A stretch of 64,000 nt of DNA from Apoderus coryli (taxonomy: Eukaryota; Arthropoda; Insecta; Coleoptera; Attelabidae). Numbering within the stretch: the first letter of the stretch is position 1; each line of letters opens with the position of its first letter. The translations under genes were made by a program, and so were the position numbers. The notes beneath the pieces were generated by a model. That model ran no database searches, had not been told where the DNA came from, and saw only the letters and a list, made by a program, of their open reading frames with translations. Of this stretch, positions 1 through 64,000 are shown one piece after another. The stretch is from NCBI GenBank assembly GCA_911728435.2, contig OU452200.1, positions 930,001-994,000 on the forward strand. Direction: 5' to 3'.

Positions 1-299
1 TGTATTTTATTGACCAGTGACGTCTATAAACTATCCAGTCGTCTACACTCATAAAGGTCGTCAGTAAGCTTTTATTTTACCTACTACATAATAATAAAGT
101 TTGATATTCTTTTGATTAATTTTAAATTAAAGACCGGTCGCGAAGTTTCTTAAAGAACATGTGTATTACTTTAAATCGCAGTCACGGTTTACTTGAACTG
201 AGGTTTTAAAGCAGGTGGCTTTCACAGTGTACACAATACCTGCTACTCTGCATTATTATTATTATTTGGGCAAATAAAACATAGGCTAGTTTACCAGCA

Positions 300-1401
300 A
301 CATGGGTTCATTAAGGGTTGCTCTACGGTGACCAATCTAACCACTTTCCTGCAGGATGTAATTCCGGCTGCCGGTCGAGGTTTATACTGACTTTTCCAAG
401 ACGTTCGATAAGATTGATCATTCCCTGATTCAACAGAAGTTGTGCGACATTGGCTTTGGCAGGAATCTGATATATTTTTTTTCAGTCCTATCTGGGAGCA
501 AGGCAACAATTTGTTGAATACAATGGATTCACTTCAAGTTCATTCACAGCCTCAAGTGGAACTCCGCAGGGCAGTACGTTGGCTCCTTTTCTCTTTGCAA
601 TATTCGTAAACGATATTGGCTCTGGTTTCAATAGCAATTATGTGTTGTTTGCGGATGATTTAAAATTGTATCGCACTGTTGTTTGTGAGAACGACTGCGC
701 ACAGCTTCAAACAGATCTGTGTCGGCTCTCAAAATGGTGTGATCTAAATAGACTTCCTCTAAATCTGAACAAATGTAAGTCGGTGACATTTACAAGACGT
801 CAAGATCCGTTTTTGCGAAACTACACCATCGATAATTCAAATTTGGAACGCTGCGCTTTAATCAAAGATCTTGGTGTATACTTGGATGGTGATTTATCTT
901 TCAACTACCACATTGAGCAAGTTTCTGCTAATGCTTTGCGAATGTTAGGATTTATTTTTAGACAGACCAGAGAATTCAACAACATGGACTGCCTGAAAAG
1001 TCTCTATTTCGCCTATGTTGTGTCTATTTTGGAATTCGCCCATCTACCATGTTCATATACAGAGATTGGAAAGTATCCAACGTAAGTTTTTAAAATCTTT
1101 GTCATTTAAAACTGATGGATATTTTCCTCCTCGTGGGTGTCATCACGGCCTGTTACTGACAAGGTTCGGATTTCGGCCGTTAGCCGAGAGACGCATCTGC
1201 GCGTCTCAGATCTTTTTTTTTAAGTTGATCAACAATATGTTGGATTGTCCTCGGTTGCTTCAGCAGCTATGGTTTCGTGTACCTAGGGTTCACTCTAGAA
1301 GCGCTAGTTTATTTTGGGTGCCACAGATTCGTTCTAATTATGAATCTAAAGCACCGCTATTTCGGGCTTGTAAATAAATAAAGAGATTATTATTATTATT
1401 A
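300..1401 (+). pseudogene. 5'-truncated non-LTR retrotransposon (I/Loner-like), copy 1
   Basis: Remnant of a LINE reverse transcriptase. The frame from about 579 carries the FADDLKLY catalytic box and the downstream LPLNLNKCKSV and DLGVYLDGDLSF motifs typical of I/Jockey-group RTs. A frame change near 1015-1085 moves the C-terminal part into another frame, and the region before 579 is out of frame, so this is not a functional gene. It ends in an AATAAA-containing stretch followed by an (ATT)n tail at about 1386-1401. The same element lies inverted at 6478-7756. By comparison, copy 1 lacks roughly 290 bp of 3' sequence just before the tail. The clade is inferred from motif style only. Confidence 0.8.
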
Positions 1402-1721
1402 TCACAGTCTCAATTATTTTAATGAAATTTAATGGAAACTGACTATCACCCCTCTTTTGAGAGGGTTGATGTTTGTTAAAAATATTTAGTTTTAGGTACA
1501 GCTACAGAATAGTTTGATTTTTAACTGTTTCTTTTACTCTACGATCACCCCTCTTGTTATGGTTTAACAATTTTAACATAGAACTAAAGAATATGTGATT
1601 TATTTTTGACACAAAACATTTAAAGAATTTTTTTTCGCGTAATGAAGTTAATACATTTCTCCTAATAATACAACATAAAATTATAATCAAACTGATCGAA
1701 AAAGTTAAGGATATTGTGAAT

Positions 1722-2160
1722 TCAAAAACAAATATTTTCCGAAAAAAATTGTATAACTTTCATCTGTTCCAGAGGCATACTTAAAATTAAATGATCCAAG
1801 TCATTTTGATCTAAGGTATCCCATAAATGTGGAAGAACTTGCCTCAATGACCTTAAGTACGTCCTGAACAGGAGGTTGATGGGAAATTTGTTCCCTTCCG
1901 AGCATGTCCCAAACATATTCTATGCAGTTTAAATCTGGAGAGAGTGAGGGTAATGGCAAATGATGTACTATTCTGCCTCTTTGCGGGCGAACGTTATCAT
2001 CGAGAAATCTGAAATTGGGCTCAAAATTATAATAATAATAATTATCCACTATGTTGTCAATGATGTTGTGGCCATAAATTTCACCTCTCATGGTACCTTC
2101 ACAAAGATACAACTCCATTCGACCTCCGTAGAAAATTCCACCCTGGACCAATACGCCTCC
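1722..2160 (-). pseudogene. Tc1-like transposase C-terminal remnant
   Basis: Minus-strand reading gives blocks matching Tc1-family transposase: a FGG..VQGGIFYGGR block, EGTMRGEIYGHNIIDNIV, a degraded DDN..P domain followed by HH, and LSPDLNCIEYVWDMLGR, which is the third catalytic region of the DDE fold. A frameshift near 1830-1920 puts the LRQVLPHLWDTLDQ continuation in another frame. A short TAA/ATT microsatellite at about 2027-2046 interrupts the coding region between the second and third motif blocks. The N-terminal half and the terminal repeats were not found. Non-functional. Confidence 0.8.
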
Positions 2161-2230
2161 AAATGGATGCATTTCTTGAACATATCGGTCATTAACTTTT
2201 ATAATGATGAAATAGCTTTTTGTAGTTTTA

Positions 2231-2278
2231 CTAACCACTGAGGATGGGGCCTGGTGCTCCGAAACATGTTTGTTTGAT
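2231..2278 (+). ncRNA. Hammerhead ribozyme-like motif, partly decayed
   Basis: CUGAGGA core at 2238-2244, a helix II hairpin at 2245-2260 (GGGGC pairing with GCUCC), GAAA at 2261-2264, and a minimal palindromic helix III ACAUGU at 2264-2269, followed by U2270 at the cleavage position. Helix I would pair CUAACCA (2231-2237) with UGUUUGA (2271 onward) with one internal mismatch. The core residues match the hammerhead consensus CUGANGA...GAAA...UH. The better preserved relative is at 56795-56837. Confidence 0.55.
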
Positions 2279-2529
2279 GTACAATTTTTAGAGAGATCTA
2301 TTAAATTTGTTTCGTGGATTCCAAGATCTTCTAATAAACCGTTTTTAAGTTTTCTTGTAAGAAGTGCAAAATCATCTAATCTGTCTTCGAAAAATCCGGC
2401 TCATACAAATAATTTGCAATCTGCGACACAGAAATATTCGTTGGTGCTTTGTACTATTGCGTGGGGATATTCTTTAGGATGCCTCTGCATGCTTCTGTGT
2501 TTTGAGTGGCAGTGTGTCTGAGTGAGGGT

Positions 2530-3780
2530 GTGCCGGCTATTATTTAAACATCTAACCCAGAGATGGTTCTGCAGACACTACAATTTGCAATTCACAGTCT
2601 TCTCTATTTTTTTTCAAGGCAGTTTTGGAATTTTGCTGTATATAAAACTCGGTTCCAGTCTGGCATTCAAACGCCAAAGCTTCCTTTTGCAGGCTCTACG
2701 CCCATTTGTATTAGATATGCGCCTATAAAGAGCAACATCGTACACCATCTCCATTCATACTCCAAGGCATTTGAGTTCTTTCTGCGGAATCTTTAAATCT
2801 TTTTCTCATTAACAGAATTGCTGCAGATTTATCGGAAGCAACCTTCAGTCCTGTATCCTCCTCCATCAACTATGAATTTATTGATTAGCTCCTCTAGATC
2901 TCACCTATATTTACAGAAAAGGTTTGTAACAAGAATATACAGTTGACTGAACTTCTGGTACAAAATAAAGTCATAGAACTTCCCCGTTAGTTTCCACATA
3001 AAATCTTTTCGCATAAATATTCCCTACCACTATCACAAACAATAAATTAAATGGTGGTTAAGCCATAGAAAAGCTAATTGTTAGATTTGGTGTGGCATAA
3101 AATGCAATGAGTTTTTGGTGTGTTGGCATTACGAAAAACAAGACAAATGTTTGAGATTAACGGGCTATGTCCCAATTAGTGATATGTCGCAATATAAAGT
3201 AAAATGCAGTGAATAATTCAATTATATGGTTTAAGCTTGCGGCAAAGATTTATCTTGCGAAAAATTGTTTTGTACTGTTAATAAAATAAAAACCGTTTAG
3301 CAGTTCCGAGTCGAAACTGATTCAGTGATTCATTGTATAACCCTAATAATAAAGCATAAATTCATACAAATAATTCAATTGAAATAAAAAATAAACTAAA
3401 TTGTACTCTAAATATTAATACAAAATACGCTCAGCATAATAATACCTAAACCCATTACATTTTTTCATTTTGTTCATAATACCAGCTCCTCCAGACTAAA
3501 AATAACAGGTTGCATCGCAGTAATTGTATACACACAGAGTCTTTTGGACCGGTTTGTAATAACATCCCTCCCGAGCATATTTATTCTAATAAACATGCAT
3601 AATATTGTAGGAGCAGAAGACCTTCTGCTACCGGTTATTCTGGGGCTTATATTGCTAATGGAAAATTAGTCGAAATCATAATTTAATGTTCATATACCTA
3701 TAGTATTATAATATCCATACCGCAAAAATAATAATGGCGAGATGAACTGTGCAAAAAGTTTAATATTTGCTGTAGCGTTT
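2530..3780. other. Stretch with no recognised feature
   Basis: AT-rich sequence. Short open frames near 2522-2796 show no motif I recognise. No RNA gene or repeat was seen by eye. Confidence 0.5.
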
Positions 3781-3794
3781 TTATTTTTGTGCAT

Positions 3795-3960
3795 ACGAGG
3801 GCCATTATTTGTAATTTAAGCCCAATAATCAAAGCACAGTCGTTTCATTGAAAGTTAGTTGTTTTATTGTTTTCCGAAATATTCACCTTTATGATTTGCA
3901 TATCTTCGAACCATTTATCATAATATTTGGACATCTCAGATCAAACACATCCCATCCTAA
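3795..3960 (-). mobile_element. Possible mariner-like terminal fragment
   Basis: The plus strand begins with a CGAGGGCCATTATTTG-type end reminiscent of insect mariner inverted termini. The minus strand encodes a short C-terminal-like peptide (SKYYDKWFEDM...) with a stop close to that end, the usual arrangement for a mariner transposase terminus. No catalytic motif is present, so the call is tentative. Confidence 0.35.
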
Positions 3961-4850
3961 ACCTCCCTAGTGACGAAACTAAGAAAAAAAAAGTAGTATG
4001 ACTTTCAGAAGAACTTCACCACAAAGTTAAGTAACAAGACAATACCTCGCTCTCAAAAGCCAACGCAAGCAACAAACCATCCAAGCTAATGGAGTTGATA
4101 AGAGCTCTAGAACTTGAGGATAATTGTAACTTGAGACACAGCTCACGTAACTAAAGACAGGAGATAATAGACCATGAGGTTGCAGTGTGTCAGAGAGCCC
4201 TAATTTTACGAATTTTTCTGCAATTTGACTTCCTGGGCGTTTAAATAGTCCATTTATTCTTCACACGCAGCTTTACGTACGTTTTGAAATAATGCAGGAG
4301 TCATTTTATTGGGTTAATGCTAACGTTGCTAAGGATGCATCAAGAATAAGTTGAGTTTCTCACATTTTCCTTGTGCAGACTTTAAGATGCCATTCTGTAA
4401 ACGTTGGACTTTCATTGAGACGTTTTAACTTTTCAGTAGATCTTCTGCAGCCGCTAGAGTAGAGAGTAAATATAGCCAAAGAGCGAACAAATCTAATTAT
4501 GGCACTCAAGAAATGGGACGGGACCTATACGGAACGGCTTCTTGCTTCTTTTCTGATAATAAACCGACCTTTCTGGCATTAAAAACTTCCATAAAGCGAA
4601 TTGGCATATTACAAAGGAAATGTTATCAAAAATGTAAGTAGAATAAGCGATCGCATTTAAATCGTCAGGATTAGATAGGGCGAGACCTATTGCCTTGCAC
4701 ACATATTGACACATATTAGCGGACTGATACCATGTAAAGATAATTGGATAACAGACAGCAACTGAATCTGTCGATGGTGTTAAAAACCCATTACAAAATG
4801 GATGTATGAAATGCTAACCACGGAGAAATTGGGGATGAAACTACCAACAC
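3961..4850. other. Stretch with no recognised feature
   Basis: AT-rich, no convincing reading frame or repeat seen. The minus-strand open frame at 4493-4714 has no recognisable motif. Confidence 0.45.
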
Positions 4851-4859
4851 CACCAACAA

Positions 4860-5335
4860 TCAGAACAACCCGCAGTACACTCCAGGAAGGAATAACTTCC
4901 CCTTTATGGGAAGCTTCGTAGTACACCAAGGACATCTGAAAAATCGAGCAATAGTAAGACTGAAGATAAAGTTAGCAAAGGTCATAATTTTATCATTTAC
5001 AAGGAGAAGAAGTTAATGAAACCGATGGCTCAAATCAAGAGACCATAAATATACGAATAATTATGGACAGTAGACCTCTGGAAACAATAATCCTGACATA
5101 ATATCTAGCAAAGCAGCAGCAGACCAAACTTAGAGCTGTAAACCGAAAATTCTACGATGGATGTACAATATGACTGTGATCCGTATCGTGGGCATATAGC
5201 TTAGTACTTTGGGATAACAAATTTACTAGCTACAAGGAAAAGATTTGACAGAGCACAAAGATTAGTATACATTACAGATGGTTGCAAAGTGACTAGAGCA
5301 AGAGTATTTGGATGAAACTCGCGTAAATCAAAGCT
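4860..5335 (+). pseudogene. R1-like LINE RT remnant
   Basis: Heavily frameshifted. A STPQEGITSPLLW-like block near 4870-4920 corresponds to the RT motif that normally reads GTPQGG.LSPLLW. ILRWMYNM near 5145-5170 and RAQRLVYITDG near 5255-5290 match the thumb-region blocks of R1-clade RTs (WmY..v.rPi; R.QRLa...itG). Many stops lie between. A fossil of an R1-type element distinct from the I/Loner-like copies on either side. Confidence 0.5.
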
Positions 5336-5814
5336 TTAATCCTAATATTTAGCACTTAAATTCCTGAAAGCACAAGATATAAAAATAAATAATTAATACA
5401 TTTATTTAAAGCGACGTAATCACTCAAATCTATGTCTAAAAGTTTTCGCTGAAAAACAAAGAAAATAAAATGTCTAATATACTAAAACGAAAATGGTATA
5501 TAACGTCAGATAGTCGAGCTTGGCGGTGCCATGAGACCCACTTTGTATTTGGATAAGTTTTTCCTTAGCATTCTACTGTAATATAAGAAAGAGGTCGATC
5601 TCAGTATATACTTCTGTATATTCTTGACTAAATCGATGAGGAGCGTTTTTATTAAAGCCAATTTGCAACTTTCGTGAAGCAATTTCTTTGTTCAAGAGTG
5701 CAAGACTGGAAATATTATTTAGGATATAGCTTATGTTGGTTATTATGTGAACAGAAATATTTAGCAAAGTTTTAATAATTAACGTTGAATAAAAATTCAT
5801 AATTTAAGCAAACC

Positions 5815-5855
5815 TGCCTGAAGAAACAGGATACTCAGCGAAACGTTAGCTAGTT
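5815..5855 (+). ncRNA. Degenerate hammerhead-like motif
   Basis: CUGAAGA at 5818-5824 and GAAA at 5840-5843 are spaced as in a hammerhead, followed by an ACGUU helix III-like stretch. Helix II (5825-5839) and helix I do not pair well. Probably a dead relative of the motif at 56795, or a chance match. Confidence 0.25.
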
Positions 5856-6229
5856 GAAATTTGATTAAAGGCGAGTCAATGACACTAGAAAATTATATGG
5901 CCTGTCCAATAACTGCTTGCTTTCAAAAACACATTTTCCAAAAGTGCTAAATGAATAAATAAACAAAAAATGTGAAATTTTAGTTTCATTTCAAACTCAA
6001 ATATTTCAATAACCGGAAGAGATACGGACATACAGGTTTCAGAAGATTAAAGATAAATTATTTTACTTAGACCTATGAGACTCGTTTTTTTTTTTAATTT
6101 ATATCCGCTGCCATTTACAGGGTGTATAACAAAACTACTGATATAGAAAAATGTTTAATTTGAAAAATTAGTACATTTCTTAAGTGAAGTTAAAATTTTA
6201 ATAATGGAATATAAAAGTCCAATCTCCAC

Positions 6230-6275
6230 GAAAAAATGTTTCGAGACTAGACTAGTCTTATCATCAGTGGCACCT
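6230..6275 (-). ncRNA. Hammerhead ribozyme-like motif, helix III decayed
   Basis: On the minus strand GUGCCA leads into CUGAUGA (6267 to 6261). A good helix II hairpin follows in 6260-6243 (GACUA pairing with UAGUC around a 3-nt loop), then GAAA (6242-6239). The expected ACAUGUC of helix III reads ACAUUUUUUC, so the cleavage-side core is lost. The same GCCA helix I arm precedes the core in the 56795 copy. Confidence 0.45.
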
Positions 6276-6477
6276 AATGATTAAATGGAAGACTGGAAAA
6301 AATTCTTTACATACTTACATCGAACGACTAGTCCATGGTAGTCGCTCTGTGGAAAAATTGTTTCTAAATAATTGTATAAACTAATATAAAAATAACTATG
6401 GCTTTTTAATTTAGTTTATACCATTATTTAGACACATTTTTTCCACAGAGTGAGTTCATCAATGGAATAGTCGCTTG

Positions 6478-7756
6478 ATAATAATAATAATCTCTTTATT
6501 GACTAACAGGTATTGCTACCCAATAACAAGACAAAATCTTACATAAACAACAATACAAAAATACCCAACTTAGAACTAACTTAAAACTAACTGAAAAATA
6601 GAAAAATACAAATAAAGGAAATACACGCATCAAAACGAAAGAAAATTGGGAGGATTACAAGAACAATTAATAATAACAATCAATAATTAACACATGAACA
6701 TAATTCATCAAAACAAATCAAAATCAGTAGCCCGCAAACATGTCTCTAAACTTTTCTTAAAAGAATCAAGCGATACATTAAAAAAATCAACTGTAATAAC
6801 TAATAGGTTGCTGTATTTACAAGCCCGAAATAGCGGTGCTTTAGATTCATAATTAGAACGAATCTGTGGCACTCAAAATAAACTAGCGCTTCTAGAGTGA
6901 ACCCTAGGGACACGAAACCATAGCTGCGGAAGCAACCGAGGACAATCCAACATATTGTTGATCAATTTAAAAAAAAAGACGCGGAGATGCGTCGAAATCC
7001 GAACCTTGTCAGTAACAGGCCGTGATCACACCCACGAGTAGGAAAATATCCATCAATTTTAAATGACAAATATTTTAAAAACTTACGTTGGATACTCTCC
7101 CATCTCTGTATATGAACACGGTAGATGGGCGACCAAATGATTGTAGCGAATTCCAAAATAGACACAACAAAGGCGAAATAGAGACTTTTCAGGCAGTCCA
7201 TGTTGTTGATTTCTCTGGTCTGTCTAAAAATAAATCCTAACATTCGCAAAGCATTAGCAGAAACTTGGTCAATGTGGTAGTTGAAAGATAAATCACCATC
7301 CAAGTATACACCAAGATCTTTGATTAAAGCGCAGCGTTCCAAATTTGAATTATCGATGGTTTAGTTTCGCAAAAACGGATCTTGACGTCTTGTAAATGTC
7401 ACCGACTTACATTTGTTCAGATTTAGAGGAAGTCTATTTAGATCACACCATTCTGAGAGCTGACACAGATCTGTTGGAAGCTGTTCGCAATCGTTTTTAC
7501 AAAGAACAGTGCGATACAATTTTAAATCATCCGCAAACCAGAGCCAATATCGTTTACGAATATTGCAAAGAGAAGAAGAGCCAACAAATTGTTGCATTGC
7601 TGCCCGATAGGACTGAAAAAAGATATCAGATTCCTGCTGAAGCCAATGTCGCACATCTTCTGTTGAATCAGGTAATGATCAATCTTATCGAACGCCCTGG
7701 AAAACTCAGTATAGATTGCGCCGACCTGCAAACCTCGACCGACACCAGGAATTACA
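6478..7756 (-). pseudogene. 5'-truncated non-LTR retrotransposon (I/Loner-like), copy 2
   Basis: Inverted second copy of the element at 300-1401. The minus strand shows FADDLKLYRTV, LPLNLNKCKSV, DLGVYLDGDLSFNYHI and the C-terminal RT block, split between at least two frames (7654-7361 and 7342-6962). Its 3' end reads into AATAAAGAGATTATT and a (ATT)n tail at 6478-6492. Unlike copy 1 it keeps a longer 3' region (about 6495-6810) between coding sequence and tail. Homology with copy 1 ends near 7756, the presumed 5' truncation point. Confidence 0.8.
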
Positions 7757-8380
7757 TGTATGTAAAGAGTTCCTCAATGTTTTTATTGAATCATTGTTTG
7801 ATGATGAGACTAGTTTAGTTTCGAAACATCTATGGCGATTATTATATATGATATACATTATATATCTATATAATGTTGTTTGTCTCTATATCTACCCTTG
7901 GATAGAAATAAAAATGAAAAAAAAAATGATGAATGACACCTCCAAGTCTGTCTCATCTGAATTCCCGTTGCGATTTCAGTGAAAACGAAACAGTGCGTTT
8001 GCTGTAAAAATATTGACATTCCACTTATTCCCCTCTATTTCTCTTTGGGAGGAAAATCTCGCTTGTATATCATACAGATGTGTGTATTTTTCTATACAGT
8101 GTGTATCAATTATACATATTTCTATTTTTCAATTTACAAAACGACCCGAACGAAATGATATAAACAGGGAGCTGCAAAGAAAACGAAAAATAGGCTGTTT
8201 TGAGTATTTAATGTATAGCTAATACATTTAAAACAACATCTTATGACAAACTTGGAATTTTTGCAGCCATACGTGCCTCCTTGGGGAAGGTCAGTGTCAC
8301 CACAATAATTTCAATAGTAATAAACCAAATTATGGAATTTGCTTTTTTGGGCCACGTCAATATCGATCCAACAGGCATCT

Positions 8381-8560
8381 ACAGTGTGTCCCCAGATTGT
8401 TTGGACTGTTGTAAATAACAAAAAAAAAATGTCGAGTTGGAATTTCAGCTTCTAGGGTCCAACCCTGTTTGGTTTAAAATTAATTTGTGCGTAATCTTAG
8501 TTTTGAAAAATCATGGATGGCTTTGAAATTTTCAAAAAAAAAGTGTAGGTACTTTTTTGT
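8381..8560 (+). mobile_element. MITE-like repeat beginning ACAGTGTGTCCCC (copy 1)
   Basis: Starts ACAGTGTGTCCCCAGATTGT. A diverged relative lies inverted at 41566-41754; both share CGTAATCTTAGTTT and AAAAATCATGGAT blocks and a GTAGGTACTT segment at the distal end. No coding capacity. Likely a small non-autonomous DNA transposon. Confidence 0.55.
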
Positions 8561-8569
8561 TTTTTTAAT

Positions 8570-9645
8570 AATAATTATAATACTAATAATTTATTGGTGT
8601 ATAGAACTATCGAGAGCATTACACATGATGTCAATATAAAAACAAAAAACATCCCTAAACAATAAACAAAAAGTTAGATAGTCAGATCACTGAAATCATT
8701 TAACATAAATTCATCAAATGAATAAAAACATTTATCTATTACATATGCTTTCAGTATAGACTTAAACGGCTTCACGGGGAGTTCCCGAACCCTCTCCGGC
8801 AGTGCGTTGTATGCTCTCGGACCATAATAATTCTTGGCCGATTTAGAGCCCGTTATTCTACTGAACTGCACCCTGATGTCCGAACCATGTCTAGTATCGT
8901 GCTCATGAATATCCCTCTGCAAACCATACTCATGCATATTCGCTCTAACGTAAACCAGAGAATGCAACACAAACACAGAAGGAACCGTCAAAATTCGAAG
9001 GCTTCTAAAAATGTGCCTATACAGTCCTCCCGATACTTCAAGCTGCCAATAACACGAACGACTCTTCTCTGTAACGCAAATACTCGTGCGGCACCAGGCG
9101 AGTGGCCCCAATTTACAATAGAATAAGAGATCAGGGAATGAATACACGCATAGTATGATGTCAGCAGAACTCTTCCAGAGACTGAATTTGCCAGATTTCG
9201 CAATAGATATATATTACTGTTGACCCTCTTTGCTAAGCAATCAATGTGAGCGTTCCAAAACAGTTTAGGATCTAAAACCACCAACAGATATCTAACGCTG
9301 TCAACGTCGCGGAACAGGTTCAAATTTTCTTTTGGAAATCCTATAGTCTGTGTTTTGTCTACATTAAGACTTAATCCATTTGCCGCAAACTAGTCAGAAA
9401 CATTGGCCGTTACACTACTGAGATCCGCAATGAGATCTAGAGCGCTCGAACTATTCCGCAGGATAGTGGTTTCATCCGCAAACAGGATGATGGTCGAGTC
9501 ACTAACTGGCACTTTAAAATCACATACAACATATAATAAGAAAAGAATCGAGCCCTGGGGAACCCCATATCTATTAAAAAATATCAAATTAGTCCGATTA
9601 TTTTCATACTTGACACAATTAATCTGGAAAAAATTCGAGCTATGA
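8570..9645 (-). pseudogene. 5'-truncated LINE RT with TAA-rich tail
   Basis: Minus-strand blocks in order: GVPQGSILFLLYVV (near 9570), LFADETTIL (near 9480), SVRYLLVVLDPKLFWNAHI (near 9260), VNWGHSPGAARVFALQRRVVR (near 9110) and the C-terminal SKSAKNYYGPRAYNALPERVREL (near 8820). They correspond to RT finger, palm and thumb regions of Jockey/I-group LINEs. At least three frames are used and the usual FADD is FADE, so it is dead. The 3' end runs into AATTATTAGTATTATAATTATTATT (minus strand), a decayed TAA/TTA tail. A related element is at 54535-55529. Confidence 0.75.
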
Positions 9646-9659
9646 AGAATTCAGGTCAC

Positions 9660-10870
9660 GAATTGAATACTGTGAAAATTTAATAGGTGTCTTAATAGAA
9701 TAACTTAAAAATGTAGTAATAGTAGTAACATTATTATTATTATGTAATTTGTTTGACATTTATTGTGGTAATTGTGATAATAATTATTAACATTAAAAAT
9801 TTCGAAGAGTGCGGCATCACTTTCAATTCTAAATAACTTTTCTTAATGCCATTTTGTAAATATTTTTCCTAAAGGGCACTTTTTCTATAAAAAAAAGGGT
9901 CAAAAATCAAAGGAGGCCTAGGATTTTAAAATTTTACACACCACCTATTCAACCTCTCATTCTCATAATGAGTTTTTTACGTATTTCGTCTGAATTGAAT
10001 TTAGCAATTTATTGATAAACATTTTTGGCTGAATATACGTCATTATATGCACTATATGCAATATTTTACAAAAATATGCAGAAAAACACTAAAATGCAAA
10101 TTATGCACTTTGCATAAATGCCCTTCGCTAGACTAATTATTGCTACGTTGTAGGTAACGTTAGTAACCTCAAGAATCCCCGAATGAATTAAAATCCCTCG
10201 TATCCGCTTTCTTTTATATTCCCTTCACAGTACAAAACCTGAAAAGCCAAAACATATCCGCATTCACCTTTATACATATATATATATTCAACATGAATAG
10301 TTTTGCTTGAAGCGTGTTTAAGGAAATTGCCCTGAAAAGTTGCGGTTTTCCTCCACTATATACTTATATATTATTATAAAATAGTATTTTCTACGGAAAA
10401 CCGTTTTGAAATAAAGTTTACCCACTTTGTTTATTTGCCAAAAGCTTTTTCACTCGATAAACTTATCGTATATTTAAATTTTAAAGTACTTACATAACGA
10501 GTTGGTTGTGTTGGTTCACTGTGAATTTCTTGTTTAAAATACTGTTTTTTATTTTACCATTTTTGGTTGTGTGCTGTTTTCTTTAGATTTAGCTTTTCAA
10601 GTAGGTATTAAAAGAAAATATTATAATAATCTTAACTAGGAAATTTTGAAGCATACAAATTATAGATAATGGATAAAGTAGACCGTGGAGTATTTGAACT
10701 TACCAAGTTTTACACTAAGCAGAGTGCAATAGTATATTTATCGTGTATAGTTTATCGAATGTTAATTTAAAATATATAAATTCAACGATTCTACTGGGAC
10801 TATCCGTTCCCATGCCTCTTTACGTTATAAAAATGCATCAAATGCAGCGTTTTTTAGCTCTCCATATCAT
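9660..10870. other. Stretch with no recognised gene
   Basis: AT-rich. A run of TGCA-containing words around 10035-10120 (ATGCACT, ATATGCA, AAATGCAAATTATGCA) looks like a decayed short repeat. Nothing else recognised. Confidence 0.4.
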
Positions 10871-10880
10871 ATATGTAATA

Positions 10881-11760
10881 TATACAGTGTGTCCCAGGAT
10901 AGATGTAACAAGAGGTGTGAACAACAAAATTTTTCGAATTTTGGAATGACATTTAGGGAATGAGTCCTGCTTGTTTTAAAACTAAGGTACCCAAAAAATG
11001 AGTTAAGTCCGTGATGTACAGGGCGTTTTATAAACAAATTTATAAAAGTCATCATCAATAGAGTGTCTTCATTTTACAATATACGCCGAAATTCTAATAA
11101 CAAAAGTTGTTTAGAATTTTTTTTTGCGACAATTAGTATCGTAGAATACTTCGTATTCTTTTATTTTGTATCTTAGAACAAACGCCACATAAACATTATA
11201 ACACATAAAAAATGCCAAAATTGAGACAACTAACGCCCATATCCGCACATCTTTCGATGATTCGTCTGAATTCCTTAAAATTGTATTGAATTTCTTCTAA
11301 AGTTTGCAGTATTTCTAATTCTTTCCTGTAATATTGCTGCATCATTAGAAAGTGGGTCAGCATAAACCAATTGTTTGAGACGACCCCATAAAAAGAAGTC
11401 CAATAAGTCAGGGGATCTCGACGGCCACTTGATCGGTCGATTTCTGGCAATCCAATTGTTAATTATTGAAAAAAAGTATTTTTACCAAAAATATGCGTTT
11501 ATATTCCTGAAATTTGGTACGGAGATATAAATTGCATTCCAAACAACTTTTGGTAGTAGAATTTTGGCGCATATTGTAAAATACACTCCATTGATGATGA
11601 TTTTTATAAATTTGTTTATAAAACACCCTGTATAACACGGATTTAACTCATTTTTTTGGTACTTTAGTTTTAAAACAAGCAGGACTCTTCTACCAAATGT
11701 CATTCCAAAAATTTGTCGATCCCACCTCTTCTTACATCTATCCTGGGACACATTGTATAT
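10881..11760. mobile_element. Foldback-type DNA transposon with inverted repeats of about 230-240 bp
   Basis: The left arm (10881 to about 11118, starting TATACAGTGTGTCCCAGGAT) is repeated in reverse complement at about 11535-11760 (ending ATCCTGGGACACATTGTATAT in sense). Both arms carry the same ordered blocks: GATGTAACAAGA, GGAATGACATTT, TGCTTGTTTTAAAACTAA, TTTATAAACAAATTTATAAA, CATCATCAATGGAG, ATTTTACAATAT and AAAAGTTGTTT. The centre holds a transposase fragment. Arm-to-arm divergence is moderate, so the insertion is not recent. Confidence 0.75.
11196..11465 (-). pseudogene. Tc1/mariner-superfamily transposase C-terminal fragment
   Basis: Minus-strand reading LPEIDRSSGRRDPLTYWTSFYGVV matches, with frameshifts, the WP.RSPDLTPLDFFLWG block of insect Tc1/mariner-like transposases. 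It is followed by a helical tail (EELEILQTLEEIQYNF-like) usual for that family. It sits between the two inverted arms, so it is probably the remains of the element's own transposase. The N-terminal and first two catalytic blocks are missing. The fragment at 20388-20531 may be from the same superfamily. Confidence 0.6.
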
Positions 11761-11859
11761 ATGCAGACTTAGTTTCATGAAAAAAATTGTTTTTTTTTTA
11801 TTTCACCGGAAATACTTGTTTTTGGTCATTTTATAGATAAATAATTAGTTTTAAAACAA

Positions 11860-11915
11860 TGTCTGTCTGTCTGTCTGTATGTCTGTCAGTCTGTCGGTCT
11901 GTCTGTCTGTCTCTA
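11860..11915 (+). repeat. (GTCT)n microsatellite
   Basis: Imperfect GTCT/GTCY repeat directly preceding the degenerate tandem units at 12067-12400. Such GTCY tracts are known inside some insect SINE-like and Helitron-like elements; here the association is only suggestive. Confidence 0.85.
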
Positions 11916-12059
11916 TGCACGAAAACGCAAGTACCACTTAACAGATTTTAACCAAATTTGGTACAAAAATACTATAGGACATGGCAAGGAGCTGATTAGC
12001 TTTTGGGAAACATCGGGCGTAGGCAAAGGGTTTAAAAGAGGGTTCAAAAATTAAAAAAA

Positions 12060-12405
12060 TCCATAGTTCTTAAACTGATCCGAAATACTGCATAATTTTT
12101 AATTGAATATAACCTAAAATATTGAACATAAAATATTAGACCACATTGGCGTTCGAAAATAGTGTAAAATGGGGTAAAAAATATTTAAAAAAAACGTACT
12201 TCTTAAACATAGCAGAAATATTCACTAATTATTTATGGATTTAATAGAATATAACCTATAAAATGTGTCATAAAAAATATATATTTCTTAAACTTATTCG
12301 AAATATGGAATAATTTTTCATACTTGTGAGAGAATATAACCTAAAAAATGTTACATAAAAGAATTGGTTCACACAGGCGTTCGAAAATAGTCTAAAAAAG
12401 GATCA
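12060..12405. repeat. Three degenerate tandem units sharing GAATATAACCTA
   Basis: The pattern CTTAAAC..(A/T)..GAAATA..., AATTTTT.., GAATATAACCTA(A/T)AA, ATAAAA recurs at about 12070, 12200 and 12290. Units 1 and 3 also share GGCGTTCGAAAATAGT. Likely internal repeats of a non-autonomous element that includes the GTCT tract. Confidence 0.5.
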
Positions 12406-13249
12406 AAAACGAAAAAAAAATTATATATAGCTTTTATATAAGAGAACCTACATACATACAGTATACTTTTATACAAATCAACAGACAATTATTGTGAATA
12501 CAAGGATTTTTAAAATACCGTAGGACATGTATTGTTATGAAAAGTTAAAAGGGTGCGCCTATGAACGGCTACGGTTGGTATTGACGTGGATATCGAGTTG
12601 TGGTTTCTTATATCATTTTAAACTAAAATTAGAAAGACTATACTTAGACTTAGTAGAAAATGAGTCTGAACTGGTCAATTTCAGTACCTCGTTAGTTACT
12701 TTCAATAATCCACAGACACATTCCCAACCCCCAAGATAAGTAAGTACGCAGTAATACTAGCACGAAATAGGAAAAAAAATCATCAAATTCAAAGCAAAAT
12801 TATGCAGCTTTCTTAAATTTGAGACAGAAATGTATATCATTCTGTATTCCTTGGAATAAATTGACTACACGGTTTGGCTGTGTTGTAATAATTTCATTTA
12901 CATATAAGAAAAAAACTGACTGCGCACAGTAGGTACATAAAATATGTTTGACCTTATGAACTGGCATGGAAAAAATACAGTTTGTCATGTCTGTTTGTGT
13001 TCTCTAAAAGATTAGGTTTGTTTCTATAGAAAAAAAAACTATTGCTCTTAGATAAGGTATATTCAGTTTTGTTTGTTATCTTGTAAAAAAACATATAATG
13101 TATCTAATAATACAGTATCTTGTTCTTGATTAGCTCAGGACCATGGTTTCGTTTTTATTGCAGAATGAAGCAAGACAATGGTTTATTTAGAACACAAAAC
13201 GTATTTGCTCTATGACTTATGAAATAAAGAAAGTTTGACATAATTGAAG

Positions 13250-13560
13250 CAAGATTGGGATATGACCTGCGCAAACAATCATTAATATGGTCAGTCAATT
13301 CTATAAAATTTAAGAACCAATTAAGTTAATAATCATGATTTTGAATGGTACACAGTCATATGATGAGAGAGTTAAGGAACACAAAGACTGGTTAATTGTA
13401 TTTATCGCATTTTCAATATCAGATATATTAAGAGTTAGTTTGATCTGTCTGTCATCTGCATATTCATAATTTGAACAGGAATTGAGGCAATTGTAAATGT
13501 TTTGCGTATATAAACAAAACATATTCGAAGCCAAAATCGAACCCTGACATACCCCAATTT
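13250..13560 (-). pseudogene. LINE RT palm fragment
   Basis: Minus-strand frame from 13534 reads ASNMFCLYTQNIYNCL then YEYADDRQIKL, the YADD catalytic box with its usual upstream block; a degraded GVxQGSIL precedes it in another frame (about 13560). Only the palm is preserved. Clade not assignable by eye. Confidence 0.6.
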
Positions 13561-14144
13561 CTACATTACCTAATTGTCAGAATTGTTAAATATTCTAAAT
13601 GTGTGGAATTTTGCACAAAGTGCTTGGATACAACAGACGAAATTTGGCTGGTCTTGCAACTTTTGCCATGTCTTAGTGCCTTCTACAGATATTTAAAATG
13701 TTTGGAATTTTGCAAAAAGTGTCTTTCGCATAACACAGAGATTTGACTTTTGTGAAAACAACTTTTACCTAAACACCGTGAGAACAAGAAGTTCGAAAGC
13801 AGAAAGTCATAATGTCCGTCTGTTCTAAGGTACATTGTTTCGGAATAATAATCTGACTTATTTTCTTACACTAAATTGTTTGTTAAGGACCTCAAGTCCC
13901 TAGAGCAGGCAAATGTGCGTTCCTTTCTATTTCGACTTCAATTCGCCTCTTCAGTTAGTCGTGGAGACACCACAAGACAGTTTGTATTTACTTTTATTCA
14001 TTCGAAAATTTTTAAAGTAATTTAAAAGGACCAAAGTAATCATCCAACACATCCAAAAGTTCAGTAACGCTGCAAGGACCCAGCCTGTATGTCATAAACA
14101 ATATTTTTACTACTATTTTTTTTTTGTTGGGCCATCCCGTATAG

Positions 14145-14419
14145 CATGTCTATGTGAAAATAGAGAAGTCGAACACTCTACAGCCAAACATACTCACACA
14201 GATCTTGAAGAAGAATCTGCGGTATGCAATTACCCTTTTCCAGGTGAAGCACGTGACTTTTTACGTAGTCATCTTTTGCCTGTGTTCTCTATCTTGCAGT
14301 CTAATCTACATAATCTCATCAGTGATTTATCTTTGCCTGCTAAGGACGTGACATACGAATTCTCCTATCGCAAGCGAAAAGATTTTGTTAGTGAAAAATC
14401 ATCTTGTTTTCACATTGAG
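14145..14419 (+). CDS. Candidate host coding exon, product unknown
   Basis: A 275-nt open segment bounded by a convincing acceptor (T-rich run at about 14116-14125, then CCCGTATAG at 14136-14144) and a consensus donor (GAG|GTAAGT at 14417-14425). The open frame (first full codon 14147) reads through the whole exon without a stop and encodes about 91 residues, including CENREVEHSTAKHTHTDLEE, YPFPGEARDFLRSHLLPVF and DLSLPAKDVTYEFSYRKRKD. The peptide has balanced composition, unlike the transposon fossils around it. I recognise no domain and cannot link it to other exons in the window. It could be an internal exon of a gene with long repeat-filled introns, or a chance open stretch. Confidence 0.45.
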
Positions 14420-14439
14420 GTAAGTTGGAAGTATTTTTT

Positions 14440-16680
14440 ATATATTTCAAATTTACCACATTTTCATGGATTATTTTTGTGGGCACTTTAATATTAAACA
14501 GAATTATTGTACATAAATAAAGGTCTCATGTCGAGAAAATAAGTGTAATAGTCATAATCATTATACAGGGTGTATCAAATGACAAATAATAACCACTCAG
14601 TGCCAGGTCTGGACTATAAGGTGGGTGATTTACACTTTTGAATCCCATTTTGTGAAGGGGCACCGTTTACAGAGTCTCACGTTAAATTGAAGTACCTTTT
14701 TTTAATAATTAAAATGTACCCCTGATAAATGTATTAAAACTTTCGGAACATAACCCGAATTGCTTTGTCAAAAAATGCAACTTTAACAAAAATGGCTACA
14801 GTTAGATAGTAAAAAGTACCCCTAGTTTCTTGTTAAAACTAAAAATGAATTAATTTTCGTGTATTTTGTTCATTATTTCTTCACAATATACGCAATGCGC
14901 CTGCTACTAATTCTAACTACAACTACTGTTTGAATGAAAAAGGATGATAAAAATTAACATTAATACGGTGCATATCTCAAATTTAAATAGCCCCATACTG
15001 TCTGCGTGGACTGCAGCTTTTAAAATGAGGAACTCTTCGCATTAATTTAACATAAACATGCTCTCCTGTGCATGCACCAGCTTTTTATTAATTTATATGA
15101 GAGTGGTGTCTATTATTTCTTTTCTTTTGGTTTTTATTTTTGTTTGTATTTCTGTTAATAATTTTAACTGAGTAAGTACTACATGTGCGGTTTTATAAAA
15201 AAATAACATCCTTTTGTATATCATAAATAATAATAAAAAAGGCCTTTGTAAAAATTTACTAGGGGTAGTGGGTGTTTTTCTCCCCAATTTCTACGGTACT
15301 GGAAAAAGTACGATATTAATACACCGATTTGAACCGCTAATGTTTTCTATACAAAAAAGGTACTGTCTAAGCTCTAAAGTTGATCGGACATTTTTAACAT
15401 TTAATTTAACTGTGTATGATTTGTTATTGTATTGGAAAAATGTTTCTGATAATGGCCTTTTGCAGTTGTTATGAAAATTGAAAATACCATCTCTCGAGAA
15501 AGATGCTTCATCGGTTATACGGAACTTCGACTTCAAACTGAGGATTTTGAGCTTTTTTGTCTTGCATCCATCTACAAAAAACCAATCTTAGCGGGAAATC
15601 TCTTGGCAATAAGGCAATAAACTACCCCTTCAAACTCTTTACCAATTATGAATTAAAAAAAATAAATTCTTGCACAAAACATAATTGATTATGATTATGA
15701 TAAACGCAAAAACGTACTTTCGTGGATTGTCTCAAATAATATCGTTACGTTCATGGCAGCTTCATTGTATCTGCGGTACTGGCTTATTTTCGAAGGTCTC
15801 TTAGTGACCAACCCGCAAGCAACCGTTGAGTAATCCTCCAAAAAGGAGTCTAATAAGAAAATAAATTTAAATATAAAAATCACTCGATTCAATAGAAACA
15901 GTTTCTGCTCTTATAAGTCGACGCTGTATTTACGAGAAGATGCAAGATAGCAAAGTGCTGCCTCAAACATTTTTTATGACATCTAATTGAAGAAATTTCA
16001 CTTTCTAGAGGTATGTTTGTTGCGTGCAATAAAGCAATCCCAAAGGCACTTGAAGGTTGGGTTGGTTGAGAAATTTACTACTCTGCAAGATACAAGCTAA
16101 ACAAAGTTGTTGATTTTATAAGACCTTGTTAATTCATTCAAAAAACCCGAATTATATCTACAATAAATTTGCAATTAGGATTAAGAGAAGCCAGATTATC
16201 TATGAAAGATAAATAAACTGAGATATTACGTATCATAATCGAAAATCTACGTTTCATTATTCTCAATGTAATCACAACAAAAAATCAATTTACTTCCCTA
16301 TTATTTCATTAAAACCGCATACCTAGTTTCTATACCTACACAATACTACTCACCAACCCCCTTTTTGGGAAAAATATTATTAGTCCAAATATGTCAACCT
16401 TGATGCCTTGTATCCTTTGTGACACATCATAGCCAAGCAATCTCTATATTTTTGTTATAAAGGAAGGACATTTCCCACGTATTCTGCTCCAAGGCGAAAA
16501 GGGTTTGACCGACGGGACCCGACCGACCCTTTTTTTCTTTTGTTTTGTGTTGCACCTTTTGTGCTGCATCCCTTTCTAATACTAATAAATAGAGCCCTAC
16601 GAGGGTTCTTCCTCAAGTTTCTGCTATGGCATACAAAACAAGCATTTTATATGCAGATTCTAGGCTTTCTTCAATTTCCC
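14440..16680. other. Repeat-poor stretch, transposon end at 14565, otherwise nothing recognised
   Basis: ATACAGGGTGTATCAAAT at about 14563-14580 resembles the ACAGGGTGT ends of insect DNA transposons (others at about 6116, 18734, 20227 and 60534). Open frames at 15093-15536 and 15695-15892 show no motif I recognise. No other feature seen. Confidence 0.4.
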
Positions 16681-16685
16681 AAATA

Positions 16686-17553
16686 CAGTTGAACCTCTAC
16701 AGGGTACAGGTACATACATTATTATTTACTAGGAAAAATAATCAGTTATTTTCTTGTGAACTTTACTTTTGAAAAATAATAGTTGCTCAACAAAATTCTC
16801 GCATTTATTCAAATGCATAAAGAGTTGATCAGGTACCATTTCCAGGCCCCCCTGAGAGTAGTTTGCACAATGTCAAATGCATTTCTTTTTTCACTAAACT
16901 TAGCAGGACAGTCCCCGGTTTCTGTTTCTTCTTCATGATCGTCTATACTTCAATTATGTCTTGGTCAGTTAGGAGATATGTCGTGCCAACATCATTGTCG
17001 ATTTCTAAGAAATCATCAAGTAAAAAATCTGCGTCGACGGTAGCAGTTTTTTGTAGAATATCCCATTGTTTTTTTAAGCTAGCGAGATTGGTTTACTCCC
17101 ATTTGTGATTTTTCTCAGTAAAACCTGGTTTAGAAAAACAGTTTTTGATACTTTTCTGAGAAACATTTTCACTCCATGCTTTAACGACGTCGGTTATACA
17201 GCCTTTAAGGTTAATCAATGTTTGGACTGGAAACTAGCCTAAAAATTAACGCAGTTAAATTCTTTGGCAAATTGTTGAGCCTTTTGCTTTATTAAATTTC
17301 CCGATATTGGTACATTTTGATGTGTACATGCCACTTGAAATCATCGTAAAACTGCTTCGTTTACATCCTCGTAAGAACACAACCATCCTCGTTTTCTACT
17401 GCTTGAAACATTAGTTTTCTTGATGAGAGTTTCGCGAGTTTTTACTACTTGGGGAAACACCGAATTTTGCTGCAAGATCAATTTTTTGCAGCCTTTATCA
17501 ACTTCCTCCAAATTAATTTTCTCAGCTAAACTTAAACAGACACGTTTGGACAT
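16686..17553 (-). pseudogene. pogo/Tigger-like transposase remnant
   Basis: Minus-strand reading starts at 17553 with MSKRVCLSLAEKINL, EVDKGCKKLILQQNSVF and then YEDVNEAVLRW-like sequence, the N-terminal CENP-B-type helix-turn-helix of pogo/Tigger transposases. Further on, a KAW..NVS..SIKNCFSKPGF-like block (near 17100-17180) matches the conserved region after the DDE domain. The central catalytic domain is missing. CAGTTGAACCTCTACAGGGT at 16686 resembles a pogo-type terminus. A second pogo-like remnant is at 58659-59402. Confidence 0.65.
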
Positions 17554-17789
17554 CTTACTTGATTCTTAAGCAAAAACCAACTGAACCTAAATTATTTACA
17601 ATTTACTAGGCCTCGACTATAAAATTTAGGAGAGAGTTAGGAACTCCCCAGGTGTCTCACACCTGCTTTATTGCCTACCATTAGGCGTTATGAACGCGTT
17701 AAGAACATTTTCAAAAGAATGCGATATAAAACTTTAAATGGGAAACCCGAAACGGGCAAGATCTCATTAAATGCATAAAAATTTATACT

Positions 17790-18285
17790 GTATCGTATGT
17801 ATTTATATTGTCTCGGGTAATACGTCATGAATCTGACTGTTTGCAATTACAGAAAGACTTAGCAGAACTGCAGAATTGGTGTCTGATCAACAAATTGCCT
17901 CTTAACATTAACAAGTGCAGAGCGATGACTTTTTCTAAGCGACAGTTCCGTGTTCGTTTTGAATATATCCTCGCGGGTGCTGCTCTGGAATTGGCACACG
18001 AAACTGGGGATCTTGGTGTATTGGTTGACAGTAGGTTATCTTTTGATCAGCACATAGAGGAATTAACACAGAGTGCATTTCGTTCTTTTGGGTTTTCTCC
18101 TAAGAAGCACATCTAAATTTCGGAACATCAATTGTCAAAAGTCACTGTCTCTCTCTCTTTGGTTAGATCTAAGTTAGAATATGCCTCGATTATATGGTCA
18201 CCAATTTATCAGGTCCACGCGAATAGAATCGAACGTGTCCAAAGAAAATTCTTAATATATCTATTTTTCAAGGATCGAGACTAAA
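17790..18285 (+). pseudogene. LINE RT C-terminal remnant (diverged I/Loner-like)
   Basis: Frame at 17808-18116 includes LQKDLAELQNWCLINKLPL, NINKCRAMTFSKR and DLGVLVDSRLSFDQHI, parallel to the RT region of the copies at 300-1401 and 6478-7756 but clearly diverged. After a stop, SLVRSKLEYASIIWSPIYQV and RIERVQRKFL continue the RT thumb in a second frame. Upstream palm and downstream tail are absent. Confidence 0.7.
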
Positions 18286-18299
18286 ATATAGCATTTTTC

Positions 18300-20380
18300 G
18301 TTAATTTAGGCATCCCGAGTGAATATATGAAACTATACTCAAACGATTCCAGAACTGGCTGTTACACGCTTGAAATTGGGTATCTAAACTATCACACAAA
18401 TTTTCATTTTATCGACCATCCCTCGTAGCTATGGAAGAGAGAGCGAGAGAGATAAGAATAATAAATAATACCCACTATTACTGAAAGAGAGGCGTCCTTG
18501 AATTTTGCCATTGAAAGCAGTCGGACCATGTACCACAGCTTGTTTTGTTGAGAGTCTGCGGCTTTTTGGATTAGTTTTTGCTATTATTGCACAGAGATAT
18601 ATCTTGGTTGATAATCGCACCCAACGTTGTGGGATAGTAATCTTGATGGAGGTACTCGAATAACACTCAATTCAGGGTGGAGATGGTGGGTAACGAGCAG
18701 AAAAAGGGGTTAAACAATTGATATTATATTATATAGGGTGTGCTAAGAATATATGTATAACAAGATATTATACATTTTGATGAGGTGAGTTTTTCAAATG
18801 TATCGAAGAGGTGTTACTTCTAAAGCTAGATTTCGTTTTTATTTCCTTTCGAAAAGTCCTTATAACTGTATAACTAAAACCAAAACCTCGATCTGCTCTA
18901 GAACCACCAATATACAGGAAAGCCTTGAACACATAATCCGACTAATTTGTGTGTTTTGACAACAACAAATGATGAGACCTGAACAGTAGTAAGGAAAAGC
19001 CGTGAGTAAACACACTTCTCCTGAGCGTGGTTAGGAGCCAGCGCTGCTTTTCGAAGATACTAAGAGTAACTGACAGTAGTGCCAGTACCAAGGGCCTATA
19101 CCATTCTGAAATATTTGGAAACCGATTCATAACCCCTGCATCCCCAAGGTTCCTACGTCTCAACAAAGTTGTCTAAAATGACCAGTGCCAACGAATTTGG
19201 TGAACGGTGGCTAGAAGAGAGATTTTGGCAATTGACAACATCAAATTTACCCTGACGAATTCCTCCGAAAATTAGAGGCTGTAGCTATACTAAAGAAGTC
19301 AACGTGTACTAGGATTATCAACTGTTGAATCAAATTTGTTAAGGTTGATTGTTTATCCTTCTCAGATTTCCCTTCCTAGAATCCTGGCTTTCACTTAGAA
19401 TAAGCTTAAATTTAATTGCGTATGCTCTTCGAGAATTGTGGCATAATTGGATCCACGATTTGTAAAAGTGCAACACGAAAATGGATACAATTTGTCTAAT
19501 TGTGATTGTTAAACAGCTACAGCAAATTGATTTAATCGTTTCGACGAAGAAAGCAAACGAGGAAAGGAATAATTATGAAGCAAAGACACAGCGCGCAATA
19601 TACATTTGACGACCGAGGATAAACAGTTGTTTAACAAACAAAAATTATGCCAAGATATACAACGGGACGAAGGGATCGACTAATGCAAACGATAAAGGTA
19701 TGAAGCAACTTCAGGCAGAAATGAAATATTATGTTATAAAAAAATTCCAGAACATCAGGCGAACATAACCACGAAAATCGAAGAAACCAAAGCAGGAAAA
19801 AATAATAACTTCGGATTAAACAAAGATAAATTAAAGCTGAATTTTTTAATTGAGCTGTCCATATACGCAAATTACTCTAGACTGGACACCACTGTATTTT
19901 AACGATTAACAAAGCAAAACGTGCATATTAAAACTGGATATAATAACATCAGAGATCATTATCTCGAATGCGAATTTTCAGTTCCATTTGATGTTGACTA
20001 CAGACCCCTCGCGTATTAAAGCAGAAATGTAAAAATCAACAAAGCAACAATCATAATCATAATAACAGTTTGGCATGCATGGTGCATCTCCAAACAGACA
20101 GAACACATACATAATATATTATGCGATTATTTACATTAACGAAATAATCTTGTTTTGACAACGGTTGAAACAAAACGGCTGGGCTTTATAGGGTTTGGTC
20201 TCACCGGTCTACGAACATTCATATACAAGGTGTTCCACAGTGAGCACATATTATTATACGACGTTTCGGTTCCTACTCACATGAAATACGGTTTCATGTA
20301 TACGTAAATACGGTATTATTTCATGTTATCTAGTCAGTTAATTAGTAATCAATTTTTATTCATACAGAATGAAACCCCTG
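18300..20380. other. Stretch with no recognised gene
   Basis: A TATAGGGTGTGCTAAG sequence at about 18733 and CAAGGTGTTCCACAGTG at about 20226 resemble DNA-transposon ends. Open frames at 18942-19166 and 19631-19870 were not recognised. Confidence 0.4.
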
Positions 20381-20387
20381 TATATTT

Positions 20388-20531
20388 CCAAAAATTATCA
20401 AAAAAAGAACATTTGCATCCATACGAAATACAGCTGGTTCAAGAGCTTGAAGATGGAGTTTTTCAGAGGCGTCTTGAATTCTGCAATGTAATGTTAGACC
20501 AAATTAACTTGAATCCAAACTCCCAGGATTA
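20388..20531 (+). pseudogene. Transposase fragment (Tc1/mariner superfamily, middle part)
   Basis: HPYEIQLVQELEDGVFQRRLEFC matches the widespread insect transposase block (..LVQEL...DF.RRLEFCE.M) that precedes the second catalytic aspartate. The frame stops soon after, before any DEC.F block. Only about 48 residues remain. Confidence 0.6.
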
Positions 20532-20794
20532 ACTACCTGCAAGTTACTTAAGGAAAACTTGTCTGTAACCTTGCAGATAGGCTCCGGATAAAATCATTTG
20601 CGCAAGGTAGTGCGATACATTAGTTATGTTATATCATATTAAGTAATCTTATTGACTTACTTATCCTAAATATTAAAACTAGAATAGTATGCTTATGAAC
20701 CCTAAAAAACATTATGATTACTTATATACAGATGGCACTTAGAAATCTGAATCAAAACTCGACTGCCAGCTATTAGAGAGTACTATAATAACCC

Positions 20795-21040
20795 ACTCGA
20801 TGCCACTGCCGTACAAACAGATCTAAATACCCTTTTTAATTGGTCAGTACAAAATCTCCTTCTATTTAATGTAGAAAAATGCAAGTCAATGTCATATACT
20901 CATTCAAAGAAAAAATTAGAATATGAATATAAACTCAATAATACTTCCCTTCAAAGGGTTCAATCCATTAAAAATCTTGGTATTATATTTGACAAGAAAC
21001 TTCCATTTTCAGAGCATATTAAATATACAATTATTGGAAT
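20795..21040 (+). pseudogene. LINE RT fragment
   Basis: Plus-strand reading gives VQTDLNTLFNWSVQNLLLFN, VEKCKSMSYTHSKKKL and SIKNLGIIFDKKLPFSEHI, the region following the YADD box in Jockey/I-group RTs. Ends at a stop near 21055. No tail is visible, so this is an internal fragment. Confidence 0.65.
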
Positions 21041-21118
21041 TTTTCATGCGAAATAGTAAAACCTTAACTAACGTAACAAACTAACTATTTTATTCAAAAA
21101 TTAGACAAAAAAAATATT

Positions 21119-21196
21119 GCCAGGGCTGGGATTCGAACCCAGAACCTTCCGGGTGCGAAGATAAGAGTTATAAGTTCCATCTACCTAACTGGTGAA
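21119..21196 (-). tRNA. tRNA-like sequence (SINE head or tRNA pseudogene)
   Basis: The minus strand contains an intact B-box/T-arm (CTGGGTTCGAATCCCAG, with a 5-bp stem), an A-box-like TTAGGTAGATGG about 40 nt upstream, and a short oligo-T run soon after the last paired part (plus-strand AAAAAAAA at about 21106-21113). The anticodon arm does not form a clean 5-bp stem and the acceptor arm is unconvincing. A functional tRNA is therefore unlikely; a tRNA-derived SINE head or a pol III pseudogene fits better. Confidence 0.5.
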
Positions 21197-21199
21197 ATT

Positions 21200-21817
21200 T
21201 TAAACGCAATTTTCTCGAGATTTATGGGGACAAACAATAAAAAGTAACATATCGCTGTAAATCAGATATAAAATGCTTTAAAATGATGTATACCATCAAT
21301 CAATTCAATGAGCTTAAGTAGACTTATAAAAAGGATAAAGAGTCGCCGAGCTATTTTTTTTCGAAAGCTGTACGACCAAAACTTTCGAAGATACAGCCGG
21401 TGAATAGCCTTAGTGAGACACTCGAATGGTAATAGTGCATAATTATTGGACAGTAAATGTTATTGAAAATAGCTTGTTTACATAAAAAACTATTTGTAAA
21501 GAATAATTGAAATAAAAAGCAATTTGTTAGACAGATATGTGCATTCCTCGTGTAAAACATTCCGCAACGATTGAAAACGTATTTTGAACTTTTCTCTATG
21601 TATGGACGGACGTACCTACGCGAGTGTACAGCCAACTGTGCAAATATTATTTTAATTAAAATAATTATATCCGCATTCAATTACTAACGCTGGTTATTAA
21701 AAACAATTACACCGCTTGTTTTGTTTCGATATTCTTGATAATATGCATTTCTATGCGCCTCAACTTCCAACTACTAATGTGCCATGATTTGATTGTATTT
21801 ATAGTTTTTATATTTAA

Positions 21818-21818
<1 letters not shown>
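21200..21818. other. Left flank of the TAA-repeat element nest
   Basis: No recognised gene. This is the host-side sequence immediately left of the first (TAA)n tract. It does not obviously continue the minus-strand RT fragment that lies on the right side of the nest (39730 onward). Confidence 0.5.
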
Positions 21819-21875
<57 letters not shown>

Positions 21876-24800
21876 GGACGCAGTAGACGCATGAGATGGA
21901 GTACTAACTTGAATAAGGATGTCATGCGCTACTACTTCATAGCCACAAGCCTCGAAACGGATTTTACTGATTATAGGGATAGACTAAAGAATATGTTTGC
22001 TGCTGAACATCCAGAACACAATGATATTACAGCACAACGCCTATCCGATCAGCGTAGAGCAATACAGAGAAACAATCTATTAACCCAAATTGAAATTCAG
22101 TATATTTTAGACAGAGTGAGGGAGGAACTAAATATACCTCATACGCCCAATCAGTCTTTTGAGGATGACAATGTTTATGGTACCCATACACCCTCAGATT
22201 CGCCACGTGGTTCACCATTCAATAACATAGATATAGAGATTCCTCAAGAGCCCCACCAAGAGGACGAAATACTTAATACTTACCATGCTAACTTACTGAA
22301 ATACCTTGGAATGGACCCTAACGTTAGACCTCCCATACAAAAACTTAGATTTAACAAGAACACAGGAACACTTATAAATAGAGCCAATTCCATCCTAGAA
22401 CAAACGCTAAACGATGGTATGAATCTTGAAGAGGTACATTCCACGATATATTGCGCGGCAATTACCGTAGTGAGCCTTAATCAAAAATATACATCACCTA
22501 ACAAAAAAAATACAGATGGGTATTTACCATCATGGCAACGCCGCCTCACCAATAAAATTAATGGCCTACGAAGGAGTATCGGTAAAACTCAACAGTACCA
22601 CGACGGAAATAGAAACAACAGATTGCTTAGAACACTGCCGACAGACTTAAAAGACATTATACAAACAATCAATGCCGAAACGGAAAATAAAGTGCGTACA
22701 TACCTTGATACACTTAAACAAAAGTTAGCAGCATACTCAGCTCGATTAAAGAGATACAGAGAAAGTTACTCAAGACGCAGAGACAACAGCCTATTTTCGA
22801 ACAATGAAAAGGCGTTTTACTCATCACTATCAAAAAAATATGATAACCTTAACCCCCCAGATCTTGAAAGTCAGACCAACTACTGGACGAGTATATGGTC
22901 ACAGAGCAATAACCATACAAAAAATACTTGGATAAACCAAGAAATGAAAGCACAGAACTCTCTACAACCAATGAATGAAATTGTAATAACCCAAGCAGAT
23001 CTAACAGCTGCTTTAAAGAAAATTGCAAACTGGAAAGCGCCCGGACGCGATGGCTTGCATAGCTTTTGGTATAAACGATTCACAGCTTGTCATGAACTCT
23101 TAGTTAACAATTTCAACGATGTCATTAGATTTCCTAACAACTTTCCAACATTTTTAACTGAAGGACTTACTTATTTAATTCCAAAGACTGATAACCCGGA
23201 TCACCCTTCGTTGTTTCGTCCCATTACATGCTTGCCGACCCTTTATAAGATCCTTACGTCGATATTATGTGCTAAACTTGAAGACCACCTGGAACTGGCT
23301 CAAGTGATGACAGATGAGCAGAAAGGTGCTAGACGCAACGTTATGGGATGCAAGGAGCAGCTGGTTGTCGATTCCGTAGTTATGCAGCAGTTGAGGGTGG
23401 GGCAGAGAAATGCACACATTGCATACATCGACTATAAAAAAGCATTTGACTCTGTCCCTCACTCTTGGCTCAAATTTGTATTGACACTGTATAAAGTACA
23501 TCCTACGCTTATACTTTTTCTTGAGACAACTATGAGGGCCTGGCGAACCACACTGTCTCAAAAAATAAATAACGAACTAGTATTTAGCGGGAGCATACCT
23601 CTGCGCAGAGGTATCTTTCAGGGGGATTCGCTCAGTGCCCTATGGTTTTGTCTGTCTCTAAACCCAATTTCAAACACTCTTAAGAAAACAGAGTATGGAG
23701 TAAAATTAAAAAATAATGTACAGGATCTCTTAGTAAGTCACCTTTTCTATGTTGATGACCTAAAAGTGTATGCAGCAAATGACAGACAGCTGAGAGCCAT
23801 GCTAAAGCTGGTGCATGATATGAGTTCGGACATAGGTATGACTTTTGGACTGGAGAAGTGCCGCACGATCAAAATGGTCAAAGGGGTACTTAAAGAGTCA
23901 CAACCTATAGAAATTAATAACGAGGTCGTCATACAAGGTATTGAAGAACCCTATAAATACCTGGGTATAGATCAGACCCATAAAATAGAACATACAACGA
24001 TGAAATCGAAACTGTCTACTGAATTTGAAAAGCGAGTTAAGCTAATTATCAAAACAAAACTAAACTCAAAAAATATCGTTAAGGCTATAAACACATATGC
24101 AATATCTGCCTTAACCCATTCCTTTGGCATAATCAGATGGTCTGATACAGATCTTGATGCACTAAATAGACGAATCAGAACACTTCTAACGCACAAAAGA
24201 ATGCATCACCCAAATGCATGCACTGAGAGAGTCACATTGCCTAGATGCCTGGGAGGTAGAGGTTTAAAAGATGTTAAAGCAATGTACTATGAACAGCTGG
24301 ATAATATTAGAAAATATTTTTACAAAAACTCGGATAAACCGATGTACCGTGCAGTGATCGAGGCAGATAAAAATTTGACCACACTTAATTTAAAATCCCG
24401 AGAATATAACCCAAAAACACACATTACTACCAACGAGGATAAAATTAGGATGTGGTCAGGAAAGCAACTCCATGGAAGATTTTACAACTCCGTTCAAAAC
24501 AATTACGTTGACAAATCCCTCTCTTTTATGTGGGCTACAAAAGGTTACCTCCATCCTGAAACTGAAGGATTCTTAATGGCCACGCAGGACCAAGTTATAA
24601 AAACACGAAATTACGCCAAATACATACTGGGAGAAGACCTGAGTTCTGATAAATGCCGCAAGTGCGGAGCTGTTTCCGAAACTATAGATCATATTTTGGG
24701 ATCCTGTAACACACTAGCAAATACGAAGTACTTGACTCGACACAATCAAGTAGCACATATAATCCATCAGAAAATACTGATAGACAGAAAAATGAAAACC

Positions 24801-25247
24801 GAAATTGTCCCCTACTACAAATATGTGCCAAACGAAGTTGAGGAAAACGATCAATTTAAAATATATTGGGACAAAACAATTTACACCGATCATACAATAG
24901 AACACAACCGTCCTGATATTACATTAATAGACAAGAAAAAACACACAACATATCTAATTGATGTTTCTATACCAGGAACACACAATCTGCAACAAAAACA
25001 TACGGAAAAATTAAACAAATATCAAGCGCTTCAACATGAAATAAAGCGCATCTGGAATATGAGGGAAGTGTACATAATACCTATAATACTATCGTCGATA
25101 GGAGTAATACCGAAAAATTTGGAAAAGAACCTAAAAATGATTCAAATCCCTATTACCGTAATTGAGGAGATGCAGAAAGCTGCGATACTGCAATCTCTCA
25201 ACATTGTGAGATCTTTCTTGGCTGTTGGCAATGCTCATGAATCTTGA
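21753..25247 (+). CDS. R4/Dong-type RT-endonuclease, family A element 1 (5'-truncated)
   Basis: Element sequence runs 21874 to about 25347. From 21874 to the stop it aligns without a single gap to element 3 (constant offset 8096), with only about six substitutions seen; a small cluster at 23980-23990 changes HKIEH to PKKKH. The N-terminal ~75 residues of the full protein are missing, but the SANT/Myb-like segment (RSRRMRWSTNLNKDVMRYYF), RT (YIDYKKAFDSVPHSW, FYVDDLKVYA), CCHC (CRKCGAVSETIDHILGSC) and endonuclease (RPDITLIDKKKHTTYLIDV) are intact. The frame stays open through the (AAT)n tract, read as about 17 Asn, back to a flanking ATG at 21753, so a chimeric start is formally possible. Whether that start is used is unknown. 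3' UTR about 43 nt, then 57 A and (TAA)n. Confidence 0.85.
21819..21873 (+). repeat. (TAA)n tract, left edge of nest
   Basis: About 17 TAA/AAT units directly joined to the truncated 5' end of element 1 at CTGGACGCAG (21874). Confidence 0.95.
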
Positions 25248-25290
25248 AACCTTGTTTTCCGATTCTAAAGCAAAATATACCCTTATGGTG

Positions 25291-25349
<59 letters not shown>

Positions 25350-25366
25350 ATAATAATAATAATAAT
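25291..25366 (+). repeat. poly(A) plus (TAA)n tail of element 1
   Basis: 57 A residues (25291-25347) followed by six TAA units (25348-25366). Element 2 begins at 25367 (GTCCGATACC). Confidence 0.95.
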
Positions 25367-25596
25367 GTCCGATACCCTTTACTACCCACATTCCATTACC
25401 TACTTACCTTACCCCACTACCACCATACTTACCTCACCTCCCTTCTATATTCAAACTTACCTTCAGTATATGGAACATCCCTGTACATACTTCCTGCCGT
25501 CCTACCAATTTTATATCCGTCTAAACCCGGATAAGAATAGGTTTAGGGTTCCCTTTAACCTGCAGTAGAAGCCTGCATTTAAGGAGAAAACAAATA

Positions 25597-28500
25597 ATGA
25601 TGAGCTCAAATAAAAATGGCCCTGAGTCCCCGGCAGACCTTCAATGGTCACAGGGTGCGAAGAATCCCCGGGAGGAAACAATAAATACTAGAAATACAAA
25701 CCAAACGCAAGAAACCATAATCTCCAAAGAACAATTGGAATCCCAGGAATGGAATCTGTCTCAAAACAATAAGAGAATGACCCGACAAAATGTTGAAGTC
25801 CCTCACGAGGCTGATCGCGGCGCTAGAAGAACATGGTCCAGAAATGATAATCTGGACGTTTTCAGAGCGTACTTTCTGGGGACCCAATTTGAAACACAAA
25901 AACGAGGATTTAGAAAAAATATGCTATTAGAATGGAGAAAAATAAGACCGGATTTAATTTTAAACGAAAACCAACTAGCAAATCAACTATATGCAATAAA
26001 AACTCATAATTTGCTTACTGCTGTTGATATAGAGGAATTGAAACAGAATATGTCTGAGACGGATCAAGGTATAGAAACTGATAACACAATAATTTATGAA
26101 CAAACAAATGAGAGCAATACGCAAACAATAAACATACAAAATAACCTTGCACTGAATGTGGATCTGGATGCGGGTGAGAATGTAAATGATGTTGTAGTGA
26201 GATTCCAGGAGAACATCGCGGTTTTTAAGAACTCTGATCCAGAAAAACGGCTTAGCTTACCAAAAATAAAACCAACAAAAAAAACAAAACAGCTAATATC
26301 AATAGTAAACCAGGAAATCCTTAAATATATGCCAACTAGCAATCTGGAGGAAACACAGACACTTGTCTACACCGCTGCAAAAACAGTTATTGAATCTATG
26401 GGAGTTAAATTGGGAAAAAAGCAAAAGGCCAAGAAGGAACCCAAATGGAGAGAACGTATAGAACAAAAAATAAAAACGTTAAGAAGTTGGCTAACAAAGA
26501 TACGAGATTGGGAGAGAGGTAACATGAGCACCAAATTATCTAACGATATACATTACTATTTTAGGAAAAACAATATTCAGCACTCAAATTACCAAGAGAA
26601 GGAAACATTTAAAGAAAAAATAAAACAACAAATAGCAGCACTGGGAAACCGGCTGAGACGATACAATAAAAGTTACAAACGAAAAAATGACAACAAACTG
26701 TTTAAGAATAACGAGAAAGAGTTCTACAAAAAACTTAATAATGAACCACCAATTGAACAGGGACCAGACAAGGAACAACTACAAACATTTTGGAAAAACG
26801 TATGGGCATCCAAACAACAATACAATCAAAAGGCATCATGGCTTAAAACGGAAAAAAAGAAATACGACACATTAATAGACATGGAGATTAGTCCAATAAC
26901 TGAGACTGAAGTTAAGAACGCTTTAAATAGATCACACAACTGGAAAGCACCGGGGGTGGATCATGTTCATAACTATTGGTGGAAAAATATAAATATCACA
27001 AAGTTGCTTACAAAACAAATTAATGAACTACTAACAAACAACACATATCATCCTAAATTTTTAACGAAAGGAATTACCTCAATGATACCTAAAAAAGGAG
27101 ATACAACTAACCCAAAAAACTATCGACCCATAACGTGTCTACCCACTTTGTATAAAATAATCACCTCAATTCTAAGTCAAAAAATAATCAAGCACATTGA
27201 AGACTCTGGAATCTTAACTGAAGAGCAAAAGGGTTGTCGGCATGGTACATTAGGAAGCAAGGAACAATTGGTGATCGACTCTATAGTTACACAAGATGCT
27301 AAAAAGAGAAACAAAAATATGGCAGTGGCATGGATCGATTATCAGAAAGCCTTTGATAGTGTTCCACATTCTTGGTTAATAGATGTACTAAAACTTTACA
27401 AAATCAGCCCAAATATAATAAATTTTTTAGCCACAGCAATGAAAACCTGGAGAACGAAACTCGTAGTTAAAACGGAAAAAACAAATATAGTAACGGATGA
27501 AATACCGATCCAGAGTGGCATATTTCAGGGAGATTCCCTAAGCCCTTTTTGGTTTGTGTTGTGCCTGAACCCACTCTCAAATATGTTAAAAGACACTAGA
27601 ATAGGATATACACTGAGGTATGAGGATAGTGATTATACAATAAATCATTTATTTTATGTAGATGACCTCAAACTCTATGCATCAACAGAGAAACAATTAG
27701 ACAGACTTATTGAGACGACACAAAAGTTCACTCTTGACATCAAAATGAAGTTGGGTTTTGATAAATGTGCAAAATTAGTAGCTCAAAAGGGAAAGTTACA
27801 AACTTACGAAAATTTAGAAAATAGCGAAACATTCAGATACCTAAACAATGATTACTACAAATACCTCGGCTATAACCAAAAATTGGTTTTAGATCAAAAA
27901 AATATAATAGAAAACACGGAACAAAAAATGGTTGATAGAATAAGAAAAATCCTAAGATCAGAACTAACTGGTAAAAACAAAATCAAAGCCATAAATACGT
28001 ATGCATTGCCAGTGTTATCTTATTCCTTTGGAATAATCAGGTGGTCTAAGACAAGCATTGAAGCAATGAATAGAAAAATTAGAGTTTTGCTAACAGAATA
28101 TAGGTGCCACCATCCCCATGCATGTACTGAACGTTTATACTTACCAAGAAATGTGGGCGGAAGAGGACTACTAGACCTACACCGACTATGCGATAGACAA
28201 ATTAATCTACTAAAAACCTACTTTAACAGAAAATCTCTCCTATCGCCATTACACCGTCAAGTCAAGCGACTGGATTATTATTCACCTCTACAGCTCAGCA
28301 ATAACACCATGCGCGAAACACTTACTAATGACCACATAAGAGAACAATGGCTAGAAAAATCGTTGCATGGAAAATATCCGTATGCCCTGTCTCAGGCAGA
28401 TGCAGAGTTGTCAACCATGTGGCTTAAACATGGACTATTGTTCGCGGAAACCGAGGGTTTTCTGGTATCAATACAGGACGGAGTAACGCCCACCAGAAAC

Positions 28501-29124
28501 TACCAAAAATACATACAGAAAATTCCAATTGAAAATGATAAGTGTAGAATGTGTTTCGCCAAATCAGAAACAACGGAACATATCCTCTCAGCGTGCAGCA
28601 GCTTAGCGCCCACAGAATATACAAAAAGGCATAATTTAACAGCAGGAATAATTCATCAGGAAATAGCCGTACAATGCAAACTTATAGAGAAAAAAGAAAA
28701 ATATTTTCTATACAACCCATTCCCGTTTTTACAAAACGATAATTATAAACTTTATTGGGATTTCCCAATAATCACAGATAGACCTATCGCAAGTAATCGT
28801 CCTGACATAACCCTGGTAGACCGGAAAAATAAGACTGCTTACTTCGTCGATATTTCTCACCCGGCTGACCACAACCTCCTAAATAAAGAGAAAGAAAAAA
28901 TAAATAAGTATCAAGACCTTTGTACGGAATTTAAGAATATTTATAAACTGGACAAGGTACTTACTGTTCCTATTATAATATCAGTGACGGGACTGATTGG
29001 GAAAAACCTGCCACGCTTTCTGAAACAAATAGACATTGATCAGCGAAACATAACATTGATGCAAAGATCGGTGATCCTTGAGTCATGTAGAATCATGAGA
29101 AAAACCCTAAACCTGCCTGAATAG
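25597..29124 (+). CDS. R4/Dong-type RT-endonuclease, family B element 2 (full length)
   Basis: Uninterrupted 1175-residue ORF with a 230-bp 5' leader (25367-25596) starting directly after (TAA)n; two ATGs in tandem at 25597. The N-terminus is polar and Q/N-rich, then a SANT/Myb-like segment (RRTWSRNDNLDVFRAYF, about residue 75). RT: NWKAPGVDHVHNYWW, YRPITCLPTLYKIITSIL, WIDYQKAFDSVPHSW, FYVDDLKLYA (about 686). CCHC CRMCFAKSETTEHILSAC is at about 983, RHN soon after, and the PD..D endonuclease RPDITLVDRKNKTAYFVDI at about 1068. It is clearly homologous to families A and D yet strongly diverged at nucleotide level. The 3' UTR is about 35 nt before an A-rich tract at 29160-29201. All key residues are present, so it could be active. 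Confidence 0.9.
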   Translation: MMSSNKNGPESPADLQWSQGAKNPREETINTRNTNQTQETIISKEQLESQEWNLSQNNKRMTRQNVEVPHEADRGARRTWSRNDNLDVFRAYFLGTQFETQKRGFRKNMLLEWRKIRPDLILNENQLANQLYAIKTHNLLTAVDIEELKQNMSETDQGIETDNTIIYEQTNESNTQTINIQNNLALNVDLDAGENVNDVVVRFQENIAVFKNSDPEKRLSLPKIKPTKKTKQLISIVNQEILKYMPTSNLEETQTLVYTAAKTVIESMGVKLGKKQKAKKEPKWRERIEQKIKTLRSWLTKIRDWERGNMSTKLSNDIHYYFRKNNIQHSNYQEKETFKEKIKQQIAALGNRLRRYNKSYKRKNDNKLFKNNEKEFYKKLNNEPPIEQGPDKEQLQTFWKNVWASKQQYNQKASWLKTEKKKYDTLIDMEISPITETEVKNALNRSHNWKAPGVDHVHNYWWKNINITKLLTKQINELLTNNTYHPKFLTKGITSMIPKKGDTTNPKNYRPITCLPTLYKIITSILSQKIIKHIEDSGILTEEQKGCRHGTLGSKEQLVIDSIVTQDAKKRNKNMAVAWIDYQKAFDSVPHSWLIDVLKLYKISPNIINFLATAMKTWRTKLVVKTEKTNIVTDEIPIQSGIFQGDSLSPFWFVLCLNPLSNMLKDTRIGYTLRYEDSDYTINHLFYVDDLKLYASTEKQLDRLIETTQKFTLDIKMKLGFDKCAKLVAQKGKLQTYENLENSETFRYLNNDYYKYLGYNQKLVLDQKNIIENTEQKMVDRIRKILRSELTGKNKIKAINTYALPVLSYSFGIIRWSKTSIEAMNRKIRVLLTEYRCHHPHACTERLYLPRNVGGRGLLDLHRLCDRQINLLKTYFNRKSLLSPLHRQVKRLDYYSPLQLSNNTMRETLTNDHIREQWLEKSLHGKYPYALSQADAELSTMWLKHGLLFAETEGFLVSIQDGVTPTRNYQKYIQKIPIENDKCRMCFAKSETTEHILSACSSLAPTEYTKRHNLTAGIIHQEIAVQCKLIEKKEKYFLYNPFPFLQNDNYKLYWDFPIITDRPIASNRPDITLVDRKNKTAYFVDISHPADHNLLNKEKEKINKYQDLCTEFKNIYKLDKVLTVPIIISVTGLIGKNLPRFLKQIDIDQRNITLMQRSVILESCRIMRKTLNLPE

Positions 29125-29201
29125 AGTATAAAGGCAGCGGATAAAAAGTTGGACATCTGAAAAAAAAGAAAAAAAAAAAAAAAAAAAAAAAAAAGAAAAA
29201 A

Positions 29202-29425
29202 GTAAATGAATGATAAATAAATATAAGTTTTAAATACGTACCTTGATTCCCTCCCCTATTTAAAGAAAAAGTATATACTTATTAATAATATCTGAAGCAT
29301 ACTTAATGAAATCCTAGAAGTACTTACCGTGTTAAAACAAATCTGTAGTGATTGGTTATCAAACCCCACTGCAGAATTTCTCCTATCTGGAAGAAAGTAG
29401 AAGGATGTAAAAAAAAAAAAAAAAA

Positions 29426-29427
<2 letters not shown>
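29202..29427 (+). mobile_element. Possible short 3' fragment of another TAA-targeting element
   Basis: About 205 bp of sequence with no homology seen to the other families, ending in 19 A (29409-29427) and then (TAA)n. It lies between the A-rich end of element 2 and the 5' start of element 3. Two readings are possible: a severely 5'-truncated element of an unseen family, or a continuation of element 2's 3' UTR with a second poly(A). Confidence 0.45.

Positions 29428-29473
<46 letters not shown>
29428..29473 (+). repeat. (TAA)n tract before element 3
   Basis: About 15 TAA units. Element 3 starts at 29474 with GTCTGGCCGG. Confidence 0.95.
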
Positions 29474-29474
<1 letters not shown>

Positions 29475-29743
29475 TCTGGCCGGAAAAGGTACTGCAGCCA
29501 ACAGTATACTTACCGCTACAGTAACGACGTAGACTGTACAGCCAGGGACGCAATGTCTGACCGGTTGGGGCATACCCACCGCTACCGTAATGCGTAAACG
29601 GTACAGTCAGTACGTCCAGCTGTCCAGCTGTCCCAATACCCACCTAGTATCCTACTCCTAATGTCCTTTGCACTACCAAACACCTTTCCCTAACCCCAAT
29701 TGGCTGGCGGTAGCCATAAAACGCACACCATTTTCTATGAAAG

Positions 29744-32700
29744 ATGAGTCAAAGGAGAAATGAAAGAATGCGGCAGCCTGGAATGCCCCAGGGCACGTCT
29801 GGAGCCAACGCTGGACGTGGCAGTATGCGATCCGTTGGTGGTAGGTTGCTGAATAGGCGGGCACCTATCGCTCAAGAAACTACAGCCAACAGCAATAATG
29901 TGGAAATACCACCAGCTGACCCACAACCAGCAGCCAATGTTAGGGAGGATAATCCTCCCCCCATAGCTCCTGGACGCAGTAGACGCATGAGATGGAGTAC
30001 TAACTTGAATAAGGATGTCATGCGCTACTACTTCATAGCCACAAGCCTCGAAACGGATTTTACTGATTATAGGGATAGACTAAAGAATATGTTTGCTGCT
30101 GAACATCCAGAACACAATGATATTACAGCACAACGCCTATCCGATCAGCGTAGAGCAATACAGAGAAACAATCTATTAACCCAAATTGAAATTCAGTATA
30201 TTTTAGACAGAGTGAGGGAGGAACTAAATATACCTCATACGCCCAATCAGTCTTTTGAGGATGACAATGTTTATGGTACCCATACACCCTCAGATTCGCC
30301 ACGTGGTTCACCATTCAATAACATAGATATAGAGATTCCTCAAGAGCCCCACCAAGAGGACGAAATACTTAATACTTACCATGCTAACTTACTGAAATAC
30401 CTTGGAATGGACCCTAACGTTAGACCTCCCATACAAAAACTTAGATTTAACAAGAACACAGGAACACTTATAAATAGAGCCAATTCCATCCTAGAACAAA
30501 CGCTAAACGATGGTATGAATCTTGAAGAGGTACATTCCACGATATATTGCGCGGCAATTACCGTAGTGAGCCTTAATCAAAAATATACATCACCTAACAA
30601 AAAAAATACAGATGGGTATTTACCATCATGGCAACGCCGCCTCACCAATAAAATTAATGGCCTACGAAGGAGTATCGGTAAAACTCAACAGTACCACGAC
30701 GGAAATAGAAACAACAGATTGCTTAGAACACTGCCGACAGACTTAAAAGACATTATACAAACAATCAATGCCGAAACGGAAAATAAAGTGCGTACATACC
30801 TTGATACACTTAAACAAAAGTTAGCAGCATACTCAGCTCGATTAAAGAGATACAGAGAAAGTTACTCAAGACGCAGAGACAACAGCCTATTTTCGAACAA
30901 TGAAAAGGCGTTTTACTCATCACTATCAAAAAAATATGATAACCTTAACCCCCCAGATCTTGAAAGTCAGACCAACTACTGGACGAGTATATGGTCACAG
31001 AGCAATAACCATACAAAAAATACTTGGATAAACCAAGAAATGAAAGCACAGAACTCTCTACAACCAATGAATGAAATTGTAATAACCCAAGCAGATCTAA
31101 CAGCTGCTTTAAAGAAAATTGCAAATTGGAAAGCGCCCGGACGCGATGGCTTGCATAGCTTTTGGTATAAACGATTCACAGCTTGTCATGAACTCTTAGT
31201 TAACAATTTCAACGATGTCATTAGATTTCCTAACAACTTTCCAACATTTTTAACTGAAGGACTTACTTATTTAATTCCAAAGACTGATAACCCGGATCAC
31301 CCTTCGTTGTTTCGTCCCATTACATGCTTGCCGACCCTTTATAAGATCCTTACGTCGATATTATGTGCTAAACTTGAAGACCACCTGGAACTGGCTCAAG
31401 TGATGACAGATGAGCAGAAAGGTGCTAGACGCAACGTTATGGGATGCAAGGAGCAGCTGGTTGTCGATTCCGTAGTTATGCAGCAGTTGAGGGTGGGGCA
31501 GAGAAATGCACACATTGCATACATCGACTATAAAAAAGCATTTGACTCTGTCCCTCACTCTTGGCTCAAATTTGTATTGACACTGTATAAAGTACATCCT
31601 ACGCTTATACTTTTTCTTGAGACAACTATGAGGGCCTGGCGAACCACACTGTCTCAAAAAATAAATAACGAACTAGTATTTAGCGGGAGCATACCTCTGC
31701 GCAGAGGTATCTTTCAGGGGGATTCGCTCAGTGCCCTATGGTTTTGTCTGTCTCTAAACCCAATTTCAAACACTCTTAAGAAAACAGAGTATGGAGTAAA
31801 ATTAAAAAATAATGTACAGGATCTCTTAGTAAGTCACCTTTTCTATGTTGATGACCTAAAAGTATATGCAGCAAATGACAGACAGCTGAGAGCCATGCTA
31901 AAGCTGGTGCATGATATGAGTTCGGACATAGGTATGACTTTTGGACTGGAGAAGTGCCGCACGATCAAAATGGTCAAAGGGGTACTTAAAGAGTCACAAC
32001 CTATAGAAATTAATAACGAGGTCGTCATACAAGGTATTGAAGAACCCTATAAATACCTGGGTATAGATCAGACCCCTAAAAAAAAACATACAACGATGAA
32101 ATCGAAACTGTCTACTGAATTTGAAAAGCGAGTTAAGCTAATTATCAAAACAAAACTAAACTCAAAAAATATCGTTAAGGCTATAAACACATATGCAATA
32201 TCTGCCTTAACCCATTCCTTTGGCATAATCAGATGGTCTGATACAGATCTTGATGCACTAAATAGACGAATCAGAACACTTCTAACGCACAAAAGAATGC
32301 ATCACCCAAATGCATGCACTGAAAGAGTCACATTGCCTAGATGCCTGGGAGGTAGAGGTTTAAAAGATGTTAAAGCAATGTACTATGAACAGCTGGATAA
32401 TATTAGAAAATATTTTTACAAAAACTCGGATAAACCGATGTACCGTGCAGTGATCGAGGCAGATAAAAATTTGACCACACTTAATTTAAAATCCCGAGAA
32501 TATAACCCAAAAACACACATTACTACCAACGAGGATAAAATTAGGATGTGGTCAGGAAAGCAACTCCATGGAAGATTTTACAACTCCGTTCAAAACAATT
32601 ACGTTGACAAATCCCTCTCTTTTATGTGGGCTACAAAAGGTTACCTCCATCCTGAAACTGAAGGATTCTTAATGGCCACGCAGGACCAAGTTATAAAAAC

Positions 32701-33343
32701 ACGAAATTACGCCAAATACATACTGGGAGAAGACCTGAGTTCTGATAAATGCCGCAAGTGCGGAGCTGTTTCCGAAACTATAGATCATATTTTGGGATCC
32801 TGTAACACACTAGCAAATACGAAGTACTTGACTCGACACAATCAAGTAGCACATATAATCCATCAGAAAATACTGATAGACAGAAAAATGAAAACCGAAA
32901 TTGTCCCCTACTACAAATATGTGCCAAACGAAGTTGAGGAAAACGATCAATTTAAAATATATTGGGACAAAACAATTTACACCGATCATACAATAGAACA
33001 CAACCGTCCTGATATTACATTAATAGACAAGAAAAAACACACAACATATCTAATTGATGTTTCTATACCAGGAACACACAATCTGCAACAAAAACATACG
33101 GAAAAATTAAACAAATATCAAGCGCTTCAACATGAAATAAAGCGCATCTGGAATATGAGGGAAGTGTACATAATACCTATAATACTATCGTCGATAGGAG
33201 TAATACCGAAAAATTTGGAAAAGAACCTAAAAATGATTCAAATCCCTATTACCGTAATTGAGGAGATGCAGAAAGCTGCGATACTGCAATCTCTCAACAT
33301 TGTGAGATCTTTCTTGGCTGTTGGCAATGCTCATGAATCTTGA
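29744..33343 (+). CDS. R4/Dong-type RT-endonuclease, family A element 3 (full length)
   Basis: Complete 1199-residue ORF; 5' leader 29474-29743 begins directly after (TAA)n. Proline- and Asn-rich N-terminus, then the SANT/Myb-like RSRRMRWSTNLNKDVMRYYF (about residue 78-97), a nucleic-acid-binding segment also seen near the N-terminus of R2-group proteins. RT: NWKAPGRDGLHSFWYKRF, FRPITCLPTLYKILTSIL, YIDYKKAFDSVPHSW (about 594), FYVDDLKVYA (about 699). CCHC CRKCGAVSETIDHILGSC is at about 1003-1020 and the endonuclease RPDITLIDKKKHTTYLIDV at about 1087-1105. 3' UTR of about 42 nt, 60 A residues, then (TAA)n. It is the apparent full-length reference for elements 1 and 8, with no frameshift or stop. 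Confidence 0.92.
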   Translation: MSQRRNERMRQPGMPQGTSGANAGRGSMRSVGGRLLNRRAPIAQETTANSNNVEIPPADPQPAANVREDNPPPIAPGRSRRMRWSTNLNKDVMRYYFIATSLETDFTDYRDRLKNMFAAEHPEHNDITAQRLSDQRRAIQRNNLLTQIEIQYILDRVREELNIPHTPNQSFEDDNVYGTHTPSDSPRGSPFNNIDIEIPQEPHQEDEILNTYHANLLKYLGMDPNVRPPIQKLRFNKNTGTLINRANSILEQTLNDGMNLEEVHSTIYCAAITVVSLNQKYTSPNKKNTDGYLPSWQRRLTNKINGLRRSIGKTQQYHDGNRNNRLLRTLPTDLKDIIQTINAETENKVRTYLDTLKQKLAAYSARLKRYRESYSRRRDNSLFSNNEKAFYSSLSKKYDNLNPPDLESQTNYWTSIWSQSNNHTKNTWINQEMKAQNSLQPMNEIVITQADLTAALKKIANWKAPGRDGLHSFWYKRFTACHELLVNNFNDVIRFPNNFPTFLTEGLTYLIPKTDNPDHPSLFRPITCLPTLYKILTSILCAKLEDHLELAQVMTDEQKGARRNVMGCKEQLVVDSVVMQQLRVGQRNAHIAYIDYKKAFDSVPHSWLKFVLTLYKVHPTLILFLETTMRAWRTTLSQKINNELVFSGSIPLRRGIFQGDSLSALWFCLSLNPISNTLKKTEYGVKLKNNVQDLLVSHLFYVDDLKVYAANDRQLRAMLKLVHDMSSDIGMTFGLEKCRTIKMVKGVLKESQPIEINNEVVIQGIEEPYKYLGIDQTPKKKHTTMKSKLSTEFEKRVKLIIKTKLNSKNIVKAINTYAISALTHSFGIIRWSDTDLDALNRRIRTLLTHKRMHHPNACTERVTLPRCLGGRGLKDVKAMYYEQLDNIRKYFYKNSDKPMYRAVIEADKNLTTLNLKSREYNPKTHITTNEDKIRMWSGKQLHGRFYNSVQNNYVDKSLSFMWATKGYLHPETEGFLMATQDQVIKTRNYAKYILGEDLSSDKCRKCGAVSETIDHILGSCNTLANTKYLTRHNQVAHIIHQKILIDRKMKTEIVPYYKYVPNEVEENDQFKIYWDKTIYTDHTIEHNRPDITLIDKKKHTTYLIDVSIPGTHNLQQKHTEKLNKYQALQHEIKRIWNMREVYIIPIILSSIGVIPKNLEKNLKMIQIPITVIEEMQKAAILQSLNIVRSFLAVGNAHES

Positions 33344-33382
33344 AACCTTGTTTTCCGATTCTAAAGCAAAATATACCCTTAT

Positions 33383-33385
<3 letters not shown>

Positions 33386-33447
<62 letters not shown>

Positions 33448-33466
33448 ATAATAATAATAATAATAA
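33386..33466 (+). repeat. poly(A) plus (TAA)n tail of element 3
   Basis: About 60 A (33386-33445) followed by seven TAA units; element 4 begins at 33467 (GCCCCTCGAGG). Confidence 0.95.
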
Positions 33467-33643
33467 GCCCCTCGAGGCATCCACACGTCCACGTCGTGAG
33501 GGGTGGGCAACAGCACTGCTGGCTAAGATGGATGTAACAGCTGATAAACAACCAGCAAACTCCCGTGTGTCTCCGGGTCACAAAATAAAAAATAGAGAGA
33601 CCTGCCACAGGTTTAAGTGGCGACCATATTATTTTATGAGAGA

Positions 33644-36600
33644 ATGAGTAATGAAAATTTGGATAGAATGCGATTGCCTGAGGAGGGCTCTGGGATTTCT
33701 GGAGCTGACCCTGGATCCCAGGATAATGCGAGCGGTCAGTGGCGAGGAAGGCAAGGGAGGCAGCTTCCTCGTCGGGTACAACTCGAATATGCTACTGCTA
33801 CCCAAACTCAGAGAAAAAGAACAAATCATCTCTCCGACAGAGCTTCCGAGGCCGAGGGTGACCATACCGGAGAAATCCAAGATGGACCTAAGAGCCAAAC
33901 ATCAGTTGATACGGAAAATGCACCGGAAAATAGAAAGAGAAAATATTGGACTAGAGAGGAAATGAGAGAGGTGTTGTGGTGCTTTTCGTATAAAAGAGCT
34001 ACTTCTGTCGATAACTATAGAGAAGTGTATGAACTATGGAGATCTAGAAACCCTAACACCAGATTAAATGTAGATGCAAAAAAACTACTCAATCAGAAGA
34101 ATTCAATAATTAAAAGCAACAAATTTTCACAAATGGAGAAAGAAGAAATTGAGGAGGAGATTAGATTACAAATACAAGAAGAAGACCAAGAGGAAGAACA
34201 AGGGAAAACAAGACAAGAAGACGATAGTTTACGAGACACAGAACAGAGAAATGTGAGCACAGAACAAGTACAAATACAAAATGTAAATGCGCACAATGAA
34301 CAAACAACAAATAACTATGATGAGAATCACGAACAAGAACTCGTTGAAGATCAGGATAGCCTGGACCTAAAAATAGAAATAAGAGCAGAATTTGAAGATA
34401 TTCGGTTAAAATCTTTGTGTGATAGAGATAAGCTGCCTAAAATTCCTATGTATTTAATGGGAAAAATAAATGTTATAAACAAAGTAGTTGAAGATATCCT
34501 ACAAGAAGAATCACTTAATATAACCGACCTGAATAACCTTATATATGCCGCGGCCAAAACATTCTATAACAAATACTTACCATCAAAATATACAAATAAG
34601 TCAAAAACAAAGCGCCACAGGGAGCCCCCTTGGAAATTCCGACTGCAGAACAAACTCAACAATACGAGGAAAACTTTGTCAAGATTAACAGACATTAAAA
34701 GAAGAGGATTAAATTTCCAACATAACAACATATTAAAAATAGAGAACATAACGAACAAAACTGATCTAAACCAACGGATTGAAGAACTTAAACAAAAAAT
34801 CACAGCCACTTCTGCTAGGATACGAAGGATAGACAACTCGCAAAAGCAATACTTACAAAACCAAATGTATAAAAATAATCGAAAACAACTATTCCGTCAA
34901 ATTACAAACAGCGGAAGAATAAATGATACTAACAAAATTCCAACAAAAAATGATCTCGAGCACTTTTGGGGAGGAATACTAGAGGATGAAACCACACACA
35001 ATAAAGAGGCAAAATGGATAAAAAGACATAACCAACAAAAAAATATTATAGCCCCAATGCAATGGGAACCGATTGCTCTCGGAGAATTACAAAGCAGCTT
35101 AAAAAATTGTCAGGACTGGAAAGCGCCAGGACCGGATTGTATACCAAACTTTTGGTTGAAAAAACTTACTAGCTCTCACGAACATTTGACAAGAGTGTAC
35201 AATAACCTTACAGAGAATCATAACTTAATACCGGACTGGCTGACCTCGGGAAAGACTATATTGATCCCCAAAAACGAAGACACAGAAAATGCGAAAAACT
35301 ACAGACCGGTAACATGTCTTAACACGATGTACAAAAACCTAACGTCAATAATAACAAAGAGATTATATAAACATATTGAGAACAACAAACTGTTACCTCC
35401 TGAACAAAAAGGATGTCGTCAGAGAGTTCAGGGATGTAAGGACCAAATACTTCTTTCAAATATGATTTCTCTCGACTGTAAAACGAAGAAAAAGAATCTA
35501 AGTGTGGCCTGGATCGATTACCAAAAGGCATTTGATTCAGTGCCTCACAGCTGGATAATCGAGGCTCTGGATATGATAGGAATACATCCCATTGCACGAG
35601 AATTACTAATACAAACAATGAAAATGTGGAAAACAAAAATAGTTATAAACACACCACTAAAAACGATTGAGACACGAACAATACATATAAAAAAAGGAAT
35701 CTATCAGGGAGACTCCTTGTCACCCCTGCTGTTTTGTGTTGCGCTGATACCGTTATCTAACGAAATAAGAGAGTCCAAGTTGGGGTACCAATTGCAAGGG
35801 GAAACGAACAAAGTCCATCACCTTCTCTTTATGGACGATTTAAAACTTTTTGGAAAGAACGAAACTGAACTTAATAGTCTTTTAAAAATTGTCGAGAAAT
35901 TTAGCAGAGATATCAATATGCAGTTTGGCTTGGAAAAATGTGCTAGAATTCAATTCCAGCGTGGCAAAATAACAAAAACTACCAATCAAACACCAATGCT
36001 GATTCGCTCATTAGAAGAGAGTGATACGTACAAATATTTAGGTATGAACGAAAGAGAAGGTATAGATCAAGAGCTAATGAAAGAAAAAGTGTCGAAGGAA
36101 TATTTCAAAAGGTTAAGGAAAATATTAGAAACGCATTTATCTTCAAAGAACAAGGCTGAAACTATCAACAGCCTTGCAATTCCTTTGCTGCAATATGGGT
36201 TTGGATTGATTACATGGAAAGTAGAAGAACTTCGCAATCTGGATAGGAAAACTAGAAAACTACTGACCAAGTTCAATTATCACCATCCAAGATCAGACGT
36301 TGATAGAATATACATCCCCAGAAATGAAGGAGGGAGAGGACTAACCCAGATAGAAGGTGCATGGAAAACAGCCATTGTGTCCCTTAATAAATACTTGCAC
36401 AACGAAAACTTAGACAAATATCAGAAAATGATACAAAAGTTTGATGAAGCTCAGCCCACAGGAAAATCAATATCAAAAACAGCGGAAAAGATTATGAAGG
36501 AACTACAGCTAGAGAATGAGCCCACGATCGCAACACAACTGATTAAAAATAAATTACAACAAATAGGAATTGAAAAGTGGAAATCTAAAAATATGCATGG

Positions 36601-37342
36601 ACAACACAAACGAGAAACAGAAAAAGATTACGTAAATAAAAGAATAACATGGGAATGGCTACGAAGGGGACAACTTAAGGGAGAAACCGAGGGGCTGCTT
36701 GTTGCTGCACAAGATCAATCGCTAGCTACAAACTATATCAAAAGAAATATATTCAGAAGCACGCAGGACGCTACTTGTAGATTGTGCAAAGAATTCGATG
36801 AAACGGTAGAACATATAACATCAGGATGTCCAATATTAGCAGCTCGAGAATATATTAACAGGCACAATAAAGTAGCAACGCAATTACACTACAATATTTG
36901 CAAAAGTCTAAACGTGCCCATGGAGACAAATTTATGGTATAAACATATTCCAAAAGCGGTTATGACATCTACCGATGAACAAACAACAATATTATGGGAT
37001 CAACCTATAACAACTGACAGAACAATTAGCAGCAACAGACCGGATATTATAATCAAAACAAAACATTTGTGCCAAATCATAGACGTGTCCATACCGGCTG
37101 ACAGAAATATAGTAAAAAAAGAAGCGGAAAAAATCAATAAATACAGGGATCTTGAAATTGAGATTAAAAGAATGTGGAAGCTAAAAACTAGAATTGTGCC
37201 TGTTGTTGTGGGAGCCACTGGATCGGTCTCCTCTTCATTTGCGAAACACCTATCGGAAATACCTGGCAATCATTCAACCTACGACTTGCAAAAAACGACA
37301 GTATTGGGAACTGCTCATATATTACGTAAAGTACTTACCTAA
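33644..37342 (+). CDS. R4/Dong-type RT-endonuclease, family D element 4 (full length)
   Basis: Single ORF of about 1232 residues. I chose ATG 33644; the frame is open upstream to a GTG at 33617. 5' leader 33467-33643. SANT/Myb-like segment RKYWTREEMREVLWCFSYKR at about residue 100, then an acidic, Gln/Glu-rich low-complexity linker (about 165-245). RT: DWKAPGPDCIPNFWLKKL, WIDYQKAFDSVPHSW, FMDDLKLFG (about 730; FMDD in place of the YVDD of A and B). CCHC CRLCKEFDETVEHITSGC is at about 1045 and the endonuclease RPDIIIKTKHLCQIIDVSI at about 1132. 3' UTR about 65 nt, 27 A, then (TAA)n. No disabling mutation seen. Confidence 0.9.
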   Translation: MSNENLDRMRLPEEGSGISGADPGSQDNASGQWRGRQGRQLPRRVQLEYATATQTQRKRTNHLSDRASEAEGDHTGEIQDGPKSQTSVDTENAPENRKRKYWTREEMREVLWCFSYKRATSVDNYREVYELWRSRNPNTRLNVDAKKLLNQKNSIIKSNKFSQMEKEEIEEEIRLQIQEEDQEEEQGKTRQEDDSLRDTEQRNVSTEQVQIQNVNAHNEQTTNNYDENHEQELVEDQDSLDLKIEIRAEFEDIRLKSLCDRDKLPKIPMYLMGKINVINKVVEDILQEESLNITDLNNLIYAAAKTFYNKYLPSKYTNKSKTKRHREPPWKFRLQNKLNNTRKTLSRLTDIKRRGLNFQHNNILKIENITNKTDLNQRIEELKQKITATSARIRRIDNSQKQYLQNQMYKNNRKQLFRQITNSGRINDTNKIPTKNDLEHFWGGILEDETTHNKEAKWIKRHNQQKNIIAPMQWEPIALGELQSSLKNCQDWKAPGPDCIPNFWLKKLTSSHEHLTRVYNNLTENHNLIPDWLTSGKTILIPKNEDTENAKNYRPVTCLNTMYKNLTSIITKRLYKHIENNKLLPPEQKGCRQRVQGCKDQILLSNMISLDCKTKKKNLSVAWIDYQKAFDSVPHSWIIEALDMIGIHPIARELLIQTMKMWKTKIVINTPLKTIETRTIHIKKGIYQGDSLSPLLFCVALIPLSNEIRESKLGYQLQGETNKVHHLLFMDDLKLFGKNETELNSLLKIVEKFSRDINMQFGLEKCARIQFQRGKITKTTNQTPMLIRSLEESDTYKYLGMNEREGIDQELMKEKVSKEYFKRLRKILETHLSSKNKAETINSLAIPLLQYGFGLITWKVEELRNLDRKTRKLLTKFNYHHPRSDVDRIYIPRNEGGRGLTQIEGAWKTAIVSLNKYLHNENLDKYQKMIQKFDEAQPTGKSISKTAEKIMKELQLENEPTIATQLIKNKLQQIGIEKWKSKNMHGQHKRETEKDYVNKRITWEWLRRGQLKGETEGLLVAAQDQSLATNYIKRNIFRSTQDATCRLCKEFDETVEHITSGCPILAAREYINRHNKVATQLHYNICKSLNVPMETNLWYKHIPKAVMTSTDEQTTILWDQPITTDRTISSNRPDIIIKTKHLCQIIDVSIPADRNIVKKEAEKINKYRDLEIEIKRMWKLKTRIVPVVVGATGSVSSSFAKHLSEIPGNHSTYDLQKTTVLGTAHILRKVLT

Positions 37343-37410
37343 CGGCTACTTACCCTTGGAAGTTGGATAATTTCCCGGTAAATAGTTTTACACCAGTGTG
37401 AAACACTGAG

Positions 37411-37463
37411 AAAAAAAAAAAAAAAAAAAAAAAAAAATAATAATAATAATAATAATAATAATA
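37411..37463 (+). repeat. poly(A) plus (TAA)n tail of element 4
   Basis: 27 A (37411-37437) then about nine TAA units, ending directly at the truncated start of element 5. Confidence 0.95.
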
Positions 37464-37836
37464 GATGTGGCCATACCAGCTGCTCATAATACCGTTGAAA
37501 AACAAAATGAAAAAATCCGCAAATACTTACCTTTAGCATCAGAAATCAAAACTCTGTGGAAACAAGAAAAAGTTATCGTTATACCTATCATCATCGGCGC
37601 GACAGGTGAAATTCCAAAAAAACTCCACAAATACCTCTCGGATTTAAACTTACCGTCAACCCTATTTATAACCCTCCAGAAGATCGCAATCCTAGGAACC
37701 TGCCACATCGCACGTAAAGTATTGAACACTGGAACCTGAAAAGAAAAACAAACATATAAATCCAGAACAAAATTCTTCACACTTGCATGCACTGCCGTGT
37801 GGAGAATACTTACCTGCAAAAGCAGAGAAAACCTGA

Positions 37837-37837
<1 letters not shown>
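37464..37837 (+). mobile_element. 5'-truncated R4-type element, family C (element 5)
   Basis: Begins in the endonuclease at DVAIPAAHN, equivalent to DVSIPGTHN of family A, and encodes the last ~90 residues (…IPIIIGATGEIPKKLHKYL…ILGTCHIARKVLN) to a stop at 37737-37739. The ~98-nt 3' UTR runs straight into (TAA)n with no poly(A), unlike families A, B and element 4. The upstream RT is absent. Confidence 0.85.

Positions 37838-37874
<37 letters not shown>
37838..37874 (+). repeat. (TAA)n between elements 5 and 6
   Basis: About 12 TAA units, with no preceding poly(A). Confidence 0.95.
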
Positions 37875-37875
<1 letters not shown>

Positions 37876-38060
37876 CGTCAACCCTATTTATAACCCTCCA
37901 GAAGATCGCAATCCTAGGAACCTGCCACATCGCACGTAAAGTATTGAACACTGGAACCTGAAAAGAAAAACAAACATATAAATCCAGAACAAAATTCTTC
38001 ACACTTGCATGCACTGCCGTGTGGAGAATACTTACCTGCAAAAGCAGAGAAAACCTGAAA
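37875..38060 (+). mobile_element. Shorter duplicate of family C 3' end (element 6)
   Basis: The 186 bp repeat positions 37653-37837/8 of element 5 at a fixed offset of 222, identical as far as I can see, again ending in (TAA)n. It may be a separate, more truncated insertion or a tandem duplication of a [3' end + TAA] unit by slippage or unequal exchange. Confidence 0.85.
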
Positions 38061-38082
38061 TAATAATAATAATAATAATAAT
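38061..38082 (+). repeat. (TAA)n between elements 6 and 7
   Basis: About seven TAA units. Confidence 0.95.
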
Positions 38083-39230
38083 GACGAAACTAAATCAACA
38101 CCACCCAAGAGCAGATATCGACCGATTGTATGTTTCTAGATCGGAGGGAGGCCGAGGTTTAATGCAAATTGAAAATGCATGGAAAACGAGCATAATATCG
38201 TTGAGCAAATACTTGCAACAACCGAATTTAGACAAATATCAAAAAATTATTAAAACACAAGACGGTAAAAGGCCTGCCGGTAAGTCAATAATAAAACTAG
38301 CAACCAAACTTGAGGAAGAACTACAAATAGAACAAAACACTAAACAAAAAGATATAAAAACTAAACAACAACACATCCTCACAGAAAACTGGAGAACAAA
38401 AAACATGCACGGACAATACAAAAGAGACACAGAACAAGAATACGTCAACAAACGAGAAACATGGAACTGGTTGAGAAAGGGGCATTTAGCAGGTGAAACG
38501 GAGGGACTCCTTATAGCAGCCCAAGATCAAGCACTTACCACTAATTACATAAAGAAAAATATATTTAAGAATACAACAAACGCAAAATGCCGAATGTGCA
38601 AGCAATATGACGAGACTATAGATCATATTCTCTCAGGGTGTCCCATCTTAGCGGCCCGTGAATACATATCTCGCCACGACAGAGTTTGCACACAATTGCA
38701 TTTCAATATTTGTAGGAGCCTGGGCGTAACTCTTGAAACCGAGAAGTGGTATAAACACGCTCCTAAAGACGTCACAAGTTCAGAGTGTGGCCGAACAACA
38801 ATTCTTTGGAACCAACCTGTGATAACGGACAGAACAATACACTGTAACAAACCTGATATAATTATTAAAACAAACGAAATGTGCTATATAATTGACGTTT
38901 CTATTCCAACGGATAAGAACATTAATAAGAAGGAAACAGAGAAAATAATGAAATATAGGGATCTTGAGATAGAAATAAAGCGAATGTGGAACACGAAAAC
39001 TAAAATCTTGCCCGTGGTCCTCGGTGCTACTGGCACTGTATCCTGCTCACTCCAAAAATTCATAGACGAAATACCAGGTAAACACTCCATTTTAGATCTT
39101 CAAAAAACAGCAATTCTAGGAACTTCTCATATAGTGCGCAAAATATTATCATAAAACCAACCACCCTTTGGAAACCGGATAGTTTCCCGGGTGGATAAGA
39201 AATAAACCAGTGGATAAAGCTGAGATATGA
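38083..39230 (+). mobile_element. 5'-truncated R4-type element, family D-like (element 7)
   Basis: Open from the truncation point to a stop at 39152-39154 (about 356 residues). It covers the region after the RT palm: LNQHHPRADIDRLYVSRSEG (compare FNYHHPRSDVDRIYIPRNEG in element 4), CCHC CRMCKQYDETIDHILSGC, RHD, and endonuclease KPDIIIKTNEMCYIIDVSI. The 3' UTR shares GGATAGTTTCCCGG-like sequence with element 4 but ends in (TAA)n without poly(A). A relative of element 4, not a recent copy. Confidence 0.85.
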
Positions 39231-39250
39231 TAATAATAATAATAATAATA
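39231..39250 (+). repeat. (TAA)n between elements 7 and 8
   Basis: About six to seven TAA units, no preceding poly(A). Confidence 0.95.
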
Positions 39251-39707
39251 AAATATATTGGGACAAAACAATTTACACCGATCATACAATAGAACACAAC
39301 CGTCCTGATATTACATTAATAGACAAGAAAAAACACACAACATATCTAATTGATGTCTCTATACCAGGAACACACAATCTGCAACAAAAGCATACGGAAA
39401 AATTAAACAAATACCAAGCGCTTCAACATGAAGTAAAGCGCAACTGGAATATGAGGGAAGTGTACATAATACCTATAATAGTATCCTCGATGGGAGTAAT
39501 ACCGAAAAATTTGGAAGAGAACCTAAAAATGATTCAAATCCCTATTACCGTAATTGAGGAGATGCAGAAAGCTGCGATACTGCAATCTCTCAACATTGTG
39601 AGATCTTTCTTGGCTGTTGGCAATGCTCATGAATCTTGAAACCTTGTTTTCCGATTCTAAAGCAAAATATACCCTTATGGTGGAAAAAAAAAAAAAAAAA
39701 AAAAAAA
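39251..39707 (+). mobile_element. 5'-truncated R4-type element, family A (element 8)
   Basis: Matches the last ~430 bp of elements 1 and 3, starting at AAATATATTGGGACAAAAC within the endonuclease region, with the stop at 39637-39639, the same 3' UTR, then 24 A and (TAA)n. Around nine substitutions are visible (for example GTATCCTCGATGGG versus CTATCGTCGATAGG), so it is older than the element 1/3 pair. Confidence 0.9.
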
Positions 39708-39728
39708 TAATAATAATAATAATAATAA
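39708..39728 (+). repeat. (TAA)n tract, right edge of nest
   Basis: Seven TAA units directly joined to a minus-strand RT fragment; on that strand the tract reads (TTA)n after TAAAAGTCC. Confidence 0.95.
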
Positions 39729-41116
39729 AGGACTTTTATTAAGGGCGAGTTTCAGTTCAGTGTCAGATGCCACTGTCTGTTCAGCTAACCCCCAAAAATC
39801 TAATAATACATTAGCATGGCAAAAATAAACAACAAACAGAAAATAGTAATGCTGTTCACATGATCTAAACACTGACGGAAAGCTAAACGTGTATACAGTA
39901 AATAAAAGAGGTCCCAGTATAGATCTCTGTGGTACCCCTGTAGAAACGAGCGAGTATGTTGATTTTATGCTTTCATAAGTGACTGCCTGCGTCTACAATT
40001 GAGATAAGAAGACATCAGCTGTACCGAGGAGTCTGATAGTCCAACATGCCTTAAAATTGACACCATTAGACGGTGATCCAGAGTATCAAACGCCTTGGAG
40101 AAATCCAAAAGCACAAGCACAGTGAGTTTTGACCTATCAGCAGCAGTCAGTATGTCATCTGTTATTTTGAGTAAAGCAGAATCACAATCATGCCCAGACC
40201 TGAATCCATTCACACGCTATGCAAGTACTGGCGCAGTTGCCTCTCCATTATCTTCTCCAGAACCTTTGAAAAAGTTGGAAGAAGACTAATAGGTCTTTGA
40301 AACTATTTGCTTTAGAAGTTTTTGGCAATGGTATAACCAATGCCCGCTTCCACAAATCCGGAAATACAGAATGCCGGAGACAAAAGTTTATTATATGTGT
40401 GACGTAAAGAAATTATTTACATTCTCGGGATTGCTCAGCGCGGCAGGCTTATTTGTAATATTTAGCAACTTTAGGGCATTCCAAGTATCTTTTTGGTTAA
40501 CAGTGTTTAGCCTCGGGGAGCTTTTCAAAGCCCGTAGACTCGACGTTAACCAGGACGCGTAGAGCTTAGTCATTCTAAAGGTTCTATAGGGCGCATGAAC
40601 ATTGAGTAGTGCAGTTATTGACGATGTTAGAAACTCCACCTTATCATTGACATCGTTCATACAATAAATATTGCGCCAAGGTATATATTTCAAGTCAGAC
40701 AAAAAAATTCTGTATACTAAGTTTCAAAAATCCCTCACTGTCTTCCATATTATAGGACGCTTAGAAACAGCCACGCGCAGACTGCAATAAACCATTTCGT
40801 GATCGCTGATATTAGGTACAGGATCCGAATCTAAAACGATATTCGAATTTGAAACAATATCATAGTCAATAAGGGAACCCGACGCACCAGTGAGTCTTGT
40901 TGGGATGTCGATCATTTGCCTCAAGTCAAGACTATCCAAGATTTCAAGCATTAAAGATGTCATGGGATCGTCAGTATTCAACAAGTTGACATTAAAGTCG
41001 CCCATACACAAGTTATGATCAAATGTCCCAATGAATGACGATATTGTACTCTCAAATACATCCAAAAACTGGGCAAGGTTACATCGTGGGGGTCTGTAAA
41101 TTACTCCTATAGCCAT
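39729..41116 (-). pseudogene. Jockey-like LINE fragment: AP endonuclease and RT
   Basis: Minus-strand order: AP endonuclease C-terminal half (GVIYRPPR, CMGDFNVNLL, ISDHEMVYCSL; 41116-40724), linker (YASWLTSSLRALKSS; 40702-40391), then RT with NGFRSGHDCDSALL, LVLLDFSKAFDTLDH (40213-39965) and a degraded GVPQ.SILGPLLFTVYT. It breaks off at the (TAA)n tract before the FADD box. Several frameshifts and stops make it non-functional. SDH is part of the AP endonuclease active site in Jockey/I/R1 elements. The 5' end is truncated near 41116. Confidence 0.8.
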
Positions 41117-41329
41117 TTTAATATATATAATATAACAAATATTTTAGAGAAGTTAAATATGAAGCGTCAACTCTAAGGAATCTCTTATCTTATCTCAAGT
41201 CAAAAAAGCATCAACATTTTCACAAAAAAAACTATTAGGTTGATATGTAGGATCTGTTTAACAAAGTGACCTTTAAATGTGACAACGTATCTGAAAAAAA
41301 TACATAAAGACAGTACAATAAATATGATC

Positions 41330-41465
41330 AATGTCGCCACAAAAAACCCTCATCAACCCATTGATACAGCTAGGAAACAAACCGTCGCTTAGAACCAAAG
41401 TAAACCTGTATAAAACAACAGTGAGATCAATCCTGACATACGGGTGTAACAGCTAGGGGATATAA
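41330..41465 (+). pseudogene. Jockey-like RT thumb fragment
   Basis: Plus-strand reading NPLIQLGNKPSLRTKVNLYK then TTVRSILTYGCN matches the NPLI...S.LS...K..LYK..IRPILTYGC block in Jockey-clade RTs. Frame ends in stops just after. Confidence 0.6.
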
Positions 41466-41565
41466 AGAATTCACATCGTTTCTTCTCTAGGACCATTATT
41501 GTCCCAATTTAGAAACACAAGGGTCTATGTACCATCTTTTATTAGGGTGGCTTTTCCCCGCTATG

Positions 41566-41754
41566 TAGGTACTTGTTTTGGTTCTAAATTAAAAAATTGT
41601 GTATGCAAGAGTTTACCGCGGCGGGACAAAAACGTTTATAGAAAACTATCCATGATTTTTCGAAACTAAGATTACGTCTTCAGGATATCAAATTTCAACT
41701 CGAAAATTTTCTGTCATTTACAAGAGTCGTCCAAACAATCCAGAGACACACTGT
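41566..41754 (-). mobile_element. MITE-like repeat beginning ACAGTGTGTC (copy 2)
   Basis: Reverse complement begins ACAGTGTGTCTCTGGATTGT and shares GTAATCTTAGTTT, AAAAATCATGGAT and AAGTACCTAC-type blocks with 8381-8560. Diverged, non-coding. Confidence 0.5.
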
Positions 41755-42239
41755 TTAGTTTCTGTAGGTACGCAAAATAAATATTGAGAACTGCATTGGT
41801 GTTGATATAGGTTTAGTCCGTGACAAACGGAATGGATTCCATGATCCACCCATTTCAACTCACGGTCAAGAGTCCAATAGTCGCTGAAGACGACCACTCA
41901 AGGAGATGCATGTGGAAAGTCCTCTTTTAGCAAATTTTTCACTTTTTTTATTTCTAATTTTTGCATATATCTTTATATAACTTTATTGTGTGAATTACAC
42001 TTTCTTCTAGACAAAGTCAGGTATTTAAAAAAATTACAACATATATACCTACACAAGTGTGCAATTATCATATCAAATAAATAAAAAAAAAACAAAAATA
42101 TAAATGTAAAATTACAAACATATACACAATATAATAAATAATACATCCATACAACAATACAAAACATGGGCACTACCAGACACAACAAACGTGAGCCCAA
42201 CATAACAGTGTTAAGAAAAAAAAACACTACCAGGCATCT

Positions 42240-42890
42240 GAAAAGAAATCATCTAGATCAATCCGACGAAACTTCTCCACTCAACTGCCTCACATGTTCC
42301 TCAAATTTAAGCCTTATATCTATGTAAAGTCCAAGAAATTTAACACACTTAATATCTTCGATGGGATTGCTCTCCAAGATCAAGTCACCAAAGTCAAAAT
42401 TAAAAGACAAGATATGCGTCTTTGCTAGATTGAATGAAAGATAGTTACAATCACACCATTCCTTTAGTTCAATCAAATCATTCTGAATATCCCGCTTGAT
42501 AAGATCAACTTTCTCCGCAAGCCAATAGTTGTTATGTCATTAATATAGAGCAGAAACAGAATGGGTCCCAAAACAGACCCCTGGGGTACTCCGGAAGTTA
42601 TATCTGAACTATCTGATGAGATTTGTTGAATGCTAACAAGCTGGTGGCGGTTAGTTAAATAGGATTGAAAGCTACACCCTCAATGCCATAAAAATGAAGC
42701 TTCCGAAGGAGAATCCGGAGATCCACATAATCGAATGCCTTAGAAAAGTCACAAAACACTCCGGCAACCGCTCTACTCTCATTAAGTTTAGTGTAAACGT
42801 TTTCCAAAAACAGAAATATAGCGTCTGATGTGCTTCTGGATCTCTGGAAACCAAACTGCGCAGAAATTATTATATAATAATATAATAAAG
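42240..42890 (-). pseudogene. LINE RT remnant
   Basis: Minus strand shows, across several frames, GFQRSRSTSDAIFLF and CDFSKAFDYVD (about 42850-42720), [20 protein letters not shown] (about 42600-42540), then WCDCNYLSFNLAKTHILSF and VKFLGLYIDIRLKFEEHV (42476-42258). The YADD box is deleted between the last two blocks. Sits just left of the gypsy insertion. Confidence 0.75.
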
Positions 42891-43050
42891 CTAAACAACT
42901 TTACGTTATTATTAAAATTATATCTCTGGCAGTACTGATTAGTTGTTTGGAAGATATTTTTTATGGAACACCTTTACCTTATTAAATCACGGAGATGAAG
43001 GTCTTGCGACCGTTTGCTGTACGATTAACGCACTTATTCGCGCTACCCCT

Positions 43051-43513
43051 TGAAACAATAAGACTATTTTGTTTTTATTAGGGGTTGTTCGTACGCAAAT
43101 GAAACGTAATTTTCGACAATATGTTGGGGGGTTTTATTCTAGTTACGTTTTTACAAATACTGAAAATAAAAGTTCTAATTAACATTTCATATTATTTGAT
43201 AATTATCTTAGTTAATTACCTGACACTAAGCCGTAACAACTTTGACAATATATTATTGTAAATTCAGTTTACAAAGCCAAGAGCTGCCAGTATTCGTGTG
43301 CAAACAGAAATGAGAAACAAACAATTCATATTTGCTATCGCGAACCTAACAAAAAACGTTTTATACCAAATTCAGATATTTAATATTTTAAACACACTTA
43401 ATATAGGTGGTGCGACCTAGCGAGCAGATACAATATAATTTATTATTAGTATACGAGGAAATTAGAAACTGCAAAACTGAGTTATTATAAATAGAAATGT
43501 ATATTTTGTTACA
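43051..43513 (-). repeat. 3' LTR of gypsy element
   Basis: 463 bp, identical to 47943-48405. In element orientation it begins TGTAACAAAATATAC and ends TTGTTTCA. Confidence 0.95.
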
Positions 43514-43527
43514 ACTCGCCCCCAAAC
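43514..43527 (-). other. Putative polypurine tract
   Basis: In element orientation TTTGGGGGCGAGT lies immediately before the 3' LTR. The purine run is interrupted by one C, so it is a somewhat degenerate second-strand priming site. Confidence 0.5.
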
Positions 43528-43569
43528 ATTTGCCGACTCCAAAAAAAAACTTTTTGATGAGGCAAAAAA

Positions 43570-46500
43570 TCAAGTTATTGCATTGCAATAGTACCGTTTT
43601 AGATGAGAAGCATGAAACATACCCCGCTCAGAGCGATCTACAGGATCAACAAGAAGATAAGTATCATACGTAATATTTTTCTTAATCTCATATGGTCCTT
43701 CAAACAACAAAACAAATTTTTTTGTTTCTGAAGTTAATTTGGAAGAAGTGGGGTTAGCCCTTAGTAACACTAATTCCTGGGGTTGGAACGCTGGGTAAGG
43801 ACGGCTCGGATAAGCTACAGCACGCCTAGCAGCTCGCCCTTCTAAAGTTTCTTTAGCTAAAATTAACCGACGTTCGGGTAAGGTATGAGATGAAGGTGGA
43901 GGTTGCAGTAAGGTAGGTAACAGGCGAGGTCGCTCTCGGTTAAATTGAAGTTCTTCAGGACTAAACCCTGTAGATTCGTGAACCACATTATTTAGAAACT
44001 GAGTAAATTTGTTTATCTCAAAAGCCCATTTGGAATGCTGAGAATTGCAATAGGTGCGGCATAAACGCCCTATTTCGCGCATAACACGTTCTGAACTGTT
44101 AGATTGGGGATGACGAACCGAGTTGTGACTTACCTGAATGTCTAATGACGTCAGCGTATTCTTCCAGGATTTCGAGGTAAATTGGGTACCATGATCGGCT
44201 AGTATGATTTCAGGCCTACCGAATTTAGGGAAATAATCCAAAAGCAATCGATTCAGCGATGCTCGAGTAGTGGCCTTTTTTAACGCATATAATACCACAT
44301 ATTTAGTGAAAACGTCCAATACTACAAAAATATAATTCACCCCGCCCCTGCTTCTTGGTAATGGGCCATAGAAATCCACAGCCACAAGCTCACCCTTCTT
44401 CCTAGGAACGATCGGCCGTAGGGAAGGTTTAGGCAGAATTGAATGCTTCGCTCGTTGACAGATGTCACAGGAGCGAATATTCCGCTTAAGGCTAGCATAC
44501 ATATTAGTCCACCAAACTTCATGTTTTAAGGAAACCCAGGTTTTATAAACTCCGTAGTGCCCAATCGTTTCGTGATAAGCCTGACAAAATTCATCAACCA
44601 ACGACTGAGGGACACATAATAATAATGGTTGATCAAGTTCCTGTCTATAATATAATACATCATTGTGCAATACGAATCGTAATTTGAGTTTTTCATTTGT
44701 TTCTAAGTTCTGTATTATATTGTTCAACTTACAATCCTCCAATTGGAACTGCTTTATGTTCTTTAATTTATTTATTAGAACTGAAGGTAATTTTAAGCTT
44801 GTTAACACCCTAAAACATTTATCCTTAGGAGTCGGCAAACGACCCAAGGAATAACGCGATAAAGCGTCAGCAACGACATTTGAAGCACCCTGTATATGTT
44901 TAATTTCGAAATCATATTCTTGAATCGCTAAAGCCCAGCGTGTTATACGGGGCGATAATAATCGACACGTTTGAATATATGTGAGAGCACGATTATCTGT
45001 GTACAGGGTGAATCGCCGACCCAATAAGTAAACACGCCAACGTTCCAATGCGAATAACACCGCCAAAAGTTCTTTTTCGTTGCTGCTATATCGGATTTCT
45101 CGCGGCAATAAAACTCTGCTGGCCCACGCCACTACCTTTCGTTCACCGTTCACTAACTGAAAAAGTTGTGCCCCTAGGGCTACATCGCTAGCATCGACCT
45201 CAACATGCCAAGGTAAATCTAATCTTGGATGAAATAATAGCGTACAATCTATTAAAGATTTTTTAATATTATTAAACGATTCATTCTCCACTGAAGTCCA
45301 TCTCCATCGAACTTTCTTTTTTAACAGGTTCGTCAAGGGTTCGCAAGTGTTCGAAAATTTTGGGCAGAACATCCTATCGAAATTGCATAACCCTAAAAAC
45401 TTTTGCAGTTCCTTTACATTAGTAGGAACTTTGTAATCCCTAATGGCTTGAACTCTATTTGGATGTGGTTTAATACCCTCATTTGAACAAAGATAACCTA
45501 AGAAATCAACTTCCGCTCTAAAAAACCGACACTTTTTAACCTTAAGTTTAAGACCTGCGTCATTCAAACGATCAAATATCTTCTTAAGATGCTCCAGGTG
45601 CTGTTCAAAAGTTTCTGAGAACACGAGAATATCATCCAGATAAATAATCATAAATTTCTTAAATTCTGACCCGAAGATGGAATCCATACATCTAGTGAAG
45701 GATGAGACGGCCGTGGAAATACCAAAGGGCATCACGTTAAATTGATAAGTTTTTCGACCTACCATAAACCCTGTATATTTTTTCGACTCAGGTGATAAAG
45801 GTATTTGCCAATAACCACAAGTCAAATCTAAGTTTGACATATATTTTGCGGGTTCCAATGTTAAAAGAATTTCCTCAATGGGTTGCGGGAGTTCATGATC
45901 GCTTACCATTAATTTATTTAAACACCTGGCATCCAAACAAACCCTAACACTATTATCACGCTTCACACAAGTTTTAATAGGAGATATATAAGGGGTAGCA
46001 GCACGCTCTATAACTCCCCATCTTTCCATGTCTGCAATGGCTTTATCTACTGCATCGCGATGGGCTATGGGAATAGGATAAGGTTTAATAAAAAAATGCT
46101 TCTCTTCTTTCAATTCAATGGTATGAAAATATTTTTTGGTGAGACCCGGTATATTAGAAAAAACCATATTATTTTTTGACAAAAACTCCCTAAAATTTCT
46201 TTGTTGATCCCGCGATAGCATCGACTTTTCGAGGCTTATTGATAAATCGTTCTCATCGAAATATTCAACCAATTTATTTTTATCGCAAGAAACAATATTT
46301 ATATGTGGAGAATCAGGTACTGCATAGTGATGTGTTAAAGAACTCTCCGGTATAAAAAAAACATCCTTTCCACAACTGAAATAAATCTTTTCATTTTTTA
46401 AATCAATGTTTGCGTTAATAGCACGCAAAAAATCGATTCCCAAAATAACAGGATAAATCAAATCCGGAACTAATAAAAATTCATGTTCGAACTTATAATC

Positions 46501-46911
46501 ACTTAAACTAAACTTAACTAAACATTGTTTTTGAACTTTTCGTTGTTTGGCTTTGAATGCGCCCACAACACGTACTCCGGTACAAGGCAGTGTAGGAATT
46601 TCACTGTAAAACTGTTCTAATTGTCCCCAGACCGTCTCAGAGAAACAAGTAATTTGGGAACCGCTATCAATCAAAGCTGGAAAAGAAAAACCATAAAGGT
46701 TTATCTCTACTACAGGGGACCTAACATCGGGAGGACTGTGTTCGAAACCACATTCATTATCTAAATCTAAATCTGGATTAGTTACTAACACATCGGTCCG
46801 ATTTAACGTACTTTCCACAACTGGACCTAATTCAGGAAAGTTGGTTCGTTTCCCGACGCCTTGTCCTCCAAGTCCAGCTGTGAAACGTGTCGATTTTTTT
46901 CGTAACCAGAC
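43570..46911 (-). CDS. pol: gypsy Pol: protease, RT, RNase H, integrase
   Basis: No stop from 46911 to 43570. Numbering from the GTG at 46818 (1082 residues): aspartic protease ALIDSGSQITCF at 48-59; RT with NLDLTCGYWQIPL at 329-341 and YLDD at 393-396; RNase H with VEVDASDVALGA (D542), E582, YTDNRAL (D608) and VVADALSRY (D651); integrase H749/H754-C784/C787 zinc site, catalytic D815, D875 and E910; a GPY-like FEGPYEIKK close to the C-terminus. There is no chromodomain. Since no ATG lies at the beginning and the frame overlaps gag, translation most likely depends on -1 frameshifting at 46893-46899. All catalytic residues that I can place are present, so the element may be competent. Confidence 0.93.
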   Translation of the reverse strand, partial: VWLRKKSTRFTAGLGGQGVGKRTNFPELGPVVESTLNRTDVLVTNPDLDLDNECGFEHSPPDVRSPVVEINLYGFSFPALIDSGSQITCFSETVWGQLEQFYSEIPTLPCTGVRVVGAFKAKQRKVQKQCLVKFSLSDYKFEHEFLLVPDLIYPVILGIDFLRAINANIDLKNEKIYFSCGKDVFFIPESSLTHHYAVPDSPHINIVSCDKNKLVEYFDENDLSISLEKSMLSRDQQRNFREFLSKNNMVFSNIPGLTKKYFHTIELKEEKHFFIKPYPIPIAHRDAVDKAIADMERWGVIERAATPYISPIKTCVKRDNSVRVCLDARCLNKLMVSDHELPQPIEEILLTLEPAKYMSNLDLTCGYWQIPLSPESKKYTGFMVGRKTYQFNVMPFGISTAVSSFTRCMDSIFGSEFKKFMIIYLDDILVFSETFEQHLEHLKKIFDRLNDAGLKLKVKKCRFFRAEVDFLGYLCSNEGIKPHPNRVQAIRDYKVPTNVKELQKFLGLCNFDRMFCPKFSNTCEPLTNLLKKKVRWRWTSVENESFNNIKKSLIDCTLLFHPRLDLPWHVEVDASDVALGAQLFQLVNGERKVVAWASRVLLPREIRYSSNEKELLAVLFALERWRVYLLGRRFTLYTDNRALTYIQTCRLLSPRITRWALAIQEYDFEIKHIQGASNVVADALSRYSLGRLPTPKDKCFRVLTSLKLPSVLINKLKNIKQFQLEDCKLNNIIQNLETNEKLKLRFVLHNDVLYYRQELDQPLLLCVPQSLVDEFCQAYHETIGHYGVYKTWVSLKHEVWWTNMYASLKRNIRSCDICQRAKHSILPKPSLRPIVPRKKGELVAVDFYGPLPRSRGGVNYIFVVLDVFTKYVVLYALKKATTRASLNRLLLDYFPKFGRPEIILADHGTQFTSKSWKNTLTSLDIQVSHNSVRHPQSNSSERVMREIGRLCRTYCNSQHSKWAFEINKFTQFLNNVVHESTGFSPEELQFNRERPRLLPTLLQPPPSSHTLPERRLILAKETLEGRAARRAVAYPSRPYPAFQPQELVLLRANPTSSKLTSETKKFVLLFEGPYEIKKNITYDTYLLVDPVDRSERGMFHASHLKRYYCNAIT

Positions 46912-47909
46912 CTAAAATTGTCTTTTTTTTGTTGAAAACTACCAGGGTGTGCCTGAGTAGGTCCCATTGATTTAGTTGAAATATTAAGTTGGGATCTGTC
47001 TTTAAAATAATAATCTGCTTGGCGTAATCTCTCAAGGGCATCCTGAAATGTAGTAGCTCCTACTAAAACAACTGAAACACTCGGGGGGTAGTGTCGAGCA
47101 ATAATTCTAATTAAATCCACTTGCGCATAGGGTGGATTTAAATGCTTGGATAATCTAATAAAATAATTAAAATGTTCAACAAATGATCTTTGCTCTTTCT
47201 CCCCATATTTTGCAGCATCTATTTTCAATCTAATAGATGTTTGAATATAGGAATTCCAATATTGTTCTAAAAACGCTATTTTGAATTCATTATAAGACTG
47301 AAAAGTATATAAATAAGCGTCTGCCCAGGTTTTTGACCCACCTATAAAAAGATCGCTAATCAATAATACAAATTGTTGGTAATTCATATTTGCAACATCA
47401 AATCCGTACTCTAATTGATTTAAGAAATCCACTGGGTGTACTACTTCATTGTCAAATGTTGGTAGGCTTTTACAATTATACGATATTTTATTTGTATTTG
47501 ACTGATGAACACTATTTAAATTGCTGCAGTTTAAATTTTGCATTTGTCGAACTACTTCACTAACTATATTACTAATCGCTTCTGGAGTGTATAGCGGCAT
47601 AAGCGGTTGTGGTACTGGTGGAAACCGTACTTGTTCACTATGTGGAACATTTGAGGCTCCCAAATGATTTTCATGCCGAGCAGAAGGCGCCGCTGGTGCG
47701 GAAAAATTAAAATAATTTGGCCTACCTTGAGCACTTATAGGGGTAGATGGTGGTGGTGGTACATCCGGTCTCAGTTGTTGATGTAATTCAGGCAATCCAG
47801 TTAAAACCTCGTTATTCGTTACCCTTAAGCGTGGTGGTATAAGATTATTTTCCAACTGGATTCTTCTGCGAAGATTGTAAGCAGTTTGAGGAGTGTCGTT
47901 TCTGTTCAT
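46827..47909 (-). CDS. gag: gypsy Gag
   Basis: 360-residue ORF beginning with a true ATG at 47909, 33 nt inside the 5' LTR. The N-terminal third is Pro/Asn-rich and low in structure (…PPPPSTPISAQG…). The middle (about residues 145-300) has the helical capsid-like pattern of gypsy Gags: FLNQLEYGFDVANMNYQQF, ADAYLYTFQSYNEFKIAFLEQYWN, FVEHFNYFIRLSKHL. No CCHC zinc knuckle is present; the C-terminus is instead basic and polar (QQKKDNFRSGYEKNRH). The gene overlaps pol, which is one frame back. Confidence 0.88.
   Translation of the reverse strand: MNRNDTPQTAYNLRRRIQLENNLIPPRLRVTNNEVLTGLPELHQQLRPDVPPPPSTPISAQGRPNYFNFSAPAAPSARHENHLGASNVPHSEQVRFPPVPQPLMPLYTPEAISNIVSEVVRQMQNLNCSNLNSVHQSNTNKISYNCKSLPTFDNEVVHPVDFLNQLEYGFDVANMNYQQFVLLISDLFIGGSKTWADAYLYTFQSYNEFKIAFLEQYWNSYIQTSIRLKIDAAKYGEKEQRSFVEHFNYFIRLSKHLNPPYAQVDLIRIIARHYPPSVSVVLVGATTFQDALERLRQADYYFKDRSQLNISTKSMGPTQAHPGSFQQKKDNFRSGYEKNRHVSQLDLEDKASGNEPTFLN
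46893..46899 (-). promoter_or_regulatory. -1 frameshift slippery heptamer A AAA AAT
   Basis: In the Gag frame the codons are GAA AAA AAT, giving a canonical X XXY YYZ arrangement. The pol frame is -1 relative to gag and is open from 46911, immediately upstream of the heptamer; its first upstream stop is TAG at 46914-46912. Shifting here would join Gag to Pol. No downstream pseudoknot was worked out. Confidence 0.75.
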
Positions 47910-47922
47910 TTTACGTTCTTTG

Positions 47923-47940
47923 CGACCCCGTTGAGCGCCA
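47923..47940 (-). other. Putative primer-binding site
   Basis: Two nucleotides inside the 5' LTR the minus strand reads TGGCGCTCAACGGGGTCG. TGGCG at this position is typical of tRNA-primed retroelements. I did not assign the tRNA; the sequence resembles, but does not equal, common Lys-type sites. Confidence 0.6.
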
Positions 47941-47942
47941 GA

Positions 47943-48405
47943 TGAAACAATAAGACTATTTTGTTTTTATTAGGGGTTGTTCGTACGCAAATGAAACGTA
48001 ATTTTCGACAATATGTTGGGGGGTTTTATTCTAGTTACGTTTTTACAAATACTGAAAATAAAAGTTCTAATTAACATTTCATATTATTTGATAATTATCT
48101 TAGTTAATTACCTGACACTAAGCCGTAACAACTTTGACAATATATTATTGTAAATTCAGTTTACAAAGCCAAGAGCTGCCAGTATTCGTGTGCAAACAGA
48201 AATGAGAAACAAACAATTCATATTTGCTATCGCGAACCTAACAAAAAACGTTTTATACCAAATTCAGATATTTAATATTTTAAACACACTTAATATAGGT
48301 GGTGCGACCTAGCGAGCAGATACAATATAATTTATTATTAGTATACGAGGAAATTAGAAACTGCAAAACTGAGTTATTATAAATAGAAATGTATATTTTG
48401 TTACA
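47943..48405 (-). repeat. 5' LTR of gypsy element
   Basis: 463 bp, identical to the 3' LTR. Gag begins 33 nt downstream of it (ATG at 47909). Confidence 0.95.
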
Positions 48406-48429
48406 CCCTAAACGGAAAAATGCTTTCGG

Positions 48430-48620
48430 GTTCTTATCGGCTAGTATTGACAGGTGGAATATGCAAAGGAAGATCGTTTGTATACAGAAGGAATTGCAGT
48501 AGACCTAAGACAGCTTCCTGTGACGCTCCTGTGTTAATGTTTTTGAAATCGATAAATTTACGGTCATGGTCTGAAGTGGATTGGACAAAAATGGCATGGT
48601 AAATGGGATACCAAAGCAAA
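48430..48620 (-). pseudogene. LINE RT fragment (GVPQGS..LGPLLFLLY block)
   Basis: Minus strand reads STSDHDRKFIDFKNINTGAS, QEAVLGLLQFLLYTNDLPLH, a decayed version of the RT block [22 protein letters not shown]. Only this block is left; it abuts the right LTR of the gypsy element. Confidence 0.6.
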
Positions 48621-48639
48621 AAACGAACATCTTGAAAAC

Positions 48640-49070
48640 AAATAAAGCAAACTTTAATTTAAAAATTATTGTGCTTAGCTAATTATTAATACAGAAAAGA
48701 TGCCTTCATTTCACTGTTTAGTTCAGTTCGTAGAACACCTTCTTAATCTATAATAAGTAATCATTTTCGGAAATTCATTTAGTATTTAATATTTCAAGAG
48801 TGTATAAAGGAAGAGGTAATCTAACAGTCTAATAATCAATTCACAAACGCAACTAAATACACATTTCCTTGATATAGCTGTTCGTCACGTGTCATAAATG
48901 ATTAATTTCTTGTCGTCCTTCCCAACTTTACTATTCACCACGACACATTCAACATAAAAGGTACTGTAAAGGCATTATAATTATTCGGGTAACACCAATA
49001 ATAACGCTTTAAATTATCGTTAGTCTAATTCATTTTTACAATTACTGTTTGGACAAAACAGATTTTCGAG
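48640..49070. other. Stretch with no recognised feature
   Basis: AT-rich, nothing recognised. Confidence 0.5.
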
Positions 49071-49074
49071 GAAA

Positions 49075-49165
49075 CTTCAATTATGACACTGGTCTGGATT
49101 CTTGAACACTCTAATTTAGAAGGTAATGAAAGGGCTGACTCTCTGGCAAAGTATCCTTATAGCAT
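49075..49165 (+). pseudogene. LINE RNase H C-terminal fragment
   Basis: Plus strand reads TLVWILEHSNLEGNERADSL, the hallmark (W.PGH..I.GNE.AD.LA) of RNase H domains in I- and Loner-group LINEs. Stops follow within 40 bases. Fossil only. Confidence 0.7.
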
Positions 49166-49169
49166 CTAG

Positions 49170-50020
49170 ACAAACAAATCTAATATTAACATCTTTAAAA
49201 ACCTTTTGAACGGCCACGTAAGTTACTTAAGTTACAGAGAAAAAAAAGCCCAAAATGAAAATAAAATGACGATAAAAAAAGCATTTCTACGATAAGAAAA
49301 CCAAGTTTTTAGTTGAAAGCACAGTTTCCCATGTCTTTGCATTATTCACGTTAAGCTTGCGAAATTAATTTAACAAATTTTCAGATAAAAAGTTTCACCA
49401 CAACTGAAATAAATGAATTTAGAGAGCGATAAGGGAAAAGTTTTTTTCTTTTACTTCCTGAGTATAAGAAAAAAAAATTAATGGCGTTATTACACTTTTA
49501 TAAAGACCGGAATTTCAGATGGGATTGTTATACCCTGTGTCTTGCTTTGGATGACTGACAACGTTTTGGATGTTTCGTATTTAATGTCTCGATATTCTGG
49601 ATAATATCCTGACAAACGAACACAGCACATTTTAAGAATGATTCGACATTATAATCGGTTAGTGCATAAATATTTGTGTTACAAATGGATTCCACATTAC
49701 TTTATCGAAGCTCAAAGAACAGGTCGTAACAATGGGTGTAAGGAAATAACCTCGACGTAGGAACTGCAAAATCCATATTTATATTTAAAATAGTTTATTC
49801 TTAAAACTTGGTGTTCTATTCAAATTCAAATCTACAACTGATACAACAAAGATCAATCTTAACAAATATACACTCATTATCGCTGTTGATATCGATAGGC
49901 ACAATCACTATAGACATTCAGCAATTATTTGGATCGTTGCAATAACATTCGTCAGACATTTAGTAAGAACTTAACTATGTAGTCCGAAGTTAATTCCTGT
50001 GTTAATTTATTACAAACCAC
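49170..50020. other. Stretch with no recognised feature
   Basis: AT-rich, with short A-runs. No motif recognised. Confidence 0.45.
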
Positions 50021-50079
50021 TATTTGCATATTCTGACGCTCGTAATCACTATAATCATATATTTTGACATTTGGCAATC

Positions 50080-51069
50080 TGTGGATGTTATCGCATTAAG
50101 TTATATAATATTTAAATTGGGCCTCTCATGGCGGAGGAAGCTTGTACGTATGGAGAATTCACGTTTGCCAAAAATTTGTTATCGTAGACTCTCTTCTTTA
50201 AGTACTGGCTCAGTATGTAAGTATAACTGGATTTTACAGTAATTTCTCTTGTTCTCTAGAGATGATAACTTAATTCTTGATAGATACCACAACTTCTTGA
50301 AACATAGAGACCTAAACAGACTTTCTATCTCTTCTTTTCCTCTTTTCTCGAACTACTTTACTTATAACAGGTTACCTCATTATCTAAAACTCATATGTTC
50401 TATCTATTTAACTCGACTCATTGCCCAGATTAGAACTTGTGGCCGTGACCAACTGAGGTTGACGTACAATGGAATTGCTTATTTAATTAATATGACAGAA
50501 CTATGTTCGATTTGCAATCTACAAAGGGCGGAAACTAATCAACTTGAAAATGCATTTTTTACCAGACATTTATAATCTGGATGATCTTGCTGCTGCGTTA
50601 GCCACTGACTCCTTGACTCGGGTGTTTAAAATCGCGAAGTTTCGTTTGGCCGTTATGAAATTACGCTCTTTCCTGCTTAACGAATAAAATAGTGTGTCTT
50701 GTTCTTTGTTATAGCTAGTATATTATTGTGTTATTATATTATAGAATGTGTATAATACTTTCCATTAATAGGTAATGTTCTGTTTATTCCTTATAATATT
50801 TTATTTATTCTCTTCATTTATTTATTTTTTTACTTATATATACATAGTTTGTTTATTTAATAATAAGTAAAACTTCGTCTGCTCCACAATGTTTATTTGT
50901 TATTTGCCCATATTTTTGGTGTTTTTGGAGGAATTGTGCTAATTGCTATTGTTGATTATTTATTTGTTTTTTTTGTTTTTGATTATATCTTAGAATGTAA
51001 GTTTATGTTTGGATCATACCCTTGTTATAGAATTTGTACTCTTATGAACAATAAATGAAATAATAATAA
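50080..51069 (+). pseudogene. LINE 3' end with C-terminal CCHC and TAA tail
   Basis: Frame 50249-50575 includes LTRLIAQIRTCGRDQLRL and ELCSICNLQRAETNQ; the matching ECPIYNL-like half lies in another frame (about 50555-50580: TRHLYNLDDLAAALATDSLT). This reproduces the C-terminal CX2C..H..C region of I/R1-group LINEs. After coding remnants, AATAAATGAAATAATAATAATAG at 51048-51070 forms a short TAA tail. The upstream RT is missing. Confidence 0.6.
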
Positions 51070-51689
51070 TAGTAACATTTGGCAATGTGAAATCTGCGAC
51101 AGCATCTGTGAGCATTGTAAGAATTGGCAATCTGGATATGAGCAAAAAAAAAATGATGAAATAAAGCAATCTTAAAGCAATAGTTGTGTGAAGTTTAAAA
51201 ATCTGTTTTGCAACTTGCAAGTTCAACCATATCTGCGTTTCATGGTTATAAACCCATAAATTAATAATAGTAGGAATGGGCAACAAATATGTACGTATAT
51301 CTCCTTAATTACCTTAATAATGCTACACATAATTTTTTATATTGCTATTTTGCATTTAACAGAAAGCCCGTAAACATTTAATTAACCAGGATAGCTGCGG
51401 TATTACCTATCTCTCTATACCAGTACAAGAATAAACTGCAATGTGTATAGAAATGTACAGGCATAGACGGTTCCAGGTGGGCGCTTGGGGGGCTAAGCTC
51501 CTCCAAATTAAAATATCCTACAAGTTGTTGGCATTTTTAGTTCGAGGTTACAAGAGAAGAACCACACTCTTGGAAAGGCTACGTTGCGCGTAAATAGTTC
51601 AATTAAAAAATTCCAAGACATAGGTTCATACCAACAGAAATGAACTATTGATGAAACAGACTTTTCCCGAAAAATGGAAATATTATTAA

Positions 51690-52520
51690 AAAAAACACCG
51701 GCATACCAGCAGAAAAACCGTCATCCTACAGACCAATTTGCCTCATAGATGCCATATTAAAGCTCTACGAAAAACTGATCAAGACCCGCACACAAAAAGA
51801 AATCGATGACCGGGAGGACCTCTCCCTAAGTCAATCTGGCTTTAGAAGGGGAAGATCTACTCTTGATGCAATGATAAAGTTAAAAAAACTGCTTGGGAAG
51901 CAAGAAGGATTCATAACAGCTCTCAATGTCAAAAATGCCTTTAATTCGGCACCATGGGGGCAAAACATAGAGGGCCCAGAAAAATATCTCCACCTATCTA
52001 ATAAATCAGGTCAAGGACTAGCACAGACATAGAAAAATCAAGCCTAAGCAGGAAGAAGAAGTATACGTTACGTGTGGAATACCACAGGGATCAGTGAGAT
52101 TACATTTTCTACGATCCAGTCCTCAGTCTCCCATTTGCCGATGATTTGGGAATCTTGGTTACGGCAGACTGCAAGAACGACCTAGTTTTCAAAGTCGAGG
52201 TTTTCCTAGAAGTGATGCAAGACTGAATGACACTAAATGGACTTGAATTAGCTAAAGAAAAAACAGAGGCAATAATTCTAGCAGGACCAAGACAGAAACA
52301 AGAAGTATCGCTTTAAGCCTTTGAAATCCTACCTAAAAGAACAATCAAATATCAGGGAATAACTCTCGATAATGATTTAAGTTTCGGTCCACATAGACAG
52401 GAAGCAGTAAAAAAGAAGCAGTAGAAAAGAACCATGGCATTGTGCAGAGTCCTACCCCATCTGGGAGGACCTGGCTAGCGCAAGAGGAGAACACTCCATG
52501 GAGTATTGATGTAAAGTTAT
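51690..52520 (+). pseudogene. R1-like LINE RT remnant
   Basis: Consecutive but frameshifted RT blocks: AEKPSSYRPICLIDAILKLY (near 51715), LSLSQSGFRRGRSTLDAM (near 51825), ITALNVKNAFNSA (the usual D.KNAFN), a broken GIPQGS block (52080-52100), LPFADDLGILV (52130-52165), TLNGLELAKEKTEAII (52235-52285) and IKYQGITLDNDLSFGPH (52345-52395). The order and wording fit R1-clade elements. Several stops make it dead. Confidence 0.75.
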
Positions 52521-52589
52521 AGACTCAATTTTTATCAGGACACGTCTGGTGTGGTCAATATCTGAAATGGTTTGGCAAAAAGAAAGATT

Positions 52590-53125
52590 TGATATGCCAA
52601 AACACACAATTATAGAATGTCATAAGTGGGAAAGGATAAGATTTCAACCTGAATTAAAAATAAACAAAATTACGAAGAACAAAGAGCGGGAAGAAAGAGA
52701 TAGAGAAATAATCCGAAACCCGAACCCCTAGTCATTTTAGAATGGAAGGGGGACGTAGGTTTCTGATCCACAAAGACGATTTCATAAGGGATTGTTGTTC
52801 TGTTAGCTGATGCGCAGACTATGTCCTCAACAAAAAAAAAGGAAGACATCAGGTGCGAAAGGTTAAATGAAGGAAACATCATTGACATTATGCTCGAATC
52901 TAAAGAGAAATGGACAGAAATACATAAACTTATCAAAGAAATTACGCACAACAAGGAGCGGGAAGAAAGAGATACAGAAATAATCCGAAACCCGAACCCC
53001 TAGTCATTTTAGAATGGAAGGGGGACGTAGGTTCCTGATCCACAAGATAAAGACGATTTCATGAGGGATTGTTGTTCTGTTAACCGATGCGCAGACTACG
53101 TCCTCAACAAAAAAAAGAGGAAGAT
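52590..53125 (+). repeat. 272-bp tandem duplication of R1-type 3' end
   Basis: The segment starting ACAAAGAGCGGGAAGAAAGA at 52679 recurs at 52951 (ACAAGGAGCGGGAAGAAAGA), and the match continues for about 170 bp through the 3' UTR (CCGAACCCCTAGTCATTTTA, TCCTCAACAAAAAAAA). The two unit ends encode the closing residues KEREERD.EIIRNPNP of an R1-type ORF. The second unit still shows NIIDIMLESKEKWTEIHKLI, the R1 C-terminal pattern. Copies differ slightly, including a small insertion (CAAGATAAAGACG) in unit 2. Confidence 0.8.
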
Positions 53126-53145
53126 ATCAGGGGCGAAAGGTTCAA

Positions 53146-53660
53146 GTGGAGTCCTCTTCATCTTCAAAACGAAAAAAAAAACTGCCCACAAATTTGGATG
53201 ATGTGGGAAAAATTGAAGAATCGTCATCTTCGACTCCCTTAAATGCAGTTGAATATGGATTCCATAATCGGTTCTTTAAAGTTACAATTTTCCGAAGAAG
53301 TGTTTTTAAGTCTCCATTACTAGGATTCCTTCTGCTTCAAATAATTTTATATTAGAAACTCGTTGAAAGCCGAGGTGAATGTCGCTAAAAACTTAATGAA
53401 TAGTGATGTTAGTAATAGCTTAGAGCAGCTTCAAAAATCAGAGAACTAATCTGTATAAATTGATTCAATTACCAATTATATGACTAGTTTCATCTGCAAC
53501 ATGTAAAAGATATTTTTCTGGAATGTCTAGAGCTAAAACTTGGCTACGACCCTCAAGGTTGCCGAGGTTCGAATCTTTGTCTTTACTTTAAATTGATAAA
53601 AACGTCGACATTAAATTCTTTTTCCAAAAGAATGGAAGAAAACTAGGTTTGTAAAAATTT
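53146..53660 (+). pseudogene. hAT-family transposase C-terminal remnant
   Basis: Plus-strand blocks: SLKAEVNVAKNLMNSDVSNS then LEQLQKSE (53360-53440), then VSSATCKRYFSGMSRAKTWL (about 53487-53546), which matches the hAT dimerisation motif (SA..ERSFS...R.KT.LR), then RFESLSLL.IDKNVDIKF (53568-53620). A basic KRKKKLPTNLDDV segment at 53167 may be an earlier piece of the same protein. Several stops are present. The catalytic RNase-H-like core is not seen. Confidence 0.7.
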
Positions 53661-54164
53661 ATTATTGGTTTGTAGGTTCATCGGTAGATCACAATCTTGT
53701 TGCTTGTTAACAAACTTTCTTAGCTATGTGCTATATCTGCCAGGTGCGTAAGCCCCCGCTAAACAAAAGGCCTAGAACCGCCTATGTGTAGAGGTATAGA
53801 TACCCATCAGGGGGCTTTTATAACCGACTAATGTGAGAAGATATAGTTGCTCATAATGCATAATAAAACTACTAAAATGCTAGTAATTAAAAAGTTTTTC
53901 TTTGGCCGTTTCGTATTTCATGCAGTGTGCATTTTAATGAATATACGGTCGCACTGCATTATTTCCAATTATGCTAATGCATTATTACCTACACTGCTCG
54001 CTTTTTCACTATTTTTTGTTGTTTTTTTTTATTATTTTGATGGTTATTTTGCTTTTATTTCGAACTTAAACAATGTGGATGAACTTTTGTGTTGCTTATA
54101 TTACTTTGTAAAATTTAAAGAAAAGACTTACATCTGACGACCTTTACTTTATCACGAGATAACA

Positions 54165-54210
54165 ACACACCTGAAGATAGTGTGAGCGAAACATCTAACA
54201 CAGTATAGTT
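54165..54210 (+). ncRNA. Degenerate hammerhead-like motif
   Basis: CUGAAGA at 54171-54177 and GAAA at 54188-54191 followed by ACAUCU. Helix II is too short and poorly paired. Probably a decayed member of the same family as 56795. Confidence 0.25.
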
Positions 54211-54534
54211 GTCTGTTTAGAACATGAAACGACCTGCCTGAAAGCGGCGTCGCGGCGCTACAAAAATTCTGCGGACAGCTTCTAGATTCATGATTTTGAT
54301 GGAGCAATTCCAATGTATCAACTGGTTAGTGTTGTCAAAAGTTGCGGATTGGTGTTATAAATGGTAGAGCTGTAATTTATCATAATTGACTAGTTACCCG
54401 ATCTTGACAAAATTATACATGCATTTGGGTAGCGATAACCTAAAATATTCTGCATTATTTTGACTTTCATTAACTGTTCATTGGCGTAGATATAGAGGGC
54501 ATTTGGGTAAATTTTACACATAAATTAATTAAAG

Positions 54535-55529
54535 ACAGCTTTGACAGGCTTCATTATAACATAACTCAAACCAAATTCAGGAGTGCTGAGAATTGGTTTG
54601 CCTCTAACGGACTGTCTCTTAACTTCTCGAAAACGGAGAGGATTGATTTTACACTAAGGAAAAATTTTACTAGCGAAAACAATACTTATAAGTTTCTTGG
54701 AGTAATTATAGACCCAAAATTGACATGGAAAGATCAGATCGATTGCCTTGCCAAAAAATGGTCCAGTATGGTTTATCTCTTGCGAAAACTATCGACTACA
54801 TGTTCACAAGAAGTCTTGCGTTGCGCATATATGGGATACTTTCAGGGCCTGATTAGTTATAGCGTTCTGTTTTGGGGCAAGGCACCGTAATGGCAAATTA
54901 TCTTTAAAATTCAAAAGGCAAACCCTTCTTTAAAAAACTAAATATCCTAACAGTTCCTGCTCTGTATATTTGGCAGTGCATTTTTTATATTAGGGAAAAT
55001 CTCAATACTTTAATAAGTCATGAGCATCTACACTGTTATGAAACGCGGCATAAGAAAAACCTGTGTCTGCCCCGGCACAGATTAGCTTTGACAGATCGAC
55101 AGTTTCAGGTTATGGCCGTTAGGTTCTATAATCACCTTCCTCGTCAGATAAAAGATATTGCGAATAACAATAAATTTAAAGTTGAAGTGAAAAAACAACT
55201 TCTTGAGATTGTCCCATATGACTATGCTGACTATCTCACCTATAAATTTTGAGGGAATTTTGTACACTGCTTTGTTAATCTTAATTTATATTATAGTCTG
55301 TTGATTGTTGTTGTAATATTTGAATTGTGCCCCTTTAGACTATTTATTGAAGTTTTAAGTGATTTTTATGTACTTTGTGTTACTGTTTTGTATTTGTACT
55401 ATTTACACACGTATTTGTTGTTTGAGTATTTTGTTTGTTTATATTGTATTTTTATTTATGTAAATACTGAATGTGACAATGCCAATAACTATAGTTATAT
55501 AGGCAAATAAAGCATTATTATTATTATTA
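54535..55529 (+). pseudogene. LINE RT C-terminal remnant with ATT tail
   Basis: Plus-strand blocks across several frames: SAENWFASNGLSLNFSKTER, YKFLGVIIDPKLTWKDQI, DCLAKKWSSMVYLLRKL, GLISYSVLFWGKAP, then the C-terminal RLALTDRQFQVMAVRFYNHL-type block (about 55080-55140). It ends AATAAAGCATTATTATTATTATT at 55505-55529. Closest in style to the minus-strand element at 8570-9645 (shared DPKL.W...IDCLAK). Confidence 0.75.
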
Positions 55530-55534
55530 TCTTA

Positions 55535-56415
55535 AATTATTATGTTTACGAATATGTAACATTTCTGAAAAATTAATTATAGGTATGTTCTAGACGAATA
55601 AATAATAACCCTGAAGAAGACACACATTTTTTTATAGAAACGTCGAGAAAAAAATAGAAGTATGACATAAAATAAAAAAAAAACTTTTATTACATTTTGT
55701 TGTTAATATGAACCTAAAACCCAATAAAGATATCCAAAAATTATAAAAATATAACTAGAAATTATGGTTATACTAACAATATAAAAGAAAGGTTAGTACC
55801 TACTAAATAAAAATCATATGGAAAAAATTCTAGTAACGCCATCTACGGCCTTTCTGAATGACCTAGTGTCTAGGATAATTTATTTTCGACAACTATATCG
55901 GTTGTTTTCGCTGAAAATTTAAAAAACAATGCTGAAATAATCCAAAATCCTCACCCAACCAAGTAATTCATTTCTCCAAATATCAACAAATCATCAGAAA
56001 TGAGAGTTGTATGTTTGCAACTCTTGCGCGGCACATATTCACAGAACTGTGATTTAATTGAAGTCTTTTGAAGCCTGTTGTTTTCTAGGCATATAGTGCA
56101 ATTCTTCTGGTAGAAAAACATATTTTACGGGCATCTAAAGTCCTAACCAATACAACTCAAGCGTTTCATTGGAACAAAGTAAATCAGTTCCGTCTGCTTT
56201 GGATTTTGAAACCGTTTGTTTGCTGCGATGTTTTTATCTAATATCAAATCTTTTCTGACTGATCGTGTCATGAATTGCAGAAGTTTCTTTACCTTTAAAC
56301 TGGTTGGGGGTTGACTTCAAATTTCGCTTGATTTCTTATGTTATTATTCTGCATTATATTTGTAAAGTATTATCAAGGTCACCCATTCGTGTTGTTCGCG
56401 AGTTTATTTATTCGA
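55535..56415. other. Stretch with no recognised feature
   Basis: CTGAAGA...GAAACGTC at 55611-55644 resembles the hammerhead core spacing but has no helix II. Otherwise nothing recognised. Confidence 0.4.
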
Positions 56416-56424
56416 ATAAAAATA

Positions 56425-56585
56425 ATAATAATTTTTTTTGAATTTTTTTTTTGTTTAAAGTTTTTTTTTTATTTTTTTTTTTATTTTTTTTGAAAATTTT
56501 TTTTTTTAAATTTTTTTTTTAATAGAAACATTTTTTTTCCTTGAAATTTTTTTTCCTGATTTTTTTTTTTCATTTTTTTTATAAC
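56425..56585. repeat. T-rich low-complexity tract
   Basis: Runs of 8-11 T separated by single non-T bases. Confidence 0.9.
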
Positions 56586-56794
56586 CCTCAATGACTTTTT
56601 TCATAGATAAAACTACCACACAACGACTGGGAAATCCCGCAGGGATTTCTTGTTCGAATAATAATAAATAAATTATTATTATTGGGGAACCAGATTTCAA
56701 TTCAGTCTTGTTAAGTATAAGTCAACGTCTATACAAACTGAAAATGTTATAGCTAGAGCTATACTTAACATGGCTGCGTAACTATGTATACTGG

Positions 56795-56837
56795 GCCACT
56801 GATGATGGAAACTTAGTTTTCCGAAACATGTCTGGCA
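56795..56837 (+). ncRNA. Hammerhead ribozyme (minimal helix III type)
   Basis: Helix I GCCA (56795-56798) pairs with UGGC (56833-56836). Core CUGAUGA is at 56799-56805; helix II GGAAAC/GUUUUCC lies within 56806-56822 around a UUA loop with one bulge; GAAA is at 56823-56826; helix III is the palindrome ACAUGU (56826-56831). C56832 sits at the cleavage position (GUC|UGG). Every invariant core base is present. A 2-3 bp helix III is known from the hammerheads of Penelope-like elements and retrozymes, which may act as dimers. No Penelope RT or GIY-YIG ORF was recognised beside it. Confidence 0.75.
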
Positions 56838-57169
56838 CCGCAAATTGATTTCGAACAAATATACAAATAGTTTGGTGGCGTAGACGTTGTTTTATTTGTG
56901 TCTTACACATTCAACTCCTCTCTGATGTGGATTACTTCAAGAAATTTTCTGTTTTAGTTTTTTTGAGGAATCTAGAGCGTGTATACAGAAGAGGTGAAGA
57001 ACGATTTTATGAATGTTGCAAAAACAACTCTTAGACGTACATGCCACACAGCTGTCGTTTTGATTGATAATAGTATACTCTAATCTACAATGCTGTGGAT
57101 ACTCGGATTGCTCTTCTTTGCACACCAGATACATCGAAATCGCAGTACATGAAGGAATCAAGCAGAAAC

Positions 57170-58640
57170 TATTTGCTCGATCGATGCTAATTCATTCGGT
57201 TTACTATTCGATCTCTTAACAAAGGAAAACATCTTATGAATCAGCCACTGAAGAAATTGAAGCGTTGCCTGATGGGAGTGAATTTTTTCAGAAATCGTAT
57301 GGATAAAATTGTTGTATTTGTAAAACCCACAAAACAGGAGACTGAGTCATACCCAATCTCTATATTTGCTTCTTCTAATTGGAATGGTCTAGCTGTTCCT
57401 TGTTCAAAGAAATTTTGCGGGTTCCATAGTTAAGCTACGAAGGTTTAGAGGACTTTACTTTCTAGAAACGAGATTATTGAGATTTATTCGGCAGATCACC
57501 CACTAATTTGATGTTTTAAGTGCCCATATATTATTTATCTCACACAAAGGCAATATTTCCAGTTTTTCTGAGGAAACAGGCAACACGAAAAGACCACCAT
57601 AATAGGCAATCATATAGGATATACGCAAAGCACATATCATTAGATAAAAGTACGTAGAAATGTCCTATTTTTCTCTTCAGTTCAATAATAACCAATCTAT
57701 ACTTTGATTATACTTTTAATGTGGCTTTGTTTTTAAGCGTGTATATTGTAATCCGTTGGTTATATTGTAACCGATATGTATGCGCATAATCCAATTAGCT
57801 TATTGAAAGGAACGTTAACAATGTGATCAGTTTTCCACAAAATTGGGTAAATCACTAATTCCAGTTTCACTATGTGACCTGCGGTGTTCTTTAATCTCTG
57901 ATACTATGATACAAATCCTGTTAGCATACTGTGTTATTATAGAAAACTTTGATAATAATTATGAAAAATCAGGATTAGAATTAGTATATTCAATTTACAA
58001 CAACAAAATCCGGTATAATTGGAAAGCCGGGAACACAGGATGACTGCCCATGTATCCATGATATTTCGAATATGAACTAATTTTGAGTTCTTCCTAACCG
58101 TGGATTGAAGCTAAATTTAAATTACTAGAAGGCTCAAAAACGTTGTTTTTTTTTTTTAACAATGGATACGATTTGTGTAATTCATCTAGATCTATCTCAT
58201 CTGTTCCGAGGGTTTTCCATTGAATAGGAAAGATGTTTCTACATGAAAAATTCGGATGGAAATCAAATTTGCGAATTTGCTATTAATGTTTTGCAAAATG
58301 AAAGTTTTTCGTAAAATATTTAGTTTGTTTCCGCGCCTTTATATACGGGTGCCACCGACAAGGGTTTCGATCGATTATGGAGAAACTACACTGTGAACAT
58401 ATCTGGTGTAGTTCCTAGGTCGATGAGGCCAATTCGGCTAAAATATTTTCAAGAATCTAGTACTTCCGGTTATACCGGAAGTGGGTGTTAGTTTTCTTAT
58501 TTTAAATACGACGTGTTATAGATTATATATTTTTTTTAATTCTACTTGTAATTCTAAAGATATTTCATATGTTACACCTATGTCCAGCCATTTTCGAAAA
58601 ATTTTAAATTTTCTGTCAAAAATGCTTTAATAATTTAATT
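57170..58640. other. Stretch with unrecognised short frames
   Basis: Open frames at 57236-57433 and 57843-58043 carry no motif I recognise. A perfect hairpin lies at 58462-58482 (separate entry). Confidence 0.4.
58462..58482. repeat. Perfect 9-bp inverted repeat with 3-nt loop
   Basis: ACTTCCGGT TAT ACCGGAAGT. Function unknown; possibly part of a decayed transposon end. Confidence 0.85.
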
Positions 58641-58658
58641 TGTTGGGATATCCTAGTA

Positions 58659-59402
58659 CAGTGGAATTTCTCTAAACGGACAACGCCCATCAGCGAACAG
58701 CTTGTTGTATCCTCGGTTGTATCCATAAGAAAAAAGAAAACTAATATCGTGACTCCTTTTTCTGAGCGGACACGGACAATGTTGTTCAAAAATCTCTCTT
58801 GAACCGACACAAAATGCCTTGCGACGGGAACACACTGGTCCGAAAAAATTGGTGTGGCCCACGAAATCCCGAGCCGTGGGAAGCCACCTTTAATAGACAA
58901 GCGTTATCCAAAATTTCCAGACACATTACAGAACTTTGATATTGAAACACCTGCTTGTTGACAAGGAAACGGATTCTGCTCATGAGTTAGTTAAAAAAAT
59001 TAATTTACTGGATACACTTTACTTTGCCAAAACGGTATGGCACCAAGTGATTACTAGAAAACTCATCCAGAAGATGGAATTCCTCTTGGTTTACTGCCCG
59101 ATATTTATGAAAAGATAGTGCCCCTTGGAATCCGTTTTGCAGGATCTTCAAGAGTTCTTCAATGTTGACTATAATTTGTGTGAAGAAAAACCTGTGGAGT
59201 AGAATTATATGTCCAGAAATAATGCTTTCTTTCGTGGAGCTCGACTTTTATTTCAAGAACGAACCTATTTTAGATTAAACTCTTCAAAGTGTGGAAGTTA
59301 ATCATACGATCAAGGAATTTCAGATGAATCTGAAGATGAGCTACACATAACAGAGGTGGTAACAGCATTAAAACCTATATCGAGGCTATGTCTTCAGTCC
59401 AG
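58659..59402 (+). pseudogene. pogo/Tigger-like transposon remnant
   Basis: CAGTGGAATTTCTCTAAACG at 58659 resembles a pogo/Tigger terminal repeat. Downstream plus-strand frames read VKKINLLDTLYFAKTVWHQV (about 58990-59050), matching the conserved I.LLDA...A..AW..V segment after the DDE domain, and SEDELHITEVVTALKPISRL (about 59331-59390), matching the family's C-terminal tail. The catalytic domain is deleted. The far terminus was not located. Confidence 0.6.
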
Positions 59403-59409
59403 GTGAGTT

Positions 59410-60390
59410 CATATCATATCAATTGATATACTTAGTCTCTTGTCTTGTTATTTTATAGTTGTCCTGTATTTGGCTGTAAATGAGAACCCAACTAGTTAAA
59501 AGATTCTTCTTCAAAGAAATCCAGTAGAATTTCTTGCAACCCAAACGTTTTCGATTGACCATACATGTGCCTTGTTGATTCCACAGTTGATTCTTGGAGA
59601 AGATAGGGATGCAGTCCGATTTCTCAAAAAATATCTTCCGCATCCATCGTTGTTATTATCTAAAATGGGATTAAACGCTTGTATACTCACTTGTCCCTTC
59701 ATCAACAACCCTAGTTGTTATAATTTAATCTAAAATTGAACATTTTAAGTTTTGGGTTTGAACGACCAGTGAATAAACTTTGGAAAATCTAAGAAACACG
59801 AACGTGTAATATATTACATACCTATCCTACACAGTCTAGCTACAAATTCTGTCCTACTCTCCCATCCCTTCATGCTTCGTTACACTTTGAAGTTAAAGTT
59901 GCCAGTGAAAACTTTTCTGTTTCTAAATTCAGTACAAATATCGTATAGTTACACGTTGTACAGCATAGGTAAGTTCAGATAGATACCTTCGTATTAGAGA
60001 TCGAGAGAGTTGTGCCTTTTATATCCCTCTTTCCTGTAACATCATGTTTTTCGATTAGATAAAAGTTTTTAGAGACTTCAAAGTTGATTCAAAACTAGAT
60101 TTTGTTTAAACAACGCTCACCCTGTAGATTCGAGCCATTTTCTAAATAATCATGAACGGAGTGTGTTAAATTAAATTAGTAATTATTTAAATTAAAATTT
60201 CTCGTACGTGATCTGAACTTAAGTAATAATTTTCGAATATCTTGCCGCACAATCATCTTCCCGGTTTTCTAATTAAAAGCATTTAAACTTTAAGAACGTA
60301 AGAAGCGATATCTGTGCTACGTGCAATAATATATATCATTAGAAATGTCATAAATCTAGCGTTGAGCCCGAAAAATGTCTCCGAATATGA
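59410..60390. other. Stretch with no recognised feature
   Basis: AT-rich. Minus-strand open frames at 59419-59708 not recognised. Confidence 0.4.
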
Positions 60391-60393
60391 AAA

Positions 60394-60412
60394 CTCTCTC
60401 TCTCTCTCTCTC
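60394..60412. repeat. (CT)n microsatellite
   Basis: About nine CT units. Confidence 0.9.
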
Positions 60413-60529
60413 AAACAATCTTAAAATCGTTTTTCATAACGTTATTTTTGTGAAGAGATTTGAATCAAATGAGTGAGAAATATTTTATCAAAAATCCTAC
60501 TTAGGAAAAAAATGAGTTGTATAAATTTA

Positions 60530-61150
60530 TTATACAGGGTGAGGAGAAATCCATGGCGTATTTAGATTTTCACTGTAGGCACCCAAAATCCAAAACCAAA
60601 TGAAATATTTATCTCAGCACATGAAATTCTGATTTCAGCGCTCCAAATTCTCAATACTATTCTTGAAATTCATAACACTATCCTTGAAACTTTTCTAGAA
60701 AACATTTTACAGTCAAATGCCGAAAATATTAATAAATTTTTTTTAAATTTTTATTTAACACACAATTTACAATAATCAAATACATATAAGTTCTTTAATC
60801 AGTGTTTGTAAACACTGGTCTCAAGAACAGCTTATTTATAGACCTATCAACGGTGCTAACAATTTAAATAGAAATAGAAAGAAAAGAGCGGAAAAATGGT
60901 CTCAAGGTACAATTCCCCCCGGGCAAAAACAGCTTTTCAATAATTTATTAAAATTTGGAGGAGAAACAGCTGACCTAACCTCAGCCGGCAAGTGGTTATA
61001 CGTACTAGATGCTTGAGTTATCAGACTATTCAAATGGTTCTTACATTGGGCTGGTATATATTGGACGGAATCTCGGAATGTGACCGTGAACATCGCGAGA
61101 ATTAACTTTGTATATCGAATGATTAACACTAAAAATATACAGAAAATGTA
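60530..61150. other. Transposon-end-like start, then a poorly recognised stretch
   Basis: TATACAGGGTGAGGAGAAAT at 60531-60550 resembles a DNA-transposon terminus. The minus-strand frame 61153-60902 (SVQYIPAQCKNHLNSLITQA then YNHLPAEVRSA) looks like the C-terminal end of a Jockey-type RT (YN.LP...R), but this is weak. Confidence 0.35.
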
Positions 61151-61159
61151 CAAAATATA

Positions 61160-61668
61160 CCTTCTAGAAGGGTTGGTCGAACGAAATGCTCAAAAAATAC
61201 GATCGCGGTGCTTCGAATGACATAGTGACAGGTGATGAATCGTGGATTTACGCGTATGAGCCCGAAAGTAAACAGCAGTCGACTGTATCGGTGTTTCAAG
61301 ATGAGCCAAATCCAACAAAAGTTGTTTGTGCACGAAGCACTTCCGCCTGTTTTTTCGGAAAAACTTGACATGTCGCAACCGTACTACTAGAACAACGCAG
61401 AACAGTCAATTCTGAGTGGTATAGAACCCTTTGTTTGCCAGTTGTCTCCCAAGAAATCAGGAAAACTAACAGCCGAAGACAGATCACTCTTCACCACGAC
61501 AATGCGAGCTCTCACACATCGGCTCAAACAACTACATTTTTGAGCACCCAAAACATCCGCCGTATAGTCCAGACTTGGGTTATATTTTGAAAAACAATAA
61601 AGTGATTTTCGATGATTAATATTTGTTTTTTCTCTCTTTTCCCGAAATATAAAAGGCAACCCTCGTAG
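61160..61668 (+). pseudogene. mariner transposase remnant
   Basis: Frames contain DIVTGDESWIYAYEPESKQQ and STVSVFQDEPNPTKVV (61209-61320), then ATVLLEQRRTVNSEWY (61375-61425), LPVVSQEIRKTN and LHHDNASSHTSAQTT (61435-61533). These are the GDE.W and HDNA..H catalytic regions of mariner transposases. A deletion/frameshift lies near 61345-61390, and the region after SAQTT is broken. The N-terminal half is absent. Downstream, TCTCTTTTCCCGAAATATAAAAGGCAACCCTCGTA up to about 61668 resembles the 3' end of such elements. Confidence 0.85.
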
Positions 61669-61679
61669 AGCACTATCTT

Positions 61680-64000
61680 GCTGTTATGCAACGATCCTTA
61701 TACCGTTGAGACTGGTGACTAAAAATGTATTAAAGTAGAAGTGCTTAACTAGCCCAATACAAAGTGGCTCTCACACGGGTGCGGCCTTGGTACCAAATTT
61801 TTCACGACAGTTCCATAAGTTCACGCCGTAAAATACTTCAAAAACTCTACCAAAGGAATCGCTAATCAAAAACTTGTACTCGATATCCCCTTCACGAAAC
61901 TTGGGGTAGAAAACGGATTTTCTACATTAAAATACAAATCCGATTGCCAATGATAGATGCAGCCCCTTCGACCGATGACCAGTAACTGTTTCGGGAAAGA
62001 TCTAATTCGCCATCCACAAACCACCGACCAATAACGTGTAATGTTTAACCGCCAAAACTTGGCCTTATCCAATCATATCCTACGAAACCATTCACAACCC
62101 CTAAATCTACTTCCATATAAAATGCCAACGCATCATATCCACTAACAGAAACAGACTACGTTACACCCACCATTAAGTAGCAAATTAACATAAAGTGAAT
62201 TTAACGGAGAGTAATCAGCTGACCGCCTACAAATGTCGCTGTTCAAGCATTTTGCATTAACAAATGTCAAAATCTGTTTTTTTTTTCAGCTAGATGGGAT
62301 AATTGTGGAGTTGCCTTAATCTACAAAACCCTTAAATGGAGCATAGCACGCAATATTACTTGACAAACTGATGGCGGAAATAGCACCATAAGTTATTCTT
62401 GAAACCAATAAGTTCCTGTTTCATAGTGTTACACATAATAAATCACAATTCATCCGAGTCAAGGAATGAGAACATCCTTTAGATCACTATTCGTTTACAC
62501 CGAATAAACTTTAAATTTCACCTTATAAAACCAAATGGTTCTAAGTAATAGCAAAGTTTCAACTTCAATTAACGATTATTGCAAAGTTGCCCTTCTGCAT
62601 AATCCTCGCATGAACAATTTTAGTACACGCAAAAACCCAATAGCTTCTTTTCCAACTACAACACCAACATATTTCAAGTCGGAACTTTAAAGTTTTCCAA
62701 CTCATTTATTCGCAAACTAAAAATATATTTGCATTTAATTTTCACATTAAAGCAATTATCCGGAACAAATCTCCACTTTAATCAAACCAATGTTCCAATC
62801 TTTTTCATTAATGCCTTTGAGTTCAGAGAATCTTCTTTTTTTCCTCTGTATAAGCGATTTTAGTAGTTTCAGCTAGGCATTAAGTAGCTATACCCTTTCG
62901 CTCTATCCTAAACACAAATTGAAGAAGTTTTAATTGAAAAAGGTTGTGCAAAACTAGGAACAAAACAATAACAATAAAAGTTTATTTCCGGTGTCCATAT
63001 AGTTGTTTTCTATTTTCGGCAACGTGTAGTTTTTGAGACAAAAAAACAAAATAAATACTTGACACAATACAATGCATTAAAGCAAATTGCCACCTTCAGT
63101 TTTGGGAGCAGGATATTGTGATATTATCTGAAGCTGCAAATTTCCTGTATATGGGGTTCTACGAGGCGGAATTGGGACTATTCTAAGTTAGGTTTAGATT
63201 TAGAGAATTTAATGTGGGTAATTTTTTTTAAAGATGTAAAGGAAATTTTGTTTTACAACATTTAGAGACTTACCAAGGAGAAGACTCCTGGGAACAGCTC
63301 CAGTGGCGGCGCCTGGGTTTATACTCTGGATATGCATGAGTTTTGAATCCAGATTCCGGTCTTCGTCAAGCAACGTTGCGTTAATATTTTCAGTAATTTC
63401 GGAGCATCAAATTACCTGAACAGCGAATCATAAATAATATACTCTAGTGTATGAAATGTAGCTAACTTCAGCAATAAATTCGAATATTAACTAATATAAA
63501 TCGTGTGAGCCCTTTTCAGTCTAATCTTCAACGAAAACGAGTAAAAGTTCATACGTATATCCTCCGAAGAAAAACAATTGTAAAATATGTCATGTGTTTT
63601 AACATACAGTTAAATATCGAGAATAGCCATTAGGCTACCTTTGGTGAGGTCTTTGAAGGGAAACAATTTTAAAATAGTTACCAAATCGTCACATTTTTCA
63701 TTAAAGTCAGTAGAGAAGAAAACAGATTTGTGTGTGATTCTTATGGAATCTACTCGATTAAACAACATACCAACTTACAATGCTTTGCTGCCACAATGTC
63801 TTTCAAATCATCTCTATTCTACACCTCGTACTTATTATTTCTGCAATGGCGTAATTAATCCGAAATCTATTTAGACCCTACACACGTGCAGATGCTTATT
63901 TAAACATAAACTCGAATTCCCCAAGTTTATTTTATTTTATCTTTGCGAAAATAATATCGTTGTCGAAAAAAATCCATATTAATTATATTTCATTCAATTC
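61680..64000. other. Terminal stretch with no recognised gene
   Basis: AT-rich sequence; an open frame at 63641-63874 has no motif I can assign. No RNA gene or clear repeat was seen. Confidence 0.4.

Follow-up and report, generated by a model that had tools for sequence, protein, structure and literature searches.

In most insects, molluscs and cnidarians, Dong elements target (TAA)n, and R4/Dong-type LINEs carry an N-terminal Myb/SANT-like domain (PMC7998251). TAA targeting by Dong-type elements, which the original prediction had treated as known, is thus published. For the telomeric element SART1, at least three repeat units and a long poly(A) are required (PMC7265360). The window analyzed here, the whole stretch of 64 kb, contains an array at 21821-39728 in which nine (TAA)6-17 tracts are interleaved with eight R4/Dong-type LINE copies, all in sense orientation on the plus strand. 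The predicted nine tracts and eight copies were borne out: every tract reads TAA on the plus strand, and all eight copies are inserted in (TAA)n, sense with TAA. The proposed minimum of four families also held, with protein comparison giving a count of five (A-E). The predicted "nest", however, is a head-to-tail array, as no copy is interrupted by another. The array is confirmed as described in the assembly sequence.

The left edge of the array is T1, (TAA)17 at 21821-21871, and the window has no R4-type copy upstream of it. The copies E1 to E8 then follow on the plus strand in the order A, B, A, C, D, D, E, A. E1 (family A, 21872-25347) is 5'-truncated, with family A sequence from 21874, a frame open to the stop and a poly(A) of 57. 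Beyond T2, (TAA)6 at 25348-25365, E2 (family B, 25366-29427) has a complete ORF (frame 25525-29124) and a 5' UTR shorter by 174 to 252 nt than in two other B copies. Its A-rich run (29160-29201) is followed by 207 nt and then A19; 3' transduction was rejected for this copy, since the run and the same 207 nt are present in other B copies. After T3, (TAA)15 at 29428-29472, comes the full-length E3 (family A, 29473-33445; ORF 29741-33343; poly(A) of 60), which starts at the same base as other family A copies and carries a reverse transcriptase (RT) domain at 31274-32065 (RVT_1, residues 512-775). T4, (TAA)7 at 33446-33466, precedes E4 (family C, 33467-37437; ORF 33617-37342; A27 tail), whose starting point, adjoining TAA, is shared by another family C copy (L046). 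An HDV-like ribozyme (RF02682, 33467-33535, 49.8 bits against a gathering score of 44) begins at the first base after T4. T5, (TAA)8 at 37438-37461, leads into E5 (family D, 37462-37838), which is 5'-truncated and keeps the last 91 codons of the ORF, and T6, (TAA)12 at 37839-37874, into E6 (37875-38060), a shorter family D copy that matches the end of E5 at 100% identity. E7 (family E, 38082-39230), 5'-truncated and without poly(A), lies between T7, (TAA)7 at 38061-38081, and T8, (TAA)7 at 39231-39251. Finally, E8 (family A, 39252-39707), 5'-truncated, 97.8% identical to E1 and ending in A24, is followed by T9, (TAA)7 at 39708-39728, the right edge of the array. Neither family D nor family E has a long poly(A).

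The remaining runs of at least four units in the window number six (two TAA, four TTA), each of just 4 or 5 units. Runs of at least six units occurred in none of 100 dinucleotide shuffles of the window, where the longest run was 4 units. A tblastn search with the five families (E 1e-3) found no further A-E copies in the window outside the array.

Families A, B and C each have one large ORF of about 1200 codons and share 31-39% protein identity. Families D and E are truncated in the window, where their copies cover the C-terminal part only; E is 64.5% identical to C, and D, over its 91 codons, 41-46% identical to the others. The family A protein has an RT followed by a CCHC motif and an RPD..D endonuclease, with B and C in the same alignment, and the proteins share RT, endonuclease and, as judged from a model of A, fold with R2-type elements. 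The predicted R2/R4-like restriction-like-endonuclease architecture was thereby upheld by domains, alignment and fold, although fold by itself is not specific to R2, because human LINE-1 chains also fit the family A model over residues 227-1196 (Z to 31.8). In RT trees of 45 and 49 rows, built without any published Dong or R4 protein and with P0030-P0032, P0034, P0035, P0037-P0044 and P0054-P0067 left out by choice, A, B and C fell outside R2, in a group that also contained lepidopteran, ladybird and unnamed proteins. Since the three form one clade relative to R2 and Dong (TAA)n targeting is published, the claim that unrelated families converge on one site is unsupported. The family A model has four helices at residues 87-161, and W85 is nearly invariant in the alignment; Pfam gave no Myb match in family A. 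Rfam detected no HDV-like ribozyme at the A and B starts in the window, nor in the examined loci containing copies of A, B and F. Simple RNA folds of the A and B starts were no better than shuffles, and the same was true even of the Rfam-matched ribozyme of family C. Poly-Asn/poly-Ile read-through among 67 database proteins amounted to one short internal run, which is uninformative.

Species genomes gave 7 relatives among 34; viral contigs gave 7 pattern matches and no relatives. L001 lies on a contig filed under Streptomyces narbonensis (41% in the best segment), and its stop is followed after 174 nt by A8-(TAA)3, a configuration seen in 0 of 5000 mononucleotide shuffles; a TAA junction at the putative end of this element is likely. 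L002-L004 adjoin eukaryotic 28S rRNA sequence. For L005-L007 the analysis covered repeats, together with the frames of L005 and L006; short runs of TAA or TTA are present elsewhere in L003 and L005. For Gypsy, the best named relative was from Photinus pyralis (51%).

The insertion sites were then considered across the 428-Mb assembly. All 80 of the 3' ends examined (family A 40/40, family E 40/40) ran into sense-strand TAA repeats, so that the orientation relative to TAA, which the original prediction had left to be checked at other loci, is fixed at these ends. They are the highest-scoring candidates, 40 out of 157 and 40 out of 128, respectively, a choice that under-represents older copies, and three of the 80 lie in the window. 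This strictness suggests that families A and E insert into TAA runs very consistently. Single insertions and further arrays were both found in the genome, and arrays are ordinary there, because 42 of the 80 ends lead into another R4-type copy. A larger array on contig C1 has 12 copies and tracts of 14, 3, 11, 1, 14, 4, 2, 10, 5, 10, 6, 11 and 5 units. For the window, the post hoc probability that one tract of 86 units cut randomly gives nine tracts each having 6 or more units was 0.0009 by simulation and 0.0004 by formula; when 5 or 6 units were required on each side, it rose to 0.21 or 1.0. A tract-length argument for the original prediction's putative addition of TAA units at every insertion was dropped, as the C1 array did not repeat the window pattern.

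Beyond the right edge, the minus strand holds a decayed LINE of another kind (39729-41143), with its 3' end at the TAA tract and its AATAAA visible as TTTATT near 39735. Its endonuclease-like (40727-41143) and RT-like (39968-40216) segments both fall under Pfam's cut-off. The window array probably began with insertion into the (TTA)n tail of this LINE. Across the genome, TTTATT occurs within 30 nt of the tract in 32 of 38 ends without a following R4-type copy, against a background of 5%. Other LINEs have left antisense remains next to the TTTATT end of tracts, the window included. Both features are new, and the earlier reading missed that the tract appears to be another LINE's tail. Since the tracts usually end at TTTATT and antisense LINE remains, the targets look like (TTA)n 3' tails of other LINEs; the short motif and weak LINE similarity suggest that the tracts may have arisen as such tails. 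Because the motif is about equally frequent at unoccupied tracts, there is no support for tails being preferred to TAA tracts of other origin.

The tracts could instead be ordinary microsatellites, with the LINE remains coincidental or with those LINEs themselves targeting (TTA)n, since both LINE kinds could have a common target. Among 22 unoccupied tracts, 7 indeed have no LINE similarity and 1 has sense similarity only, but the other 14 have antisense similarity, a strand bias of 14:1 (three of the 14 with matches on both strands). Together with the excess of TTTATT, and with L024 and L035, which have the same 3' flank repeat and differing 5' flanks, as tails predict, this makes the microsatellite reading rather unlikely. 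Unequal exchange or slippage between TAA tracts might account for some of the array, with fewer than eight insertions. E5/E6 resemble a 222-nt tandem duplication and may be a local duplication, and E1 and E3 are 99.8% identical (7 differences in 3474), repeats being favorable to exchange. E1, however, is truncated at an internal position adjoining TAA, E3 is complete and their neighbors differ; many arrays elsewhere, moreover, combine different families and different truncation points, and we consider exchange improbable. It is very unlikely that the R4-type element itself makes the TAA units as a tail instead of targeting them: every examined 3' end of A and E is followed by TAA, and I elements end in TAA repeats (PMC3747384), but T1 precedes the first copy, TAA is also found at 5' junctions, and one family B copy (C1:14.49 Mb) is preceded by 26 TAA units at its 5' end but followed by none at its 3' end. 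There are also empty (TAA)n tracts whose 3' flank repeats are the same, such as L037, whose flank repeat is common to the C1 array and L060. An assembly artefact, for which the low-complexity joints and near-identical copies might speak, can practically be dismissed, given that the same junctions recur at numerous loci of the assembly, involving different families and cut points.

Overall, we consider it highly probable that a tail-derived tract was filled by successive R4/Dong-type insertions through target-primed reverse transcription. An old LINE of another clade would have left a (TTA)n tail at the locus, (TAA)n on the plus strand, and at least five related R4/Dong-type families would then have entered that tract successively. 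Each protein most likely recognizes (TAA)n and uses its restriction-like endonuclease to nick the TTA strand, and the RNA would be copied from its 3' end by target-primed reverse transcription. Such copying would yield the fixed orientation, the 5'-truncated copies and the TAA usually kept on both sides; because it is kept, the locus would remain a target and arrays would accumulate.

A wider proposal, to which we give even chances, is that the R4/Dong-type LINEs of this genome reside nearly exclusively in (TTA)n tails left by other LINEs, in opposite orientation, with each new copy of a tail-bearing LINE seeding a target and each R4-type insertion splitting it in two, such that mixed-family arrays grow by feedback. 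If true, the activity of other LINEs would set the number of homes for R4/Dong-type elements, and mixed-family arrays would be explained. Two separately known facts, LINEs that end in simple repeats and LINEs that target them, would be linked, one clade's tails serving as another's homes in a transposon food chain away from genes. The idea is testable in any good insect assembly. In a toy model of cluster sizes with one insertion per tract on average, the probability of at least eight insertions in one tract was 1.0e-5 without target multiplication and 3.9e-3 with it, suggesting that cluster sizes could distinguish feedback from constant targets.

Searches of an open-licence library found no account of a single tract hosting more than one R4/Dong family, or of LINE tails as insertion sites. 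Among the closest known systems, Dong of Bombyx mori and Dong-type elements of the R4 clade share with this locus the (TAA)n target, the RT with a C-terminal restriction-like endonuclease and, in the case of family C, an HDV-like ribozyme next to TAA at the 5' end; the portions of these accounts drawn on here make no mention of several families per tract or of other LINEs' tails as target (PMC7998251, PMC3774820). R2 and its relatives in 28S rDNA have the same protein plan and fold as the array proteins but occupy a unique gene site, not a microsatellite. SART and TRAS are R1-type elements with an APE endonuclease, and they differ from the array in the opposite orientations of SART versus TRAS and in their location at chromosome ends. 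Similar to the present array, however, their LINE families are stacked in a short tandem repeat, the (TTAGG)n telomeres (PMC10088271). Utopia in Phytophthora U2 genes has the same endonuclease type as the R4/Dong-type elements and several families per target array, but its target is a gene array and the upstream U2 part is lost at insertion, whereas here TAA usually stays on both sides (PMC4640811). Utopia arrays and SART/TRAS are thus published precedents for stacked LINE families.

The array in the window is real, and it is one of several in its genome. Between 21821 and 39728, nine perfect (TAA)n tracts on the + strand (17, 6, 15, 7, 8, 12, 7, 7 and 7 units) alternate with eight R4-type LINE copies (E1 to E8, families A to E), all on one strand. 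The remaining TAA/TTA runs of at least four units in the 64 kb number six, each of 4 or 5 units, and runs of 6 units appeared in 0 of 100 dinucleotide shuffles. None of the copies is interrupted and none contains a TAA run of at least four units; the array is therefore head-to-tail. The original prediction of a same-orientation nest of eight or more copies stands as to the array and its single strand, and fails as to nesting.

E3 (family A) and E4 (family C) look full length, since other copies begin at the identical base beside TAA. The first base of E4, 33467, starts an HDV-like ribozyme (RF02682, 49.8 bits); Rfam searches of the window starts and fetched loci found none for families A, B and F. 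Dong RNA is described as self-cleaving, with an upstream product of 7 TAA units (PMC3774820). The ORF of E2 is complete, but two other B copies carry 174 to 252 nt of 5' UTR that E2 does not have; E1, E5, E6, E7 and E8 are truncated inside the ORF. Where a longer copy permits comparison, the cut end shares no bases with TAA in E1, three in E8 and one in E6. Poly(A) closes the family A copies (57, 60 and 24) and the family C copy (A27), and long poly(A) is absent at the ends of families D and E. Over 3474 positions E1 and E3 show 7 differences, six of them within the ORF, and E8 is 97.8% identical to E1 across 456 nt. Three of the six coding differences, all protein-altering, fall inside nine bases (23980-23988 versus 32076-32084), by either gene conversion or a cluster of RT errors. 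Families A and C and several relatives share a recurring LP(E/G)(E/G)G..G..G motif (29744-29866, 33668-33775) in an N-terminus that is variable elsewhere; constraint on the protein or on the RNA may lie behind it.

To examine targets genome-wide, we searched the 428-Mb assembly (129 contigs; the window is C7:930001-994000) with 3' ends of families A (344 nt) and E (280 nt), reading 220 or 100 nt past each end. Among the best 40 of 157 family A candidates (all 100% identical), poly(A) then TAA followed in 40/40, 39 running straight into at least two TAA units and one after a TTA. Among the best 40 of 128 family E candidates (95-100% identical), all reached TAA, 39 of them after no more than 2 nt and the other in a run that is interrupted. 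Every end examined was sense with TAA, confirming constant orientation elsewhere in the genome for these best-scored ends, which by selection represent the youngest copies. One B copy, at 14.49 Mb of contig C1, has 26 TAA units 5' and none 3'. Another R4-type copy adjoined the tract at 29/40 family A and 13/40 family E ends (BLAST hit to one of families A-F at E 1e-3, beginning no more than 15 nt away), lower bounds that copies of unknown families would escape. This excess of A over E (window ends at 33385 and 39230) might stem from age, from poly(A) or from where in the tract the copies sit. The 40 family A ends lie at 32 places, with 11 pairs within 15 kb against 0.055 expected under uniform placement, and form six clusters, each confined to one strand. 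Separately, the contigs L002, L003 and L004, which are labelled as bacterial, have RT sequence next to eukaryotic 28S rDNA and represent contamination or misbinning.

Listing C1 tracts of at least nine units as far as 14.49 Mb gave 31, a sample skewed to long arrays because these contribute more tracts; 22 were unoccupied and nine fell in four occupied loci. The largest of these, at C1:10248561-10271076, is made up of 12 copies. They run F, E, B, E, A, B, D, D, D, F, E, F, the final F being a tail only, with every copy and TAA on the + strand; F is a sixth family with 38-39% identity to A. A second locus (13.01-13.03 Mb) reads A, B, A, and the other two hold one copy each. At L020:3298-5050, two (TAA)9 tracts 1.7 kb apart, with matching flanks and no R4-type copy, represent a local duplication. 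By the structure of the array, an insertion makes two targets out of a single tract, which agrees with the crowding. The further idea that each insertion adds TAA units was suggested by tract lengths in the window and was not borne out by the larger C1 array; PMC2887409 argues that Dong insertion does not raise SSR abundance, the target being pre-existing.

Where do the tracts come from? TTTATT lies within 30 nt of the tract at 32/38 A and E ends without R4-type sequence next to it (10/11 and 22/27, respectively) and at 17/22 unoccupied C1 tracts, against 4.7% of random 30-mers from fetched loci. Read on the opposite strand, this is AATAAA then (TTA)n, an arrangement resembling the 3' terminus of a repeat-tailed LINE. 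A tblastn search with 19 APE-type LINE proteins, up to 4 kb on the TTTATT side, revealed antisense LINE similarity at 14/22 unoccupied tracts (11 antisense only, 3 both strands), sense only at 1/22 and none at 7/22. Past 39728, the right flank of the window array shows antisense LINE similarity from 64 nt onward (best E 2.8e-20) and weak Pfam endonuclease and RT matches, both under cut-off. Flank repeats are shared between different places: the window, L049 and L050; the C1 array, L060 and L037; and L043, L077, L079 and L033. LINEs with simple-repeat ends are known, including the I element (TAA) and UnaL2 (TGTAA) (PMC3747384). The simplest history is therefore that a (TTA)n-tailed LINE was present first and that R4-type elements would then have inserted into its tail, in the opposite orientation. 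This origin accounts for the source of targets and does not imply a preference for tails, since unoccupied tracts carry the same sign.

The window also carries a young Gypsy-type LTR element (43051-48242, - strand; usual domains present in the pol frame, 43570-46911; second frame 46827-47966 without Pfam match), whose direct repeats are 100% identical over 300-nt pieces. At 471-1085 and 1801-2400 lie a piece of RT from a different LINE (RVT_1, 50 bits) and a DDE transposase match that is weak and under cut-off.

Arrays have precedents in the different Utopia families reported in U2 arrays (PMC4640811) and in SART/TRAS arrays (PMC10088271); the open-licence literature searched yielded nothing on mixed R4/Dong arrays or insertion into LINE tails. 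The element type and its target are known; what is new is that arrays of several families are commonplace, together with the proposed role of LINE tails as homes.
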